NCBI GenBank assembly: GCA_024280215.1
Contig: JAJRQO010000034.1
Coordinates: 1 to 64,000 of the forward strand
Direction: 5' to 3'
Origin: Candidatus Zixiibacteriota bacterium
GTDB lineage: Bacteria > Zixibacteria > MSB-5A5 > GN15 > FEB-12
Length of the DNA: 64,000 nt
Position 1 is the stretch's first letter; the number at the start of each line of letters is the position of its first letter. Shown here one piece after another: positions 1 through 64,000 of the stretch. The notes under the pieces are model-generated. The model saw nothing but the letters and a program-made list of their open reading frames with translations, was not told the origin of the DNA and searched no databases. Both the position numbers and the translations under genes were made by a program.

Positions 1-359
1 AACCAGCAAACTTTATGGATTCAGGCGGAGGACCTTCACCTGAACGTATCTCCAATATGTTAGTTCTTCTTGAAGAGAACCCAAATGTAAAAGTTATTTG
101 TGGTGCTCGTTTTGGTGGAATCTCTCGTTGTGATGATTTTGCTAAAGGGGTTCTCATGTTTTTAAATAATCACGGACTAACCAAGCCGATGGTTTTCAGA
201 ATGACAGGGAATATGTGGCAAGAGGGGGTCAGGCTTTTTGAAGAAGCAAAAACTGCTAACCCAGAAATGTTTAAACAGATTGAATTTCACGGTATCGAAA
301 CACCGATTGAAGAAATCACCAAACGGGCAGTTGAAATTGCTCAGGAAGTGGGTGCGTAA
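1..359 (+). CDS. sucC: Succinyl-CoA ligase (ADP-forming) beta subunit, C-terminal part
   Basis: The gene is cut by the left window edge. The reading frame is open from base 3 and reads PANFMDSGGGPSPE before the ATG at 15 given in the ORF track, so that ATG is internal. The PANFxDxGGG segment is the conserved turn that opens the C-terminal domain of the SucC family; the rest is the CoA-ligase-like domain that packs against SucD. The enzyme makes ATP (or GTP) from succinyl-CoA in the TCA cycle in the cytoplasm. The TAA stop overlaps the ATG of sucD by one base (TAATG), which points to translational coupling and a two-subunit complex. Only about 118 residues are visible, so the nucleotide specificity cannot be read. 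Confidence 0.9.
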   Translation, partial: PANFMDSGGGPSPERISNMLVLLEENPNVKVICGARFGGISRCDDFAKGVLMFLNNHGLTKPMVFRMTGNMWQEGVRLFEEAKTANPEMFKQIEFHGIETPIEEITKRAVEIAQEVGA

Positions 360-1225
360 TGGCGATACTCTGTGATAAAAATTCAAAAGTAATAGTACAG
401 GGAATCACTGGCGGTGCTGGTAAATTTCACACCGAACGGATGATTGGTTACGGCACTAATATTGTTGGTGGTGTTACCCCAGGTAAAGGTGGACAAGTTG
501 TCTGCGAACGTCCTGTCTTTGACACCGTAGCAGAATGTGTCGAAGCGACTGGTGCTGATGTATCGGTGATTTTCCTCCCTGCTCAGTTTGTAAAAGAAGC
601 AGCGATTGAAGCGATTCGTTCTGGTATAAAATTTGTCGTCGTCATTCCTGAACATATTCCAATACATGATATGCTCTATGTCCGTGAAGAAGCAATCAAG
701 CATGGTACAACTGTTATCGGTGGCAACACCGCAGGACTTATCACTCCGGGTGAAGCGAATCTTGGCATTATGCCAGACATTGCTTTCCAAGCTGGTAAAG
801 TCGGAACCGTCTCACGCTCAGGTTCAATTACCTATTATGTTGCCGACACTCTGACTCGCACAGGCTATGGTGAAACATCTTGTATCGGTCTTGGTGGTGA
901 TCCTGTTTTGGGTTCTACCTTTGCCGAGATTCTTCTTAAGTTTGAAGAGGATGAAAAAACGAAAGCGGTTGTCATGTGTGGTGAAATCGGCGGAGTCTAT
1001 GAAGAACTTGCCGCAGAAGTTATTCCACAAATGAAAACGCCTGTTCTTGCTATGATTGGTGGCGTACATGCACCTATGGGCAAACGGATGGGACATGCGG
1101 GAGCTATTGTCGAAGGGAAGATGGGGACTGCACTTGATAAGTTGAACATGCTTGAGAAAGCAGGAGCCCATCCATGTAAAACATTTTTAGATATTCCTGA
1201 TACGTTGAAAAAATTAGGAATATAA
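359..1225 (+). CDS. sucD: Succinyl-CoA ligase alpha subunit
   Basis: 288 residues, the normal SucD length. The N-terminal CoA-binding Rossmann domain shows VIVQGITGGAGKFHT and VTPGKGG. The C-terminal ligase domain carries GHAGAIVEG, whose histidine is the one phosphorylated during catalysis. One oddity is that the usual GPNCPG-ITPG loop reads GGNTAGLITPGE here, so the asparagine-cysteine pair of common SucD proteins is missing; this looks like a sub-family trait rather than damage because the surrounding sequence is intact. It starts inside the sucC stop codon and so is translationally coupled. A GTAG-headed palindrome follows the stop by 21 bases. Family assignment is firm. Confidence 0.94.
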   Translation: MAILCDKNSKVIVQGITGGAGKFHTERMIGYGTNIVGGVTPGKGGQVVCERPVFDTVAECVEATGADVSVIFLPAQFVKEAAIEAIRSGIKFVVVIPEHIPIHDMLYVREEAIKHGTTVIGGNTAGLITPGEANLGIMPDIAFQAGKVGTVSRSGSITYYVADTLTRTGYGETSCIGLGGDPVLGSTFAEILLKFEEDEKTKAVVMCGEIGGVYEELAAEVIPQMKTPVLAMIGGVHAPMGKRMGHAGAIVEGKMGTALDKLNMLEKAGAHPCKTFLDIPDTLKKLGI

Positions 1226-1246
1226 CTATTATTAGATAATTTAATT

Positions 1247-1270
1247 GTAGGGAACAGGCTTGCCTGTTCC
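1247..1270. repeat. GTAG-headed REP-like palindrome, copy 1
   Basis: GTAG is followed directly by a perfect 9-bp inverted repeat, GGAACAGGC-TT-GCCTGTTCC. A 28-base core (TTGTAGGG...TTCCTT) recurs identically at 60385-60411, 59 kb away. A GTAG head beside a palindrome is the layout of REP elements handled by RAYT transposases. The element could also act as a weak terminator for sucCD because short T-rich sequence follows. Confidence 0.7.
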
Positions 1271-1292
1271 TTCTTATTTTATGGAGTTGCTT

Positions 1293-1876
1293 ATGTCATT
1301 TTTAAAAGTGTTAAAATATGTTACTACTTTCAGTGTGTTGCTATTGTTTGTAGCGAATGCACATGCTGAAAAAATGAATATCCTCAGAAACCAGATGAGG
1401 TTTTAAAAATTGCTTTAGAACAGATGCACAAAAGAAACTATAATTTAGGTGCTGATTATTATCATCCTGATTTTTTTACAAATGCATCAAAAGGAATCTG
1501 GGATAATATTAAAGATAAAAAAACAGATGATGTTTTTATGGGCGATGTCACATTAAAAGAATTAGATGGGCTCAAATTTGTTGATGGGAAATTTGTCGAG
1601 CCAACTGATAGACAGCTTTTCATAAGTTCACTTATCGGTTTTCAAAAAGTAATGGATAAGATGGGTTCGAATGTATACCAAAAAGCTACAATTTTAGAGA
1701 CTGTTATGATTGATGATGAGACGGCACATGTAGCCTATCAAGTTCCAAACTTAAGCCACGATGCTAACAAAGTAACAGATACAATTCTTACAAAGACTGC
1801 TATTTTGAAATTGTTAGACGGTCATTGGAAAATTTTCAGCGAAGCAATACGTGAAGGTGATAAAACTCAAGAGTAA
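1293..1876 (+). CDS. Secreted protein of unknown function, apparent frameshift after signal peptide
   Basis: The ORF track starts at 1424, but the sequence upstream encodes a clear signal peptide from ATG 1293 (MSFLKVLKYVTTFSVLLLFVANAHA) preceded by GGAG six bases away. That frame runs out at a TAA near 1405. Adding one base to the A-run GAAAAAATG near 1371 joins it to the second frame as AEKNEYPQKPDEVLKIALEQM and gives one protein of about 194 residues. The mature part alternates helices and strands and ends with a DGHWKIFSEA strand, an arrangement reminiscent of NTF2-like folds and of the lipoprotein at 2955; this is inference. Either the sequence has a one-base error, the gene is broken, or slippage on the A-run restores it. 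I do not recognise a named family. Confidence 0.6.
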
Positions 1877-1910
1877 TAATAATTATTTTACATTTGAAAT
1901 TATAACTAGA

Positions 1911-1938
1911 AGGCAGGTGTTTAGTTCCTGTCTTTTTT
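1911..1938 (+). terminator. Rho-independent terminator
   Basis: AGGCAGG, nine-base loop, CCTGTCT, then a T-run (TCTTTTTT). One G-U pair. It lies 35 bases past the secreted-protein stop and just inside the convergent gene's end, so it closes the + strand transcript. Confidence 0.7.
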
Positions 1939-1939
1939 C

Positions 1940-2281
1940 TTAATATCTGTTATCTTTAGGGAGCTGTAATTCTTCAGTTATCATTTCCTGTAGTAGTTTC
2001 AACTCTTTGTTGTAGTCTATGTCGGCATTATCTCTCTGCTTTATCTCAGAAAGCGTTTCAAAAATAAAATTTTCTTCGCCGAATTCTATCCAGTCTTTTA
2101 GCAATTCTTTATTTTGATGAGAACCGAATTTTAATTCCATGCGATGTCGAGTCATTCGAGATACAGCGTCGATAGAATTATCAATCAAAAATTTTCCATT
2201 TTTCTTATTCTTGATTTGAAAAACAGCCATTGTCGGTTTTGATTGTTTGTAAGCGTCTTTTAATTCTTTTTTTGTTTTCAT
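1940..2281 (-). CDS. GIY-YIG-like small protein, probably catalytically degenerate
   Basis: 113 residues from the ATG at 2281. This start is preferred over the track's 2329 because the family similarity begins here and a GGAA purine run precedes it. The pattern AVFQIKNKKNGKFLIDNS...RMTRHRMELK...NKELLKDWIEFGEENF matches the core of small GIY-YIG family proteins (usually GIYxIxN-xNGKxYIGxS with a downstream Arg/His helix and a FG-x-NF turn). The second signature YIG is replaced by LID and the first tyrosine by phenylalanine, so nuclease activity is doubtful. The C-terminal tail is charged and helical. It is the only - strand gene in the first 40 kb and converges on the secreted-protein gene. 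Role unknown. Confidence 0.6.
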   Translation of the reverse strand: MKTKKELKDAYKQSKPTMAVFQIKNKKNGKFLIDNSIDAVSRMTRHRMELKFGSHQNKELLKDWIEFGEENFIFETLSEIKQRDNADIDYNKELKLLQEMITEELQLPKDNRY

Positions 2282-2349
2282 AAATTGTTCCTTTATATGC
2301 TTCTGAATATAGAAAATGAATTGAATCAATCAATTGTTTTTATCTAATA

Positions 2350-2410
2350 GTGGGGCAAGGCTCTCAAACCAGATTCATATAGGTGAAATCCAATTTTTAT
2401 CTTGCCCCGC
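2350..2410. repeat. Long-loop inverted repeat in intergenic region
   Basis: GTGGGGCAAG at 2350-2359 pairs with CTTGCCCCGC at 2401-2410 (ten pairs, one G-U) across a 41-base loop. It sits between the divergent GIY-YIG-like gene and the cupin gene. No T-run follows, so it is not an obvious terminator. No second copy was seen in the window. Confidence 0.45.
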
Positions 2411-2488
2411 ATTGTTGAGCTTCATAATTTATTGCCGTCAAATTTTAAAACAGGATCTAAATCGACACAAAACCATTGGAGTTTATAG

Positions 2489-2809
2489 ATGCCATATATA
2501 AAATTACAAGATGTTGAAGAGAAATTCCTCATTGAGGGGTACACCGCAAAAATTATGCATGGTGACAAAATTACCGTAGCACATGTACGAGTAAAAGCAA
2601 ATTCACCGCTTCCAGAACATGCTCATCCTCATGAACAGGTTTTGAATCTTATCGAGGGGGAGTTTATGTTCACGGTTGATGGCGTCGAGCATCATATGAA
2701 AGCTGGTGAATCTTTTGTGATACCGTCGAATGCTCCTCATTCGGCAACATCTATTACTGACTGTTATATTGTCGATGTTTTTACGCCGACACGAGATGAT
2801 TGGAAATAG
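2489..2809 (+). CDS. Small cupin-fold protein
   Basis: 106 residues, a single cupin_2 domain. Motif 1 is PEHAHPHEQVLNLIEGEF, giving the His-His-Glu metal ligands, and motif 2 is PSNAPHSA, giving the last His. The protein has no signal peptide and should be cytoplasmic. Such stand-alone cupins bind a divalent metal and act as small dioxygenases, isomerases or sensors; the substrate cannot be inferred. The start is supported by GGAG at 2478, seven bases before the ATG. It is an isolated gene between two palindromic elements. Confidence 0.88.
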   Translation: MPYIKLQDVEEKFLIEGYTAKIMHGDKITVAHVRVKANSPLPEHAHPHEQVLNLIEGEFMFTVDGVEHHMKAGESFVIPSNAPHSATSITDCYIVDVFTPTRDDWK

Positions 2810-2829
2810 ATAAGCCGTTATTTGTACCT

Positions 2830-2846
2830 ACAGGGCATTGCCCTGT
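2830..2846. repeat. REP-like palindrome, ACAGGGCA type
   Basis: ACAGGGCA-T-TGCCCTGT, a perfect 8-bp inverted repeat 20 bases after the cupin stop. A near-identical palindrome (ACAGGGCA-T-TGTCCTGT) lies at 60456-60472. On the - strand the sequence CTGTAGG follows the palindrome, related to the GTAG heads seen elsewhere. Confidence 0.55.
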
Positions 2847-2880
2847 CTAATCTAAACAGTATATTATCAAATTATAATAG

Positions 2881-2909
2881 TTGCGGAATATGTGAAATTC
2901 TTGTACATT
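2881..2909 (+). promoter_or_regulatory. Possible sigma70 promoter for the lipoprotein gene
   Basis: TTGCGG, 17-base spacer, TACATT, 45 bases before the ATG at 2955. Both boxes are weak matches, but spacing and place fit. Confidence 0.35.
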
Positions 2910-2954
2910 CCATCTCATAAAATTGAGTGAAAATTAAAAGAAAGAATTATAATT

Positions 2955-3539
2955 ATGTCAGTCTTGAAAAAAACATTATTAGTCGTATCATGTATCGTTG
3001 CTTTATTTGCTATTGGATGTATGGAAGAGGGCGGAACTACACAAGATTTTTCATCTCAAATAGCAATCTCTGATGCGGGCTTTGCTTCATTAGCAAAACT
3101 TGATTGGGCTGGTTATGTTGCCCAAGTTGACCCTATTGGTGTTGAACGTTTTAGAGCGATGCTAATGCCTGGAATTGAAAGACTGGTCGTCGCGTCAAAA
3201 ACTGATTCAGTCAACCTTTTTGGTAAAAACTATAATTCTCAAGAGATTCAAACCATGACTTCAGAGCAGTTTTTTGTCCAAATTATGAATATGGTTTCTG
3301 AGGTTTCTCCTGAAATCAAAACGACTTTTAGCAATATGACCAATGAAGCAATGGGTGCTATTGCTGAATCTGATTCTCTCGTCCATATCGTCGTCAAAAC
3401 AAAAATGATGGTAGGTACTCGTCCTGTTGATGAAATGAATATTCAAACTGTCATTAAATCCGATGGTGATTGGAAATTAGTCATGTCTCCAAAAATGGAT
3501 GGTATTGCGTTAATGCTTGCCAATGCATTCCCAAGATAA
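2955..3539 (+). CDS. Lipoprotein of unknown function
   Basis: 194 residues. The N-terminus MSVLKKTLLVVSCIVALFAIGC is a lipoprotein signal peptide with lipobox AIGC, so the mature protein should be anchored through Cys22. The rest alternates helices and strands: a DWAGYVAQVDP opening, a long central helical region, then DSLVHIVVKTKMMVG and DGDWKLVMS strands. The order resembles the frameshifted secreted protein at 1293 (N-terminal helix, tyrosine/aspartate-rich turn, DGxWK strand near the end), so the two may be distant paralogues with an NTF2-like fold. That is inference from layout, not a scored match. The gene appears monocistronic, with its own weak promoter and a separate promoter for the next gene. 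Confidence 0.75.
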   Translation: MSVLKKTLLVVSCIVALFAIGCMEEGGTTQDFSSQIAISDAGFASLAKLDWAGYVAQVDPIGVERFRAMLMPGIERLVVASKTDSVNLFGKNYNSQEIQTMTSEQFFVQIMNMVSEVSPEIKTTFSNMTNEAMGAIAESDSLVHIVVKTKMMVGTRPVDEMNIQTVIKSDGDWKLVMSPKMDGIALMLANAFPR

Positions 3540-3554
3540 TTATTGGGAATTCTA

Positions 3555-3584
3555 TTGAAATCTTGGATATAAGTAGTATATTAT
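3555..3584 (+). promoter_or_regulatory. Likely tnaA promoter with leader hairpin
   Basis: TTGAAA, 18-base spacer, TATTAT, about 125 bases before tnaA. The leader contains a hairpin TTTCACC-GCAGACA-GGTGAAA (about 3619-3639). This gives the tryptophanase mRNA a structured 5' leader. Confidence 0.5.
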
Positions 3585-3709
3585 AGATATGAAACCAGTA
3601 ATTCATTTTGGCTTAGAATTTCACCGCAGACAGGTGAAAAATGTAATCTAATACAATCTCTTTGTAGTAATTAGTCATGTGTTACAAATAATCTAACAAG
3701 GAGATAAAA

Positions 3710-5116
3710 ATGAATTCCAAACGTCATCCGGCTGAGCCGTTTCGTATTAAATCAATAGAATCAATCACACTTCTTTCTGAACAAGAGAGAGTCAAAAAAC
3801 TCAAAAAAGCAAACTACAATCTTTTTAAGATTGACGCTGAAGATATTTATATCGATTTGCTCACTGATTCTGGTACTACCGCACTATCGAATAAACAATG
3901 GGCTGCAATTATGTTGGGTGATGAGTCGTATGCAGGTGCTAAGTCGTTTAAACGGTTTGAGCGTGCTGTTCAAGATGTTTTCCGTCATCGTTATGTTATA
4001 CCAACCCACCAAGGTCGTTCGGCTGAAAATATTATGTTTTCAACAATAGTTAAACCTGGTCAGTATGTTCTAAACAATACACATTTTGATACAACCAAAG
4101 GGAACACGCTACACAAGGGTGGGATTCCACTTGATTTCCCATGTAAAGAATCCAAAGATAGTTCAGACTTTGCCTTTAAAGGAAATATGGATATTCTTGC
4201 ATTGGAAGAAGCTATTTTAAAATATGGTGCTGACAAAGTAGCCATGGTCATTATGACAATCACAAATAATTCGGTCGGTGGATTGCCAGTCTCAATTGAG
4301 AATATTCGCGAAGTTTCAGAATTGTGTAAACAACATAAGTTATTATTCTATTTTGATTGTGCTCGGTTTGCTGAAAATGCCTTTTTTATCAAAAGGTATG
4401 AACCTGAATTTGCTGATTCTACTATAGCAGAAATCACTGCTGAGATGTTTGAGCTTTGTGATGGTGCTATGATGTCTGCCAAAAAAGATGGCATGTCTAA
4501 CATTGGTGGTTTTATCACACTGAATGACAAAGAATTACTTGAACAATTGACAGAGCTAATGATTATCGTTGAAGGCTTTCCAACATACGGCGGTCTGACT
4601 GGTCGGGATTTAGATTCTTTGGCAGTTGGGTTTTATGAAGCGATGGAAGAAGAATATTTAGAATATCGAATTGGACAAGTAAATTACTTGGGTGAAAAGC
4701 TTAAAGAGATAGGTATGCCGATTGTCGAACCAACTGGAGGACATGCGATTTTTATTGATGCGGGAGCATTATTGCCACATATTCCAGTAGATGAATTTCC
4801 TGGTCAATCATTAGCAGCAGCATTTTATGTTGAGGGTGGAGTGAGAGCGGTTGAAATAGGTTCGCTTATGTTTGGTGAAAATGATACTAAAACAGGCAAA
4901 TTTATTCCTGCACCTCGTGAATTAGTCCGTTTGGCTATTCCGAGACGAGTTTATACTGCCTCACATATTGATTATCTGGTCGATGTTGCCAAAAAGATAG
5001 TTGAGAAAAAAGATTCACTTTGTGGTTATAAGATAACAAAACAACCAAAATTCTTGCGACATTTTACCTGTGATTTAGAACAACTTTGTTCTGAAAAAGT
5101 AAATTCAGAGAAATAG
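3710..5116 (+). CDS. tnaA: Tryptophanase (tryptophan indole-lyase)
   Basis: 468 residues against 471 in E. coli TnaA. PLP-dependent beta-eliminating lyase that splits tryptophan to indole, pyruvate and ammonia; close relative of tyrosine phenol-lyase. The family opening PAEPFRIKSIE, the IDLLTDSGTTALS loop, IPTHQGR, the DCARFAEN segment and the PLP lysine in MSAKKDGMSNIGG are all present. Specificity signs lean to tryptophanase: GVRAVEIGS where tyrosine phenol-lyase has an arginine (MERG), and FDTTKGN rather than the threonine-rich FTTTR. Other parts (SNKQWAAIM, AGRDLD-type) look like the phenol-lyase, so a mixed or ancestral profile is possible. A strong ribosome site (AAGGAGAT) fixes the start. 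No Trp-containing TnaC-like leader peptide was found. Confidence 0.85.
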   Translation: MNSKRHPAEPFRIKSIESITLLSEQERVKKLKKANYNLFKIDAEDIYIDLLTDSGTTALSNKQWAAIMLGDESYAGAKSFKRFERAVQDVFRHRYVIPTHQGRSAENIMFSTIVKPGQYVLNNTHFDTTKGNTLHKGGIPLDFPCKESKDSSDFAFKGNMDILALEEAILKYGADKVAMVIMTITNNSVGGLPVSIENIREVSELCKQHKLLFYFDCARFAENAFFIKRYEPEFADSTIAEITAEMFELCDGAMMSAKKDGMSNIGGFITLNDKELLEQLTELMIIVEGFPTYGGLTGRDLDSLAVGFYEAMEEEYLEYRIGQVNYLGEKLKEIGMPIVEPTGGHAIFIDAGALLPHIPVDEFPGQSLAAAFYVEGGVRAVEIGSLMFGENDTKTGKFIPAPRELVRLAIPRRVYTASHIDYLVDVAKKIVEKKDSLCGYKITKQPKFLRHFTCDLEQLCSEKVNSEK

Positions 5117-5340
5117 GCTCTATTAAAAGCACTTTTTGCGTTCTGATTTACAGAAATATGAATAAATTTTCAGATATTTTCTTTCTGGAGATAGAGAATG
5201 GAATCACGACAGTTTATCGTAAGCTATTGAACAGTAAGTGTATATTGCATGATTTTGAGAAAACAACCGCATTGGCTCTTTTCTTGCTTTTATAATTTCA
5301 AAACAGAACCACTCAAATGAGGTTTCATAAAAACTCTATC
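5117..5340. other. Intergenic region without recognised gene
   Basis: About 220 bases between tnaA and the porU promoter, part of a roughly 400-base gap. I see no ORF of convincing quality, no strong terminator and no repeat here. Confidence 0.5.
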
Positions 5341-5369
5341 TTGACATTCTTTATGGAACTTTATATAAT
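5341..5369 (+). promoter_or_regulatory. Consensus sigma70 promoter of the porU operon
   Basis: TTGACA, exactly 17 bases, TATAAT: a perfect match to the bacterial housekeeping consensus. The predicted start lies near 5376, leaving a leader of about 140 bases before porU. No other strong promoter was noticed until 23.9 kb, so this probably drives the long T9SS-type operon. Confidence 0.8.
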
Positions 5370-5518
5370 GTATGAGTTTATACAAATAGAAAGGATACTT
5401 TATAGCTCTTAGTTAAAGAATAAATTGAACTGACATTTTCAAAGGTGTTACAATTAAACTTACAGAGCTTTATTGCATCCAAAATCTATCGAGTCTGCGG
5501 GCTTTTCTATGCCGTTCA

Positions 5519-8500
5519 CTGTATAAATTTCTCTTTCTTTTAATTTCCCTATACAGCATTTCGAATGTATCGGCAAATGTGCAGTTAGTGCATTCAACTC
5601 AGTCGTCTATAACTGTTAAAGTTGAAATCGACGAAAATAAACTATCTACATATATTTCCCCCGAAAATGTGACAAGTTATTATCAATCAGTTGTTGTCGC
5701 CGTACCTTTTGATGGAGATGTCAGCTTGGGCAGTCTCAATTTGGGCGAACGAGTAGCGTCGAATAAGCTCAGTCAACCATCAAGTCTCTCAACTCGAAAT
5801 AAAATTATTGAATTTTCAGCACCACTTTTTGTACGTGGTCAAAAAATTGTAACAGTCTATATCTTTCCTGTCATTCAAAACAGCATCTATTCTAATGTTG
5901 AATTTTCTCTGAACTTTACTGGAACTATGAGTAATGAGAAATCCGTTTCTTATGACTCTCCATTTGAAAAAATGTTGTCAGCAAAAGTCTTAAATTATGA
6001 ACAGGCAAAACAGTTTGCTTCAAAAGAGAACAAGTCATTTGCTTCGGGGACACAAGCAGTAATGGGACCATTCACTGGGATAAACAACTGGAAGAAAATT
6101 GAAGTTAATCAAACAGGATTATATAAAATAACAGCTGCTCAACTTGATAATTTGGGTTTTTCAATAATTGGTAGTAATTCATCAAATATTCAAATGTACA
6201 ACGGTGGAGGAAAACAACTTCCTGTGCCAAATGAAATTGCTCGTCCAACCATGCAGGAAATCGCAATCAAAGTTGTCGATGGTGGTGATGGTACTTTTGA
6301 TTCGGGTGATTATATCTTGTTCTTTGGAGAGGCTCTTAACAGATGGGTGTATGATACTTCACAGGTACAATTTCTTAGCCATTCTTATACAGAAAATAAT
6401 GTGTATTGGCTGTCGATGAATCCATTGAAAGAAGGTTTACGAATCGAATCGGTCGACGCGTCTTTGAGTGGGGTAGTTGGTGGTTCTGTTACTCAGACTA
6501 TTGACAGGCATACAAGACGATTTCATGTTGAGCAAAATCATACTCTCAGACGATGGAGTGATAACAAAACCAATGACTACTATACGTGGTATTGGTCAAG
6601 TGATAAAAGTATGTCATTTTTTGTCCCGACCGTCAACATGATAAGTTCTGATACTGTGAAAATAAATCTTGTTGGTAAGACTATTGATACCACTGGGAGT
6701 AGTGATGATATTGGCTATATAGATTTCTATGTCAATGGTATAAAGGGTATAGACAAGTCTTGTGGACTTTCAGGTTGTACATATAGTTCAACATCATTTA
6801 TTGATGGTTCAAATCAAATTGATATGTCGCTGATGTTTAACAAAAGCGTCCCTCCATACTTTGATTTTCTTGAGCTAACTTACAACTCTTATAATGAACC
6901 TAAAAATAATCAACTTGATATTGTCTTAGGGCAGTTATCAGGTAATACGCAAATAGATGTTGTCAACGCCTTTACATCGCAACCTACAATCTTGGATATT
7001 TCAAATACAATGCATCCAAGAGAACTTGTGATTCCAGCAAATAGTTCAACAACTTTTTCGTTTTATGATACGTTATCACAGGAAAAGTTTAATAGATATT
7101 TTCTGATGCCTGAGGCACAAAGTTTATCTCCTTTATCTATTACATCGGTAGAAATGAGAGATTTATATCAATCTGGGAGTCAGATAGATTTGATTGTTAT
7201 TTCTCCTGAGTTTCTACAAAATTCTCTGAGTGAATATGTTACATATCGCACAACAATTGATCGTTCTATTCAATTAGTCACTGTTCAAGAAATTATGGAC
7301 AACTTTGCATTTGGTCTCTATGACCCTACAGGAATCAGAGATTTTTTAAAATTTACCTATGAAAACTATAACTCACCAAAGCCATCTTCAGTTTTGCTCG
7401 TTGGTGATGGTAGTTATGATTTTTTGAATAATCTTTCAACAAATATGCCTAACTATGTACCACCATATACTCATAAAACTGACAATACTGCATCAGATGA
7501 CAATTATGTTTACTTCGGAGATTTTGGAATCCTTGATTCAGACACATCGTATGATGCTTCCGAGTTTTCATTTGATAAAGGCTTTGATATGATGATTGCC
7601 CGATGGCCAGTAAGAACACCATCCGATGTACGAGTTATAACAGAAAAAATTAAATTGTATGAATCGCCTGAAAATTTTGGTGATTGGAGGAATAATATTT
7701 CTTTAGTCGCTGATGATGAATACGGTACATTTGATAACGAAACATTTCATACGACTCAAACAGAAAATTTGGAAACATATCATCTCCCACTTTCATTTAA
7801 TCGAAATAAAATTTATCTCTGGGAGTTCCCGTTTGTAAATGGTGAAAAACCTGAGGTGAATGATAAAATTGTAGATGCTTTCAATGATGGTTCTCTACTT
7901 GTTAATTATGTAGGACATGGCAATCCTGATGTCTGGGCACATGAAAATGTTTTCAACCGCTCAGGTGATTTACCACGTTTGTCAAACAGTACAAAACTTC
8001 CTCTTGTGATAGCAGCATCTTGTGCAATTGGCTTCTATGACGATCCAAGTCGTGAGGGAATGGCTGAAGAACTTTTAGCTATGCCATCAGGTGGGGCAAT
8101 AGGTGTTTTATCAGCTACACGCTTAGTTTATTCTTCTGACAATGCTCTCTATAACCGAAAAGTTTTTGATATGTTATTTTCGAATAAGTCTCTTACCATT
8201 TGTGAAGCTGCTTACACAGCCAAATTAGAACGTCAGTATCTTGGTGGAACCCCAAGACCTATTATAAATGATCGAAATTATCTCTACTTTGGTGATCCAT
8301 GTACCAAATTAGCACGACCACAGTATACAATAAATTTCTCTACTCAAATTGACTCATTAGTTGCATTAGGGCAGACGCAAGTGGTTGGAACAGTCGTTGA
8401 TAATGATGGTAATCTTATCTCTGAAAATGGTGTTTTAGAAATCAATGTTTTAGATTCAAAACGAGATAAAACATACCAGCTTACAAATGTCAATGGCCAG

Positions 8501-9376
8501 GTTACAAATGAAATAGATTATTCGACAAATGGTCCAACTATTTTCCGTGGTGCAGCATCTGTCATAGGTGGACAGTTTGACTTCACCTTTGTCTCACCAC
8601 TTGATATTGGTTTTGGTGGGGAAGGGGCTCAAGTCTCAGTTTATGCATCATTTAATTCGGTTGATGCTTCTGGTTTGATAGATTCGATTTCGATTTCAGA
8701 TTCTATTGCTGTCACAACTGATTCTATAGGTCCTGAAATTGTTGTCTCATTTACTAATCATGATAATTTTGTTTCAGGTGATTATATCAATGAGGGGGAT
8801 GCTATGATACTCAATCTAAACGATGAAACTGGTGTGAATTTAGCTGGTGGTTTAGGACATGGTATTACACTTGAGATTGATAATCAGCCTGAGAAACTAT
8901 TGAATTTAACATCCTATTTTTCATTCAATACAGATAGTTATTCAGATGGTTCACTTGAATTTCCGCTTGATGAACTCTCAGTAGGAGTTCATTCATTTAA
9001 AGTCAAGGCTTGGGATAATGCCAATAATTTTGCTACGGTTGAATTTGATGTTGAAATTAAGTCGACTACAAAGCTTGAAATCGTCAATCTACTCAATTAT
9101 CCAAACCCTATGAGTAGCTCAACCCGTTTTTCATTCAGTTTAACTCAGGAAGTCAATGAATTTGTTTTAGATATATTTACTTTATCTGGAAAAAAAATAA
9201 AAACTTTTGCTCGGAAGTATCTCGAACCAACATATTATGACGATATAGTATGGTATGGAAAAGATGTTGACGGCGATAGAGTTGCAACAGAAGTGTACAT
9301 TTATAAAGCCACTGCATATCCATCTGATGGGTCTGAAAAAGTGGAATCATTTGGAAAAATAATTTTAGTTAATTAA
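5519..9376 (+). CDS. porU: T9SS sortase PorU-like, peptidase family C25
   Basis: About 1285 residues. PorU is the outer-surface cysteine protease/sortase of type IX secretion; it removes C-terminal signals of cargo and attaches the cargo to the surface. The gingipain-like C25 domain spans roughly the middle third: LLVGDGSYDF, MIARWPVRTPSDV, then catalytic His in NYVGHGNPDVW (residue 780 of the track translation) and catalytic Cys in AASCAIGFYD (residue 815). The C-terminus has LNYPNPMSSSTRFSFSL and ends like a sorting-type beta domain. The start is unsettled: the track's GTG at 5579 removes a signal peptide that is encoded in frame just upstream (LYKFLFLLISLYSISNVSA), yet no ATG, GTG or TTG precedes it in frame. 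ATG 5509 would give MPFLYKFLFLL... if one base were removed near 5518. The coordinates here begin at CTG 5519. First gene of its operon, followed by a PorV-family gene. Confidence 0.85.
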   Translation: MYKFLFLLISLYSISNVSANVQLVHSTQSSITVKVEIDENKLSTYISPENVTSYYQSVVVAVPFDGDVSLGSLNLGERVASNKLSQPSSLSTRNKIIEFSAPLFVRGQKIVTVYIFPVIQNSIYSNVEFSLNFTGTMSNEKSVSYDSPFEKMLSAKVLNYEQAKQFASKENKSFASGTQAVMGPFTGINNWKKIEVNQTGLYKITAAQLDNLGFSIIGSNSSNIQMYNGGGKQLPVPNEIARPTMQEIAIKVVDGGDGTFDSGDYILFFGEALNRWVYDTSQVQFLSHSYTENNVYWLSMNPLKEGLRIESVDASLSGVVGGSVTQTIDRHTRRFHVEQNHTLRRWSDNKTNDYYTWYWSSDKSMSFFVPTVNMISSDTVKINLVGKTIDTTGSSDDIGYIDFYVNGIKGIDKSCGLSGCTYSSTSFIDGSNQIDMSLMFNKSVPPYFDFLELTYNSYNEPKNNQLDIVLGQLSGNTQIDVVNAFTSQPTILDISNTMHPRELVIPANSSTTFSFYDTLSQEKFNRYFLMPEAQSLSPLSITSVEMRDLYQSGSQIDLIVISPEFLQNSLSEYVTYRTTIDRSIQLVTVQEIMDNFAFGLYDPTGIRDFLKFTYENYNSPKPSSVLLVGDGSYDFLNNLSTNMPNYVPPYTHKTDNTASDDNYVYFGDFGILDSDTSYDASEFSFDKGFDMMIARWPVRTPSDVRVITEKIKLYESPENFGDWRNNISLVADDEYGTFDNETFHTTQTENLETYHLPLSFNRNKIYLWEFPFVNGEKPEVNDKIVDAFNDGSLLVNYVGHGNPDVWAHENVFNRSGDLPRLSNSTKLPLVIAASCAIGFYDDPSREGMAEELLAMPSGGAIGVLSATRLVYSSDNALYNRKVFDMLFSNKSLTICEAAYTAKLERQYLGGTPRPIINDRNYLYFGDPCTKLARPQYTINFSTQIDSLVALGQTQVVGTVVDNDGNLISENGVLEINVLDSKRDKTYQLTNVNGQVTNEIDYSTNGPTIFRGAASVIGGQFDFTFVSPLDIGFGGEGAQVSVYASFNSVDASGLIDSISISDSIAVTTDSIGPEIVVSFTNHDNFVSGDYINEGDAMILNLNDETGVNLAGGLGHGITLEIDNQPEKLLNLTSYFSFNTDSYSDGSLEFPLDELSVGVHSFKVKAWDNANNFATVEFDVEIKSTTKLEIVNLLNYPNPMSSSTRFSFSLTQEVNEFVLDIFTLSGKKIKTFARKYLEPTYYDDIVWYGKDVDGDRVATEVYIYKATAYPSDGSEKVESFGKIILVN

Positions 9377-9393
9377 ATATTTAGGAGAATTGT

Positions 9394-12123
9394 ATGAAAC
9401 GATCAAAGCATTTGCTCTCTCTACTCACCCTTTTAATACTGTTTGCTATGGTACCTCAAAGTTTTGCCGACATTTCCGATGCGGCCTTGCTTTATTTACG
9501 TATTGCACCTGGTTCCAGAGCTGCTGGTATGGGAGAAGCGTATGTTGCTGTTGCAGATGATGCCACAGCTACCCATTGGAATCCTGCGGGTTTAGGGTCT
9601 ACACCATTGTCAAACAACTGGCAAAATAAAAATGTCCCAAGTTATCTCCAACCTCTGACGGCGATGACAACAGTAAAAGCACGTTCTGGTTCTGGATATA
9701 GTCAGTTTGATATTTGGACAATTTCAGCACAAGGATTAGCTCGATTTGATAATCATAATTGGTTTACTTCGGAAACTTTTCAAACTAAAACTACTCAAAC
9801 AGTTTCAAGTATTGTAAAAAGTTATTTTTCTATAGAGAATGATGAAGCTCTTGCCATAGCTGTAGAAAAAGTTGCCTCAGCAAACTCTAAGCGTTCATTT
9901 GAGACAATTAAGAAATTTGCGACTGATGTCTTAGCGGCAGTACCTGTTGAATACAATGATAGAGAAGCAATTAAATCTGGCTTGGATTCATTGACGACTC
10001 TTTACTTAGATTGTCGAATCAACTGGGAACGGTTTGTTGATGCCGAAAAGATTTTCAAAGATGGCATGTCTGACGGAACTCTTTCTGAAAAAGAATCTGA
10101 CCGAATTAACTTTGCTATTGAAAAATCTAAAACTCGTTTTATCCCTGAAGAGTTGAAAATAAAATATTCTGATTTATTCTCTGGTAAGTTAACAACGATT
10201 AAATCTATTGGTACTATTTTACTGATTGGAACAGACAACGGTTTTTATACTTTTGATGGTAGAAGCTGGAAAACTTTTACTACAACAGATGGTCTCCCAT
10301 CTATGCATATCCTTTCGATTACATCTATTGGTTCAAAAGCATATATCGGAACAACAAACGGTATTGTAAAATACAGTGGTAATACTCTTGCTAATGTTGA
10401 TCTTCCTGAGGGTGTTGAAAATGGTAAAGTAACTGGTATTGGTAGTGGAAACAGCTCAACGATATGGGCAGTCATTGATGGGCAACTATACCATTACAAT
10501 GGCAACGTATGGTCAAGCTCTCACTATTATACAGCCGAGTTAGATGATACCTTTGAATCAATTGCGACAAAAATTTCAATTTTCAAAACTCAATCTGATA
10601 TTAGTCTCATTGCTGAAAAAATTAAATTATTAAATGTCAATGGTGATGCTGTTGCTCAAGAAAAAGCAGCAAACTACGATGAAGGTTTTGTAACTGAAAA
10701 TGATTCTACTGACGTGGCAACAACTGATACAACTGCTACAGAAGTGCAAGCAGAAGAAATTGTACAGGATGTCGAACCTCAAACAACACACCTTCCGAAT
10801 GAGTTCACTATCGAACCTGGAAAACCAGTTGCGGTTCCTTATGCTTTAGGTATAAAAGGGAAAATTAACGAAATTTACGTGATTGGTACCAACAATATCT
10901 GGATTGCAACTGAGTTTGGTTTGTATATGTTTAAAGATGGTGTCTGGAAAGCATCAGGATATCGCACTATCAATGTAACCGCTGGACAAACATTCACCGA
11001 TATTGCTACTGAAAACATTCACCCTTATTTAAGTATCAATGAGCATGCAAGTTTTATCGCAACTTTTAATGGCTTAGATGAATCAGCCGTGCTTACAGAA
11101 GGACAAGCTTTACTCGTATACGATAACCCTTTAGCTCTTGAAATAAATGATATCGCCTCAAAAGGAAACGGACTATTTATTGGTTCTAAGCACGGTTTGT
11201 ATGAACTGAATGGTACATCATTATCAAAAGTTGATATTGGTGGTATGGGGAACTCGTCTATTTTAAGTGTTAAATCTCTTGGTGGCGAAATTTGGTATGC
11301 CTCTGATAGTCGAATTACTATCAAAGCAAATGGTCGTTCTGATATTGTTGTTATGTTTGCCAAGTGGCTTCCAGAACTAACCGATGATATTTATTATGGA
11401 TTCCTTTCAGGTGTGACAAGTATTGGTGGACTGGGTACAGTTGGTGGTAATATTACGTATATCAACTATGGTATCGTAAACCGAACCGATGCATCAGGAA
11501 ATCCTGAGGGAACATTCGAACCGTTTGATATTGGATTTACTGGTTCTTATGGTGGCTCAATTCTGGATAATCTCAAAGGTGGTTTCTCTCTTAAATATTT
11601 ATATTCACATCTGAGTTTAGTTGGTGCTGGTGCTGAAAAAGGTGCGGGTACTGCTCATGGTTTTGGTGTTGACTTTGGACTTTTATGGAACGTATCTAAT
11701 AAATTTGATATTGGTATGGCAGTAACAAACTTGGGACCAGATATTTCATATATCGATGCAGCCCAGTCGGATCCACTTCCAAGAAACCTTGCTATAGGTT
11801 TTAAAGTAAATTTGTTGAATTCAGAATATAATCGTGCTATCTTCACTGCTGAAGTAAATAAATCTCTGGTTGGTTTAAATGATGGATTTAGTGAAGAGAT
11901 TAAACAATTGGTAATCAATGGTGGTGCTGAGTATAACTACTCTGATCTCTTTGCCGTTCGTCTTGGATATATTTACGATGACGAAGGTGATGTCAAAGCC
12001 CCAACAATTGGTTTTGGTGTAAAACCTGCAGATTTGTTTAAATTTGATTTTGCTTATATTCCAAGTTCGACCAATGCTCCTCTTGCAAATACCTTACGTA
12101 TTTCGCTTGAGTTGTTACCATAA
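9394..12123 (+). CDS. porV: PorV-family outer-membrane barrel with a large propeller/LysM-like insertion
   Basis: 909 residues, more than twice a normal PorV. After a signal peptide the protein starts with the PorV hallmark APGSRAAGMGEAYVAVADDA and WNPAGL, and from about residue 655 resumes as a PorV/FadL-like barrel (DDIYYGFLSGVTSIGGLG, then glycine-rich amphipathic strands to the C-terminus). Between them (about 66-655) lie at least seven propeller-type repeats of the two-component-regulator kind, e.g. TTDGLPSMHILSITSIG and IWIATEFGLYMFKDG, a helical section (about 131-265), and two stretches resembling LysM modules (about 378-425 and 525-578, e.g. VTAGQTFTDIATENI and LTEGQALLVYD). PorV is the T9SS shuttle barrel that carries cargo from SprA to PorU, fitting its place after porU. 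The insertion and the LysM reading are inference from pattern. Confidence 0.82.
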   Translation: MKRSKHLLSLLTLLILFAMVPQSFADISDAALLYLRIAPGSRAAGMGEAYVAVADDATATHWNPAGLGSTPLSNNWQNKNVPSYLQPLTAMTTVKARSGSGYSQFDIWTISAQGLARFDNHNWFTSETFQTKTTQTVSSIVKSYFSIENDEALAIAVEKVASANSKRSFETIKKFATDVLAAVPVEYNDREAIKSGLDSLTTLYLDCRINWERFVDAEKIFKDGMSDGTLSEKESDRINFAIEKSKTRFIPEELKIKYSDLFSGKLTTIKSIGTILLIGTDNGFYTFDGRSWKTFTTTDGLPSMHILSITSIGSKAYIGTTNGIVKYSGNTLANVDLPEGVENGKVTGIGSGNSSTIWAVIDGQLYHYNGNVWSSSHYYTAELDDTFESIATKISIFKTQSDISLIAEKIKLLNVNGDAVAQEKAANYDEGFVTENDSTDVATTDTTATEVQAEEIVQDVEPQTTHLPNEFTIEPGKPVAVPYALGIKGKINEIYVIGTNNIWIATEFGLYMFKDGVWKASGYRTINVTAGQTFTDIATENIHPYLSINEHASFIATFNGLDESAVLTEGQALLVYDNPLALEINDIASKGNGLFIGSKHGLYELNGTSLSKVDIGGMGNSSILSVKSLGGEIWYASDSRITIKANGRSDIVVMFAKWLPELTDDIYYGFLSGVTSIGGLGTVGGNITYINYGIVNRTDASGNPEGTFEPFDIGFTGSYGGSILDNLKGGFSLKYLYSHLSLVGAGAEKGAGTAHGFGVDFGLLWNVSNKFDIGMAVTNLGPDISYIDAAQSDPLPRNLAIGFKVNLLNSEYNRAIFTAEVNKSLVGLNDGFSEEIKQLVINGGAEYNYSDLFAVRLGYIYDDEGDVKAPTIGFGVKPADLFKFDFAYIPSSTNAPLANTLRISLELLP

Positions 12124-12151
12124 ATGATTTTTAAATCATAGGAGTGATCCA

Positions 12152-15100
12152 TTGCTGTCAGGAAGACTGCTTTTAATAATAAATTTTGTAATATTGCTTA
12201 CTCTTGCGACTGCTTCAATTGCTGTCGCAAGGAGTAACTTATATGTTGGTAAAAAAATAAAATCTGATCCTATCGAAGGGGAGAATAGAGTTAGACACCA
12301 ATGTTTGGCCCCCCGCACAGGTGGTCTTATGGAGAAATATCTTCAAAGAGACAAGCCGTGGTCGCTACCATCAAATGCGTTAGCTGCTGATTTTTTAGAT
12401 ACGATAAAAGTCTTAGTGCTTCGTTTTAACTTTCAAGAAGAAATAACCGACGACCCTAATACAACAGGGAATGGTCTGATGAATATGTCACCGTATGATT
12501 CAGCGGCTCTTATAGCAACTGTCGGACATTTAGTCGATCCACCTCCACACAATACAGCCTATTTCTCATCACATCTGAGAGCTTTAGCAAATTATTATGA
12601 AGTTGTCTCTGAAGGAAAAATTACTCTTTCTTGGGATGTATTCCCGTCCCAACAGGACTCAGTGTACCAACTTCCATTTGCAATGAATTATTATGGGAAG
12701 TGTGATTTTTCGGAAGTCGTTGGCGGACTGGAAAATTATTTCCGTGATGGTATCAGGCTGGCTGATACGACCTCACCAGAAATTGACTTCGGACAATATG
12801 AGTCTATCTTTATGTTTCATGCTGGTTCTGATAGACAGAATGATATAGGTTTTCCAGAGACATGCAGCGATTTATTCACCGGTTTTATAAGATATGCTGT
12901 TGCCAGTGATAGTGACTTAGTTATCGTTGATAATGGGCAGGATACTATCAGTAGTGCTTTGCTTATGCCAGAAACAGCATCGCAGGACAACCGAGCCACC
13001 GCCCTCAATGCTGTTATGGCTCATGAATTTGGTCACCAGCTTGGTTTGGTTGATTTGTACAGTACTTCAACCTTTATGAGTCAGCTTGGCGATTTTGCTT
13101 TGATGGATAACAATGGTTTTGGTACAGGTGTTGATTTTGGTTTTGAAGTTGGACGTACTTTTGGTGCTATTCCTGTGTTCCCAACGGCATGGTCACGAGC
13201 ACATCTTGGGTTTGTAGAAGTTGTCGATTTCAGACAAGGTTCTGATATTCAATTGGTCGCTGCGGAAGTTGTATCATCGGGTATTAAAATTGCTCGCGTA
13301 CCAATCTCTGACAAAGAATACTATTTACTTGAAAATAGAAATGTCGAGGTCGACGGGGAAGTGACTGGTGTTTTGGCTGATTCTACAACAGGTGTCTTTA
13401 TGGGACCTGCCTATTGTACCACAACTCCATGTGAACGAAATGTAAATAATAATATTATCAATGCTATTCTAACAAATGAATACGACGCTCTACTTCCTGG
13501 TTCGGGGCTTATTATCTACCATATTGACGAAAGAGTCGCTGGTTTAGATTATAACTTTGATGGTGAATCAAACTTTGATGACAACCAACTGCAATGGGCG
13601 TGGGATATTACTGGTACGCCTGTAGACAGATTTATTTCGATAGTCGAGGGAGATGGTTTTGTAAACTTTGGCGGGTTTTATCGTTCTGGTTTTGGGCGTG
13701 AGGAAGATATGTATCGTGATGATCGCAACACTGCTTTTACGCCAAACTCCAATCCACAGTCGATTGATAACTCCGGCAACAATACACGAATCTCTATTGA
13801 CAATATAACCCGAGTGTTAGATACGACTCTAATCAAACCAAAACTTATGGATTCAGTTATTCAGTTTGATGTAACTACTGAAGATTTAGTGCAAAACTTT
13901 CCTGTACGAGTAGGTTCACCTATTCGCTCCGATAATTCAGTCATTCCGATTCCACCAATTGTCGATGATTTGAATCATGATGGGGTTGATGAAATAATTG
14001 TTATCTCAAAAGATTTACTCTCTGTAGTGACAACAACGGGACAAGATTTTTTAGAGATGATTGACCCATGCGGATGTCCTCCATATTTAGATTCATCGTT
14101 TGCTTCGATACATCCGGGTAGAGTTCATGAGGTTCCATTGTTTGTAAAACTGACGTCCGAGGCATTCACTACACCAGTTACGGGAGAGTTTCTTGATGAT
14201 AACGATCCGAATAAACTTATTGCTATTGGTATCAACAATCGAATTGATATTTATCGAGTTAGTGATATTGACAATAATGGACAAGCTGATATTGCGGCAC
14301 CTCCTTTTACAACGGGAAACTTAGGTAATCCAATTGCTATGACATTTGGTGACAGATTATTTGTCTTAACCGACCGAGGATATATTTTACGAAAAGATTC
14401 CTTGTTCAGTCCGTATGATACTCTCGGACAATTTGACAATGATTTATACCATGGTATTTGTCGAGTCGACAATGGTATTGCACTTATAGCAGGCGACTCT
14501 CTTGAGACTTCGGTGTATTTTATTGATGGCAATGTTATAGATTCAATGGCATTGGGTGATTTGTATACCTTAGGTCCGATATTTGTTGACCTTGATCTTG
14601 ATGGTGCTAAAGAGCTTGTCGCAGCCACCAATGATGGAAAAATTATTTTAGTTTCGATAAATTCAGCTCTTTCAGTAAATAATATTTCTATTAAAGATGT
14701 AAAAGATTTGGGTGTTAACTTCACTGTAAATCCAATTGTTTCAGATGTTGATTTAGACGGCTATCCTGATATTGTCATAGGTGGTACCAATGCTGTCTAT
14801 GCATACAATTACGAATTAACAATCAAAACATCTTTTCCAATTGAAATAAATAAAAAATATCCAAATGACAGAGTGAGTCATTCATTGATTGCTGCTGACA
14901 TTGAAGATGGAGGCAGGGTAGAGCTTGTCATGCCTACTGAAATTGGTAATCTCTACGCCTTTGGTGAAGAAATGGCACAGGACTTCCCACTTTCTGGTGG
15001 TGAACAGCTTATTGGCTCAGCTGTATTTTTAAACGATGCGATGGGTGGAAAACTTGGTTATCTCGGTGCTGATGGATGGTTCTATCTCTGGCATGTTGAT

Positions 15101-15487
15101 GCTGATAGCACCTACAATTTTTGGCCGATGGCTGGTAATAACCCATCAGGGAATCTTAATTTTGAATCATCAAAATTACCATCTACTCAGACGTATGCTG
15201 ACAAACTTTCTAAGAAATCTTTTTATAACTATCCTAACCCTGTCACAACAGGAAGTACAACTATTCGATATTTCTTAGGAGAAGATGCATCCTCGGTTGA
15301 ATTAGTTGTATTTGATTTAAGTGGTAAAGAAATTAGTCGGTTCGATGGACCATCAACTGGAATGGTTGACAATGAAGTTGTATGGGAATGTTCTGGTGTG
15401 ACACCTGGAGTATACCGTTGCGTCATCTCTGCTGAATTTAATAGTGGCAAAGAAACATCATACACAGATATTTCGATTATAAAATAA
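12152..15487 (+). CDS. Secreted M6-type metalloprotease with sorting domain
   Basis: 1111 residues. TTG 12152 is chosen as start because AGGAG lies seven bases upstream and a signal peptide follows (LLLIINFVILLTLATASIAVA). The zinc motif AHEFGHQLGLVDLY (His291, Glu292, His295) identifies an immune-inhibitor-A/M6 peptidase. Further on are calcium-binding or FG-GAP-like repeats of the DLNHDGVDEIIV and DVDLDGYPDIVIG type, which form a propeller. The C-terminus has NYPNPVTTGSTTIRYFL and VFDLSGKEISRF and a VTPGVYRCVI strand, the layout of T9SS type A sorting domains. It is the likely cargo of the neighbouring PorU/PorV. It would be secreted across the outer membrane and cut or anchored by PorU. 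Substrate unknown. Confidence 0.85.
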   Translation: MLSGRLLLIINFVILLTLATASIAVARSNLYVGKKIKSDPIEGENRVRHQCLAPRTGGLMEKYLQRDKPWSLPSNALAADFLDTIKVLVLRFNFQEEITDDPNTTGNGLMNMSPYDSAALIATVGHLVDPPPHNTAYFSSHLRALANYYEVVSEGKITLSWDVFPSQQDSVYQLPFAMNYYGKCDFSEVVGGLENYFRDGIRLADTTSPEIDFGQYESIFMFHAGSDRQNDIGFPETCSDLFTGFIRYAVASDSDLVIVDNGQDTISSALLMPETASQDNRATALNAVMAHEFGHQLGLVDLYSTSTFMSQLGDFALMDNNGFGTGVDFGFEVGRTFGAIPVFPTAWSRAHLGFVEVVDFRQGSDIQLVAAEVVSSGIKIARVPISDKEYYLLENRNVEVDGEVTGVLADSTTGVFMGPAYCTTTPCERNVNNNIINAILTNEYDALLPGSGLIIYHIDERVAGLDYNFDGESNFDDNQLQWAWDITGTPVDRFISIVEGDGFVNFGGFYRSGFGREEDMYRDDRNTAFTPNSNPQSIDNSGNNTRISIDNITRVLDTTLIKPKLMDSVIQFDVTTEDLVQNFPVRVGSPIRSDNSVIPIPPIVDDLNHDGVDEIIVISKDLLSVVTTTGQDFLEMIDPCGCPPYLDSSFASIHPGRVHEVPLFVKLTSEAFTTPVTGEFLDDNDPNKLIAIGINNRIDIYRVSDIDNNGQADIAAPPFTTGNLGNPIAMTFGDRLFVLTDRGYILRKDSLFSPYDTLGQFDNDLYHGICRVDNGIALIAGDSLETSVYFIDGNVIDSMALGDLYTLGPIFVDLDLDGAKELVAATNDGKIILVSINSALSVNNISIKDVKDLGVNFTVNPIVSDVDLDGYPDIVIGGTNAVYAYNYELTIKTSFPIEINKKYPNDRVSHSLIAADIEDGGRVELVMPTEIGNLYAFGEEMAQDFPLSGGEQLIGSAVFLNDAMGGKLGYLGADGWFYLWHVDADSTYNFWPMAGNNPSGNLNFESSKLPSTQTYADKLSKKSFYNYPNPVTTGSTTIRYFLGEDASSVELVVFDLSGKEISRFDGPSTGMVDNEVVWECSGVTPGVYRCVISAEFNSGKETSYTDISIIK

Positions 15488-15497
15488 GGATATAGAG

Positions 15498-16406
15498 ATG
15501 AAGAAATATATACTTGTAACATTGTTATTTGTTTTCCCTTTAACTTTGAATGCGACTGATTTTTTAACGCATTCCGAGTTCGATAACGCAAAAGCCGAGA
15601 TTCAATTCTCTCTTTTACATAATCAGATTAGTTATGAAAAATATCAAGCAACAGAATCTGATGGGATAACATATAATGGTGGTGCTTCTTCTTCAAATAA
15701 AGATGTGACCTATAAATCACCTGGGAAAGCATTTGCGATGTCAATGCTCATTCCTGGTTGGGGACAACATTATAATGGTAGTAGCAAAGTTAAATCTCTG
15801 GCATTCTTAGGGGCAGAAATTACAAGTTGGGTCTTCTATTTTAAGTTGCACGGTGATGCCGAAAGTTTAACTGATGACTATGAACAATTCAATCGTGATC
15901 ATTGGATTGAATCTCGTTACGACTCTTTACTCCTCTGGACATATCCCGACAGAGATGCGAACCCTGGGTTATATCCAGAAATGAGTCATCATCTGCCTGA
16001 CGATCCAAATGACCAACAGTACTTTGAAATGACGGGAAAGTATGACCAGTTTTCATGGGGTTGGGATGATGCCATATTGCTTTCTGACAGTTCAATTTTT
16101 TCTGATTATAGTGTGAATAATCCGTTTGATCGAGTTCATATTCCAGAACAAGTACCATTCTCCGCCAAGAGAAACGCCTATGAAATTATGCGTGATGATG
16201 CTAATAATAAATATAGTCAAGCCAGAAAAATGATTTATGTTTCAATGATAAATAGAATTATTTCAGGTTTTGAAGCGATGATAACTGCTAAGAAAAATAA
16301 TAAAAATAGCAATTCTGGTTTTTCATCAGTTTCTGCTGAAGCATCATTTAAAAGTCTCTATGTAAAAAGAGACACTCCATACATAACTTTGAGCATGAAG
16401 TTTTAA
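15498..16406 (+). CDS. DUF5683-like secreted/membrane protein, paralogue A
   Basis: 302 residues with a signal peptide (MKKYILVTLLFVFPLTLNA). The diagnostic part is KAFAMSMLIPGWGQHYNGSSKVKSLAFLGAE, matching the 'S-x-x-PG-x-GQ-x-Y-x-G' segment of DUF5683-type proteins that are common in FCB genomes; a hydrophobic segment follows. The second half is charged, with a region rich in Asp, Tyr and Pro, and ends in a probable helix-strand (RMIYVSMINRIISGFEAMI). The next gene encodes a paralogue. The family has no settled function; its place in a T9SS operon suggests an envelope role. Ribosome site AAGGATA lies just after the protease stop. Confidence 0.7.
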   Translation: MKKYILVTLLFVFPLTLNATDFLTHSEFDNAKAEIQFSLLHNQISYEKYQATESDGITYNGGASSSNKDVTYKSPGKAFAMSMLIPGWGQHYNGSSKVKSLAFLGAEITSWVFYFKLHGDAESLTDDYEQFNRDHWIESRYDSLLLWTYPDRDANPGLYPEMSHHLPDDPNDQQYFEMTGKYDQFSWGWDDAILLSDSSIFSDYSVNNPFDRVHIPEQVPFSAKRNAYEIMRDDANNKYSQARKMIYVSMINRIISGFEAMITAKKNNKNSNSGFSSVSAEASFKSLYVKRDTPYITLSMKF

Positions 16407-16416
16407 GAGGATACAT

Positions 16417-17208
16417 ATGAATAAAATTTATAGTGCTATTATAATTGTTACAATGTTGTTGATTATGGTGTTGCCAACTCAGGCGATTGAATTATCAAAA
16501 ACTCCGATTCAAACGAAGTTACAAAATTCAATATTACTGGCAACTGATAATTGGAATCTTGGCTCCGATGAAGGTAAGAAAAATTCAACTGTACTGAGTA
16601 ATAAAAATTCTCAAAAAAAATCTGCTCTTAAAGCTGCCTTATACTCCGCACTATTACCTGGCTTAGGTGAACATTATGTTGGAAATCGGACTAAATCCAA
16701 AGTTTTTTTTGCGATTGAAGCAACGACTTGGTTGAGTTATTTTGCCTTTAATAAATATGGTGATTGGAAAAAAGATGACGCCATTCGTTTTGCATCAAGC
16801 AATGCGGGAGCATCGCTTGAAGATAAAGATGACGAGTTCTTTGACTGGGTTGGTTTCTATAATTCATCTGAAGATTTTAACTCGCTCGGACGAGTCTCAG
16901 ACCCAGAGAGAGCCTATCTTTCTTCATCGGACACTTATTGGCAATGGTCATCGGATGCCGACAGGGAAGCCTTTCGTACGTATAAGAACAGTAGCCGCTC
17001 AGCATACGATAGAGCGAACTTTATGATTATGGCGGCAATCAGTAGTAGAATAATTTCAATCATTGATGCAATCCGTGATGCCAATAGACATAATAAAAAT
17101 GCTGAGAAGATTGATATTTCAAAAAACAACTCATTTAACTATAAATTTTCTCTGAATCCGATGAGTGAAAATAATCAATTCTCTATAACGCTCTTTACAC
17201 CATTTTAA
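16417..17208 (+). CDS. DUF5683-like secreted/membrane protein, paralogue B
   Basis: 263 residues, same build as the gene before it: signal peptide (MNKIYSAIIIVTMLLIMVLPTQA), a linker, then ALYSALLPGLGEHYVGNRTKSKVFFAIEA with a membrane-associated stretch, a charged middle and the ending RANFMIMAAISSRIISIIDAI that matches YVSMINRIISGFEAMI of paralogue A. The shared ends show a tandem duplication. GAGGA precedes the start by about eight bases. Its stop overlaps the next ATG (TTTTAATGG), so the NHL lipoprotein is translationally coupled. Function unknown. Confidence 0.7.
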   Translation: MNKIYSAIIIVTMLLIMVLPTQAIELSKTPIQTKLQNSILLATDNWNLGSDEGKKNSTVLSNKNSQKKSALKAALYSALLPGLGEHYVGNRTKSKVFFAIEATTWLSYFAFNKYGDWKKDDAIRFASSNAGASLEDKDDEFFDWVGFYNSSEDFNSLGRVSDPERAYLSSSDTYWQWSSDADREAFRTYKNSSRSAYDRANFMIMAAISSRIISIIDAIRDANRHNKNAEKIDISKNNSFNYKFSLNPMSENNQFSITLFTPF

Positions 17209-18164
17209 TGGTTCCTCATATGCGTATCGTTTGCTTGATGATTTTTATTGTAACTCTTGGCTGTTCATCAGTTGATGAAAAAGTTATTCCTCAAGAAACA
17301 ACTCGGCAGTTACAGATGAATCTTGTTTTTGAAAAAGAATTAAAAGGGGAGTTTTTTGGAGTACCGCTTAATAAACCAATCGGAGTTGCTCTTGACTATT
17401 CTGGAAATATTTTTATCGTAGATGCGGGTAATAATAGAGTCTTGAAATTTGATAGCAAACTCAATCCACTAAAACAAATAGGTGGTTTTGGAGCAAGTGA
17501 GGGAAATTTTAATTTCCCTACGTATATTAGTTTTGATAATGGTTTAAATCTGATGGTCTCCGACGAAAAGAACCGTCGTATCGCACGCTTTAACTCGCAA
17601 CTACAATATGTTGACGAAATCTTATTTTCCGATGAGGAAGAGCCTCTCAAATTTGGATTTCCTTCAGGAATTAGTTTCACTAACTTCGGAGAGGTATGGA
17701 TTGCTGACCGAGATAATAACCAGATTGCAATTTTTAATAACATTGGGAAATACTCACATTCTCTCGGAGAGTTCGGCTATTCAGGCGGCCAATTGTCGTC
17801 ACCTGAAAAAATTATTAGAGATTTCAATGGTGATTTTTTAGTGTGTGATGCTGGTAACAAGCGAGTTGTTCGTTATGATGAGTATGCAAGTTTTCAAACA
17901 GAATTCAAACATGACTACTTTGAATATCCTACTGCAATCACAATCAAAGATGAAAAATATTTTATCTTAGATTCTTATTTAGGGTCAATTTTTTGTTTAG
18001 ATAAAAATGGTTATTTGATTGGGGAAATTGATTCAAAGTTACTTGGGGATAAAGCTAATATGTTTAACCCATCTGATTTAATTTTTATTTCTGAAGACCA
18101 ATTACTTATTACTGATACTGGAAATGACAGGGTTGTGGTCGGTAAACTTATTATAGATGAATAG
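17208..18164 (+). CDS. NHL-repeat beta-propeller lipoprotein
   Basis: 318 residues. ATG 17208 overlaps the previous stop; ATG 17220 (MRIVCLMIFIVTLGC) is an alternative that fits the lipoprotein signal better, with lipobox VTLGC. The mature part is a chain of NHL-type blades: NKPIGVALDYSGNIFIVDAG, DNGLNLMVSDEKNRRIARF, NFGEVWIADRDNNQIAIF, DFNGDFLVCDAGNKRVVRY and LLITDTGNDRVVV. Six or so blades would close a propeller used for protein or ligand binding. It would be lipid-anchored in the envelope. In this operon it is a candidate accessory factor of the secretion machinery, by position only. Confidence 0.82.
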   Translation: MVPHMRIVCLMIFIVTLGCSSVDEKVIPQETTRQLQMNLVFEKELKGEFFGVPLNKPIGVALDYSGNIFIVDAGNNRVLKFDSKLNPLKQIGGFGASEGNFNFPTYISFDNGLNLMVSDEKNRRIARFNSQLQYVDEILFSDEEEPLKFGFPSGISFTNFGEVWIADRDNNQIAIFNNIGKYSHSLGEFGYSGGQLSSPEKIIRDFNGDFLVCDAGNKRVVRYDEYASFQTEFKHDYFEYPTAITIKDEKYFILDSYLGSIFCLDKNGYLIGEIDSKLLGDKANMFNPSDLIFISEDQLLITDTGNDRVVVGKLIIDE

Positions 18165-18175
18165 TAGGTGTTGGT

Positions 18176-21100
18176 GTGCGTTACCTCTTACTTTCTCTTG
18201 CTTGTTTCATCTGCTTTTCAACCTATACGGATGCTTCTCCAATAAAAGTTATGTATGTTGGTGATGAAATTCCCAAACATATTAAACTGAACTCACACAC
18301 GATTATTACCAATTCAGATACTCTACGACTTAATCATACCATTTTACGCCGTGACATTGATTACAAATTTAATAGTAAGTTTATGCGGTTTGAATTGTTG
18401 CTTTCAACAAATTCATCCGATAGTCTGACCGTACGCTACCAATTACTACCCTCATGGCTTAAACAAAAATATGGTACTGCCCTACCTATACTCACTCCAC
18501 AATCTAAAAAAGCAAAAATCTATATCCCTCAGAATTTGAATTCTACTAATCAGACATCATCCGATATAACAATGAATGGCTCCAAATCATTTCGCTTCTC
18601 AACATCAAAATCAGGCAATGCGGGTTTTAATCAAACTTTAGATTTGAATTTGTCAGGACAACTTGCTAAAAATTTGACTTTACAAGGAACAATCTCCGAT
18701 AGAGGTTACAATCCTACTTACGGAACTTCTAATAGTCGTTTAAATGAATTAGACAAAATTAATTTACGGATAGAATCACCAAATTTTAAAACTGAAATAG
18801 GTGATATTACAATTTTGTCAAATGAGAGCAACGCTCAAAGAGAAAAAAAGATTTCAGGGCTTCATGTTGCTCTACAAAATAAAAACATACAACTCGGTAT
18901 GATTGCTGCTCGACCGAAAGGGCAGTATCGTTCAGTCTCACTAATAGGAATTATTAACAAGCAAGGTCCTTACCAGATAAAATCAGATGGAGCCAGACAA
19001 GCGATAATTCCAGGCTCAGAAACTGTGTGGCTTGATGGTATTAAGCTCAAGCGTGGAACCAATGATGACTACACTTTGGATTACCCAAATGGACAAATAA
19101 CCTTTAACGTGAACCACCTCATTGACAGTCGGAGTCGTATTGTCGTAGATTTTGAACCACTATCGTCTGAGTATAAACAAAAATATTTGCATGCTACAAC
19201 AAATTTATATTCAACTGATACAACATATACCTTCAAGTTCAATTGGATTCGTGAGGGGGATAATCAAGACGAAAATCTCTCACAATCATTTTCTGAGTCT
19301 GATGAACTACTACTCGCCAGCCAATCAGGTGATGAATTGGTTTTTAAGTCTGGTCTACTTTCTGACACCCTTGGTGCTTACGAACTTATTTTAGACTCTC
19401 TACCTGATACTATTTACACCTTTGTTGGTGAAGAACTTGGGCATTATGATGTCCGTTTCTCGTTTGTCGAAGCAGGCAAAGGGGACTATCTTTATATTGG
19501 TGGTAATCAGTATACATATGTAGGTTCAAACAACGGAGATTATTTACCACTGATTTTATTACGTACCCCCAAACAGACTGATTATCTGACCAGCTCATTT
19601 CAAATTAAAAATGGGTTGTTCGGTACATTACAAACCGAATGGATGCAAAGTAGAAAAATTAACAACCTGTTTGCAAATGATGTTAAGGCTGAGAATGAAA
19701 ATTATTATAACCTTAACTATAAGAAACAATTCATTGACTCAAAAAACAGAGTGCTGGCATCGTACCGTAAACGTGAAAATGGTTTTCAGGAAAGAAGCAG
19801 AGTCAATCAGGCAGATTATCAATACGATTTTTATCTACCTGCCCAAATTATTCTTACCAGCGATGAGGAAATTTTATCTCTGGCTTCTCAGATTTCTCTC
19901 ACGCAATCATTTCAAATTACGCCAGAATACAGCGTCTTAGACTATAATAATCAGTTTAATGCAAAAAAATATTCTCTGAAAACAAATTTTAGACCATTCA
20001 AGAAATTTAGTATAAAAGCTGATGTACAAAAAATTAAAACTAAATTGACCGATACACTTAGTGCAATTGGTAGCTCTAATAATTTGTTTTTACAAAGTAC
20101 ATATAGAATTTCAAGTAGTACCAACATGACAAGTTCTTTTAATCGAATAGAGCGAACAAACAATTATACTTCAATTTTGACTGGCTTTACCTATGACGAA
20201 TACATTTTGAAACTTTCAAGTAAATATTCTGCACTATCGTTTCAATACTATACTGAAGATTCTCTTTCCCTAAGTTGGCAGTTAAAAAAGAAAAGAAGAC
20301 GGTTACAGTTTGTGACAACAAATAAGTTCAAACTCTTAGATTATAAGTTGCAAATTCATTATCAACAAATTGAGACTACCTCAACAGATGACGCCTCTCT
20401 TATGACAAGGGCAAATTTCACCTATGATAATAGAAAGAAAAATCTACAAATTCAATCTTCATATATTCTATCAAATGAAACTCGTTTTAGTAAAGGGATT
20501 CGTTATCTTCAAGTAAACGATGGTGAGGGGGACTATATTTTCAGGGATAGTCAGTATGTCCCTGAAGCAGGCGGGGATTTTATCGTCGTAGAAGAACTTC
20601 TCTCAGAATCAGCCGATGTTAAGCGAGGCGAAAAGTCATTTTCTGTTTTGAGAAGATGGAAAAAGGCTTCTCTTACATATCATAGTAATATCAAGGAGGA
20701 ACTTTTTGCCGACGAGTCAAGAAGCACGGCATGGATTATCCCATTTTACTCAAATGATAAAAAACTCTACCTTTTTTATAACCGTTCTGAAAAAGCAAGT
20801 CTGAAAGCTTTCCCGATTAAGGGTGGGCATTTCTTTACTGTTAATATATTACAACAAAAAGAACAACGCTATATCAATCAGCTTAATCGTTTGAAAGAAT
20901 CATTGACGCTTGACTTCATGTTTAATCAATCTGTTCAAAAATTTTATTTCGAACAAAAATATGAATATTTCAGTAACCAAAGAGACCAGTATTATTTTCG
21001 CGATGGTGATGTTAATGGCTTTGCTCTCTCAGGTAAGATTAAAAAACTTGCAGGAAATAATGACTACGCGATTCAATTTAAGTACCGTTCTTCAGAGGAC

Positions 21101-21391
21101 GCCAATTTAGAAGATTCAAAATTATATATTCTGCTACTTGAAAATAGGTTTCAGTTTAAAAAACAGACTGAACTAAAAATAAGTTCTGAATTCTATAAAT
21201 CGAATAAGCAGGGTTCAGATAGTTATCTGCTAACAGATAATCGACCAGGAAGCCAAGGTGCAATATGGTCGGTAATTTTTAGAGCAAAAATAAAAAAAGA
21301 ATTTCGCCTGAACATGACAATTCAAGGGCGTCATTCAGACAGCAATCAAGCACGTATATTTGCGAGGACTGAATTTGTTGCACAATTTTAA
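18176..21391 (+). CDS. SprA-related outer-membrane protein ('mini-SprA')
   Basis: 1071 residues, GTG start, signal peptide (MRYLLLSLACFICFSTYTDA). Its N-terminal half is alignable by eye with the SprA encoded at 44.7 kb in this same window. The segment GSETVWLDGIKLKRG..DDYTLDYPNGQITF..SRIVVDFEP corresponds to GSERITANGDLLVKGQDYDINYDFGQVTL..SEIKIDFEY in SprA, and the preceding LQGTISDRGYNP..IESPNFKTEIGD region matches SprA's TIGSKITVKVSQDSQTDI..SIEAGNTTL region. The C-terminal half is rich in alternating aromatic/polar strands typical of a large barrel and ends in Phe (TEFVAQF). SprA forms the T9SS pore; this half-length relative lacks most of its length, so the role is open. It overlaps the next gene, an Omp85-family barrel, which suggests they work as a pair. 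Confidence 0.7.
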   Translation: MRYLLLSLACFICFSTYTDASPIKVMYVGDEIPKHIKLNSHTIITNSDTLRLNHTILRRDIDYKFNSKFMRFELLLSTNSSDSLTVRYQLLPSWLKQKYGTALPILTPQSKKAKIYIPQNLNSTNQTSSDITMNGSKSFRFSTSKSGNAGFNQTLDLNLSGQLAKNLTLQGTISDRGYNPTYGTSNSRLNELDKINLRIESPNFKTEIGDITILSNESNAQREKKISGLHVALQNKNIQLGMIAARPKGQYRSVSLIGIINKQGPYQIKSDGARQAIIPGSETVWLDGIKLKRGTNDDYTLDYPNGQITFNVNHLIDSRSRIVVDFEPLSSEYKQKYLHATTNLYSTDTTYTFKFNWIREGDNQDENLSQSFSESDELLLASQSGDELVFKSGLLSDTLGAYELILDSLPDTIYTFVGEELGHYDVRFSFVEAGKGDYLYIGGNQYTYVGSNNGDYLPLILLRTPKQTDYLTSSFQIKNGLFGTLQTEWMQSRKINNLFANDVKAENENYYNLNYKKQFIDSKNRVLASYRKRENGFQERSRVNQADYQYDFYLPAQIILTSDEEILSLASQISLTQSFQITPEYSVLDYNNQFNAKKYSLKTNFRPFKKFSIKADVQKIKTKLTDTLSAIGSSNNLFLQSTYRISSSTNMTSSFNRIERTNNYTSILTGFTYDEYILKLSSKYSALSFQYYTEDSLSLSWQLKKKRRRLQFVTTNKFKLLDYKLQIHYQQIETTSTDDASLMTRANFTYDNRKKNLQIQSSYILSNETRFSKGIRYLQVNDGEGDYIFRDSQYVPEAGGDFIVVEELLSESADVKRGEKSFSVLRRWKKASLTYHSNIKEELFADESRSTAWIIPFYSNDKKLYLFYNRSEKASLKAFPIKGGHFFTVNILQQKEQRYINQLNRLKESLTLDFMFNQSVQKFYFEQKYEYFSNQRDQYYFRDGDVNGFALSGKIKKLAGNNDYAIQFKYRSSEDANLEDSKLYILLLENRFQFKKQTELKISSEFYKSNKQGSDSYLLTDNRPGSQGAIWSVIFRAKIKKEFRLNMTIQGRHSDSNQARIFARTEFVAQF

Positions 21392-23003
21392 TAAGCATAG
21401 GCTGATTGTTCAGTTTGTATTAGTCATACTGTACACTACTCTTTGTAGTGCTGAAGTGTTACAGTTTTCCGAGAGTGACAGTGTGTCGTTACAAAATGAG
21501 ATTGCCAGACAGACAGCTCTACATAATATTGATTCGCTCTCGTCATACTTAGTCAATCTTGGTTATCTCAATTCTCAGGTATATAAATCAAATGATACTC
21601 TTCATGTTACATTGGGGGATCAATTCTCTTTAGGCGTAATTATATTGTCTTCTGTTGTACCAACAACAGTTCACATTGACAAATTATTGACAAATGAAAC
21701 TGTTACAGCTGAAATAGATAAAATTATTCAGATAGAAAAAGACAAAGGCTATCAGTTTGCAACGATAACTATAGATTCAACATCAATAACATCATCTGAT
21801 GTAAATCTTTATTGCACACTACAAAAAGGTCCAATGCTCTATGTAGATTCTCTGAAATTTGAGGGACTAAAAAAATCTAATCATTCTATGCTCCACAAAT
21901 ATTTTAGCATTACCGATTCAATAATTTCTCCTAACTTGCTGTCTGTTCTTGAAAACGACGCAAAAAGAATTCCATACCTTTCGTTTCTTCCTCCAATCAA
22001 ACAAGAGCTCAAACAAGGCTATCAATCGGCTGATATAATTATTCCATTTAGTGAAAACAGAAATATCCTCTTTGAAGGAGGTGGGGGATATCTCTCCGAG
22101 ACAGAGCTTTTCCTATGGAACGTATCATTTCAATTTCAGAATCTTTTTGGGAAAGGAAAAGAAGTTTCCTTTCTTTCGCAAAAAAAAGATGAAAACAATC
22201 AGCAGCTTATTTTTAATTATAGGCAACCGTTTTTTTTACTCGGTGTCGGCTCAGCACAACTTGGAGTGCAAACTCGAGATTATCGTAATCAGTTCTATGA
22301 ATTTGTAACGAATGCCTCAATGAAAACTTACTATAAGAAAAAACTGTATACACAGCTATCGGGAAGATATAAATCTGTTGAGCAAGACATGAACCCGTCA
22401 TATCGTTCTGTTGAACTTGCTTTTGCGATAAGCAATAAAACCAACTATTCAAATTCTGAAGTTGTAAATACTTTTAATTATGCTTCAAAATTTAGTTATG
22501 GAAACCGTAAGTATTCTGACGATTCGTTATTTACAAGTCTCTCACAAAAATCATTTAATGAGTCCAGAATCGAGATTAACACGCAACTGGTAACAGTTTT
22601 AAAAAACAACTATGTCATGTTTACAAATTTAAAATTTCAAAGTTTTCAAACTGATGAAGAACTACCGCCGCTCGCAGAACTCTATTTAGTCGGTGGAAGT
22701 AACTCTATCAGAAGCTATAAAGATGAAATCTTTCCATCAATTCGAAATCTTACTGCAACTTTTGAACCACAATATAATTTTGGTTCTGGCGATTTCTTTT
22801 TATTTTACGATGCAGGTTATATCTATAATCGTACAGCATCTGAATCAAACGAAATTGTCGAATCAACAATCTTCCGTTCTGGCTATGGTGTAGGCATCTC
22901 TATTTTAAATGACGATAATTCTTTAAAAATATCATTTGGATGGAACAAAGAGCTTTCATTTGATACTCCTCGTATATCTCTGCAATTAAAAACTGGATTA
23001 TAA
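21375..23003 (+). CDS. Omp85-superfamily (BamA/TamA-like) outer-membrane protein
   Basis: About 542 residues. The track starts at TTG 21360, but GAGGA at 21364-21368 places TTG 21375 (or 21378) at proper spacing and leads straight into a signal peptide (LIVQFVLVILYTTLCSA). The N-terminal part holds POTRA-like modules (YVDSLKFEGLKKSNHSMLHKYF). The C-terminal barrel includes YLVGGSNSIRSYKDEIFPS, the VRGY/RGF-type motif of loop L6 in Omp85 proteins, and ends SFDTPRISLQLKTGL. Omp85 proteins insert barrels or move proteins and lipids across the outer membrane. It overlaps the mini-SprA gene by 17 bases, so it is translationally coupled to it. It is shorter than BamA (about 800), nearer TamA or patatin-type lengths. 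Confidence 0.8.
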   Translation: MLHNFNKHRLIVQFVLVILYTTLCSAEVLQFSESDSVSLQNEIARQTALHNIDSLSSYLVNLGYLNSQVYKSNDTLHVTLGDQFSLGVIILSSVVPTTVHIDKLLTNETVTAEIDKIIQIEKDKGYQFATITIDSTSITSSDVNLYCTLQKGPMLYVDSLKFEGLKKSNHSMLHKYFSITDSIISPNLLSVLENDAKRIPYLSFLPPIKQELKQGYQSADIIIPFSENRNILFEGGGGYLSETELFLWNVSFQFQNLFGKGKEVSFLSQKKDENNQQLIFNYRQPFFLLGVGSAQLGVQTRDYRNQFYEFVTNASMKTYYKKKLYTQLSGRYKSVEQDMNPSYRSVELAFAISNKTNYSNSEVVNTFNYASKFSYGNRKYSDDSLFTSLSQKSFNESRIEINTQLVTVLKNNYVMFTNLKFQSFQTDEELPPLAELYLVGGSNSIRSYKDEIFPSIRNLTATFEPQYNFGSGDFFLFYDAGYIYNRTASESNEIVESTIFRSGYGVGISILNDDNSLKISFGWNKELSFDTPRISLQLKTGL

Positions 23004-23041
23004 AAGTTGACTCATGCGGTCCGTTTCTTTATGCTCACTGT

Positions 23042-23887
23042 ATGAACAAATCTCTCCCATACCTACAAATCATCAGACCAGTAAATTGTCTTTTAGCATC
23101 AATTGCAGTTTGGGTTGGAGCAATGATGACATGGGGCGAGCCAGAGATACTCAATCCGTTGATTGCCTCGCTCGCGACATTTTTGGTCTGTGCTTCTGGC
23201 AATATCGTCAATGATATAGTGGATGTACATATCGACCGAATCAATCGCCCCGAGAGAGTACTCGTACAACAAAAATTATCAATTACAATTGCAAAAGTAT
23301 ATGCAACACTACTAAACATAATCGCACTCAGCTTAGCACTCTTTATCAATCTTGATGTATTCATCGCCGCATTATCGGCAATTAGCTTACTTTATCTGTA
23401 TAATTATAAAGCCAAACAAGCACCCCTTATTGGAAATATCATCATCGCTCTGCTTGCTGGAATGGTTTTTATCACTGGTGGACTTTCTATAAATCGGGTT
23501 TTGACTATGACCCTTCCTGGTCCATTGATTGGAGCGATTTTTGCCTTTCTGTTTCATCTTGTAAGAGAAATTATCAAAGATATCGAAGATATAGATGGCG
23601 ACTTGCAGGCGGGACTCAAAACTATTCCGATTCTTTTTGGGAAACGAGTTTCGGTAGTTGTAGCTATGATTCTATTTTTGATTTTGACACTTTTTACTTA
23701 TTATCCGATTTTCAGTGGTTGGTACTCTGATTGGTATAAAATTCTGACAGTATATGTCGTCGATTTACCATTGCTGGCGTTTTTGATATTTCTTTGGGGT
23801 AATCCAAATAGGAAAATGTTGGCGGCGACATCATTACTATTAAAAATTGGTATGGGAATCGGTATAGTAGCACTTATTTTTTCATAA
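23042..23887 (+). CDS. UbiA-family prenyltransferase (possibly DGGGP-synthase type)
   Basis: 281 residues, about eight or nine membrane segments. Both Asp-rich motifs of the UbiA family are present: NDIVDVHIDRINRP near residue 57 and DIEDIDGDLQAGLKTIP near residue 180. They bind Mg-pyrophosphate and the isoprenoid. The motif spelling and length resemble geranylgeranylglycerol-phosphate geranylgeranyltransferases and (bacterio)chlorophyll/menaquinone-type enzymes. No menaquinone, haem O or chlorophyll genes are nearby, so the substrate cannot be settled. FCB bacteria are known to carry archaeal-type ether-lipid genes, which makes the DGGGP-synthase option worth testing. It follows the Omp85 gene by about 40 bases and is probably the last gene of the operon. 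Confidence 0.8.
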   Translation: MNKSLPYLQIIRPVNCLLASIAVWVGAMMTWGEPEILNPLIASLATFLVCASGNIVNDIVDVHIDRINRPERVLVQQKLSITIAKVYATLLNIIALSLALFINLDVFIAALSAISLLYLYNYKAKQAPLIGNIIIALLAGMVFITGGLSINRVLTMTLPGPLIGAIFAFLFHLVREIIKDIEDIDGDLQAGLKTIPILFGKRVSVVVAMILFLILTLFTYYPIFSGWYSDWYKILTVYVVDLPLLAFLIFLWGNPNRKMLAATSLLLKIGMGIGIVALIFS

Positions 23888-23956
23888 TAAAATGAAACGA
23901 TTTTTTGAGTTATCAGTATAAAAATAGTTAAAAAATGTTAATTAGTAAACTTAGAG

Positions 23957-23985
23957 TTGAATAAGATTAAAAAATGTATTACATA
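23957..23985 (+). promoter_or_regulatory. Promoter of the Bat operon, leaderless geometry
   Basis: TTGAAT, 17 bases, TACATA, then five bases to the ATG at 23991. Transcription would begin at or next to the start codon. Confidence 0.5.
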
Positions 23986-23990
23986 CTGTA

Positions 23991-24875
23991 ATGATTATGA
24001 TAAAAGAAAAATTGACAAAAAACTTTGCTAAAATGATAGCAACCCTTGCTTTAATCTTTTTGTTTGCCCAAGGTATTTCTGCTGAAATCTCAGTATCACA
24101 ATCGCTCACAGAGTCAGAAATTGCCTTTGAAGATACTGTGCAGTTTGAAATTATTGTCGAATGGCAAGGCAGTCAGATGTCATACCTTTTTAATAAACCG
24201 CTAACGCCATTTATTGACAGACTTAAAATTGGTAAATTCAGTTCATCAGTTAGTTCTCAAATGAGAGATGGTGTCGAGTATACTTTAAAAAGATATAACT
24301 ACTCACTTATTCCAACCTCGGCAGGGCTTGGGCTGATTGATTCAATTTATATAAATTACCTCAAACGGACTGATTCGCTTCCCGGAGTAGTTGTTACAGA
24401 ACCGATGAAAGTGCTTATTGCTAATCCTGTCGCAAAAATTAAAGAAGATGAGGAGATACATGAGTGGCTGTTGTTCGGAGTAGCTCTGATAGTTATCTTC
24501 GGAATTATCTTCTTATTTAGATGGAAAACGAATTCACAGTCTGTTGAAATTCAGCTTTCTCCTCAAGAACAATTTTTGTCAGAACTTGAACAGGTTAAAA
24601 GAGAAGCATCGTCGGATATGAAAACTTTCCAAACTCAGTTTTATGCGACATTGTCAAAGTTTCTTGTTACCGCTTATAACGTTAATGTTTCTTTAGTCAA
24701 TATAGATAACCTCATTGATGAACTCTCAAAAGCTGGGATGTCGATTGCCGAAGCTGAGCAAATTATGAAATGGCTCAAACAGGCAGAGGTTGATAAATAT
24801 GCTCCTATAGATCATGCACCTGGGGCAGTAGTAAGGTTAGAATCTGAAATCAGAACATTTTTTGAAAAGCAATAA
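23991..24875 (+). CDS. BatD-like membrane protein, short form
   Basis: 294 residues. The signal peptide (about residues 15-31, ATLALIFLFAQGISA) is followed by a beta-rich domain opening ISVSQSLTESEIAFEDTVQFEI, the N-terminal pattern of BatD proteins, then one membrane helix (LLFGVALIVIFGIIFLFRW) and a cytoplasmic helical tail (EQFLSELEQVKREA...). The architecture is one BatD periplasmic domain plus a tail rather than the several domains of full BatD at 30728. It opens the Bat operon directly before moxR. It probably takes part in the MoxR/VWA envelope complex. Start: ATG 23991 or ATG 23997; the promoter geometry favours 23991. Confidence 0.72.
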   Translation: MIMIKEKLTKNFAKMIATLALIFLFAQGISAEISVSQSLTESEIAFEDTVQFEIIVEWQGSQMSYLFNKPLTPFIDRLKIGKFSSSVSSQMRDGVEYTLKRYNYSLIPTSAGLGLIDSIYINYLKRTDSLPGVVVTEPMKVLIANPVAKIKEDEEIHEWLLFGVALIVIFGIIFLFRWKTNSQSVEIQLSPQEQFLSELEQVKREASSDMKTFQTQFYATLSKFLVTAYNVNVSLVNIDNLIDELSKAGMSIAEAEQIMKWLKQAEVDKYAPIDHAPGAVVRLESEIRTFFEKQ

Positions 24876-24899
24876 TAGTTTAAAATATATGGAGTACAC

Positions 24900-25889
24900 A
24901 TGAACACTGATATTCAAGAAATTCAAGCAAAGGTAGATAAAGAAGCTCTGTTTGTTGAAAAACTGATGACCCAGATCAGCTCTGTCATCGTTGGACAGAA
25001 TTATCTTATTGAGCGTCTTCTAATTGGCATCTTAGCTAACGGTCATATTCTAATTGAGGGTGTCCCTGGGCTTGCCAAAACACTTTCAGTGAATACATTG
25101 GCTAATGCGATTGAAGCAAAGTTCCAACGGTTACAATTCACCCCAGATTTACTACCTGCCGATTTAATCGGAACGATGATTTATAATCCGCAAACTTCCG
25201 AATTCACAATTAAAAAAGGTCCTGTCTTTGCTAATATTATTTTAGCTGATGAGATAAACCGTGCCCCAGCCAAAGTACAATCGGCACTTCTTGAAGCGAT
25301 GCAGGAACGTCAGGTAACCATCAGCGACACGACATACAGGCTTGAAGAACCGTTTTTGGTTTTAGCAACCCAGAATCCGATTGAACAAGAGGGAACCTAC
25401 CCGCTACCAGAAGCACAAGTAGATAGGTTCATGCTCAAACTGAATATTGGTTATCCATCTCCGACTGAAGAACGGATTATCATGGACAAAAATACGACTT
25501 CTGAGAAAAATACGGTTGAACAAGTCATCTCTACAAAAGAAATTCTTACCGCTCGTGAGGTTGTCCGTTCAATTTATATTGATGATAAAATTAAGGATTA
25601 CATTATCAATATCGTATTTGCCACTCGAGAACCTGAAAAGTATGGCTTGGGTGATATAAAAGATTTGATTTCATTTGGGGTTTCACCACGTGCGACTATC
25701 TATCTTAACTTAGCTGCTAAAGCCCACGCTTTCTTAAAAGGTCGTGGCTATGTCACCCCTGAAGATATCAAAGCGATTGGGCATGATGTTCTCCGTCATC
25801 GTTTGTTAATCACATACGAGGCAGAGGCAGAAGAAGTCTCGTCGGATGATCTTATCACAAAAATCTTTGACACAATTGAGGTTCCATAA
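24900..25889 (+). CDS. moxR: MoxR-family AAA+ ATPase
   Basis: 329 residues, AAA_3 family. Walker A is EGVPGLAKT, Walker B ILADEINRAPAKVQSALLEAMQE, sensor 1 ATQNPIEQEGTYPLPEAQVDRF, with a C-terminal lid domain. MoxR ATPases act as chaperones for VWA-domain proteins and are the usual first conserved gene of Bat operons. GGAG lies nine bases before the ATG. Cytoplasmic, likely acting with the DUF58 and BatA/BatB proteins encoded next. All key ATPase residues are present. Confidence 0.95.
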   Translation: MNTDIQEIQAKVDKEALFVEKLMTQISSVIVGQNYLIERLLIGILANGHILIEGVPGLAKTLSVNTLANAIEAKFQRLQFTPDLLPADLIGTMIYNPQTSEFTIKKGPVFANIILADEINRAPAKVQSALLEAMQERQVTISDTTYRLEEPFLVLATQNPIEQEGTYPLPEAQVDRFMLKLNIGYPSPTEERIIMDKNTTSEKNTVEQVISTKEILTAREVVRSIYIDDKIKDYIINIVFATREPEKYGLGDIKDLISFGVSPRATIYLNLAAKAHAFLKGRGYVTPEDIKAIGHDVLRHRLLITYEAEAEEVSSDDLITKIFDTIEVP

Positions 25890-25898
25890 ACTGCGATT

Positions 25899-26774
25899 AT
25901 GATTCCAAAAGAGATACTAAAAAAAGTTCGTCGTATTGAAATCCATACCAAAAAATTGGTTAATGATTTATTCTCAGGAGAATATCATTCCACTTTTAAA
26001 GGGCAAGGTATGGAATTTGAAGAGGTACGTCAGTATGTTGCTGGCGATGATATCCGTCTGATTGACTGGAATGTTACTGCACGTACAGGCGAGCCATTTA
26101 TCAAGAAATTTCGTGAAGAGCGTGAGCTTTCAGTAGTAATTTTGTTTGATGCGTCATCATCGGGTAAATTTGGTACTCGTGAACGGTTCAAAAGCGAAAC
26201 TGCAGCTGAACTTTCGGCGTTACTTGCTTTTTCAGCGATAAAAAATAATGATAAAGTTGGTTTGATTATTTTTACTGATAAAATAGAAAAATATATCCCA
26301 CCTCAAAAAGGGCGTGGACATGTGCTTCGATTGATTCGTGAAGTTCTCTTTTTTGAACCTGAGTCTTCAGGAACAGATATAAGTTCTGCCTTGGAATATT
26401 TTAACAAAGTTATCAAACGGAAATCGGTTGTCTTCTTAATATCCGATTTTATGTCGGAGGATTTTTATAAACCGTTACAAATTGCTAATAACAAACATGA
26501 TGTTATCGCAATGAAAATTTCTGACCCTCGGGAAACAACATTTGAAAATGTTGGACTTATTGAGCTTGAGGATTCCGAAACGGGTGAAATCTTTTTGGTC
26601 GATACCTCATCGAAAAAATTCCGCAACGAATTCGCTGCTCGAGCTGATGAAGATAATGCAAGTCTGCTCAAAGAATTTAGACTCATTAATATTGATTTTA
26701 TAAATATCAGAACCGATGAATCCTATATTATACCGCTCATCAATTTCTTTAAAATGAGAGGGAAACGTCATTGA
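25899..26774 (+). CDS. DUF58 protein (degenerate VWA-like)
   Basis: 291 residues. The DUF58 signature GQGMEFEEVRQYVAGDDIRLIDWNVTARTGEPFIKKFREER is complete, followed by a VWA-like fold (LSVVILFDASSSGKFGT, giving a DxSxS metal site, and SVVFLISDFMSED). No membrane segment is evident. DUF58 proteins pair with MoxR in nearly all Bat loci and are thought to be its substrates or adaptors. Its stop overlaps the next gene by four bases (ATGA). Confidence 0.93.
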   Translation: MIPKEILKKVRRIEIHTKKLVNDLFSGEYHSTFKGQGMEFEEVRQYVAGDDIRLIDWNVTARTGEPFIKKFREERELSVVILFDASSSGKFGTRERFKSETAAELSALLAFSAIKNNDKVGLIIFTDKIEKYIPPQKGRGHVLRLIREVLFFEPESSGTDISSALEYFNKVIKRKSVVFLISDFMSEDFYKPLQIANNKHDVIAMKISDPRETTFENVGLIELEDSETGEIFLVDTSSKKFRNEFAARADEDNASLLKEFRLINIDFINIRTDESYIIPLINFFKMRGKRH

Positions 26775-27838
26775 TGAGAAACGTTAAATTTAAAAAATAT
26801 TATATTATCATCCTTTTGTTCTCAATGTTGATTACATCTGTTTCAATTGCTCAAGCAGACTCAACAAACGTATCTGGTTCAGGCGAACCTGTTTCTATAC
26901 CAGGTGTTGAAATACAAACGTCAATTAGTAAAGCCGAAATTTATATCGGTGATTTGGTCGAATACAATTTAACTATTATATATGACTCAACGATTGAACT
27001 TACACCACCACCACTTGGGGCAAACTTAGGGGCATTTGATGTAAAGGATTACCAACCTGATATTGAGTCAAGACTCGATGATGGTAGGATTAAATCAGAG
27101 AACAAATTTATTCTCTCAACTTTTACAACTGGCGATTATGTTATCCCAGTTATTCCAATTCATTTTACTCTTGCGGATGGTAGTCAAAAAATTATGTTTT
27201 CAGAGTCGGTGCCAATCAAAGTAATCTCACTACTCTTTGACACTGATGAAGATCAAGAGATTAAACCGTTAAAACCGCAATATGAATTCAAACGGGACTA
27301 CACATGGTACTATATTCTTGGCTCGGCACTTTTAATTCTTTTGCTTCTTGCTGGATTTTTAATTCGGAGAAGAATGTTACAGTCCGAAGAAGAATCAGAA
27401 TTTGTAGATCGACGTCCTGCGTGGGAAATCGCTTTTGAAAAATTAGCATTCTTAAAACAGAATGATTATATTACTAAATCAGAATTTAAATCATACTATA
27501 TAGATTTGACTGAAATTTTACGACTCTTTCATGAAAAAGTATATAAACAAAATTATACAGATATGACCACCGAAGAACTTTTGACATCATTTAAAGAGTT
27601 GGAGCTTCCAGAAGCTCTTTATGAAGATACTAAAAATTTTCTACACCATGCCGACTTAGTAAAATTTGCCAAATATACTCCTGATGAGAAGCGTGCCGAG
27701 TCGGACTATCAACTAATTCACTTGATGATTGAAAAAGTACGAGTTGATGTCCTCAAAAAAGAGGAAGAGAAACAATTGCTTCTTGCTCAGCAGGAAAAAA
27801 ACAAGATAACCATTAAAACAGATGAGGTCAGTTCATGA
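26771..27838 (+). CDS. DUF4381/BatD-like single-span membrane protein
   Basis: 355 residues. Signal sequence (YYIIILLFSMLITSVSIAQA), then a periplasmic beta domain (PGVEIQTSISKAEIYIGDLVEYNLTI), a membrane helix (YYILGSALLILLLLAGFLI) and a cytoplasmic helical domain (PAWEIAFEKLAFLKQNDY..YYIDLTEILRLFHEKVY..MTTEELL) which is the DUF4381-type signature. It fills the usual slot between DUF58 and BatA. It is the second of three BatD-like proteins in the operon. Starts in the DUF58 stop and overlaps batA by four bases, so expression is tightly coupled. Confidence 0.85.
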   Translation: MMRNVKFKKYYIIILLFSMLITSVSIAQADSTNVSGSGEPVSIPGVEIQTSISKAEIYIGDLVEYNLTIIYDSTIELTPPPLGANLGAFDVKDYQPDIESRLDDGRIKSENKFILSTFTTGDYVIPVIPIHFTLADGSQKIMFSESVPIKVISLLFDTDEDQEIKPLKPQYEFKRDYTWYYILGSALLILLLLAGFLIRRRMLQSEEESEFVDRRPAWEIAFEKLAFLKQNDYITKSEFKSYYIDLTEILRLFHEKVYKQNYTDMTTEELLTSFKELELPEALYEDTKNFLHHADLVKFAKYTPDEKRAESDYQLIHLMIEKVRVDVLKKEEEKQLLLAQQEKNKITIKTDEVSS

Positions 27839-28878
27839 ACTTTGAATTCTCAGGACTCTCTCTCAATCTATTTGATATTGTTGATGGCAGAATTCCACCT
27901 CTTCTGATATTTTTGTTCGGTGGATTGGTTATTGCCTTCATGCTCTTTTTTCAAGTTTGGAAACGGAATAAAACGACCTCTGCAATAAAATACTCTGACA
28001 TTCGTTTGGTAAAAAGAGCCGCACGTTCCAACAAACAAAAATTCCGTTTTGTCCTCACACTTCTCAGAGTTCTCGCTATTGCTCTCTTTTTTGTTGCCTT
28101 TGCTCGTCCTCGTTCTGGTACCGAATACAAAGAAACATCATCTGAGGGTGTTGATATTATCTTAGCAATCGATGTTTCGTCATCGATGCAGGCAGAAGAT
28201 TTCAAACCGCATAACCGTCTGTATGTTGCCAAAGAAGAGATGAAAAAATTTGTCAGCCAACGTCTCAATGACCGTATAGGACTCGTCGTATTTGCCCGTT
28301 ACTCATTTACCCAATGTCCATTGACAACCGACTATTCAGTACTTCTGAATTTTATAGACATGGTTGATTTTGGCATTGTCGAAGATGGGACTGCGATAGG
28401 TATGGCATTGGCAAACTCGGTCAACCGTCTGAGGGAGTCAACGGCTAAATCAAAAATTATAATTCTCCTAACCGATGGTGACAATAACTCTGGTGAAATA
28501 GACCCACTCACCGCAGCGGCGATTGCCGAGGCGATGGATATAAAAGTGTATACAATTGGTGCTGGCAAATCTGGTAACGCTATGTACCCATACCAAGATA
28601 AACTTTTTGGCAAACGATACGTATATCAACCTACGACTATTGATGAGCCAACTTTAAAAGCAATTGCTGAGAAAACGGGTGGAAAGTATTTTAGAGCAAA
28701 GTCAGGGAAAGAACTTGAAGAAATTTATACTTTGATTGATAAACTTGAAAAAACTGAAGTGAAAACATCGTCCCATGTTGAGTATGTTGAGCTATTCCAA
28801 TATTTCCTCTATATAGGATTGTTCTTATTGATACTTGAGATGTTGTTAGCCCATACACTTTTACGAAAACTTCCTTAA
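27835..28878 (+). CDS. batA: BatA, VWA-domain membrane protein
   Basis: 347 residues. Two N-terminal membrane helices, a VWA domain and one C-terminal helix. The metal (MIDAS) residues are seen in ILAIDVSSSMQAEDFKPHNRL, then FTQCPLTTDY and LLTDGDNNSGEIDPLTAA. BatA and BatB are paired VWA proteins of the inner membrane, which are thought to form a complex with BatC and BatD that supports stress or oxygen tolerance. Starts in the previous stop (ATGA overlap). Confidence 0.92.
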   Translation: MNFEFSGLSLNLFDIVDGRIPPLLIFLFGGLVIAFMLFFQVWKRNKTTSAIKYSDIRLVKRAARSNKQKFRFVLTLLRVLAIALFFVAFARPRSGTEYKETSSEGVDIILAIDVSSSMQAEDFKPHNRLYVAKEEMKKFVSQRLNDRIGLVVFARYSFTQCPLTTDYSVLLNFIDMVDFGIVEDGTAIGMALANSVNRLRESTAKSKIIILLTDGDNNSGEIDPLTAAAIAEAMDIKVYTIGAGKSGNAMYPYQDKLFGKRYVYQPTTIDEPTLKAIAEKTGGKYFRAKSGKELEEIYTLIDKLEKTEVKTSSHVEYVELFQYFLYIGLFLLILEMLLAHTLLRKLP

Positions 28879-28890
28879 AGGGAAAAAACA

Positions 28891-29889
28891 ATGCGTTTTG
28901 CTGAACCAATACATTTCTTACTGATGCTCCTTGTTGGACTGCTTTTTCTGTTTGCCTTTTGGGCAATAGCTCGCAAGAAAAAACTGCTTGCTCGGTTTGC
29001 TGATATTCCGCTTATAATGAAAAATGCTCCCTATATTTCATTTGCTCGTCAACGCACCAAAGCAATTTTACTCATTATTGGTATGGCACTAATAGTTGTG
29101 GCACTTGCTCGCTTACAGTTTGGAACTCATCTTGAGAAGTTAAAGCGTGAAGGGCTCGACATTGTCGTTGCGTTAGATATTTCAACCTCGATGCTCGCAC
29201 AAGATATAAAACCAGACAGATTGACTAAAGCAAAGCAGGAAGTACAAGGAATCATCGACCGTCTCAAGGGTGATCGTTTTGGTTTAATAGCATTTGCCGG
29301 CAACGCATTTACTCAATGCCCACTTACGCTTGACTACGCTTCAGCACGATTGCTCTTAGGAGCGATGGACCCATCATCGGCAGCAGTACAGGGTACTTCT
29401 ATTGCCTCAGCCCTTGAAGTTGCCACTCGAATGTATGACCAAGAGACCAAAAAACATAAAGTGCTTTTGCTTCTAACTGACGGGGAAGACCATAGTGAAG
29501 CGGCAGAAAAAACCGCAACTTTAGCCCGCCAACAAGGTATAAAAATATATACGGTTGGTATTGGGAATCCGAATGGTGAACCTATTCCGATTGTTGACCG
29601 TAATGGAAAACAAGTTGGCTATAAAAAAGATAACAATGGTGAAGTCGTTGTTTCAAGATTAAATGATGAGATATTAAAAAAAATCTCGCAGGCGACTGGC
29701 GGAAAATATTATGCTGCAACTGCTGGTGAACTTGAACTTGATGCTATTTTTGAAGAGATTTCTGATGATGAGAAAAAAGAAATCGAAGGCACTTTGGTCA
29801 CTCGATATGATGACAGATTCCAATGGCCACTTCTGTTTGCCCTCTTTTTAGTTGTTGGAGAATTTTTCCTTTCTGAACGGAAAAAATAA
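28891..29889 (+). CDS. batB: BatB, VWA-domain membrane protein
   Basis: 332 residues, the same plan as BatA. It has a helix pair at the N-terminus (FLLMLLVGLLFLFAFWAIA and a second near residue 55), a VWA domain with MIDAS VVALDISTSMLAQDIKPDRL, FTQCPLTLDY and LLLTDGEDHSEAA, and a terminal helix (LLFALFLVVGEFFL). Close paralogue of BatA. AAAGGGA sits before the ATG. Twelve bases separate it from batA. Confidence 0.92.
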   Translation: MRFAEPIHFLLMLLVGLLFLFAFWAIARKKKLLARFADIPLIMKNAPYISFARQRTKAILLIIGMALIVVALARLQFGTHLEKLKREGLDIVVALDISTSMLAQDIKPDRLTKAKQEVQGIIDRLKGDRFGLIAFAGNAFTQCPLTLDYASARLLLGAMDPSSAAVQGTSIASALEVATRMYDQETKKHKVLLLLTDGEDHSEAAEKTATLARQQGIKIYTVGIGNPNGEPIPIVDRNGKQVGYKKDNNGEVVVSRLNDEILKKISQATGGKYYAATAGELELDAIFEEISDDEKKEIEGTLVTRYDDRFQWPLLFALFLVVGEFFLSERKK

Positions 29890-29902
29890 GGTATACTATT
29901 TT

Positions 29903-30721
29903 ATGTTAAAAATAACTTGTACAGCTTTCTTCTTATTAATTTCAGTTTCAATAGTGTCCGCAGAGGATTTTATTGATAAAATTAGTAATGGTAACAAAGC
30001 GTTTTCCGAAAAAAAATATACTGAGGCATTTGATTTTTATAAATCAGCCGAAAAAGATTTGCCTAATTCATCTGAGTTAGAATACAATTTGGCAGGTGCC
30101 TTATATCAAAAAAATGATTTTGAACAAGCGATAGAAAAATATCAACAAGCTCTTAATACCAACGACCTCAATTTGGAAGCACAGGCTCATTACAACCTTG
30201 CCAATAGCTATTTCCAAAAAGGGGACTATGAAAATGCGATTACTTCTTATCAAAACTCTCTTATGATAAACCCTGAAGATTTGGACGCAAAATATAATTT
30301 AGAGCTTACTCGCAAAATGCTCAAAGAACAAATGAAAAACCAAGAAAACAAACAAGACCAAAATCAAGAGAATAAAGACAAAGAGAAAGAAAAAGAGAAA
30401 CAAGAACAACAAGAAGGTGACCAAGACCAGCAAGGTGACCAAAAAGACAAACAGGAACAAGAAGGCGACCAAGAGCAAGACCAGCAACAAGGTGATGAAG
30501 AAAAAGAAGCTGATAAAGAAAAATCTGAAGCTCAAAAACAAAAAGAAGCCGAACAAAAAAAACAAGAAGAACGTAAAAAACAAGAAGCTGCTGGAAAAAT
30601 TATGTCGAAAGAGGATGCCGAACGAATTTTAAACGGTATCAAAGATGCTGAAGAAGATCAACAGAAGAAATTAAAACGTAAAATGATAAATCAATCTGAA
30701 TACTACGGAAACGACTGGTAA
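29903..30721 (+). CDS. batC: BatC, TPR protein with Gln/Lys/Glu-rich tail
   Basis: 272 residues from ATG 29903. The track's TTG 29852 lies inside batB and would spoil the signal peptide MLKITCTAFFLLISVSIVSA. About three TPR units follow (e.g. ALYQKNDFEQAIEKYQQAL and NLANSYFQKGDYENAITSY). Residues of roughly 140-240 form an extreme low-complexity stretch of K, E, Q, D. The minus-strand ORF in the track at 30299-30583 is only its complement. BatC is a periplasmic scaffold for BatA/BatB. The charged repeat probably adopts coiled-coil or disordered form and is prone to length change. Confidence 0.9.
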   Translation: MLKITCTAFFLLISVSIVSAEDFIDKISNGNKAFSEKKYTEAFDFYKSAEKDLPNSSELEYNLAGALYQKNDFEQAIEKYQQALNTNDLNLEAQAHYNLANSYFQKGDYENAITSYQNSLMINPEDLDAKYNLELTRKMLKEQMKNQENKQDQNQENKDKEKEKEKQEQQEGDQDQQGDQKDKQEQEGDQEQDQQQGDEEKEADKEKSEAQKQKEAEQKKQEERKKQEAAGKIMSKEDAERILNGIKDAEEDQQKKLKRKMINQSEYYGNDW

Positions 30722-30727
30722 ATTAAA

Positions 30728-32536
30728 ATGCGTAGAATAAGTTTACTCTTCATACTTCTGCTTACTTTCTGTACGTTTGTAAACGTATTTGCCGAGCAAA
30801 ATCCATTTAAGATATCTGTTGCATTAGATAGAGATACAATTGGTATTGACGAACAGGCAACTCTCCAAATTGTTGTCACAGGTGACTCTCAAAACCTCCC
30901 TGCACCACATATTCCAACTTTTTCAATGTTCCAAATAGAATCACGTGGGCGTTCGTCTAATTTTTCTTATAACAATGGCGTCGTCGAAACATCTATGACT
31001 TATCATTATACGCTTATTCCAACTCGTCCAGGAACTTTTCCTATTGACCAAATTTCTGCTATTTATAATAACAAACGATACAAAGGTAATAAACTGAACC
31101 TGACTGTCCTCAAAGATGCCTCGACTGTTTCAGATGCGATTTCAAAACGTGCCGTCAACGCCACTGGCGATAAAAAAGATTATTTCTTGGAAGCAATTGT
31201 AGATAACAAAAATCCGTATGTGAATGAACAAATCACTCTTACGTTAAAATTCTATATAGCAGTGCAGTACTACGGTTCTCCTGAATTATCGGAGCCAACT
31301 ACAACAGGATTTTGGACAGAAATTATTGGCAACAAAACACCATACAATCAACGAATCAATAACCGTCAGTATAAAATCATCGAACGAAAATATGCACTCT
31401 TTCCAACTCAAATTGGTAACTTAGAAATCGGCAGAGCGATGATACGTGCGACGGTCGCATCAAAAAATAACTCTCGACGTGGTAATAATTTGTTCGGTTC
31501 TCTTTTTGGACGTGGTGAAGAAGTCTCTATTCGCAGCAGCATTGTCAAAATAAAAGTGAAACCACTTCCTAAAAAGGGACGACCTGATAATTTTACAGGT
31601 ACTATTGGGAGCTTCAGGATTTCAGCTACTGCCAACAAAACGCAGATTGATGCTAACCAGCCAGTTTCTGTAACTATTAAAATCTCTGGTCAAGGAAATA
31701 TTAAATCGGTAGCTGAACCAAAGATGCCTGAGCTTGAAAATCAATTTAGGATTTACCGAGCATCAACATCTGAAAATCTTTCAAAAGCTGGTAGTAAAAT
31801 TGGTGGTTCTAAAATATTTGAAGAGGTCTTTATCCCAAAACGTCCAGGCGATGTAGAAATCCCAGCAATTGCATATAACTATTTTGACCCTCAAGCAAAA
31901 AGATATAAATTAATTGCAACAAAACCTATTAAACTCAAAGTAACAAAACCTGAGGGTTACATTGCATCAGAAGAAGTTCCATACTCAGCTCCAGATTTGA
32001 AAATTGGTTCAAATGCCTCAGGAATACGATATATAAAAGAAGAACTCGGTGATACTCAACCCGTTGGTCAACTGATACTCTTAAATCCGATTTATATTGT
32101 TGTTAATGCAGTTCCATTGTTACTTTTTGCAGGGATGATTGCTGTTCGGATTCGAAAAGAAAAATTTCAAGGTGATATCGGTTTGGTGCGCTCTAAAACC
32201 GCCCTACGTGAAGCAAAAAGACGTCTCACCAAGGCAAAGTCGATTGCAACTACAAACACTGCCGCTGATTTTTACGAGGAAATTTCTACCGCAGTTATTT
32301 CGTTTATCGCCGACAAAATAAATATATCACCTCATGGGCTAACCATAGAAAAAATTAAAATACTTCTGATTGAAAATAATGCTGATGATGACTTAGTCTT
32401 ACAAATTGAAACTCTTTTAAAACATTCCGACTTTGCTCGGTACGCATCTTCATCGATGACACAAGAAAATATAAATGAAGATTTAGAAAAAGCACAATCT
32501 ATTATGGTAGCGATGGCGGAGGTCTCTTTTGCGTAA
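30728..32536 (+). CDS. batD: BatD, large periplasmic/membrane protein
   Basis: 602 residues. Signal peptide (LLFILLLTFCTFVNVFA), then tandem beta domains: KISVALDRDTIGIDEQATLQIVV, YFLEAIVDNKNPYVNEQITLTLKFY and SATANKTQIDANQPVSVTIKISG. A membrane helix near 465 (IYIVVNAVPLLLFAGMIAV) and a cytoplasmic helical domain follow. This is the canonical full-length BatD ('oxygen tolerance' family). It sits between batC and batE as usual and overlaps batE by eight bases. Confidence 0.92.
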   Translation: MRRISLLFILLLTFCTFVNVFAEQNPFKISVALDRDTIGIDEQATLQIVVTGDSQNLPAPHIPTFSMFQIESRGRSSNFSYNNGVVETSMTYHYTLIPTRPGTFPIDQISAIYNNKRYKGNKLNLTVLKDASTVSDAISKRAVNATGDKKDYFLEAIVDNKNPYVNEQITLTLKFYIAVQYYGSPELSEPTTTGFWTEIIGNKTPYNQRINNRQYKIIERKYALFPTQIGNLEIGRAMIRATVASKNNSRRGNNLFGSLFGRGEEVSIRSSIVKIKVKPLPKKGRPDNFTGTIGSFRISATANKTQIDANQPVSVTIKISGQGNIKSVAEPKMPELENQFRIYRASTSENLSKAGSKIGGSKIFEEVFIPKRPGDVEIPAIAYNYFDPQAKRYKLIATKPIKLKVTKPEGYIASEEVPYSAPDLKIGSNASGIRYIKEELGDTQPVGQLILLNPIYIVVNAVPLLLFAGMIAVRIRKEKFQGDIGLVRSKTALREAKRRLTKAKSIATTNTAADFYEEISTAVISFIADKINISPHGLTIEKIKILLIENNADDDLVLQIETLLKHSDFARYASSSMTQENINEDLEKAQSIMVAMAEVSFA

Positions 32537-33281
32537 ATTTATTTTACTTTTCATACTGCTTCTCTCAATTTCAGCGACTGCGACTGCATCTGCATCAGAT
32601 TCTCTGTTCACGGTAGGGAATAAATTTTATGAACAAAAGGATTATCCTAAAGCAATAGAATCATACAATCTTATTCTCTTAGAAAATATAGAATCTGCTC
32701 CTCTCTATTTTAATTTAGGTAATGCCTATTTTAAAAATGGTGATCTCGGGCATGCGGTACTTTATTATTTAAAAGCCAAACGGTTAGCTCCTGACGATTT
32801 AGCTATCAGGCATAATCTCGAATTTGCCCAACGTTTTTCATCTGTACAAATGGAAGGTGTCGAACTCAATCCAGTTACGTCATTTTTGGCATCAATTGTT
32901 GATAACTACAATCTGACAACGTTAGCTTGGAGTTCATCGCTATTGTTCATTCTTTTTATTATCGCCTTAATTTTTAGATTTGGTTTAGGCAACAATAACT
33001 CACCAGTCAGAATCGGAGTGGTGGTTTCACTTGTATTCTTGATGCTGGTTTCTGGACTGACAACTTTTAAATATCGTTATGAATATCTCACCCAACGAGC
33101 AGTGATAATTGCTGAAAAACCTGCAGTTTACACAGGGGCATCGGAACAATCAGATATCGAACTTGAGGGAGCCCCAGGTCTGATAGTTGAAATTATATCT
33201 GGATCTTCAGGCTTTTATAATGTCCTTTTTGAAAATAAACGACGGGGATGGATTAAAAAAGAGTTAGTTGCTGAATTATAA
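32529..33281 (+). CDS. batE: BatE, TPR plus SH3-like membrane protein
   Basis: 250 residues from TTG 32529, supported by GGAGG six bases upstream and by the signal peptide that follows (FILLFILLLSISATATA). Two TPR units (KFYEQKDYPKAIESYNLILL and NLGNAYFKNGDLGHAVLYYLKAKRL), two membrane helices and a C-terminal bacterial-SH3-like domain (AVIIAEKPAVYTGASEQS...GWIKKELV) match BatE. It ends the Bat operon; a new promoter follows. Confidence 0.88.
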   Translation: MRKFILLFILLLSISATATASASDSLFTVGNKFYEQKDYPKAIESYNLILLENIESAPLYFNLGNAYFKNGDLGHAVLYYLKAKRLAPDDLAIRHNLEFAQRFSSVQMEGVELNPVTSFLASIVDNYNLTTLAWSSSLLFILFIIALIFRFGLGNNNSPVRIGVVVSLVFLMLVSGLTTFKYRYEYLTQRAVIIAEKPAVYTGASEQSDIELEGAPGLIVEIISGSSGFYNVLFENKRRGWIKKELVAEL

Positions 33282-33315
33282 GCAGTTACAACAAATTCTT
33301 ATTCACTTTATTTCA

Positions 33316-33344
33316 TTGACACTGCCGACTCAAATATCTATTTT
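33316..33344 (+). promoter_or_regulatory. Sigma70 promoter for the flippase-corA genes
   Basis: TTGACA, 17 bases, TATTTT; the start codon (TTG 33376) follows about 31 bases later with AGGTGA as ribosome site. A strong -35. Confidence 0.65.
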
Positions 33345-33375
33345 AATCAGAATAATTGTAATATATAGGTGAACC

Positions 33376-34419
33376 TTGGCATTATTGAAAAATAAACAAT
33401 TCTGGGGCAGTATTATAGCTGTCGCACTTCTTATCTTCTGTGTTAAAGATATCAGAATTGAAGATATGAAAGCTCTATCTACAAAAGTCGATTACTTTTA
33501 CTTGATTCTATCTGTAATATTTTCTTTTGCTTTTGTCCTTACAAAAGGATTCAGATGGAAATTGATGCTTTCGCAACAGAAACCGATGCAAACATGGCGA
33601 GCATTGTCGCTTTATTCAGCAGGGCAGATTCTCAATATAGTCATGCCGATGTTGACTGGTCAGGTTGGTCGGATGTTTCTTTTTTCAAAAAATGAAGGTC
33701 TCAAAAAATCATTTATTTTTTCTACTATTGTATTAGAAATTCTCTTTGACTCTCTTAGTCTCATTCTCTTTTTACTTTTAACTTCTATTGCTTTTGTCTT
33801 TCCTGAAAAATATCGGTATGTCAGTTATATTATTGCTTCTATTACTTTTGTCCTAATTGTCATTCTTTATTTGATTTTACACTATCAACATAATCTTGAA
33901 AATGGAATGAAAAAAAGACTCAAACCTCGTTGGCCGAGCTTTTATATAGGACTCAAAAAATTTATCCGTTCATTTGTCAAAGGCATTAACCTCCTCAAAT
34001 CTTCACAACACTTTTTTGGCTCTTTGGGATATTCAATCGCATCATGGATTACTCATACTTTAGTTGTTTATTTTCTACTCAAAGCATTTGGATTTGAACT
34101 CCCATTTGCTGCTGCTGCTACGATAATGATTATTAATACTTTGGCACTCATGATACCTATTACACCTGGCAATGCTGGAACATTTGAAGTCGCCGTATCA
34201 AGTTCGCTTGCGGCATTTTCTGTAGGACGTGCCGATGCTGTTTTGTTTGCATTAACTTTACATATTTTAGACCTTATACCGATAAGTATATTAGGATATA
34301 TTTATCTTCATATGGAAAAAGTTTCGATTAGAGAAATCAAAGCGAAGCATGAAGATGAAAATATGTTTGATAAAGTTTCTGAAGATGGAACCTTGGTTGA
34401 AAATGAGGAAAAAGAGTGA
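33376..34419 (+). CDS. Lysylphosphatidylglycerol-synthase-TM-type flippase-like membrane protein
   Basis: 347 residues, about eight membrane segments. The family pattern is clear in FRWKLMLSQQ, then LYSAGQILNIVMPMLTGQVGRMF and ITPGNAGTFEVAVSSSLAAFSV, the conserved segments of the UPF0104/LPG_synthase_TM family whose members move lipids or act in aminoacyl-lipid synthesis. The catalytic synthase half of MprF is absent, so this is a membrane-only member with unknown substrate. TTG start, chosen by the AGGTGA site. Its stop overlaps the corA GTG by four bases. Confidence 0.82.
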   Translation: MALLKNKQFWGSIIAVALLIFCVKDIRIEDMKALSTKVDYFYLILSVIFSFAFVLTKGFRWKLMLSQQKPMQTWRALSLYSAGQILNIVMPMLTGQVGRMFLFSKNEGLKKSFIFSTIVLEILFDSLSLILFLLLTSIAFVFPEKYRYVSYIIASITFVLIVILYLILHYQHNLENGMKKRLKPRWPSFYIGLKKFIRSFVKGINLLKSSQHFFGSLGYSIASWITHTLVVYFLLKAFGFELPFAAAATIMIINTLALMIPITPGNAGTFEVAVSSSLAAFSVGRADAVLFALTLHILDLIPISILGYIYLHMEKVSIREIKAKHEDENMFDKVSEDGTLVENEEKE

Positions 34420-35384
34420 TTAAGTCGTTTCACTATATCCCTGATGAGGGAGTAAAAATTATCGATGGTATTGCTGATTTTGATAAATTAGCTGCTGTCG
34501 AAAATTCTCTCCTGTGGGTTGATCTCTGTAAACCTACCGATCAGGAATCTTTTATATTGACCCACGACTTCAATTTTCACCCATTGGCTATTGAAGATGT
34601 TATTTCTGAAAAACCTCGTACCAAAATTGATGACTACACTAAATATATCTTTATGGTCTTCCAAATCGTTGATTATATCGGCAAGGAAGAGGGACTCAAG
34701 ATTGGCGAAATTGATCTGTTTTTGTCCAACAATACCTTGGTAACGGTGCATTATGATGAACATCGGATATTCGATTATCTCTACCACCGTGCTGCACGTG
34801 ATGAACGACTGATTGGACGTGGTGCCGACTTTTTATTTCATGCTGTGATTGATACAATTGTTGATAATTATAATACAACATTAGATATTTTAGAATATGA
34901 TGTCGATCAGGTCGAAGATGACGTTCTTGGTGAGGCAGACGAAGAAACTATCAAATCAATCTTCACCCTTCGACGTGATATTGTCCATCTCAAGCGAATT
35001 GTACTACCGCAACGAGAAGCCCTCAACCGTCTTTCAAAAGAACATTTCTCCCTGATTAGCAAAACTGCGGCGGTTTATTTCTCTGATGTGCATGATCATC
35101 TTGTTCGTATCAATGATATTGCTGATTTCCATCGTGAGATTCTTAACTCATCACTTGAAGTGTATTATTCTTCAATATCTACAAAAACTAACGAAATTAT
35201 TAAATTCTTAACAATTTTTACAGTGATTTTTATTCCACCAACATTTTTAGTCGGTTTGTGGGGAATGAATTTTAAATATATGCCTGAGCTTAATAGCAAA
35301 TATGGCTATTTTGCTGCACTGGCAGTTATGTTTTCTATAAGTTTTGCCCTCGTGTTATTCTTTCGTAAGAAAAAATGGATTTAA
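34416..35384 (+). CDS. corA: CorA-family Mg2+/Co2+ transporter
   Basis: 322 residues. Cytoplasmic alpha/beta domain, a long helix and two C-terminal membrane helices with the signature GLWGMNFKYMPELNSKYGYF (GMN loop). It forms a pentameric inner-membrane channel for divalent cations. GTG start overlaps the previous gene's stop (GTGA). Length and topology are normal for the family. Confidence 0.93.
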   Translation: MIKSFHYIPDEGVKIIDGIADFDKLAAVENSLLWVDLCKPTDQESFILTHDFNFHPLAIEDVISEKPRTKIDDYTKYIFMVFQIVDYIGKEEGLKIGEIDLFLSNNTLVTVHYDEHRIFDYLYHRAARDERLIGRGADFLFHAVIDTIVDNYNTTLDILEYDVDQVEDDVLGEADEETIKSIFTLRRDIVHLKRIVLPQREALNRLSKEHFSLISKTAAVYFSDVHDHLVRINDIADFHREILNSSLEVYYSSISTKTNEIIKFLTIFTVIFIPPTFLVGLWGMNFKYMPELNSKYGYFAALAVMFSISFALVLFFRKKKWI

Positions 35385-35444
35385 ACACTATCATATAAAT
35401 AATATTTGAGAATCTACTTGAAAGATGAAGTTTTTTGAAACATC

Positions 35445-35474
35445 TTGCGGGGAATCCAGTTATACAAGTATGAT
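35445..35474 (+). promoter_or_regulatory. Possible promoter for the bsh genes
   Basis: TTGCGG, 18 bases, TATGAT, ending 25 bases before ATG 35500. If real it lies inside the longer ORF and supports the shorter bshC start. Confidence 0.35.
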
Positions 35475-35499
35475 AATTATAGAACAAGAAAGCAGATGC

Positions 35500-37122
35500 A
35501 TGGCAACCTATATCGTGCCGCAAAAAAAACTCGGATATTCAAATATCTTTTTAGATTTTCTCTCCAAGAATGAAAACTGTAATCAGTTTTATCCTTCTCA
35601 GTCTTTAATCGCAGTTGCAAACGAACTCGGTGAACAAAAATTCAACCGTGATAAAATTGCAGATATTCTCATTAAACAGAATAAACAATTTGGCTCATCA
35701 GAAAAAGTATTTGATAATATCGAACTCCTTCGCAATGAGAAAACACTTGTCGTCGCAACTGGGCAACAAGCAGGTCTTTTTGGTGGGTCGCTTCTGATTA
35801 TGATTAAAGCCTTAGCAATTGTCAAATCAGCAATACAATATACCGACGAAATAGGGCAACCTGTTATTCCTATATTTTGGATTGCTGGTGATGACCATGA
35901 TTATGAAGAAGTCAACCATACCTACGTATTAGATAGAGCTTCGCAAATTGTTAAAACAACCTACGATGCAATTCCTGAGGTTGAACTTCCAACGGCAGAA
36001 CTTCTTTTTGAAAATGAAGATGAACTTACCAATGCAAAGACAACTCTTAAAGAGTCGCTTGGCGAAACCGATTTTACTGATGAACTTTATAACCTCATCG
36101 ACACGTGTTACACTCCATCAGAAAATTACGCCTCGGCATTTGGAAAACTAATGGCTCGATTGACTGCTGACTATGGATTGGTTCTTTTCTCACCAGGTGA
36201 TGTTCAAGTTAAAAAATTATCAATTGACTTTTTCTCTGCTATTATTAATAAACAGGATGAACTCCACAAGAACCTTTTTGAAACAAATAATAAAATAAAA
36301 TCACTCGGTTACCATATACAAGTTGAGAAAAAAGATGACTCGGCACATCTGTTTTATAATCTTGGTGGTCGGAAACCAATCGTGAGAGATGGTGATAATT
36401 TTAAAGTTGGTGAAAAACAATTTACAAGACCAGAACTCCTCAAAGCTATTGCTGACCATCCTGAAAAATTCTCTCCTGATGTGATGACTCGTCCTCTTTG
36501 GCAGTCCGCTCTTTTTCCCGTTATCAGTCAAAAAGGTGGAGCAGCCGAGATAGCCTATCTCGCCCAGATACATAAAAACTTTCCTCTTTTTGATTTGGTG
36601 ACACCGATTTATAAAGCTCGTCCTACCGCTACAATCGTTGAGAAAAGATACCAAACGCTTATGGAACAACATAAAATCAAGTTCGAAGATTTAGTTGGTG
36701 ACATTGAAGATATAATAAATAGAATCCTTGCCGAATCTTTCCCCGATGATATCGAGGAAAAGTTTCAAGCGATGAAAAATCACATTAAGTGCCATTTTGA
36801 AGATTTCTCAAAAGATTCATTAGTATTTGATAAGTCACTTGAAAGTTTTGCAAAACAAATTTTTGGGAAAATTGATTATTCTTTAAATGCCTTTGAAGGA
36901 AAAGTCTTTTCTGCTCATAAGAAAAAATCAAAAGAAAGTCGTGATCGTATTTATCGATTGTGGCATTCACTTTATCCAAACAGAACTTTTCAGGAGCGGG
37001 TTGTAAATATCTCTTACTTTATTTCACGTTATGGTTTTAAATTTATTCCGTTTCTCTATAATCAAATTGACTCAGAAGAGTCAAGTCATAAACTAATTCA
37101 ATTGTCAGAGATGGAGTCATAG
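35500..37122 (+). CDS. bshC: Bacillithiol synthase BshC
   Basis: 540 residues from ATG 35500; the track's ATG 35425 adds 25 residues with no family resemblance and no ribosome site. BshC adds cysteine to glucosaminyl-malate, the last step of bacillithiol synthesis. The family marks TLVVATGQQAGLFGGSL, FWIAGDDHDYEEVNHTYV and RPLWQSALFPVISQKGGAAEIAYLAQ are present, as is the C-terminal coiled-coil region. It is directly followed by bshA and bshB1, so the three dedicated genes of the pathway are adjacent. Cytoplasmic. Confidence 0.92.
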   Translation: MATYIVPQKKLGYSNIFLDFLSKNENCNQFYPSQSLIAVANELGEQKFNRDKIADILIKQNKQFGSSEKVFDNIELLRNEKTLVVATGQQAGLFGGSLLIMIKALAIVKSAIQYTDEIGQPVIPIFWIAGDDHDYEEVNHTYVLDRASQIVKTTYDAIPEVELPTAELLFENEDELTNAKTTLKESLGETDFTDELYNLIDTCYTPSENYASAFGKLMARLTADYGLVLFSPGDVQVKKLSIDFFSAIINKQDELHKNLFETNNKIKSLGYHIQVEKKDDSAHLFYNLGGRKPIVRDGDNFKVGEKQFTRPELLKAIADHPEKFSPDVMTRPLWQSALFPVISQKGGAAEIAYLAQIHKNFPLFDLVTPIYKARPTATIVEKRYQTLMEQHKIKFEDLVGDIEDIINRILAESFPDDIEEKFQAMKNHIKCHFEDFSKDSLVFDKSLESFAKQIFGKIDYSLNAFEGKVFSAHKKKSKESRDRIYRLWHSLYPNRTFQERVVNISYFISRYGFKFIPFLYNQIDSEESSHKLIQLSEMES

Positions 37123-38256
37123 ATGGTTATTGGTATCACATGTTACCCTGTTGCTGGTGGCTCAGGAATAGTAGCGACCGAACTTGGAATCCAACTCGCC
37201 GCTCGAGGTCATCAAGTTCACTTTATCTCGTACGCAATGCCATTTCGTTTAGGTGAGTTCAAAACTAATCTAATGTATCACGCCGTTGAAACGACCGCCT
37301 ATCCACTTTTTAAATATCCGCCTTATACTCTCACTCTTGCTGCAAAAATGGCAGAAGTTTCACGGAACTACAACTTAGACGTGTTGCATGTACACTATGC
37401 GATACCACACGCTGCTTGTGCATTTTTAGCAAAGCAACTTCTCACTGAAGAGGATAAACAACCAAAAATTATTACTACTCTCCATGGAACCGACATCACC
37501 TTAGTCGGCTCGGATCCATCTTATTATGAAATTACTCGATTCTCAATAAATGCGTCCGATGGACTATCGGCTGTCTCAAAGTATCTTGCTGATGAAACCA
37601 AAGAGGTTTTCAAACTTGAACAAGATATTAGAGTTGTCTATAATTTTTTTGATGAAAAACGATTTAAACCAAAATCTTCACAATGTGTCAAATCAGAATT
37701 CGCCGCCGAAGGCGAAGTATTGATAACTCATGTTTCAAATTTTAGACCGGTAAAAAGAACCTTAGATGTCATCGACATCTTTGAAAAAATATCTAAAGAA
37801 GTACCAGCCAAACTTCTTCTGATTGGTGAGGGACCCGATACAATTTTAACCCGTCGTCAGGTTACCAAAAAAGGGCTTACAGACAAAGTTATTTTCTTAG
37901 GGAACCAAAGCAGGGTAGAAGCAGTATTGCCATGCTCAGACCTTTTCTTACTACCTTCTGAAGAGGAGTCATTTGGCTTAGCAGCTTTAGAAGCTCTTGC
38001 GTGTGGTGTTCCTGTTATTGGTACACACGGCACAGGCTTAGTTGAAGTTGTTGATGATTATAAAAATGGATTTTTATTACCTGTTGGTGATACGACTTCT
38101 ATGGCACGAGCAGCGATTTCTCTTTTGAAAGATGTCGACAGATTGACATCTTTCAAAAAAGATGCAGCGAGAATTGCTTATGACAAATTTAACTCACAAA
38201 AAATTATTACTGATTATGAATCATATTACGAGGATGTCTTAAATGGTAAATCTTGA
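37123..38256 (+). CDS. bshA: BshA, N-acetyl-alpha-D-glucosaminyl L-malate synthase
   Basis: 377 residues, GT4 glycosyltransferase of the GT-B fold. The N-terminal GITCYPVAGGSGIVATELGIQLAARGH is characteristic of BshA, as is VHFISYAMPFRL. The C-terminal nucleotide-sugar site reads LPSEEESFGLAALEALACGVPVIGT. It joins UDP-GlcNAc to L-malate in the first bacillithiol step. It starts immediately after the bshC stop and overlaps bshB1 by 14 bases. Confidence 0.95.
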   Translation: MVIGITCYPVAGGSGIVATELGIQLAARGHQVHFISYAMPFRLGEFKTNLMYHAVETTAYPLFKYPPYTLTLAAKMAEVSRNYNLDVLHVHYAIPHAACAFLAKQLLTEEDKQPKIITTLHGTDITLVGSDPSYYEITRFSINASDGLSAVSKYLADETKEVFKLEQDIRVVYNFFDEKRFKPKSSQCVKSEFAAEGEVLITHVSNFRPVKRTLDVIDIFEKISKEVPAKLLLIGEGPDTILTRRQVTKKGLTDKVIFLGNQSRVEAVLPCSDLFLLPSEEESFGLAALEALACGVPVIGTHGTGLVEVVDDYKNGFLLPVGDTTSMARAAISLLKDVDRLTSFKKDAARIAYDKFNSQKIITDYESYYEDVLNGKS

Positions 38257-38956
38257 CGCATTAGCGATTGCTGCTCACCCTGATGATATCGAAATTACCT
38301 GTGGTGGACTTCTCATCAATATGGCAAAACAAAATCGCAAGACTGGTGCCTTAGATTTAACCCGAGGTGAGATGGGGACTTTTGGAACCCAAGCTGATCG
38401 AGACTCAGAGGCAATCGCAGCGGGTGAGATGATGGGGCTTGCCTATCGTAACAACCTCTCAATGGCGGATTCCGCCGTTGCCTATAATCAGGACAATAAA
38501 TTTAAAATTGCCCAAGTCATCCGTGACACAAAACCAGAACTCGTTATCCTTCCGCATTGGGAGCAACGACACCCCGACCACTTGGCTTGTACAAAACTTG
38601 GTTACGATGCTTGTTTTCTTGCTGGACTTAAAAAAGTTGATTTAGAGGGTGACCCCCATCGACCTCGTAAAATAATTTATATTTCATATTCACGTACTGC
38701 AGACTTTTCATTTTTAGTCAATATTTCAGATAGCTTCAAACAAAAATGTGACGCAGTGAGTGCATATGGATCTCAATTTGATAATCCAGAAAATGCAAAA
38801 CGAATTTTTCAGCCTGGTTTAGATGTCTTTGAGTATATGGAAACAAAAGCAAAATTTCTCGGTCAACTTGCGGGTGTCCAATATGCCGAATCATATTTTA
38901 TCAAAGAATCAATTCTCATTGATGACCCTCAAAATATGCCGATTGCATCAATTTAG
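38243..38956 (+). CDS. bshB1: BshB1, GlcNAc-malate deacetylase
   Basis: 237 residues of the LmbE/PIG-L zinc deacetylase family. Zinc and catalytic residues are in AIAAHPDDIEITCGG and LPHWEQRHPDHLACTKL; the BshB1 type is shown by LTRGEMGTFGT and the ending typical of that subgroup (YAESYFIKE). It removes acetate from GlcNAc-malate, giving the substrate of BshC. Part of the bshC-bshA-bshB1 cluster, overlapping bshA. Confidence 0.94.
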   Translation: MVNLDALAIAAHPDDIEITCGGLLINMAKQNRKTGALDLTRGEMGTFGTQADRDSEAIAAGEMMGLAYRNNLSMADSAVAYNQDNKFKIAQVIRDTKPELVILPHWEQRHPDHLACTKLGYDACFLAGLKKVDLEGDPHRPRKIIYISYSRTADFSFLVNISDSFKQKCDAVSAYGSQFDNPENAKRIFQPGLDVFEYMETKAKFLGQLAGVQYAESYFIKESILIDDPQNMPIASI

Positions 38957-39074
38957 CCCTGTAAGTCACAAAACAACAACAAGATAGGGCTATTATGGCA
39001 GGTTTGCTCTATTATTTATTTTATTGCACTTCAGAATTCAAAATAATCATCCGATATAACTAATAGATTATTAA

Positions 39075-39183
39075 ATCAGGGGATACGGGTTATTTCGTCA
39101 AGAAATTTCCCTCTGTAAAATGGTCGACAAAAGCGGGGGTAGGAAAATTATCCGATTGTAATTTCATACAATCGGATTTTTTT
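39075..39183 (+). terminator. Strong intrinsic terminator preceded by a G-rich leader-like segment
   Basis: ATCCGATTGT (39150-39159), eight-base loop, ACAATCGGAT (39168-39177), then seven Ts: a textbook terminator. It lies about 190 bases after bshB1 and just before the CDF promoter. The 75 bases upstream are G-rich with short inverted repeats (AGGGGA...TTTCCCT; GCGGGGGTAGG), more structured than a plain 3' tail. It may be only the end of the bsh mRNA, or a separate small RNA. I do not recognise a riboswitch class. Confidence 0.6.
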
Positions 39184-39184
39184 A

Positions 39185-39213
39185 TTCTCAATTTGTCTTA
39201 CTTTTTGTATCAT
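39185..39213 (+). promoter_or_regulatory. Possible leaderless promoter of the CDF gene
   Basis: TTCTCA, 17 bases, TATCAT, then five bases to ATG 39219. The -35 is weak, the -10 good. Confidence 0.4.
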
Positions 39214-39218
39214 ACGAT

Positions 39219-40103
39219 ATGACAAAACAAGAACAATATGTCAAAGATGGTTTCAAAGTTACAATTGTTGGAATTGTAGCAAACTTAGTGTTAGTAGCAC
39301 TCAAAATCTATGCTGGAATTGTTGGTAAAAGTCAGGCATTAATCGCTGATGGTATCCACTCCCTGTCTGATTTACTCTCTGATTTTGTTGTACTTGTTGG
39401 ACTGAAATGGGGTCATCAGGAAGCTGATGACAACCATCCTTTCGGGCATGGCAGAATTGAGACTATCTCAAGCATGGTCATTGGAATTCTTCTCATAGCA
39501 GCGGGTGGTGGAATTGTTTTTAATGCTGTAACTGCTCTTTATGAACATCAAAAAGCACAACCTACTTTACTCACGCTCATAATTGCTTTTTTGTCGATTG
39601 CAATAAAAGAAGCCATGTATTGGTACACTCTATTGGCTGGGAAGAGAATGAAAAGCATGCTTCTTATCGCTAATGCTTGGCATCATCGTACTGACGCTCT
39701 CTCATCGGTTGCGGTACTCATTGGAATCGGTGGCGTCTATCTCAACCCTAATTGGTATCTGGCTGACTCATTGGCTTCATTGTTTGTTACCTATTTTATC
39801 TTACGAGTTGGTGGACAGATGGTATGGCATGCTCTCAAAGAAGTTGTAGATACTGCTCCTGATAAAGAGGTCTTAGAAAACATCAAAAATGTCGCCCAGG
39901 AAGTTGATGGTGTTTTAAATGCCCATGATATTCATTCTCGTTTTTCTGGTGGGCAAATTTTCTCCGAAATTCATATTGTTGTTGACCCTGAAATCACCGT
40001 CAGGGAGGGGCATGATATTGCTGATAATGTCGAAGCAACTGTCCTTGAAAAAATCGATGATCTCGTGCGGGTAATTGTACATGTCGACCCTGAAATTGAT
40101 TGA
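39219..40103 (+). CDS. Cation diffusion facilitator (CDF) family metal exporter
   Basis: 294 residues with six membrane segments and a C-terminal cytoplasmic metal-binding domain. Metal-site motifs are ADGIHSLSDLLSDFVVL in TM2, the HPFGHGRIETISS loop, and WHHRTDALSS in TM5 (HxxxD). The C-terminal domain has GVLNAHDIHSRFSGG and IHIVVDPEITVREGHDIA. It exports Zn2+, Fe2+ or Mn2+ in exchange for protons; the metal cannot be fixed by eye, although the HxxxD/DxxxD pattern here (HSLSD, HHRTD) is of the Zn type. Single gene between a terminator and tRNA-Sec. Confidence 0.9.
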   Translation: MTKQEQYVKDGFKVTIVGIVANLVLVALKIYAGIVGKSQALIADGIHSLSDLLSDFVVLVGLKWGHQEADDNHPFGHGRIETISSMVIGILLIAAGGGIVFNAVTALYEHQKAQPTLLTLIIAFLSIAIKEAMYWYTLLAGKRMKSMLLIANAWHHRTDALSSVAVLIGIGGVYLNPNWYLADSLASLFVTYFILRVGGQMVWHALKEVVDTAPDKEVLENIKNVAQEVDGVLNAHDIHSRFSGGQIFSEIHIVVDPEITVREGHDIADNVEATVLEKIDDLVRVIVHVDPEID

Positions 40104-40163
40104 TGCTTCATTTTACAAACTGAGATAGTCGAAGTATTTCTCAATTATTAAGCCAATTTTCAA

Positions 40164-40191
40164 TTGCAGTTGTTTAATATTTTTATATATT
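40164..40191 (+). promoter_or_regulatory. Promoter of tRNA-Sec
   Basis: TTGCAG, 16 bases, TATATT, then six bases to the first base of the tRNA. Transcription would start at or beside G1. Confidence 0.55.
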
Positions 40192-40197
40192 GTCCTC

Positions 40198-40294
40198 GGA
40201 AGTGGATGTCGTCTGGTGGCGGTCCCGGTCTTCAAAGCCGTGTGGGGGGCAATGATCTTGTCCTCGGTAGGTTCGATTCCTACCCCTTCCGCCA
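40198..40294 (+). tRNA. selC: tRNA-Sec (anticodon TCA), CCA encoded
   Basis: 97 bases including an encoded GCCA end. Selenocysteine tRNA is shown by anticodon loop CTTCAAA (TCA at 40232-40234), a long D stem with a four-base loop (GTCGTC-TGGT-GGCGGT), a long variable arm (GGGGGCAA...TTGTCCTC) and a T arm GTAGG-TTCGATT-CCTAC. The acceptor 5' strand is GGAAGTGG, whose 8-bp partner should read CCACTTCC; the sequence has CCCTTCC, one A short, leaving U6 unpaired and a 7-bp stem. That may be a sequence error or a real bulge. SelA and SelB are encoded 11.5 kb downstream. Confidence 0.93.
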
Positions 40295-40394
40295 TTAAAC
40301 AGGCGTAGCCTGATTTACTACTTCGCACTGCGACGAAATTCATTCTTTAGTATGAAGTTATTTCCAAACATTGATTAAAATTTGATGATAACCC

Positions 40395-40994
40395 TTAAAA
40401 CCAATTCAGCTTTTGAAGTTCTGGAATTTCTTTACGCATTTTGTTAGATATATCTTCAAGTTCTCGTGCCATATCTTCAATAAGTTCTGCTCTCAGTTCT
40501 AATTTATTAGCTTTTTTCTCAATACGCTTTGCTTTTTTATCAATCTCAGCTTCTAAATCATCGGTGTCATAGTCAGGCGATAATAACTTAAAGACACAAA
40601 AAATTGCATGAAGACCTAATTTGGCACCTTCGGCACCAATTTTAGCACCATCCCAGCCTATATCCTTGGATTCTTCAATAATCATATCAACAGAGCGATA
40701 CATCTCTTTTGTCAGTTTTCGTTGTTCGGGAGTTGTTGTGATATGTTTATCGTTGATATACAATTCAAATTTTCTGTCAATCGTAAATGATGTATTCTCA
40801 TCTATGTTTTTAACTGTCAAATCGTCATCATCAAAATCAATATTGATATTGTCGATAGTAAAACCATCAAATCCAAGATGAGCATTATGCCCACTGTTTT
40901 CTTTATACTCTCTTCTCTCAGCATTAACTGACGAACTCACAATTAATAACGATAGGAATAATAGGACTGAAACAAACTGTGTGGCTTTAAACAT
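40395..40994 (-). CDS. Secreted protein of unknown function, DUF2884/YggN-like
   Basis: 199 residues, signal peptide (FVSVLLFLSLLIVSSSVNA). The mature part has a short beta region rich in Asp (NINIDFDDDDLTVKN), then FELYINDKHITTTPEQRKLTKEMY, a glycine-rich short helix (GAKIGAEGAKLGLHAI) and a long charged helix to the end. The 'TPEQR..L..Y' turn and order recall YggN/DUF2884 periplasmic proteins, which I give at low confidence. AAGGAG eight bases before the ATG supports the start. It is divergent from recG. Confidence 0.6.
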   Translation of the reverse strand: MFKATQFVSVLLFLSLLIVSSSVNAERREYKENSGHNAHLGFDGFTIDNINIDFDDDDLTVKNIDENTSFTIDRKFELYINDKHITTTPEQRKLTKEMYRSVDMIIEESKDIGWDGAKIGAEGAKLGLHAIFCVFKLLSPDYDTDDLEAEIDKKAKRIEKKANKLELRAELIEDMARELEDISNKMRKEIPELQKLNWF

Positions 40995-41074
40995 TTTCTT
41001 CTCCTTAACTTATCTGATAATTTGATTACGTGAAGTCCTTATTAAAAGTTTCAACTCTAATTATTATTTAGAGA

Positions 41075-41103
41075 TTGACTTTTGAGCTTATTTAAAATTA
41101 AAT
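41075..41103 (+). promoter_or_regulatory. Leaderless promoter of recG
   Basis: TTGACT, 17 bases, TTAAAT, then six bases to ATG 41110. The -35 matches five of six; the -10 is weaker. Confidence 0.5.
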
Positions 41104-41109
41104 TGTAAT

Positions 41110-43197
41110 ATGTCTGAACTAAAACTAAACTCACCACTGCAATATGTCAAAGGAGTAGGTCCTAAAAAAGCGGAGTTCCTGCAAACACTTGGCTTCCAAA
41201 CTGTAAATGATATCCTCTTTTTCTTCCCCCGGAGTTATCTCGACCGAACCTCAGTCACTGATATAGCAAAACTTTCACCTGATACCTATGTTACGATTAT
41301 TGGTAAAGTAAAATCTCATGGTTTGCTCTATGGTCGAAAAAAAAGATACGAAGTAATATTGGAAGATGCGACAGGTGCTATCACTCTTACGTGGTTTCAT
41401 GGTATTCGATACTGGGAAAAACTTTTCAAAAAAAACCAAATCTTCGCTTGTTCAGGGCTTGTTGGCTCCTATTTCGGCATGCAGATGGTGCATCCCGACA
41501 TGGAACGACTCGAGGATGAATCCGACACTATGATTCACTCAGGTCGGATAATTCCAGTTTACCCCCAGACTGCTGAACTTTCCAAAGCGGGTTTAAATAG
41601 TAAAATGATGCGTCGTATCACAACTTATATCTTCGAAAATTTAACTGAAAATATCAAAGATTTTCTCCCTAAAAAAGTTATTCACTCTACCAAACTCCTC
41701 TCGTTAAACAACTCTCTGAAAACTATTCATTATCCAGAAAATAGGGAAGAGGTCGAACAAAGTAGAAGACGTCTTTCATTTAATGAACTATTAGATTTTC
41801 AGTTTATGGTTTTTATGCGGAAGAAAAGAAAAAACAGAATTACAAAAAAACATTCCTATACGCCAAACAAAAAACTATTTTCTGATTTCAAAAAAAATCT
41901 TCCCTTTGAGTTAACAAGTGGACAGGAAAAAGCATTACATGAAATAATTGCCGACCTCCAAAATGAATCGCCGATGTCTCGAATGTTGCAAGGTGATGTA
42001 GGTTGTGGTAAAACTGTTGTTGCTGTTTTAGCCGCTCTGTTTGCTGCACACTCAAAACTACAGACAGCTTTCATGGCTCCAACAGAAATTTTAGCCGAAC
42101 AACATTATCGTAACTGGAATTCTGTTTTAAACGAGTTTGGGATTACATCACGACTCCTGACATCCTCACAAAAAACAGCCGACAAAAAGAAAACTATTGA
42201 GCTTTGTCAAAAAGGAGAAATAGATATTCTCTTCGGGACTCACGCCTTGATTTATGATTCTGTTGTATTCAAAAAACTTGGTTTTGTTATAATTGATGAA
42301 CAACATCGTTTTGGTGTTGAACAACGAAGTCGTCTCTATGCAAAAGGGGATAACCCTGACTTACTGGTTATGACAGCAACTCCTATTCCAAGAACTCTTA
42401 CTCTGACACTCTATGGCGATTTAGATATTTCGACGATTGATTCACTCCCTTCTGGAAGACAACCGATTCAAACTGTTTGGCGGGCGGGTGATGTCCGTGA
42501 TAAAGTGTATAAATATGTTCTTGATGATGTCCAAAAAGGAGGGCAGTCCTATATCGTGTATCCACTCATTGAAAAATCTGAAATGGTACAACTTGAAAAT
42601 GTCGAAGATGCGTACAAACGTTTAACTGCTTCTACCTTTAAAGATATATCAGTCGGTATGGTACATGGCAAAATAAAACCAAAAGTACGAGATGAAATTA
42701 TTCAGAACTTTTTTGATGGTTCTATCGATGTTCTAATGGCAACGACAGTTATTGAAGTTGGGCTTGATAACCCCAATGCAACTATCATGGTCATTGAACA
42801 TGCCGAACGATTCGGGCTGGCACAACTCCATCAATTGCGTGGTCGTATCGGACGTGGGAGCAAAAAGTCAACACTCGTCGCTATTGCCCATCCACCGTTA
42901 ACAGAAATTGCAACCAAAAGACTCGAGTATTTTACTTCTACTACCGATGGATTTAAAATTTCAGAGGCTGACTTAGAACTTAGGGGACCAGGTGAACTTT
43001 TTGGTTTAAGGCAATCTGGAGAGCTACGATTTCAAAATGTTCGATTAGGTGATGACAAGGACCTGCTTGAAACATCTCGAAAACTTTTAGAATATCTCTT
43101 TCAAAATGAAAACAAACTTGACTCTGACTACAAGAAATTGCATTCTTATTTAGTGAAAAATGTAAACAAAGAACTTATCGAATTAGGAGGTGCCTAA
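41110..43197 (+). CDS. recG: ATP-dependent DNA helicase RecG
   Basis: 695 residues (E. coli 693). N-terminal wedge/OB domain (LQYVKGVGPKKAEFLQTLG; VTIIGKVKSHG), then SF2 helicase motifs: Walker A LQGDVGCGKTVVA, motif Ia MAPTEILAEQHY, DEQH box VIIDEQHRFGVEQR, motif III TATPIPRT, motif V/VI ATTVIEVGLDNPNA and QLHQLRGRIGRG. RecG remodels stalled forks and branched DNA in the cytoplasm. No ribosome site precedes the ATG, which fits the leaderless promoter. It ends eight bases into the DUF1844 gene's leader, whose AGGAGG is inside recG. Confidence 0.97.
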   Translation: MSELKLNSPLQYVKGVGPKKAEFLQTLGFQTVNDILFFFPRSYLDRTSVTDIAKLSPDTYVTIIGKVKSHGLLYGRKKRYEVILEDATGAITLTWFHGIRYWEKLFKKNQIFACSGLVGSYFGMQMVHPDMERLEDESDTMIHSGRIIPVYPQTAELSKAGLNSKMMRRITTYIFENLTENIKDFLPKKVIHSTKLLSLNNSLKTIHYPENREEVEQSRRRLSFNELLDFQFMVFMRKKRKNRITKKHSYTPNKKLFSDFKKNLPFELTSGQEKALHEIIADLQNESPMSRMLQGDVGCGKTVVAVLAALFAAHSKLQTAFMAPTEILAEQHYRNWNSVLNEFGITSRLLTSSQKTADKKKTIELCQKGEIDILFGTHALIYDSVVFKKLGFVIIDEQHRFGVEQRSRLYAKGDNPDLLVMTATPIPRTLTLTLYGDLDISTIDSLPSGRQPIQTVWRAGDVRDKVYKYVLDDVQKGGQSYIVYPLIEKSEMVQLENVEDAYKRLTASTFKDISVGMVHGKIKPKVRDEIIQNFFDGSIDVLMATTVIEVGLDNPNATIMVIEHAERFGLAQLHQLRGRIGRGSKKSTLVAIAHPPLTEIATKRLEYFTSTTDGFKISEADLELRGPGELFGLRQSGELRFQNVRLGDDKDLLETSRKLLEYLFQNENKLDSDYKKLHSYLVKNVNKELIELGGA

Positions 43198-43198
43198 A

Positions 43199-43535
43199 AT
43201 GAATCCTGACTTACAAAAAGTTGATCCACACTTTATGCAAATAGTGCTTTCGCTCCAAGCGGCAGCTATGCAATACATGGGAAAAGTACTCAACCCTATG
43301 ACATCAAAAATCGAACGTGATCTAATGATGGCTCAAAATAGTATCGATATGCTCACTATGCTGGAGCTAAAGATAAAAAAATAATCTATCTGACGATGAA
43401 GCAAAGATGATTGAACATGTCTTATATGAGTTACGTCTCAATTTTGTAGATGAAAAAAATAAAAAAGAAGAACCTCAAGTTGATGCTCCTGAAAACGCAA
43501 AAATTGACGAAAACAATGAGAGTAAAGAAAATTAA
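43199..43535 (+). CDS. DUF1844 family protein, apparent frameshift at an A7 run
   Basis: ATG 43199 is chosen because AGGAGG ends nine bases upstream; the track's GTG 43190 overlaps that site. The first frame gives PHFMQIVLSLQAAAMQYMGKVLNPMTSKIERDL.. and stops at TAA after an A7 run (43374-43381). Removing one A continues as NNLSDDEAKMIEHVLYELRLNFVDE, which is the usual second half of DUF1844 proteins, and runs to TAA 43535 with a charged tail. Intact length would be about 112 residues. The break is at a homopolymer, so assembly error or transcriptional slippage are the main options. The family is small and of unknown function, often next to housekeeping genes. Confidence 0.72.
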
Positions 43536-43621
43536 GAATTTTAAGGATAATTTCTTCAAAATAGTTGTATAAGCTTGTACCTTTAAATAACTTAAATATG
43601 AAAATTCTTTTACCTAACTAC

Positions 43622-43650
43622 TTGCCAAAAAGCTTTAAAAACCGTATATT
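43622..43650 (+). promoter_or_regulatory. Promoter of murB, near-leaderless
   Basis: TTGCCA, 17 bases, TATATT, eight bases before ATG 43659. Confidence 0.55.
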
Positions 43651-43658
43651 AAAAAGTA

Positions 43659-44615
43659 ATGGAAATGACTGAACGACTGGAAGTTAACTCCGATATGACA
43701 AACGAAAAGATGCATGACATCTTTGGTGCAATTTTAGAAGTTGAGACAGACTTATCAAAGTACTCAAGTTTTCATACGGGTGGTAAGGCTTCCTATTTCA
43801 TACATGCTAAAACCGTAGGCCAAACGGTTCAGGCAGTGCAATCAGCTTCAAATGAAAATATACCGTTTATTGTCATTGGAGGCGGGTCAAACTTGCTTGT
43901 TTCAGACTCGGGTTATAATGGCTTAGTCATCAAAGTTGATGTCTCTGGCTTGCAAATGATTGCTAATGAGTCTATTGAATGTGGTGCTGGTGAAGATTTA
44001 ATGTCGTTGGTTAATTTCTCTGTCGAAAATAGCCTTCAGGGTTTAGAGTTTGCCGCTGGGATATGGGGGTCTGTTGGTGGTGCTGTCTTTGGCAATGCTG
44101 GTGCTTACGGTGGAGAAATTAAAGATGTACTGACCGAAATTCTCCTGCTTGACCGAAATGGAAAAACAAAAATAGTCACTCCAGAGTACTGTAAATTCGG
44201 ATATAGAGACTCATATCTGAAAATTACAAAAGAAATCATTTTGTCTGTGAAACTGAAGCTTAAAAAAGGAAATAAAACTAAGTTACAGGCTAAAGTTGAT
44301 GATATCTTAGCAACAAGAGCAGCAAAACATCCTGTTGAACAATTTTGTGCAGGAAGCTTTTTTAAAAATATACCTGATCCCAACGAAAAATATGGTAAAT
44401 TACCCGTTGGAAGGCTTCTCGAAGAGGTTGGGGCAAAAAATATCTCCGTTGGTGGAGCAAAAGTATTTGAAAAACACGCAAATATTATTATAAATGATGG
44501 TACCGCTACCTCGAAAGATATTCGAGAATTAGCCGATATATTAAAACAGAAAGTGTTTGATTCGTTTGGTATCACATTAGAAGATGAAGTGATTTCAATC
44601 GGAAATTTCTTATAA
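43659..44615 (+). CDS. murB: UDP-N-acetylenolpyruvoylglucosamine reductase
   Basis: 318 residues, the shorter type of MurB. It reduces the enolpyruvyl ether of UDP-GlcNAc to UDP-MurNAc with FAD and NADPH in the cytoplasm. FAD site: FIVIGGGSNLLVSDSGYNGLVI and EFAAGIWGSVGGAVFGNAGAYGGEI. The catalytic serine and lysine region is CAGSFFKNIP, and the ending NIIINDGTATSKDI and TLEDEVISIG holds the conserved glutamate. Downstream ATGs (43695, 43710) are possible starts, but promoter geometry fits 43659. It stands alone rather than in a dcw cluster. Confidence 0.95.
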   Translation: MEMTERLEVNSDMTNEKMHDIFGAILEVETDLSKYSSFHTGGKASYFIHAKTVGQTVQAVQSASNENIPFIVIGGGSNLLVSDSGYNGLVIKVDVSGLQMIANESIECGAGEDLMSLVNFSVENSLQGLEFAAGIWGSVGGAVFGNAGAYGGEIKDVLTEILLLDRNGKTKIVTPEYCKFGYRDSYLKITKEIILSVKLKLKKGNKTKLQAKVDDILATRAAKHPVEQFCAGSFFKNIPDPNEKYGKLPVGRLLEEVGAKNISVGGAKVFEKHANIIINDGTATSKDIRELADILKQKVFDSFGITLEDEVISIGNFL

Positions 44616-44633
44616 GGAGAACCTATCGAGCGT

Positions 44634-44661
44634 TTGGTAATTAAAGTAAAATAAATACAAT
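44634..44661 (+). promoter_or_regulatory. Possible sprA promoter
   Basis: TTGGTA, 16 bases, TACAAT, 12 bases before GTG 44674. The predicted leader is only a few bases. Confidence 0.4.
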
Positions 44662-44673
44662 CTATGAATTGTT

Positions 44674-47600
44674 GTGAAAATTAAAAATAAAATACTTCTT
44701 CATCTTTTGCTTATTTCGATAGCAGTTCAATTAACTGCTGTATTGTCGTATGCACAAATCGGATTTCATGCCAAGCTTGATACGCCTCCTTCTTTTGTCT
44801 CAAGTTATGAAGAAGTAGAAGATAAAGTCTCTGTTGCAATATATCCTCAAACATTTCCTATCCTTGACAAGTGGTTACGCTATAAACCAAGAGCAGTGTC
44901 TTCTAACTTTGCAGAAGGTTCTATTCGATTTGAAACCCAGTATTACGGGGTTAGAAGAGAAAAATATTATTTGACTCCTATTTCAGTTGATGCTGAAAAT
45001 TATTCCAATTTTAGAATTCAAAAAGCTCTGATGAATTCTCTTGCTGAAGGATTTAGCAACTCGATTGTCAAATCTGATGAGAAAAAAAGAAGATCTGGAT
45101 TAGGTTTGCAAGTCGCACTTCCAAAACGTTTGGAAAAAATATTTGGAGAAGGTTCGGCTGGTCTTAAAATTTCAGGTCGAAGAAGAATTTCATTTGCTGG
45201 CCGTTCAAACTGGTCTGATGATGTTACGACAGGTGTGCAACAAAGTAAATTCCCATCCTTAGTTATGGATCAAGTTTCCAGATTCGATATTACTGGTACA
45301 ATCGGTTCAAAGATTACTGTAAAAGTCTCTCAGGATTCCCAGACAGATATTCCTTTGTCCAATGCTATTCAGATTCGATACAAAGGTGACGAAGATGATG
45401 TCCTTAAATCGATTGAAGCTGGTAACACAACCTTGTCACTTCCAAATACTAAATTTGTTGGTTACTCATCACGTATCAGAGGACTTTTTGGTCTCAAAGC
45501 TGAAGCACAAGTTGGTAATTTACGTATTACAGGGATTGCATCTCAAGAAAAAGGATCTTCGGAAACAACATCCATTACAGCTGGAGGTGAAGAAAGTTTA
45601 GAATATTTACGTGACTATGAATATGTTGAGCGTCGGGTGTTTGACCTTGTCTTACCGTCTGAGGGTATTGTCCCATCAGATAGAGTTTCAAAAATATTCT
45701 TATATGAATCAGTGCCAAGTTATAATGCTGATACGATTACGACCATCGCCAATTTTTATGTAAAACCTGATTCTATTTCTGCCTATAAATCAGAAGCTGT
45801 GACTGGTAATGATACAAAAGTAAGAGAAATTCCTGACACCAAATATCAACTCTATCATGATAGAGATGTTCCCTATATTGTTTTCAATACCCCTCAGTCG
45901 AGAAATAATACTATTGGGCTCTACATGGAAATAATTAGTGAAAATGGTGACACAACTTTCTTTGGAAATTTAAGTGATACTTTAAATGTGTTTGACACAA
46001 CGACAACTGGAATTGATACTACAAATGTCTGGCGACTTAAATTATTAGTACCTTCTGATGCTCTACAACCAAGCCCAAGAGATGAAACATGGCAACTTAT
46101 GTGGAGAAACTGTTATAGCATCCCAAAAGGAACTGCTATTGAAGATATTAAATTTAAAGTTCGTCAAGGTCTTGAAGGAACAGAGAGAAATGTAGGTTCT
46201 TTTCTCTTCCAAGGTATCCCACCCAAAACTGATAACTATTTAGAAATATTAGGACTCGATTTACGGAATTCAAATTCAGATACCGAAATTCCAGATGAAA
46301 TTGTTGATGAAAACCCATTTAATTTTAGGTCAGATTGGGGACTCATTATTTTTCCAAGTAGAACTCCTTTTGATGACGACACAACCTATTCATATGGTTC
46401 TTATCAGTTACCTGAGTTAGAAATAAAAGTTCCAGAGATTTATAACTATGACTCTTGGACAACTAAAACGGAAGCAAGTAAATACTTTATTGAGATGGTT
46501 ACAACTACGCGTGGTTCAATTATCAGGCTCAATAGAGCAAATATTATTGACGGCTCCGAACGGATTACTGCCAATGGGGATCTTCTGGTCAAGGGGCAAG
46601 ATTATGATATCAATTATGACTTTGGACAAGTAACACTTAGGTCTGAAAAAGCAACCGACCCTAACTCTGAAATTAAAATTGATTTTGAATATGCTCCATT
46701 CTTTGCTGTTCAAAAAAAATCACTCCTTGGCTTTCGGGCTGAATATGAGTGGAGTAAAGATTTGAAATTTGGTTCAACGTTCTTATATAAATCAGATAAA
46801 GCACAAGAGCGGAAACCAAAAGTTGGCCAAGAGACTGCCCGTACTGTAATCTTTGACACCGACTTATCGCTAAAACTACATCCTGAATTTTTAACAACTA
46901 TGATTGACGCTCTGCCACTTATTGAAACAGAAGCAAAATCAAATCTTACTATTTCAGCAGAACTTGCACAGTCACATCCAAATCCAAATGTCAATGATAT
47001 TGCTTATGTTGATGATTTCGAAAGTTCTCTGGATAATATCTCTCTCGGCTTATTTAGAACTAATTGGAAACATGCCTCGCAACCACAACAACTTGATGGT
47101 AAAGGGTATTTGAAGACAAAAATGCTTTGGTATAATCCAGAAACATCTCCTCTCACTACAGATGTGTATGATAGAGATATTAAAGTGGGGACAGGTGTTA
47201 AGCAGACTTTCCGTATGGTTTTCAGAGCTAACCAAATAGTCTATGACTCTGAGATTGACGAAGTTCCTAATCCGATTGATTCTACAAGTGTCAAAACTTG
47301 GGGGGGCTTTATGAGATACTTTGGTTCTCCACTTGATGAAAGTCGAGTCAAACTTTTTGAAGTGAGATTAAAAGGTCGGAGAGGTAAAATCCATTTAGAC
47401 TTTGGGGCAATCAATGAAGATATAAATAAAAATACAAATGCTGATACCGAAGATAGAGATGCAAGTGAAGAAATTGATTTAGCGGGTACTGAAGATACTG
47501 GTTTAGATAAGTTGATGGATGAATTTGAAGTACCTGCTCATATTGACTCTGCTGATATTGATGCATACCTTGCTGCAAATCCTGATCCGCATGGCGACAA

Positions 47601-50600
47601 CTGGTATTCGTTTAGAAACCCAGAAGTAGGTAAGCAACCGTTACCAGATTCTATTTTTAATCTCTATGTTGACAATTTTGATGATAGTTCAAATATCTAT
47701 TATTATGATTTCCTCAACGGGACTGAGGGGAATATCGCTGATGGTGGTTCTGCAAGATTACCAGATAAAGAAAGCTATTCTCCTGGATTTACTACTGAAA
47801 ATGCATACTTCTCGTATGTTATTAATCTCGACGATGAATTCGAAAGAGACAGATTCAAAGTTGCTGGTTCTGAGAGAATTCCGAATATTGACAATGCTGT
47901 CAATAATGATACTCCAGGCGATTCGATTCCATGGATTACCTATCGTATTCCAATTCGTGACCCTGATGCTTTGGATCAAATCGTAACCTCCGATCCAAAT
48001 ATTCAACCTGCTTGGAACAAAATTTCTCATGTTCGGATTTGGGTTGAAGGTGAATTGTTAGACAATGTTTCGGATACTATTGAAATAGCTGACTGGTATT
48101 TTGTGCAACCAAGTTGGAAAGATTCTGTTATCTTTTCGCCGCTTTCAGATATGAAATCGAATTTTGTTATTTCTGCCGTGAGTAGTGACGTTGACGAAAA
48201 TTTCCATGTTCATAAAGATGTCGAAGCGTATGAAGATCCTACAACAAATGTTGTTGAAGTTCAGAAAGCACTCCAATTATCATTTGATAATCTTAATAGA
48301 CATGATACCTGTATTGCCGTAAAAAATCTCTTTACGATTGATCAGTACTCTGGGTATAGAAGAATGGAAATGTATGTTCATGGTGAAGGGGATGGAGCAG
48401 AACCTGGTAATCCTGACATTAGTAAAATTAAATTCTTCTTCAGACTTGGGCGGGATAGTAAAAATTATTATGAATACCACACTAATATCGTGCCTGGATG
48501 GAATGAATCGAACCATGTCAATATTGATTTTAATGAGTTAACGGCTCTCAAAGATTCCGCACTACAAAATGTTGAGTTTGGGGAAATCATCAACGTAGAA
48601 AATGAAAAATATCGTGTTTATGGTAGACCAAATATAAATGAAATTAAGTTTTTAGCTGTTGGTGTTATTAATGAAGATTCATTAAAACCGATTAGTGGAA
48701 ATATTTGGGTTGATGAACTTAGAGTGACCGATGTGCGGAAAGATGTCGGTACTGCAGGTCGTGTCTCTGCGACTGGTAATATGGCTGACTTTATGAATTA
48801 TAACTTTTCACTTGAATCAAGAGATCCATATTTTAGAGGAATTTCCGCTGCGACACGAGGTGGTTCATCAAATAATCTTGGCTCTGGAAAACATAGAACC
48901 TCATCTCGAGGTTCTATGACTTTTAATCTTCATAAGTTACTACCAAGGTCATGGAACGCTTCAATACCTGTTTCCCTCTCTTATTCCAAAGCTGTAGAAA
49001 CACCTCTTCTACGGACAAACTCTGATATTGTTTTGCCTGAAGAAATTCGATTGGAAGAACAACGGGTGACTGAATCTAAAACAGTTTCCGTCAGTTTAAA
49101 ATTTAAAAAGAAAACTAGGAATCCTCTTTTCTCAGTTTTGTTAAACAGGCTTGATTCAAGAATGTCATACAGGCGTTCTAATTTGAAAGATGCCAATACC
49201 CCATATTCGTTTGGTGAAGTAGTAGATGTTAACGCAAGTTATAATCTTGGAATTAAAAAAGTACCCAAAATACCTGTCTTTTTCTTTCTGAAATCTGTGC
49301 CAATTTTGAAAAAAGCAGCAAGCTCAAAACTTTCACTGTACCCAGACACATGGACAATGAAAGGAAGCTTTAGCAGAAACCTTTCCGTCTCGGATGATAA
49401 AGCATTTAAAAGACGTTCAAGTATTAAAAGAAGTTTTAATGCATCGATGAAAATTAATTATAAGTTTTTTGACAATTTAGCAACATCATTTGACTATGAT
49501 ACAAGAAGAGATTTAACAAATTTAGACCTAATTAATTTTAGTTTGAACAAAGATGAATTAAAAATCGGATTAGAAACATACTATGGGCAGAGATTTACTC
49601 TTTCCTACGACCCAAAACTTCTTAATTTCTTCACCACCTCATTCTCATTCAGATCATCGTATTCCGATGATTGGGAAAGAAGTAATTCTACCAGAAGATC
49701 AAATCTTTCAAGAAATATTTCAATTGGTGGTAAATTTGACCACCAAGCTCTCTTTGGTGGAAAAGGTACTACACGTGATCGTGGATTCAAAAAAAGAAGA
49801 GGTGGTCGTACTAAAAATGTCTTAGCGGATGAAGAAAAGAAAAAAGATAAATTCTACGCACCAGTACTAAAAGGTCTACGTAAATTAACTGGATGGATTG
49901 ACCCTGTCTCATATAATTATAGTACCAGTTTTACTAATTCATTACCTGGATTACTCTCAAGACCTGGCTACTCATACCTTTTCGGATTAACAAATGATGC
50001 TAAAAGAGAGTCCGTTGAAGATTCACGTAACCCAAGTTCGGGTGTGGGTGAGGCTTACGACTTTTCTACTGGTTTTACACTTTTAGGTGGAATTAAAACA
50101 ACAGTAAAATATAGAAAATCTGTCTCGAGTGATTTACGAGTTATTTCAAGTGACTTAAACAAAGAAGTAGAGAATACCTCAGAAAGCTGGCCTGATCTCA
50201 ATATTAGAATTCAAAAATTTAAACATCTTCCACTTATTCAAAAATATGTGAATAAATTTATAGATATATTTTCCCCAAGTACTGGTTATTCTCGAGCAGT
50301 AAAAGAATCTATTGATAAAGTAGCTGGTTTTACTACCTCTAAAAATACAAGTACGAATTTTAATCCGTTAATCAAAGTAAACTTTAAATTGTTTCGGTCA
50401 TTATCACTTACAAGTACGGTAACAAAAAATATCTCTGAGAGTATTACCTTTGCGAGTCTTACTGGTAAAAGACTCCAAACTACTAAAACTACAAAACAGT
50501 CGTTTGCTTTATCTACCAAGTATTCATTCACATCACCACACGGAATCTCTATACCGCTATTGGGAAAGTTAAAATTTAACTCAACGGTGGATTTGTCTCT

Positions 50601-50817
50601 CAATGTGAAGTACAACTCTTCTAAGATTGAAAATGATAAACAAATTGGTATAAATAATACTACCAACGATGAATCCTCAATTGCTTATAATCCAGTCATC
50701 GCTTATACCTTTAGTCGTCAAATCAAAGGTGGTATTACTATGAGATGGCAAGATACAAAAGGACGACGGAATCAACATACAAGAGAAGTACAGCTTTGGA
50801 CTGAAATTAGTTTCTAA
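44674..50817 (+). CDS. sprA: T9SS translocon SprA/Sov
   Basis: 2047 residues, GTG start, signal peptide (LLHLLLISIAVQLTAVLSYA). SprA is the giant outer-membrane barrel through which T9SS cargo leaves the cell; Bacteroidota versions are about 2400 residues. Recognisable parts are ISGRRRISFAGRSNW near the N-terminus, RFDITGTIGSKITVKVSQDSQ, a repeated module ending DYDINYDFGQVTL..IDFEYAPFFA, the FRANQIVYDSEIDE region, a conserved LAQSHPNPNVNDIAYVDDFE segment, and IWVDELRVTDVRKD before the C-terminal strands. The last third is full of amphipathic strands. It is distant from porU/porV, which lie 35 kb upstream. Own promoter; no ribosome site visible. Confidence 0.93.
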   Translation: MKIKNKILLHLLLISIAVQLTAVLSYAQIGFHAKLDTPPSFVSSYEEVEDKVSVAIYPQTFPILDKWLRYKPRAVSSNFAEGSIRFETQYYGVRREKYYLTPISVDAENYSNFRIQKALMNSLAEGFSNSIVKSDEKKRRSGLGLQVALPKRLEKIFGEGSAGLKISGRRRISFAGRSNWSDDVTTGVQQSKFPSLVMDQVSRFDITGTIGSKITVKVSQDSQTDIPLSNAIQIRYKGDEDDVLKSIEAGNTTLSLPNTKFVGYSSRIRGLFGLKAEAQVGNLRITGIASQEKGSSETTSITAGGEESLEYLRDYEYVERRVFDLVLPSEGIVPSDRVSKIFLYESVPSYNADTITTIANFYVKPDSISAYKSEAVTGNDTKVREIPDTKYQLYHDRDVPYIVFNTPQSRNNTIGLYMEIISENGDTTFFGNLSDTLNVFDTTTTGIDTTNVWRLKLLVPSDALQPSPRDETWQLMWRNCYSIPKGTAIEDIKFKVRQGLEGTERNVGSFLFQGIPPKTDNYLEILGLDLRNSNSDTEIPDEIVDENPFNFRSDWGLIIFPSRTPFDDDTTYSYGSYQLPELEIKVPEIYNYDSWTTKTEASKYFIEMVTTTRGSIIRLNRANIIDGSERITANGDLLVKGQDYDINYDFGQVTLRSEKATDPNSEIKIDFEYAPFFAVQKKSLLGFRAEYEWSKDLKFGSTFLYKSDKAQERKPKVGQETARTVIFDTDLSLKLHPEFLTTMIDALPLIETEAKSNLTISAELAQSHPNPNVNDIAYVDDFESSLDNISLGLFRTNWKHASQPQQLDGKGYLKTKMLWYNPETSPLTTDVYDRDIKVGTGVKQTFRMVFRANQIVYDSEIDEVPNPIDSTSVKTWGGFMRYFGSPLDESRVKLFEVRLKGRRGKIHLDFGAINEDINKNTNADTEDRDASEEIDLAGTEDTGLDKLMDEFEVPAHIDSADIDAYLAANPDPHGDNWYSFRNPEVGKQPLPDSIFNLYVDNFDDSSNIYYYDFLNGTEGNIADGGSARLPDKESYSPGFTTENAYFSYVINLDDEFERDRFKVAGSERIPNIDNAVNNDTPGDSIPWITYRIPIRDPDALDQIVTSDPNIQPAWNKISHVRIWVEGELLDNVSDTIEIADWYFVQPSWKDSVIFSPLSDMKSNFVISAVSSDVDENFHVHKDVEAYEDPTTNVVEVQKALQLSFDNLNRHDTCIAVKNLFTIDQYSGYRRMEMYVHGEGDGAEPGNPDISKIKFFFRLGRDSKNYYEYHTNIVPGWNESNHVNIDFNELTALKDSALQNVEFGEIINVENEKYRVYGRPNINEIKFLAVGVINEDSLKPISGNIWVDELRVTDVRKDVGTAGRVSATGNMADFMNYNFSLESRDPYFRGISAATRGGSSNNLGSGKHRTSSRGSMTFNLHKLLPRSWNASIPVSLSYSKAVETPLLRTNSDIVLPEEIRLEEQRVTESKTVSVSLKFKKKTRNPLFSVLLNRLDSRMSYRRSNLKDANTPYSFGEVVDVNASYNLGIKKVPKIPVFFFLKSVPILKKAASSKLSLYPDTWTMKGSFSRNLSVSDDKAFKRRSSIKRSFNASMKINYKFFDNLATSFDYDTRRDLTNLDLINFSLNKDELKIGLETYYGQRFTLSYDPKLLNFFTTSFSFRSSYSDDWERSNSTRRSNLSRNISIGGKFDHQALFGGKGTTRDRGFKKRRGGRTKNVLADEEKKKDKFYAPVLKGLRKLTGWIDPVSYNYSTSFTNSLPGLLSRPGYSYLFGLTNDAKRESVEDSRNPSSGVGEAYDFSTGFTLLGGIKTTVKYRKSVSSDLRVISSDLNKEVENTSESWPDLNIRIQKFKHLPLIQKYVNKFIDIFSPSTGYSRAVKESIDKVAGFTTSKNTSTNFNPLIKVNFKLFRSLSLTSTVTKNISESITFASLTGKRLQTTKTTKQSFALSTKYSFTSPHGISIPLLGKLKFNSTVDLSLNVKYNSSKIENDKQIGINNTTNDESSIAYNPVIAYTFSRQIKGGITMRWQDTKGRRNQHTREVQLWTEISF

Positions 50818-50875
50818 CTTATTTAGAACTAACTTTTCAATTGACTTATACATATAAATCTGTCACCTTACACAC

Positions 50876-51814
50876 ATGAAAAAAACTACTTTCACTTTAC
50901 TGTATCTGCTTATTGGTTGCTTTGTTATGACCTCATGTCAATCAAACAGTTATATTACTCCGCCAAAATTTAATGCACAAAGAGCTTTTGAATACTTGGA
51001 AAAACAGGTCGCATTTGGACCAAGAGTACCAGGCTCAACGGCATCTGCTGAGTGCAGAGATTTTTTCTATACGATTTTTGATTCATTAGAAATTCCAGTC
51101 GACTCACAAGCATTTGTCTTCTTTGATTTATATTCCCAAACAAATATCCCAATGGTTAATGTCGTCGCATCCTATGTTGCTAATCCTGACTTTCCCACTA
51201 TTGTCCTTATGGCACATTATGATTCTCGTCCGAGAACAGATTATCCAACTGATAAATCCCTTTTAAATAAACCAATCGATGGTGCATCAGATGGTGCCTC
51301 GGGCGTAGCTACTCTTCTTGAGTTAGCACATATGTTTACCCAGCAAGCACCATCTCTCAACGTAGATTTCGTTTTTGTCGATGGTGAAGACTGGGGTAAG
51401 TCTGGCGATATTCAGTTTTATATGCTTGGCTCAAAAGAATTCGCTCGCAAAGGTATCAGAGGGAAATACAAATTTGGGATTGTCCTTGATATGATTGGTG
51501 ATAAAGATTTAACAATTTATCGTGAACAGTACTCAGAAAATTCTAACAAAGAGCTCAATGATATTATTTTTGAAACTGCAGCAAAGTTACAAGTTGATGG
51601 TTTTATCGACTCTGTCAAATATGCGATTTCCGATGATCACCTTTCGTTAATTACAGCAGGTATTCCATCTGTCGATCTGATAGATTTTGATTACAAGTAT
51701 TGGCATACAGAGTTTGACACACCGGAAAACTGTTCAGCAGAATCACTTGAATCAGTAGGAAGAGTTGTAGCAGAAATCCTCTACAACAAATCATTATGGC
51801 AAAGAACAAAATAA
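50876..51814 (+). CDS. M28-family lipoprotein, glutaminyl-cyclase-like
   Basis: 312 residues. Lipoprotein signal MKKTTFTLLYLLIGCFVMTSC with Cys21 as anchor. The M28/glutaminyl-peptide cyclotransferase pattern is clear: RAFEYLEKQVAFGPRVPGS, VLMAHYDSRP, GASDGASGVATLLELAHM, FVFVDGEDWG and a final LIDFDYKYWHTEFDT, supplying the zinc ligands. The enzyme would convert N-terminal Gln to pyroglutamate on exported proteins, or act as an aminopeptidase. T9SS cargo often begins with pyroglutamate, so the role would fit. It overlaps selA by 19 bases. Confidence 0.87.
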   Translation: MKKTTFTLLYLLIGCFVMTSCQSNSYITPPKFNAQRAFEYLEKQVAFGPRVPGSTASAECRDFFYTIFDSLEIPVDSQAFVFFDLYSQTNIPMVNVVASYVANPDFPTIVLMAHYDSRPRTDYPTDKSLLNKPIDGASDGASGVATLLELAHMFTQQAPSLNVDFVFVDGEDWGKSGDIQFYMLGSKEFARKGIRGKYKFGIVLDMIGDKDLTIYREQYSENSNKELNDIIFETAAKLQVDGFIDSVKYAISDDHLSLITAGIPSVDLIDFDYKYWHTEFDTPENCSAESLESVGRVVAEILYNKSLWQRTK

Positions 51815-53169
51815 CAACACTAAGAGATTTTCCCTCTGTGGAAGAACTCTTGCAACAAAAAAAAATCAGCTTACTCATTGAGCAACTCCCACGACCTATT
51901 GTTGCACAAATAGTAAAATCAGTTATTGCACAGTCGAAATCTGAATTCAAAGAGAACAAAAATATCTCGACGACAACAATTGTAACTAAAATCATTTTCG
52001 AAGCTTCCAAAATAAAAAGAAAAGAGATTAAAAAAGTTATCAACGCAACTGGTATCGTTGTGCATACTAATTTAGGTAGAGCACCTTTGTCCGATGAACT
52101 CTTTGATGAAATACGAAAAACTACTGTTGGATTCGGTAATATCGAATTCGATTTACATAATGGCAAACGAGGTAAAAGGGGAGAAGCTGTCGAAAATTAT
52201 CTCACCGAACTTTCACAAGCAGAGTCATCAACAGTTGTCAACAATTGTGCCGCAGCACTCTTTTTGATATTAAATACACTCGCCAATAGAAAACAGGTAA
52301 TCCTCTCTCGTTCAGAGCTTGTCCAAATCGGTGGCGGCTTTCGTATTCCTGATATTTTAAAAAAATCAGGTGCCAAACTTTCTGAAGTTGGCTCAACAAA
52401 TATTACAACAATTAAAGATTATGAAAATGCTATCACCGACAAAACAGGTCTTATCCTCAAAGTACACCAAAGTAACTTTGTCCAAAAAGGATTTGTCGAA
52501 CAAGTATCTCTTAAAGAGCTTGTTGCTCTTGGAAAAAAATATGCTATCCCTGTCGTCAATGATTTAGGAAGTGGCGTTTTTGTCCCAACCAAAAAACTTC
52601 TTGGTTATTCAGAACCAACAGTGCAGATGTCAGTCCGTGATGGTGCTGATATAACCTGTTTCTCAGGTGATAAATTACTTGGTGGGTCACAGGCTGGACT
52701 GATAGTTGGAAAAAATGAACTTATATCAAAAATTAAAAAGAACCAACTCTTTAGAACTATGCGAGCGGATAAAATTGCCTTTGCAATACTTGAAAAACTT
52801 CTGAAGTATTATCTCGACAATACATGGGATGAAAAAATTAAACTTTGGAAGATGCTTTCAATCTCCGAATCTGAACTATACAAGCGAGCCAAGAAAATTC
52901 AAAAGAATCTGGGCAACCCCGATGGACTTTCTGTTGAAGCGACCAAAGGATATGTTGGTGGTGGAGCCTTACCAGAATCAGACATCCCATCAGTTGCAAT
53001 TATTTTTTCTCATGCGAATGCAAACCAACTGATGAAAAAATTCAGAGACTTAGAGTACCCGATCATCGGACGAATCGAGAGTGACCGTTTTCTTCTTGAC
53101 CTCAAAGCTATTGAAGATTCCGACCTTGCATATCTTGAACAATCTATAAAAGAAATTCTCTCAATCTGA
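51796..53169 (+). CDS. selA: L-seryl-tRNA(Sec) selenium transferase
   Basis: 457 residues (E. coli 463). PLP enzyme that turns Ser-tRNA(Sec) into Sec-tRNA(Sec) with selenophosphate. The family segments [62 protein letters not shown] and the PLP lysine in [18 protein letters not shown] are all present. It starts inside the M28 gene and is followed two bases later by selB. With tRNA-Sec at 40.2 kb the decoding apparatus is complete apart from selD, which is not in the window. Confidence 0.96.
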
Positions 53170-53171
53170 AT

Positions 53172-55061
53172 ATGTTAGTCATAGGCACCGCAGGACATAT
53201 CGACCATGGCAAATCAGCAATCGTCAAACGGCTGACCAACACCGATCCCGACAGACTTCCCGAAGAAAAAGCACGGGGTATGACGATTGACTTAGGCTTT
53301 GCCTTCTACAACACTCCCGCCAATGAAACTATCGCATTCATCGATGTACCAGGTCACGAACGCTTTGTCAAAAATATGGTCTCTGGTGTTGGCGGAATTG
53401 ATTTAGTCATGCTTGTCATTGCAGCCGATGATGGATGGATGCCGCAAACAGAAGAACACTTTCAAATTGTTCGACTCTTAAAAATTAAAAATGGCATCAT
53501 TGTCATTAATAAATCTGATTTGGTTGATGAAGAATGGTTAGAACTTTTAGAATCTGAGATAAAAGATAAAGTCGCTGGTTCATTTTTAGAATCTGCACCT
53601 ATTTTTAAAATCTCCGCTGAAACAGGTGACAACTTTGATCTGCTGGAAGACTATCTTTATACCTTACCTTCAGCAATAAAATCACAACGAGACATCGGTA
53701 AACCTCGACTCTATATAGACAGGTCATTCGTTCGCTCTGGTATAGGAGGAGTTGTTACTGGTACTCTTCGTGGTGGTCAGCTTGAGGTTGGGCAAATGGT
53801 GACAATATTTCCTGCCAATGTAGAAGCTAAAATCAGAACCCTCCACTCAAACAACACTGACGTCCAAATCGCTGTCCCTGGACAACGTACCGCTGTATCA
53901 TTTACTGGTATTGATAAATCTATTCTTGAGCGTGGTGGTGTGATTCTTGCCGCTCAACAGACTGCTATAACAATTGAAAACAAAGTAATCGCACTTTCGG
54001 TTGAGATGCTTCCGCAGTCACCAGTTCCGCTTGAAGACCGTCGAAGAATGCTCTGCATCATCGGTACAACCGAAATTGAGGGAGAAGTACGAACTCTGCA
54101 AAATAAATATATATCTCCAGGCGAAAAAGGAATAGTTTTCTTTAAACCTGACAAACCTCTTTATACACTTCTTGGTGAAAAATGGATTGGCAGACTCCCG
54201 ACTCCAATGGTCACGATTGGGGGAGGAGAGGTCTTGGACTATTTGCCATATTTTCCACGTAAAAGAGATTATGATTCGTATTCATATTTATACGAACGTA
54301 CTAATATCAATTTAGAGAAACTCATTCTCTCCGAATTGCAAAAAGAATTCATCCTTCCCAAAGAAGATATTTTACCACTTGCCAATTTTTCAGAGAAAGC
54401 GGTCAACAATCAAATAAAAAATATGTGGCAAAAAAAAATAATTCAAATTTTTGAAGGTCATATCTACGTTGAAAAATTCTTTACTGACGCTATCAAACAA
54501 TTCAAAAATCAGATAGAAACTTATCTTGAAGCAAACGCTCACTTAAACGGACTGCTTCTTGAACAAATCGAACAGGTAAGCTCTTTTTCAAAATCAAAAA
54601 CAGCAATCTTTTTGAAATATTTAATTTCTACTGGTGAGATTCTAAAAAACAATGACAAGTTTACTCCAACAGGACAAGAGATGATTCTCAAAGGTGCTGT
54701 GAAAAACACTTATGAAATAATTATGAAAGAACTCACAGAGAAAAAATACACTCCACCGACAATTCAAAACCTAATTCATCTTGGCAAACAAGCACGTAAT
54801 GCTATTCGGTTTATCGTTGATACTTCACAAGCATACAAATGCGGTTCCGACTTTCTCTTTTTAACTGATAATTGGAATGATATTGTTTTGTTTATCAAAG
54901 AAACTATCAATCAAAACAATGAGCTCAAAGTATCCGACATAAAAGAAAAATTTGAGATGTCTCGCAAATTTACTATTCCGATTCTTGAAGAAACCGACCG
55001 TCTAAAAATAACCGCACGTGCTGGTGATGTTCGTATCAAAGGAGATAATTTTGAAAACTAA
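53172..55061 (+). CDS. selB: Selenocysteine-specific elongation factor
   Basis: 629 residues (E. coli 614). G domain motifs [50 protein letters not shown] and INKSDLV, then EF-Tu-like domains II-III and a C-terminal set of winged helices (about 390-629) for SECIS binding, e.g. [20 protein letters not shown] and [25 protein letters not shown]. It delivers Sec-tRNA(Sec) to in-frame UGA codons. The end overlaps the amidohydrolase start by 11 bases. Confidence 0.97.
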
Positions 55062-56637
55062 ATCGCTACTTTACAATGCGGTTATATATACTCAATCGGA
55101 TTCGTTAGTTGTCAATTCAATGGCAATAAGCAAAAATAAAATCGTCGCAGTTGGTAATAATTTAGAGCATGATGATGACTTTAAATCGTATCACAAAATC
55201 GACATCAAAGGAAAAACTATTACACCAGGGCTAACCGATGCACACACCCATTTTTTCTTCTTTGCCATTTCATTAGGTCGTGTTAAATTGCACGGTTTAG
55301 AAAGTATAGAAGCATGTTTACAAACAATCAAAGCACATGCCCAGAAACTCAAAAGAAACGAATGGGTTGTCGGTGAGGGATATTCACCTGACCAATTCAA
55401 AAAATTCGTACAACCAGATAGATATATGCTCGATGATGTTACTGGCGGACGACCAGCATTTATCTATTCCAAAGACCAACACTCTGCTTGGGTAAACAGC
55501 AAAGCACTAAAGCTTGCTGGCATCACCTCAAAATCTAAAAACCCCGATGGAGGTGAAATTGTCAAATTTGAAAACGACGAACCAACTGGCATCCTTCGAG
55601 AGATGTCATCCTATATCGACTTGTACAAACAAATTCCATTACCATCAGAAAGCAAGACCGACAAACTCTATCAACAAGCACTTGAGTTTGCCTATGAAAA
55701 TGGCGTTACCGCTGTGCATTCTTTTGACAGAAAAGATGGTTTTGCCTATTTCTCTAAAAAAGCTGAACAGGGAAAACTCGGACTTCGTATAAATTATTAT
55801 TTTCCTGATACAACTCTTGATGAACTGTTAGAAGCTAAAATTCTCTTCGGGACAGGCGATGACTATCTCAGGCTTTCTGGGATAAAAATTTATTCCGATG
55901 GTGCCTTAGGTTCGCAAACTGCTCTTTGCTTTCACAAGTATATCGGTTCAAAAGATAATTTTGGCATTGAAGTTGAGTCATCAAAATCAATGCTCAAGAA
56001 AATGAAAAAAGCGACCAAGCTCGGTTTCCCTTGTGCGACTCATGCTATCGGCGATAAAGCCGTTTCAAATGTTCTCGATGCAATCGAACAGCTTCCAAAA
56101 ATGCACTTCGGAGCCAGACATCGCATAGAGCATCTGCAACTTGTCAGACGGAAAGATTTAAAACGGATTAAAGAACTCGATGTCATCGCATCGATGCAAC
56201 CGTCGCATTGCCCATCAGATATTAAAATGATTCACAAATACTGGGGTAAACAAGGTGCCAATGCATTTCTGTTTAACACCTTTCAAAAAAAGAATATTGA
56301 CATAGCTTTTGGCTCCGATGCACCAATTGAACCGCTAAAACCTCTCGAGGGAATAACCGCCGCTGTTATGCGAGCAAAACCAAAAAGCAGAGAACAATTC
56401 TACACCGAAGAAAAAATAACTGCCTCTGATGCTCTTTATCATTATACCGTTGGTCCCGCTAAAGCAGTCGGACAGGAGCATTGCCGAGGTATGTTACTCC
56501 CTGACTATCCCTCAGATTTTGTGATTCTATCAGACGACATTACAAAAATTGCACCAACAAAACTTTACGACATGAAAGTCTTGGCAACAGTTTTTGATGG
56601 AAAAATCAAATACGACCCGTCAAATCTATTAAAGTAA
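55051..56637 (+). CDS. Amidohydrolase, YtcJ-type (Amidohydro_3)
   Basis: 528 residues from TTG 55051, set by GGAG six bases upstream; the track's GTG 55018 lies deep inside selB. Metal-dependent amidohydrolase with VTPGLTDAHTHFF-type HxH site (DAHTHF), SDGALGSQTA, THAIGDKAVSN, RHRIEHLQL and FGSDAPIEPL providing the remaining ligands. Relatives act on amides, imides or esters; substrate unknown. No signal peptide. Position in the sel operon may reflect only transcriptional linkage. Confidence 0.9.
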   Translation: MKTKSLLYNAVIYTQSDSLVVNSMAISKNKIVAVGNNLEHDDDFKSYHKIDIKGKTITPGLTDAHTHFFFFAISLGRVKLHGLESIEACLQTIKAHAQKLKRNEWVVGEGYSPDQFKKFVQPDRYMLDDVTGGRPAFIYSKDQHSAWVNSKALKLAGITSKSKNPDGGEIVKFENDEPTGILREMSSYIDLYKQIPLPSESKTDKLYQQALEFAYENGVTAVHSFDRKDGFAYFSKKAEQGKLGLRINYYFPDTTLDELLEAKILFGTGDDYLRLSGIKIYSDGALGSQTALCFHKYIGSKDNFGIEVESSKSMLKKMKKATKLGFPCATHAIGDKAVSNVLDAIEQLPKMHFGARHRIEHLQLVRRKDLKRIKELDVIASMQPSHCPSDIKMIHKYWGKQGANAFLFNTFQKKNIDIAFGSDAPIEPLKPLEGITAAVMRAKPKSREQFYTEEKITASDALYHYTVGPAKAVGQEHCRGMLLPDYPSDFVILSDDITKIAPTKLYDMKVLATVFDGKIKYDPSNLLK

Positions 56638-56678
56638 TATAAGCGTCACTAATTAAGTTTTCTCGTCTCCGATTGTTA

Positions 56679-56707
56679 TTGACAATCATTCAATACTATG
56701 TCATATT
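56679..56707 (+). promoter_or_regulatory. Leaderless promoter of the NfeD-SPFH operon
   Basis: TTGACA (perfect), 17 bases, CATATT, then five bases to ATG 56713. This geometry, the same as at other genes here, decides the start of the next gene. Confidence 0.6.
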
Positions 56708-56712
56708 TCAAT

Positions 56713-58011
56713 ATGAAAGATATCTTTCGATATATCTCAATTTTTGTTTTATCTCTTTTTACACTCATTCAAAATAGCTATGCTGAAAACGAAGACAGTA
56801 CAATAACGACTGAATCTATAGTATACCAAATTCATGTCGACCGAATGGTCGGTACCGTCATGCATGATCGTATTCTCAACGCTATCAGTTCGTCCGAAGC
56901 CAACAACGCCGAACTTCTGCTTATTACCATGAACACACCAGGTGGTTATACATCGACAACTCGAAAAATCTGCTCTGCGATATTAGCATCTGATGTACCA
57001 GTTTGTGTGTTTGTCTTTCCTATGGGTTCACATGCTGGTTCGGCTGGTGTATATATCTTGTACGCATCGCATATCGCCGCTATGGCACATACGACAAATA
57101 TCGGCTCGGCTCATCCTGTTGCAGGTGACGGAGGTGATATCGATTCTGTTATGAATGAAAAAGTAACTAACGATGCTGTCGCACAAATTAAATCTTATGC
57201 TGAAAAACATGGTCGTAATATCGAATGGGCTGAAAAAGCCGTTCGTGAATCTGTCAATATCACCGACAAAGAAGCACTCGAAATGGGTGTCGTAGAATTC
57301 ACAGCCGAATCTATTGATGACTTACTTGACCAACTTGACTCACTTGAAATAGAAACAGCATCAGGGACAAAAGTTCTCCAGATGAAAAAACGAAAAGTTG
57401 TTCCTATAAAAATGACTTTGGCTGAAAAAATTCTTAAACTCCTTTCAAGTCCAGACTTTATTTTGATTCTCATGACAATTGGGCTTGCGGGCATCACTAT
57501 TGAACTCTACAACCCTGGAGCGATTCTCCCTGGTGTCGTTGGTGTCCTTTCACTTATATTGATTCTTTATTCATCACAAACCCTTCCATACAATGTTGCG
57601 GGGGTTCTGCTCATTCTCTTTGCCGTAGCACTATTTATTGCAGAACTCAAAGTAGTCTCGCATGGTATTTTAGCTATTGGAGGTATGGTCTCATTTTTCT
57701 TAGGAGGTACTATGTTATTTGACACAGTTGATCCAACTCTGCAAGTTTCAAAATCTCTTTTAATTTCAATCGTTGCGACAATTGGTGTTCTTCTCGCTAT
57801 TGTTATGAGCTTGATAATCAAAGATCGCAAAATGCGTCCTGCTATTGGCAATGAAGGGATGGTTGGTCTTACCGCCGAAGCACGTTCAGGTGGGATGGTC
57901 TATGTCAATGGTGCCTTATGGCAGGCAGAGTCTGATGAAGAGTTACAAAAAGGTGACAAAGTAACAATAACTGCTGTAAATAAATTACTTTTAAAAGTAA
58001 AAAAAATCTAA
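56713..58011 (+). CDS. NfeD-type membrane-bound serine protease
   Basis: 432 residues from ATG 56713 (the track's 56698 would fall inside the promoter). Signal peptide MKDIFRYISIFVLSLFTLIQNSYA; ClpP-class protease domain with TMNTPGGYTSTTRKICSAI and the serine motif GSHAGSAGVYILYA, lysine supplied in NEKVTNDAVAQIKSYAE; four membrane helices; C-terminal NfeD OB domain (GMVGLTAEARSGGMVYVNGALW..GDKVTITAVN). Such proteases cut the hydrophobic end of stomatin-type proteins, and the gene for one follows by 18 bases. Membrane quality-control or membrane-domain role is inferred from that pairing. Confidence 0.92.
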   Translation: MKDIFRYISIFVLSLFTLIQNSYAENEDSTITTESIVYQIHVDRMVGTVMHDRILNAISSSEANNAELLLITMNTPGGYTSTTRKICSAILASDVPVCVFVFPMGSHAGSAGVYILYASHIAAMAHTTNIGSAHPVAGDGGDIDSVMNEKVTNDAVAQIKSYAEKHGRNIEWAEKAVRESVNITDKEALEMGVVEFTAESIDDLLDQLDSLEIETASGTKVLQMKKRKVVPIKMTLAEKILKLLSSPDFILILMTIGLAGITIELYNPGAILPGVVGVLSLILILYSSQTLPYNVAGVLLILFAVALFIAELKVVSHGILAIGGMVSFFLGGTMLFDTVDPTLQVSKSLLISIVATIGVLLAIVMSLIIKDRKMRPAIGNEGMVGLTAEARSGGMVYVNGALWQAESDEELQKGDKVTITAVNKLLLKVKKI

Positions 58012-58029
58012 ACATATCGAGGGTCTACA

Positions 58030-58794
58030 ATGATACAAATTATTATTTATTTAGTTATATTCATCTTAATTGTTTTATTCTCAGGTATTAAAATTTTTAA
58101 TGAATATGAAAGAGGTGTTGTCTTTCGTTTAGGCCGATTAGTTGGTGCTCGAGGTCCTGGTTTTAAATACGTTATCCCATTTGTTGAAAAAATGAAACGG
58201 GTTGACCTACGTGTTATTACCTATGACATTCCACCACAAGATGTCATCACCAAAGACAACGTTTCTATCAAAGTAAATGCCGTGCTGTATTTTCAAGTTG
58301 TTAATCCTAACGATGCGGTTGTATCAGTCGAAAACTTTTTTGAAGCAACTTCTCAAATTGCCCAGACTACTTTGCGTTCTGTCTTGGGACAGGTTGAACT
58401 TGATGATTTGCTCGCACAACGTGAACAAATTAATGCTCGTTTGCAAAAAATTATAGATGAACAGACCGAACCGTGGGGCATCAAAGTCTCGGTTGTTGAA
58501 GTGAAAAATGTCGATCTTCCACTTGAGATGACTCGTGCTATGGCAAAACAAGCTGAAGCAGAAAGAGAACGTCGTGCTAAAGTTATTCATGCCGAAGGTG
58601 AGTTTCAAGCATCACAAAAAATTGCCGATGCTGCCACGGTTATTGCTACTGCTCCAAATGCGATGCAACTAAGATTCTTGCAGACACTTGTAGAGGTCTC
58701 TGCGGAGAAAAACTCAACTTTGATATTCCCGGTACCGATAGATCTGCTTGGCTCACTCAAAGACTATCTTGACCGTGGTCACCAAAAAGAATAA
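58030..58794 (+). CDS. SPFH/stomatin-like protein (slipin)
   Basis: 254 residues. One N-terminal membrane hairpin ([17 protein letters not shown]), then the SPFH domain: [66 protein letters not shown] and a coiled coil [17 protein letters not shown]. The ending [14 protein letters not shown] is typical for slipins. It forms membrane-bound oligomers and is the probable substrate or partner of the NfeD protease encoded just before it. Confidence 0.94.
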
Positions 58795-58801
58795 TATGAA
58801 T

Positions 58802-58910
58802 TTGTAGGGTTGAGGCATGCCTCAACTTTTTGTCGTTATTTGTAGGTCGAACCCCCGCGGTTTCGACAATGAAATTTTGTAGGGCAGGTCTTTCCGAGAC
58901 CTGCCTTTTT
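58802..58910. repeat. Three tandem GTAG-headed REP-like palindromes
   Basis: Three units with heads at 58804, 58842 and 58879, spaced 38 and 37 bases. Unit 1: GTAG-G-GTTGAGGCA/TGCCTCAAC then five Ts. Unit 2: GTAG then GTCGAAC..GTTTCGAC (one bulge). Unit 3: GTAG then GGCAGGTCT-TTCCG-AGACCTGCC then five Ts. Heads are conserved, arms differ. Units 1 and 3 could also end transcription of the slipin operon. Confidence 0.7.
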
Positions 58911-59025
58911 AAGTGAATAATTATTATCATATAAAAAACATAATGTATGGCGAAACTTATTTTCTAAATCTTCGTAAGACCTTTTATGTGAAAAATTTAT
59001 TTAGTAATGACATTGGAGGTCATAC

Positions 59026-60276
59026 GTGTTCCACCCAAAGATAATTAGTTTTATTCTTATATCTCTTTTTTCAGTGCAACTTTCAATAGCTCAAACAGAG
59101 ACTCCGATTTCTGATACTTTTTTAGAGGGAGCCCCTAAAATTTATATTGATTGTTCAAGTTGTGATAATGATTATTTACGGAGAGAACTTACATTTGTGA
59201 ATTTTGTTCGAGATAGAAATCAAGCTGATATTCACATTCTTGTTTCGAGACAGCAAAATGGAGGTGGTGGAAGTGAGTATATGGTTGAATTTATTGGTCA
59301 GAATGATTTTACTAACATGGTCGATACGTTAATTTTTAATACAAAAGAAACAGATACAGACGATGTTGTCCGAAAAGAGACCCTGAAGTATTTTAAATTA
59401 GGATTAACAAGGTTTGTTGCTAAAACTCCATTATCTGAACATCTTTTAATTACTTTTACAAAACCAACCAATCAAGCGATAGTGAAAGATAAGTGGAATA
59501 ATTGGGTCTTTGAAATAGAAGGTAATTTCTGGACTAATGGCGATGAAAATTATCGCTCTATGGGAATCTACAATAGATATGAAGCGAAGAGAGTTATCGA
59601 GGATTTGAAATTACAGTTTGGAGTCTGGTGGAATTATAACGATCAAAAATTTACTGACAATTCAGGATATGACCTGTTCATTAACAGAAGTAAAGGAACT
59701 AACGGTGATTTTGTTTTTAGTTTAAATGAAAAATGGTCTGCTGCCTATGAATACAATTTTTTTGCCTCAACATGGGGAAATAAAGATTTCGATTTTTCGA
59801 ATGAAATCGGACTTGAGTATAATATCTTCCCGTATAAAGAATCCAGTCGTCGTGCGTGGATTATTAGATATAATTTTGGGACGACCTATATGGATTATAC
59901 CGAACGAACTGTATATGATAAAACACATGAATGGTTAACATACTCAAGATTAAAATCTGCTATTGAATTAACCCAACCTTGGGGGTCAGTTTATAGTTCT
60001 ATAAATGGAATTATCTATCTGCATGACTTTGACAGAAACCGTCTTACTCTATCAGGTGGACTTTCTGTCAATCTGTTTGAGGGCTTCTCTGTGAATTTCA
60101 ACGGAAACTATTCACGAGTGAGAGATCAGATTGCACTTAGTGCGGGGGGAGAATCAGAAGCGGATATTTTGTTGAGACAACGAGAACTTGCATCTGGGTA
60201 CAACTACTGGTTTAACTTTGGCGTGAGTTATTCCTTTGGTTCAATTTACAATAATATTGTCAACCCACGCTTTTAG
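59026..60276 (+). CDS. Outer-membrane beta-barrel protein of unknown function
   Basis: 416 residues, GTG start seven bases after GGAGG. Signal peptide (IISFILISLFSVQLSIA). The N-terminal domain (about 25-130) begins KIYIDCSSCDNDYLRRELTFVNFVRDRNQADIHILV, a CxxC-containing alpha/beta segment of the kind that precedes barrels in FCB proteins. From about 150 on the sequence alternates strands (WVFEIEGNFWTNGDEN, LGLEYNIFPY, RAWIIRYNFGTTYMDY) and ends in FGVSYSFGSIYNNIVNPRF with a terminal Phe, as in barrels. I recognise the architecture but no named function. No operon partner downstream. Confidence 0.75.
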   Translation: MFHPKIISFILISLFSVQLSIAQTETPISDTFLEGAPKIYIDCSSCDNDYLRRELTFVNFVRDRNQADIHILVSRQQNGGGGSEYMVEFIGQNDFTNMVDTLIFNTKETDTDDVVRKETLKYFKLGLTRFVAKTPLSEHLLITFTKPTNQAIVKDKWNNWVFEIEGNFWTNGDENYRSMGIYNRYEAKRVIEDLKLQFGVWWNYNDQKFTDNSGYDLFINRSKGTNGDFVFSLNEKWSAAYEYNFFASTWGNKDFDFSNEIGLEYNIFPYKESSRRAWIIRYNFGTTYMDYTERTVYDKTHEWLTYSRLKSAIELTQPWGSVYSSINGIIYLHDFDRNRLTLSGGLSVNLFEGFSVNFNGNYSRVRDQIALSAGGESEADILLRQRELASGYNYWFNFGVSYSFGSIYNNIVNPRF

Positions 60277-60385
60277 ATTTTTTAATATAAGTATGATGAA
60301 CCCGACTAGGCGGACAAGCTCTGAGTACGTCGAAGTAAACCATACACGACATTTTTAATGCGAAGACTGGGAACCAGTATAATTT

Positions 60386-60409
60386 GTAGGGAACAGGCTT
60401 GCCTGTTCC
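60386..60409. repeat. GTAG-headed REP-like palindrome, copy 2
   Basis: GTAG then GGAACAGGC-TT-GCCTGTTCC, identical to 1247-1270, including flanks TT and TT. Confidence 0.7.
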
Positions 60410-60455
60410 TTTTGAGATGTGCTGTCAGGAACTCCTTCATGACTGTTCTGTACAG

Positions 60456-60472
60456 ACAGGGCATTGTCCTGT
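60456..60472. repeat. REP-like palindrome, ACAGGGCA type, copy 2
   Basis: ACAGGGCA-T-TGTCCTGT (one G-U), near-identical to 2830-2846. A short palindrome TCTGTACAGA abuts it. Confidence 0.5.
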
Positions 60473-60514
60473 TATGACAAGATTAGCCCTACATCACATT
60501 CTGCCCACACACCA

Positions 60515-60543
60515 TTGCTAACTCTCTATAATTTGCGTACATT
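60515..60543 (+). promoter_or_regulatory. Leaderless promoter of the YcaQ-like gene
   Basis: TTGCTA, 17 bases, TACATT, then six bases to ATG 60550. No ribosome site is present before the ATG. Confidence 0.55.
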
Positions 60544-60549
60544 CCACCC

Positions 60550-61770
60550 ATGACATCACCTTTGAAAATAACATCTACTCAAGCACGACGACTCGCTCTC
60601 CACGCATCGCTTCTTTATGGAAAATCTCAGCTCCCAAAGAAGAAAGAGGGCGTCTTAGCAGTCATCAACCATCTCGGTTATATCCAGATGGACACTATCT
60701 CAGTTGTTGAACGAGCTCATCTGCATATCCTTTGGACAAGGTGTCCAGATTTTAAGCCAGAATACTTGCATCAACTGCAGTCAGAAGATAGAAACATATT
60801 TGAGTATTGGGGGCATGCCATGTCGTATCTCCCGATGGAAGACTATCGTTTTTACATGCACTCGTTCAAACGGTTTAATAAACCGGATGGTAAATGGAGC
60901 AAAATACGGTTTGAAATAACTAAAACTCTCAGACCAAAAATCCTCAAACGTATCAAAAATGAAGGTGCTTTAGGTTCAAAAGATTTTGAAAATTCAAGCG
61001 GTAAAAAAGCAAACGGATGGTGGGATTTCAAACCTGCTAAGATAGCTCTGGAATTATTATATTGGCAGGGGAAACTGATGATTTCCGAGCGACAGAATTT
61101 CCATCGCAAATATGACTTAACTGAGAGAGTTCTTTCAAATCATATCAACACAAAACCTCCAACACAAAAAGAACAAGCACAGTTTTGGATCTATCGTGCC
61201 TTACAATCATTAGGGGTTGCTTCTGTTTCAGACATAAAAAAACATTTATACCATTGTGACAAAACGCTTATAACAAATGAAGTGAAAAAATTAGTTAAAT
61301 CTTCTAAATTATTACCAATCACAATAGATGACATTTCAGAAACATACTACGCTATCAAAGATAATTTCGAAACTATATATCCAATAAAGAAGCAAGTAGA
61401 TAAACTACATATTATCTCGCCATTTGACAACGCTGTCATAAACCGTGACCGTTTACAAAGACTTTTTGATTTCACCTATACTATCGAATGTTATGTCCCG
61501 AAGCCAAAAAGGAAGTTCGGATATTTTGTGCATCTTATCTCATGGGGTGACAAATTTGTTGGACGACTGGATATGAAAGCTGACAGAAAAGCAAAAGAAC
61601 TCATAGTGCATAATATCTTCTTAGAGGATTCTTTCAAACTTACAGAATCGTTTTCAAAAGCACTCGAAAAGAAACTTAAATTATACGCCAAGTTTAATAA
61701 TTGTACGACAATTTCGCTTAGCCAATCCGAACCAAGCTCGTTTATCGCCGCACTTTCTAAAATTATATAA
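60550..61770 (+). CDS. YcaQ/AlkX-type winged-helix DNA glycosylase-like protein
   Basis: 406 residues (E. coli YcaQ 410), the HTH_42 family. It starts QARRLALHASLLYG and contains LGYIQMDTISVVERAHLHILWTR, in which Q-M-D is the catalytic QxD motif of the AlkX/YcaQ branch (AlkZ has QxQ). Other family segments are NIFEYWGHAMSYLPMEDYRF and the C-terminal LIVHNIFLEDSF part. AlkX unhooks DNA interstrand crosslinks made by bifunctional alkylators. It lacks a ribosome site and carries its own promoter. Domain order and length are normal. Confidence 0.87.
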   Translation: MTSPLKITSTQARRLALHASLLYGKSQLPKKKEGVLAVINHLGYIQMDTISVVERAHLHILWTRCPDFKPEYLHQLQSEDRNIFEYWGHAMSYLPMEDYRFYMHSFKRFNKPDGKWSKIRFEITKTLRPKILKRIKNEGALGSKDFENSSGKKANGWWDFKPAKIALELLYWQGKLMISERQNFHRKYDLTERVLSNHINTKPPTQKEQAQFWIYRALQSLGVASVSDIKKHLYHCDKTLITNEVKKLVKSSKLLPITIDDISETYYAIKDNFETIYPIKKQVDKLHIISPFDNAVINRDRLQRLFDFTYTIECYVPKPKRKFGYFVHLISWGDKFVGRLDMKADRKAKELIVHNIFLEDSFKLTESFSKALEKKLKLYAKFNNCTTISLSQSEPSSFIAALSKII

Positions 61771-61795
61771 TTATCGTAGATTGACGCTGTTTGTT

Positions 61796-61887
61796 CTGTC
61801 GGTTCCTTATTCGCTTTAGCGAATTGAGAACTGACAGATTTGTAAAGTGTCAGGTGTATCATGCTAAAGCATGAAAGCACCCGATAC
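61796..61887. repeat. Pair of composite palindromes with GCTTTAGC core
   Basis: First: CTGTCGGTTC .. ATTCGCT-TT-AGCGAAT .. GAACTGACAG (61796-61837, one G-U). Second: GTATC .. CATGCT-AA-AGCATG .. GATAC (61856-61887). The second read on the - strand has the same GCTTTAGC core, so the two copies lie in opposite orientation. Confidence 0.5.
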
Positions 61888-61977
61888 AACGATTAATAAA
61901 CTCAGATTCATTACATCTACATATTTAAATCAAGTATATTTTTTATAAAATCATCAGGGGGGATTCTCAAAAAATGC

Positions 61978-62054
61978 AATAAAAAAGCCGCTGTCCGTTC
62001 ATCACGGGAACCGAAGCGCCCATGACGGGGGAGGGAAGTTAGGACAACGGCGAT
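61978..62054 (-). ncRNA. Candidate small structured RNA ending in an intrinsic terminator
   Basis: On the - strand GCCGTTGTCC pairs with GGACAGCGGC (10 bp) and is followed by TTTTTTATT. Inside is a second stem TCATGGG/CCCGTGA with a CTTCGG-containing loop. Both the outer and inner stem contain one position that is a C-A mismatch when read as + strand RNA but a G-U pair on the - strand, which favours - strand transcription. A C-rich unpaired tract (TTCCCTCCCCC) lies between the stems and could pair with ribosome sites. A weak -10 (TATAGA) lies just upstream on that strand. No adjacent - strand gene needs a terminator. Confidence 0.5.
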
Positions 62055-62262
62055 ATTTTTCTATACAGACAAATGATAAAATAATTCACGATTCAATTGT
62101 CATTTAAATGTCTTTTTTAAGCAATATGCTTAATTTAGCCATCGTAGCACTTAAATTCCGTCATAGAATTAGATGCGGACAAATAGTACATTAATATACT
62201 ACGGCTGTCAATAGAAAATTGTTGTAATTTGAATTATTTTTTAGCAGAGTTGTAACTTTCAC

Positions 62263-62291
62263 TTTTCATTAGTGAAGAATAACTGTATATT
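62263..62291 (+). promoter_or_regulatory. Possible promoter of the deaminase gene
   Basis: TTTTCA, 17 bases, TATATT, nine bases before ATG 62301. Good -10, weak -35. Confidence 0.4.
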
Positions 62292-62300
62292 CATTCCATT

Positions 62301-62801
62301 ATGAAAACAAAACGTACAGATTATATTAATTGGGATGAATACTTTATGGCAATCGCCCAACTTTCTGCCAAAAGATCCAAAGACCCATCCACGCAAGTTG
62401 GTGCGTGCATAGTGAATAGCAAAAAACGAATAATCGGTATCGGATATAATGGCTTTCCAATCGGTTGTTCTGATGATTTACTGCCTTGGGACAGAGAAGG
62501 GGACTTCTTGGATACAAAGTATCCATATGTCTGCCATGCCGAGATGAACGCAATTACGAACTCCTCAAATAAGACCCAACTTGAGGGTGCATCTATCTAT
62601 GTTTCGCTCTTTCCATGTAACGAATGTGCCAAATTGATAGTTCAAGTTGGCATGAAAGAGGTTGTCTATCTTTCTGATAAATACTCTGAAACGGATGTTT
62701 TTATTGCTGCCCGCAAAATTTTTGAAATGGCTGGTGTGAGAATGAGACAATTGACTGTTGATACCAAAGAAATTCAACTGAATTTGAGTAACGATTTATA
62801 A
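62301..62801 (+). CDS. dCMP deaminase family protein
   Basis: 166 residues of the zinc cytidine-deaminase superfamily, ComEB/dCMP-deaminase branch. [26 protein letters not shown] is the substrate-binding opening; the zinc site is HAEMNAI with PCNECAK. It converts dCMP to dUMP for thymidylate synthesis in the cytoplasm. A further insert [17 protein letters not shown] is typical for the dCMP type. It stands alone between noncoding DNA and glnA. No ribosome site before the ATG. Confidence 0.92.
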
Positions 62802-62828
62802 TAATTTGCTGAAGTGTAAAAATTACTA

Positions 62829-62856
62829 TTGTGTTTCTTACTATATAGATTATAAT
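62829..62856 (+). promoter_or_regulatory. Promoter of glnA
   Basis: TTGTGT, 16 bases, TATAAT, about 52 bases before ATG 62909. Perfect -10. Confidence 0.55.
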
Positions 62857-62908
62857 AGTCGCTTATTAGAGAAATAGAAATTACATATATCCGACTGAGG
62901 AGTAAAAA

Positions 62909-64000
62909 ATGACCAAAACCAAAGAAGATATTTTACGGATGATAGATGAAGCTGGTGTGCGTTATATCAGGCTTTGTTTTACTGATATTTTAGGACAAAT
63001 CAAGGGGATGTCTATTACTCGTTCGGAAATCGAACAAGTTATGGATGAAGGTCAGGGATTTGATGGGTCTTCGGTTGAAGGTTTTGCTCGTATTGAAGAG
63101 TCTGATCTTATGGCGATGCCTGACCCTCGGACATTTCGTATTATCCCATGGGAAATCGCTGGCGAACGTGTCGCTATGATGTTCTGTGATATTACTTATC
63201 CAGATGGAACCCCGTATGATGGTGATCCTCGTTGGGCATTAAAACGAAATCTACAAAAACTTGAAGACAAAGGCTGGACCTGTTTCATCGGGCCAGAACT
63301 TGAATATTTCTATTTTGAAAATGATAACGAACCAACTCCAATTGACAAAGCGGGCTATTTTGACTACGGAACAGTAGACCTAAGTACGCAAGTTCGCAAA
63401 CGCACCGTTAATGCCTTAGAGGCAATCGATATACCTGTAGAGTGTTCACATCATGAAGTTGCTCATTCTCAACATGAAATTGACCTGAAATATCAAGAAG
63501 CACTTGTCATGGGTGACTTTGCCCAAATTTATAAATTTATAGTTAAAGAAATTGCTCTTGAACATGGTCTCTATGCGACCTTTATGCCAAAACCAATTTT
63601 TGGGCAAAATGGTTCAGGTATGCATTGTCATATCTCGCTTTTTGAAGGTGACAAAAATCTTTTCTTCGACAAAGATGGAGAGTACAATCTTTCAAAATTA
63701 GGTCGTCAGTTCACTGCTGGTGTACTTAAATATATTAAAGAATTTACCCTCATTACAAACCAGTGGGTCAACTCATATAAACGGTTAGTCCCAGGCTATG
63801 AAGCACCTGTCTATATCAGTTGGGGACGTCGGAACCGTTCATCGATGATTCGAGTACCTATGTATCGTGTTGGTAAAGAAAAAGCGACCCGTATAGAACT
63901 TCGCTCTCCAGACCCAGCTGCTAATCCATACTTGACATTCACTATGCTTCTTGCGGCGGGGATGAAAGGTATTGAAGACAAGCTTGTACTTGAAGCTCCG
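62909..64000 (+). CDS. glnA: Glutamine synthetase type I, N-terminal 364 residues (runs off window)
   Basis: Not in the ORF track because it is open at the window edge. ATG 62909 follows GAGG at proper spacing: MTKTKEDILRMIDEAGVRYIRLCFTDILGQ. Class signatures seen are DGSSVEGFARIEESDL, GPELEYFYF, HHEVAHSQHEIDL, FMPKPIFGQNGSGMHCHIS and GRRNRSSMIRVP, covering the metal and ATP sites. It makes glutamine from glutamate and ammonia as a dodecamer. The first ~100 residues and compact loops look like the GSI-alpha form rather than the longer adenylylated GSI-beta, but the tail with the adenylylation site is outside the window. Confidence 0.97.
   Translation, partial: MTKTKEDILRMIDEAGVRYIRLCFTDILGQIKGMSITRSEIEQVMDEGQGFDGSSVEGFARIEESDLMAMPDPRTFRIIPWEIAGERVAMMFCDITYPDGTPYDGDPRWALKRNLQKLEDKGWTCFIGPELEYFYFENDNEPTPIDKAGYFDYGTVDLSTQVRKRTVNALEAIDIPVECSHHEVAHSQHEIDLKYQEALVMGDFAQIYKFIVKEIALEHGLYATFMPKPIFGQNGSGMHCHISLFEGDKNLFFDKDGEYNLSKLGRQFTAGVLKYIKEFTLITNQWVNSYKRLVPGYEAPVYISWGRRNRSSMIRVPMYRVGKEKATRIELRSPDPAANPYLTFTMLLAAGMKGIEDKLVLEAP

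Follow-up and report, generated by a model that had tools for sequence, protein, structure and literature searches.

In the genomes of Candidatus Zixiibacteriota two genes, here called A and B, nearly always adjoin and are retained or lost as a pair. This pattern suggests that they encode a separate, uncharacterised outer-membrane machine. Judged from its sequence, A is a distant relative of SprA, and its product is predicted to form a giant beta-barrel; B is a BamA-like member of the Omp85 superfamily. SprA is regarded as a translocon that works on its own, and a full-length copy is encoded in the same window (the whole stretch of DNA that was analysed, 64,000 nucleotides of a Candidatus Zixiibacteriota (GN15) genome). 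The features on which the comparison is based are the following:

18176 to 21391, + strand: gene A, 1071 aa, SprA superfamily, a predicted giant beta-barrel in the outer membrane
18275 to 18451, + strand: A residues 34-92, the first 'DY..DY' module, a homologue of SprA 606-675
18554 to 18949, + strand: block of strands towards the N-terminus of A (residues 127-258), with weak co-linearity to SprA 160-303
18992 to 19261, + strand: second module of A and the next strand (residues 273-362), homologous to SprA 620-708
21360 to 23003, + strand: gene B, an Omp85 resembling BamA and TamA, with a 16-strand barrel and three POTRA domains
44674 to 50817, + strand: full-length SprA/Sov, the true T9SS translocon of the window (NCBIfam TIGR04189)

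The window's SprA is readily recognised by the curated models (TIGR04189, 565 bits; PF14349, 68 bits), whereas A matches neither of them. Indeed, A matches none of the families in Pfam and NCBIfam, a sequence search of the PDB gave no match to it, and the viral contigs searched hold no relative. When A is compared directly with the window's SprA by BLASTP, its residues 274-327 align with SprA 621-672 (E 4e-5 over 54 residues) and a second stretch, residues 13-98, pairs with the same SprA module (E 0.03). A profile comparison with 24 A proteins also gave two matches, both to one SprA module. The deeper comparison, of 80 A proteins from two phyla with 25 SprA-type proteins, matched A 277-362 to SprA 624-708 (E 9.7e-11, probability 97%), A 25-92 to SprA 606-675 (about E 9e-6) and A 127-258 to SprA 160-303 (E 0.0056); a column-reversed SprA profile, employed as a control, reached a best E of only 0.068. 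With a SprA-like protein from Firestonebacteria as the template, the match covers A 127-329 (E 5.8e-6). The SprA-like part of A thus comprises residues 25-92 and 127-362, in co-linear order, and one SprA module occurs twice in it. The original prediction that A is related to SprA is borne out by both BLASTP and the profiles, and the kinship does lie at the N-terminal end of the protein, but it extends over about a third of A and not over the half that had been proposed.

The 'DY..DY' module of SprA in the window (46495-46695, SprA residues 608-674) also matches the phage tail tube family NF052337 (E 4e-4), and the A module at one Fibrobacterota locus, L148, matches DUF2460 (E 2e-4). Since the shared module is weakly phage-tail-like, it is not by itself specific to SprA and is no proof of kinship; the claim that A is related to SprA rests therefore on the co-linear second block together with the structural match described below.

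The A product has an N-terminal signal peptide, an N-terminal module, and approximately 40 predicted strands that run from residue 130 to the C-terminal Phe. Its AlphaFold2 model (31 sequences; mean pLDDT 82) contains 40 strands that are 7 residues or longer; in the family average, 38 of them exceed the 90th percentile of the amphipathicity obtained with shuffled columns, and the other two are weakly amphipathic. A Foldseek search with this model against 350,542 PDB chains placed SprA at ranks 1, 2 and 7 (8gl6, 8gl8 and 6h3i, respectively), with low TM-scores of 0.21-0.27. The model supports a predicted barrel-like remainder of A beyond the SprA-like part, much as had been suggested. Loop lengths alternate between short and long, consistently from either end, and this pattern would place in the periplasm both termini and also two large insertions, near residues 258-332 and 368-455. 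The LysM domain at the N-terminus of the A-like proteins of a third phylum, described below, fits such a periplasmic N-terminus. In the AlphaFold2 prediction most extracellular loops are short and some are long (18-30 residues), while the long insertions are on the periplasmic side.

SprA/Sov is the 36-strand translocon of the T9SS (PDB 6h3i and 8gl6; PMC10994853), and A shares with it the homologous N-terminal strand block and modules, the giant predicted barrel and the best PDB matches. However, A has about half the length, escapes both SprA models, coexists with a true SprA, is followed by an Omp85 gene and has been lost in lineages that keep the T9SS. A single copy of A, with no paralogues, was found in the genome.

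The start codon of B is uncertain, with in-frame TTG codons at 21360, 21375 and 21378 and no ATG there, so the 32-nt overlap with A holds only if translation begins at the TTG at 21360. In relatives from the same phylum B starts between -17 and +9 nt from the A stop, and the tight coupling of the two genes is therefore real. That the second gene belongs to the Omp85 family, as had been proposed, is supported by its AlphaFold2 model (pLDDT 87.5), with three POTRA domains and 16 strands; the top structural matches are BamA and TamA, the latter being the closest length-matched fold (TM 0.64). The B family has an L6 motif with the consensus GTLRGY, and B matches the BamA model TIGR03303 with an E of 5e-15 and 55 bits, against a cut-off of 297; a Pfam scan gave no family at E<=1. 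Some B relatives of about 485-490 aa seem, from their length, to be without the first POTRA domain.

B is not the BamA of this genome, considering its 55 bits versus 297, its three POTRA domains versus five and its loss in several lineages; a separate 871-aa Omp85 of BamA-like size is found on another contig (C38). It has instead the architecture of the BamA-like Omp85 subfamily, whose members have 1-3 POTRA domains and always occur in addition to BamA (PMC4104836), but it differs from them in that the giant barrel gene accompanies it constantly, a pairing of which the literature searched gave no example. B is near TamA in size and fold, as in the TamA-TamB (TAM) system or TamL of Bacteroidota (PMC12045153), but the TamB of the genome is also on C38, where a different Omp85 lies about 1 kb downstream of it, and A is a predicted barrel whereas TamB is a periplasmic protein. 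B was therefore rejected as the TamA of a TAM. Finally, in two-partner secretion (TpsB/FhaC with TpsA) an Omp85 gene likewise adjoins that of its presumed client, but TpsA is an exported passenger and A a predicted membrane barrel, and B has no match to the TpsB-type families ShlB or POTRA_2.

The pair is part of a larger gene cluster, with the conserved order PorU-PorV-M6-DUF5683-DUF5683-NHL-A-B-UbiA-MoxR and small variations across the families of Zixiibacteriota. In the window the neighbours of A and B are:

5579 to 9376, + strand: PorU, T9SS sortase at the start of the cluster (NF033707, 693 bits)
9394 to 12123, + strand: PorV-family protein with a long N-terminal extension, conserved across the phylum
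12152 to 15487, + strand: M6-like T9SS-dependent protein (NF052323, 277 bits, under its 600-bit cut-off)
15498 to 16406, + strand: DUF5683 protein, one of two, conserved neighbour
16417 to 17208, + strand: DUF5683 protein, the other of two, conserved neighbour
17208 to 18164, + strand: NHL-repeat beta-propeller lipoprotein, a candidate partner directly upstream of A
23042 to 23887, + strand: UbiA prenyltransferase, conserved neighbour downstream of B

The PorV domain of the second of these proteins is at residues about 647-906, behind an extension of about 640 residues, which has a weak YneA-type match (E 0.001). The tandem DUF5683 genes are kept also in genomes without A and B. Among the NHL proteins, 25 of 35 sequences have a lipobox-like motif by a strict pattern. 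At one locus (L165, genome G067) NHL-A-B-UbiA is present and no PorU, PorV or M6 gene was recognised upstream.

To judge how widely the pair occurs we have employed a sample of 133 Candidatus Zixiibacteriota genomes, the E-values of these whole-genome searches being per genome. The A profile also retrieves the SprA module in many genomes, at about 45 bits, and these matches, which are to the SprA module only, were left out of the A counts. A is present in 113 genomes and B in 103, with both in 101, neither in 18, A only in 12 and B only in 2 (Fisher p 2e-12, in a test that ignores shared descent). For the high-quality genomes the corresponding figures are 60 with both, 11 with neither, 8 with A only and none with B only (p 8e-9, shared descent again ignored). 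In both of the B-only genomes B is at the very start of a contig. Half of the A-only genomes (6/12) belong to a single family, f19, and the others are mostly cut off at contig ends; both f19 genomes inspected have a diverged Omp85 directly after A.

At eight loci of relatives that lack A, B is missing with it from an otherwise intact cluster, the NHL gene being kept in four and lost in four; PorU and SprA are present in all eight genomes. On a tree of the neighbouring M6 protein this joint absence needs four changes, at least three of which are forced by well supported branches. Because A and B are lost jointly while PorU and SprA are kept, the pair is a unit that can be separated from the type IX core, and the absence of A from genomes with SprA and PorU argues against a core T9SS role for it. 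Nor is A a replacement for SprA, for 60 of 61 relatives have SprA whether or not A is present. The recurrence of the pair across Zixiibacteriota excludes an artefact of a single genome, and the pair is ancestral in the phylum. The separate system envisaged in the original prediction thus stands as regards its separability from the T9SS core, but the pair is situated in a T9SS cluster throughout the phylum.

Besides Zixiibacteriota, the searches covered Fibrobacterota and the phylum of a Firestonebacteria MAG. In Fibrobacter MAGs A is directly followed by an Omp85 gene, and a full SprA is also present. Hence A and B adjoin across Zixiibacteriota and in Fibrobacter, and a profile search does relate A to SprA; these are the two points on which the original prediction had been made to depend. 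A-profile matches were obtained in 100 of the 101 Fibrobacterota genomes sampled, one (G209) being weak enough for the SprA module, and most of the longer Fibrobacterota homologues inspected are without an adjoining Omp85. At two of the 17 Fibrobacterota loci inspected (L140 and L148) the A homologue comes directly after genes for an ABC ATPase, an MlaD/MCE protein, an ABC auxiliary lipoprotein and a 580-aa protein. One Fibrobacter locus (L070, 267-1648) has genes for an MglA-like Ras GTPase and a Roadblock protein upstream of the pair, and in one Fibrobacterota locus (L135, 10454-12574) the Omp85 adjoining A is larger, at 703 aa, with two POTRA matches in Pfam. In the third phylum, that of the Firestonebacteria MAG, A-like proteins of about 1020-1040 aa occur in three genomes; an NHL lipoprotein gene is upstream in two of them and the third begins at a contig end, and none of the three has B downstream.

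We would put at about even the chances that A is a giant pore of the SprA superfamily and B its dedicated assembly factor. A would then be an outer-membrane barrel of about 36-40 strands, stripped of most of the extra SprA domains, and B, an extra BamA-like Omp85, would fold and insert it. Once assembled, A might form a large open pore, an accessory route for the export or surface display of some putative cargo beside the type IX system. BamA has a beta-propeller lipoprotein, BamB, as a partner, and by analogy the NHL lipoprotein could be a helper of B; this is a reasonable guess, against which counts the persistence of the NHL gene at four loci without A and B. The A genes of Fibrobacterota and the third phylum that have no neighbouring B imply that A apparently can assemble without one nearby. 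The BAM of Bacteroidota has extra subunits, and across the FCB phyla their occurrence is correlated with that of complex OMPs, SprA among them (PMC12611786); in this light it is plausible that a giant barrel should have an Omp85 of its own. A and B, with the NHL lipoprotein, might even constitute an undescribed outer-membrane protein export route, in which a second, compact giant pore of the SprA type is served by an Omp85 of its own; it would be ancestral in Zixiibacteriota, with relatives in Fibrobacterota and a third phylum. This wider reading seems to us rather less likely than not. No paper on SprA-like outer-membrane proteins, or on type IX in Zixibacteria/GN15, was found in the literature searched.

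Alternatively, B could be a working part, beyond assembly, of a two-protein export channel with A, or A could be another T9SS translocon that handles part of the cargo. In favour of this are the fold and modules that A and the T9SS pore have in common, the embedding of the pair in the PorU-PorV cluster throughout Zixiibacteriota and the full SprA that the pair-bearing genomes of this phylum and of Fibrobacter also hold. It nevertheless seems rather unlikely, since the pair has disappeared on at least three occasions from lineages that keep PorU and SprA, A lacks most of the length of SprA and no link to cargo or carrier was found. It is also conceivable, if quite doubtful, that A serves lipid or envelope homeostasis as the outer-membrane end of a lipid-transport route, with B in a TamA-like role. 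The ABC-MlaD-lipoprotein operon ahead of A in two Fibrobacterota loci and the TamA fold as the closest length-matched one for B point in this direction; however, 15 of the 17 loci inspected are without that operon, the TamB of the window's genome has its own Omp85 neighbour elsewhere, and neither MlaD nor TamB is among the named A neighbours in the Zixiibacteriota loci listed.

It is improbable that A, assembled by B, acts as a scaffold at the surface or as an adhesin anchor and not as a pore: the longer of the predicted extracellular loops and the T9SS surface-protein genes of the cluster would suit it, but most of those loops are short and the long insertions are on the predicted periplasmic side. 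Finally, the adjacency could be incidental and the SprA likeness of A merely a common beta-module, of the sort suggested by the weak matches to phage tail families. This is highly improbable, being contradicted by the adjacency in two phyla, by the loss of both genes together and by a second, co-linear block of homology.

With A as a giant pore and B as its assembly factor, the pair would be a testable case of a client-dedicated Omp85 with a giant barrel as the client; a single barrel made up of all 40 predicted strands of A would have more strands than the 36 of SprA. A compact SprA relative that is inherited and lost with an Omp85 offers a handle on both the assembly of giant barrels and the origin of the type IX pore, and the A-B pair is an unannotated, phylum-wide component of the envelope of these uncultivated bacteria.

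Follow-up and report, generated by a model that had tools for sequence, protein, structure and literature searches.

A candidate minus-strand small RNA with a conserved, exposed C-rich tract in Candidatus Zixiibacteriota

Locus, fold and strand of the type A RNA

The window (the whole stretch of 64,000 nucleotides that was analysed) belongs to a genome of 3.03 Mb that is split into 42 contigs. The element at 61978-62054, here called type A, stands alone between a gene for an AlkZ-like protein (60550-61770, plus strand) and a dCMP deaminase gene (62301-62801, plus strand), with a glutamine synthetase gene, identified by its sequence, also near it on the plus strand. The flanking genes were all on the plus strand, in agreement with the preliminary description, which had seen no minus-strand gene near the element. 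A strong hairpin, GTGTCAGGTGTATCATGC..GCATGAAAGCACCCGATAC, was observed at 61846-61888 downstream of the AlkZ-like gene (fold z of -4.65 on the plus strand).

Folding of the minus strand of 61978-62054 gave -32.5 kcal/mol with a z of -4.08, a value reached by none of 200 shuffles, while the plus strand gave a z of -0.29. This stretch is the terminator-proximal core of the small RNA candidate. Its outer stem is formed by a 5' arm, GCCGUUGUCC (62042-62051), and a 3' arm, GGACAGCGGC (61987-61996), and is followed by a U6 run (61981-61986) that completes the shape of an intrinsic terminator. An inner hairpin, CGUCAUGGG..CCCGUGAUG, with 9 bp and a further 2 bp at the loop, occupies 62000-62027. Before it lies the unpaired C-rich tract UUCCCUCCCCC (62027-62037), whose last C may be the first base of the inner stem; the mean predicted unpaired value of the tract was 0.90, or 0.92-1.00 without the last C. 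The stems, the UAACUUCCCUCCCCC tract and the U6 run after the outer stem were all found where the preliminary description had placed them. It had also counted one strand-specific wobble per stem, which was correct for the outer stem (62047/61991), but there are two in the inner stem (62026/62001, 62022/62005) and another at the loop (62017/62010). As these wobble pairs would be A-C mismatches on the plus strand, they fix the strand of type A as minus.

Two promoter-like sites were found upstream on the minus strand, each agreeing at 10 of 12 positions. The proximal site, ATGACA-N19-TATCAT (62073-62103), has counterparts at a like distance in G002 (ATGACA-N19-TATACT) and G001 (GTGACA-N17-TATAGT) and is not clear in G003. 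The distal site, TTGACA-N17-TACTAT (62183-62211), is resembled in G003 (TTGACT-N17-TACTAT) and G002 (TTGACT-N17-TAATAT), and no counterpart was found at the corresponding position of G001. Neither site is kept across all four species, each having a like site in two of the three relatives. In the explanation that we favour, 61978-62054 would be the 3' part of a stand-alone minus-strand small RNA gene, with a predicted transcript of about 85-90 nt from the proximal promoter or about 200 nt from the distal one.

Conservation and range of type A

A BLAST search against 99 genomes found type A in the other three species of its genus. It was present in all four species of the genus that were examined, as a single copy with the same neighbours, at an identity of 92-100% (G001 and G003 against the window), while the spacer around it was barely alignable. 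Over the 77 columns, G003 is the same as the window, G002 has a short change in the loop, and G001 has a few scattered differences. The C-rich tract is invariant in the four species and the U6 run is the same in all of them.

None of the 21 pairs is broken in any species, so that every cell of the outer stem and of the inner hairpin is paired. Two pairs changed on both sides, both in G001 (G-C to A-U in the outer stem and U-A to C-G in the inner hairpin), and two on one side. The wobbles 62026/62001 and 62022/62005 were kept in every species, and the others stayed wobbles or became standard pairs. The covariation score was matched by 61 of 500 shuffles, and the support from covariation is modest because there are only three distinct sequences. 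Covariation in relatives, the test that the preliminary description had itself proposed, came out modestly in favour of type A (two double changes among three distinct sequences) and strongly for type B, another RNA that carries this tract.

These data bear on two other readings of the element. The U6 terminator shape, on a strand with no downstream gene, would suit a mere terminator of an unannotated minus-strand transcript with no function in trans, but a terminator needs neither an invariant 14-nt loop strand nor a conserved inner hairpin sequence, and no minus-strand gene lies within reach upstream; we regard this reading as improbable. A tiny protein encoded on the minus strand would have a frame of 18 codons, the only overlapping minus-strand ATG frame seen, with its ATG in the inner hairpin. 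This we consider extremely improbable, because a 1-nt deletion in G002 falls inside the frame and would break it, and it is the pairing that is kept.

At the gathering score of Rfam 15, the only match in the window was tRNA-Sec; type A matched no family, and relaxed thresholds gave nothing but weak chance matches in its region. The evidence is strong that type A is a real and conserved small RNA candidate that matches no Rfam family. The computed fold and alignment support well its description as a gene for a structured RNA on the minus strand, with predicted transcription and a C-rich tract that is both conserved and exposed.

The range of type A was narrow. A covariance model gave full-length matches in the genus only, among 133 genomes of the phylum. 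Weaker matches of the model were set aside, those inspected being mostly ordinary terminators. The exact core pattern occurred in 13 stretches of the GTDB genome set, of which the model accepted three, all from relatives of the genus (two MAGs named Candidatus Zixiibacteriota and one filed as Calditrichaeota); a scan of viral contigs with this pattern found none. The dCMP deaminase loci of 26 other genomes of the bacterial family held no type A.

Other RNAs with the C-rich tract

When the four genus genomes were searched for the complement of the tract, three proved to hold another terminator, with UUCCCCUCCCC as its loop. A phylum-wide pattern search and the stretches retrieved with it showed that this type B is one RNA across many genera, in which a 5' hairpin precedes a terminator of 10 bp whose loop is C-rich (L184 816-925 in G000:C13; further loci L212-L241). 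Of the 55 genomes of the bacterial family, a model (R2) built from 29 aligned copies matched 46 at E<=0.05 and 40 at E<=1e-9, and 12 of these 40 had given no training sequences to the model. Beyond the family, the best match was 1.1e-5. Tandem copies on one contig were seen in G017 and G011 (three each) and in G035 (two). Among 34 distinct sequences, 96.7% of cells were paired, with 67 double-change cells vs 19.1 in shuffles, and the covariation score was reached by none of 500 shuffles, in an alignment that was fitted to the model and so leans towards its structure. A GGAAA/GGAAC motif was also observed about 45-75 nt upstream of 17 of 35 copies, vs about 4 in shuffles (L212-L241); it could represent the -35 element used by an alternative sigma factor.

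The conserved core of type A does not have the 5' hairpin of type B. Outside the tract, similarity between the two was not above that of tract-keeping shuffles (p = 0.12 and p = 0.44), and we therefore did not retain type A as a member of type B by common descent. Since both carry the same seed in one genome, they probably have common targets or a common partner.

Other genera of the family hold at least two further types of C-tract/terminator RNA. Four g20 genomes (L202-L205) have ACCUCCCUCCCC, then a hairpin, then a terminator, and in two g26 genomes (L182-L183) the tract lies in a hairpin loop within a long terminator stem. Single loci in G015, G027 and G039 have a C-tract near a terminator. 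The loci noted for C-tract/terminator RNAs of different layouts were L202-L205, L182-L183, L190, L191 and L209. The pattern CCCTCCCC-N6-36-T6 gave 106 raw matches in the bacterial family vs 37 for a reversed control, raw counts that are inflated by repeated counting of several offsets of one T-run. None of 19 loci of type B and the other C-tract RNAs matched Rfam 15 at the gathering score. It is conceivable, though we hold this only tentatively, that in a family without detectable Hfq these RNAs of separate origin (A, B, g20, g26 and others) share a CCCUCCCC seed, by convergence, as one regulon or through a common RNA-binding partner.

Seed, targets and known C-rich RNAs

A search for Hfq found it in none of the 55 genomes of the bacterial family, with positive controls in five known genomes, and on this result Hfq-dependent small RNAs were rejected as the class of types A and B. 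A literature search in an open-access library gave nothing related on small RNAs in Zixibacteria, so that the C-rich RNAs described here may be a first lead to regulatory RNAs in this phylum. Two RNA families, of which one occurs in most genomes of a bacterial family, share a seed where Hfq is not detectable, and with them one can test whether the absence of Hfq goes with repeated origins of C-rich seeds.

RsaE/RoxS of Firmicutes are C-rich small RNAs in which C-rich motifs act as seeds (see also PMC8216469). Their likeness to the present RNAs lies in these motifs, and the difference is that the RNAs here match no Rfam family. RepG of Helicobacter pylori binds a G-repeat in the tlpB mRNA leader with a C/U-rich terminator loop (PMC8295292). 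Type B has the same layout, a C-rich loop in the terminator, a likeness of shape only, whereas type A carries its tract within the terminator stem, in an internal and not in the terminal loop; the sequence relation to RepG was compared through Rfam only. The anti-SD RNAs SmelA075/SmelA099 (RS0680a) of Rhizobiales and Rhodobacter have hairpin loops that contain CCUCC and occur in several copies per genome (PMC3927594), two features shared by the RNAs described here. However, they are modular, with three or four hairpins that each contain CCUCCUCCC, while here each RNA has one C-tract, beside or in the terminator. LhrC1-5 of Listeria are multicopy small RNAs (PMC4132741, PMC5880928), which the tandem type B loci of G017, G011 and G035 resemble in being multicopy, but they are CU-rich where the present RNAs are C-rich.

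The terminator at the end of type A is of the intrinsic kind, and its stem is broken by an internal loop, large and asymmetric, that holds the unpaired UUCCCUCCCCC. This tract would serve as a seed for G-rich stretches of mRNA (GGGGAGGG-like, strong ribosome-binding sites among them), and pairing in trans would alter the translation or stability of the mRNA without Hfq. We judge it fairly probable that type A is a small RNA gene whose C-rich seed is offered to G-rich sites in mRNAs, which may be ribosome-binding sites.

A narrower form of this explanation is that the tract is chiefly anti-Shine-Dalgarno and represses many mRNAs at GGAGG-type sites, to which the preliminary description had noted that it is complementary. 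The tract contains CCUCC, SD-like motifs are in use in this organism (in the window they precede 17 of 41 long ORFs), and Rhizobiales have multicopy RNAs with CCUCCUCCC loops, all of which make such a role possible. However, start regions exceeded random windows only slightly in their complementarity to the tract (p = 0.10), and the typical SDs in the window are AGGAG, which matches CCCUCCCC only in part. The anti-ribosome-site reading is thus weakly supported, and we treat it as a possibility that we do not favour. The unclear enrichment of complementarity at start sites would also suit C-rich loops that are protein-binding sites, with the RNAs as sponges or scaffolds for a C-tract-binding protein, as would a near-identical C-tract held in a loop or beside a terminator by RNAs without shown common ancestry. 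C-rich seeds that pair with mRNA are known in other bacteria, though (PMC8295292, PMC3927594), and we consider protein binding unlikely.

For the favoured seed pairing, a search of the four genus genomes with GGGGRGGGRR recognised no shared or conserved target. The matches, which we discarded, fell for the most part in the RNA genes, in a dispersed repeat, or at sites inside or antisense to ORFs. The partner suggested earlier, 39130-39145, did not hold up: its duplex with the tract was among the best in the window, yet the complementarity was unexceptional in G003. For pairing of the RepG kind, this leaves one leader with some complementarity that does not stand out in that species.

The 39130-39145 segment belongs to a conserved leader of a cation-efflux gene. 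The leader (39066-39185, plus strand; also L242 15770-16090) consists of CAGGGGATACGGGTTATTTC..GAAATTTCCC..GGGG-TAGGAAAATTAT and then a terminator, and directly precedes the cation-efflux (CDF) gene at 39219. Its fold was compared in two species, with z values of -5.7 and -6.3, and in Rfam it had no match near a gathering score; it may be riboswitch- or attenuator-like. A run of about 12-13 G was also observed at about 1501-1513 of L115 (G000:C42, near 62522), possibly a G-repeat partner or a phase-variable tract.
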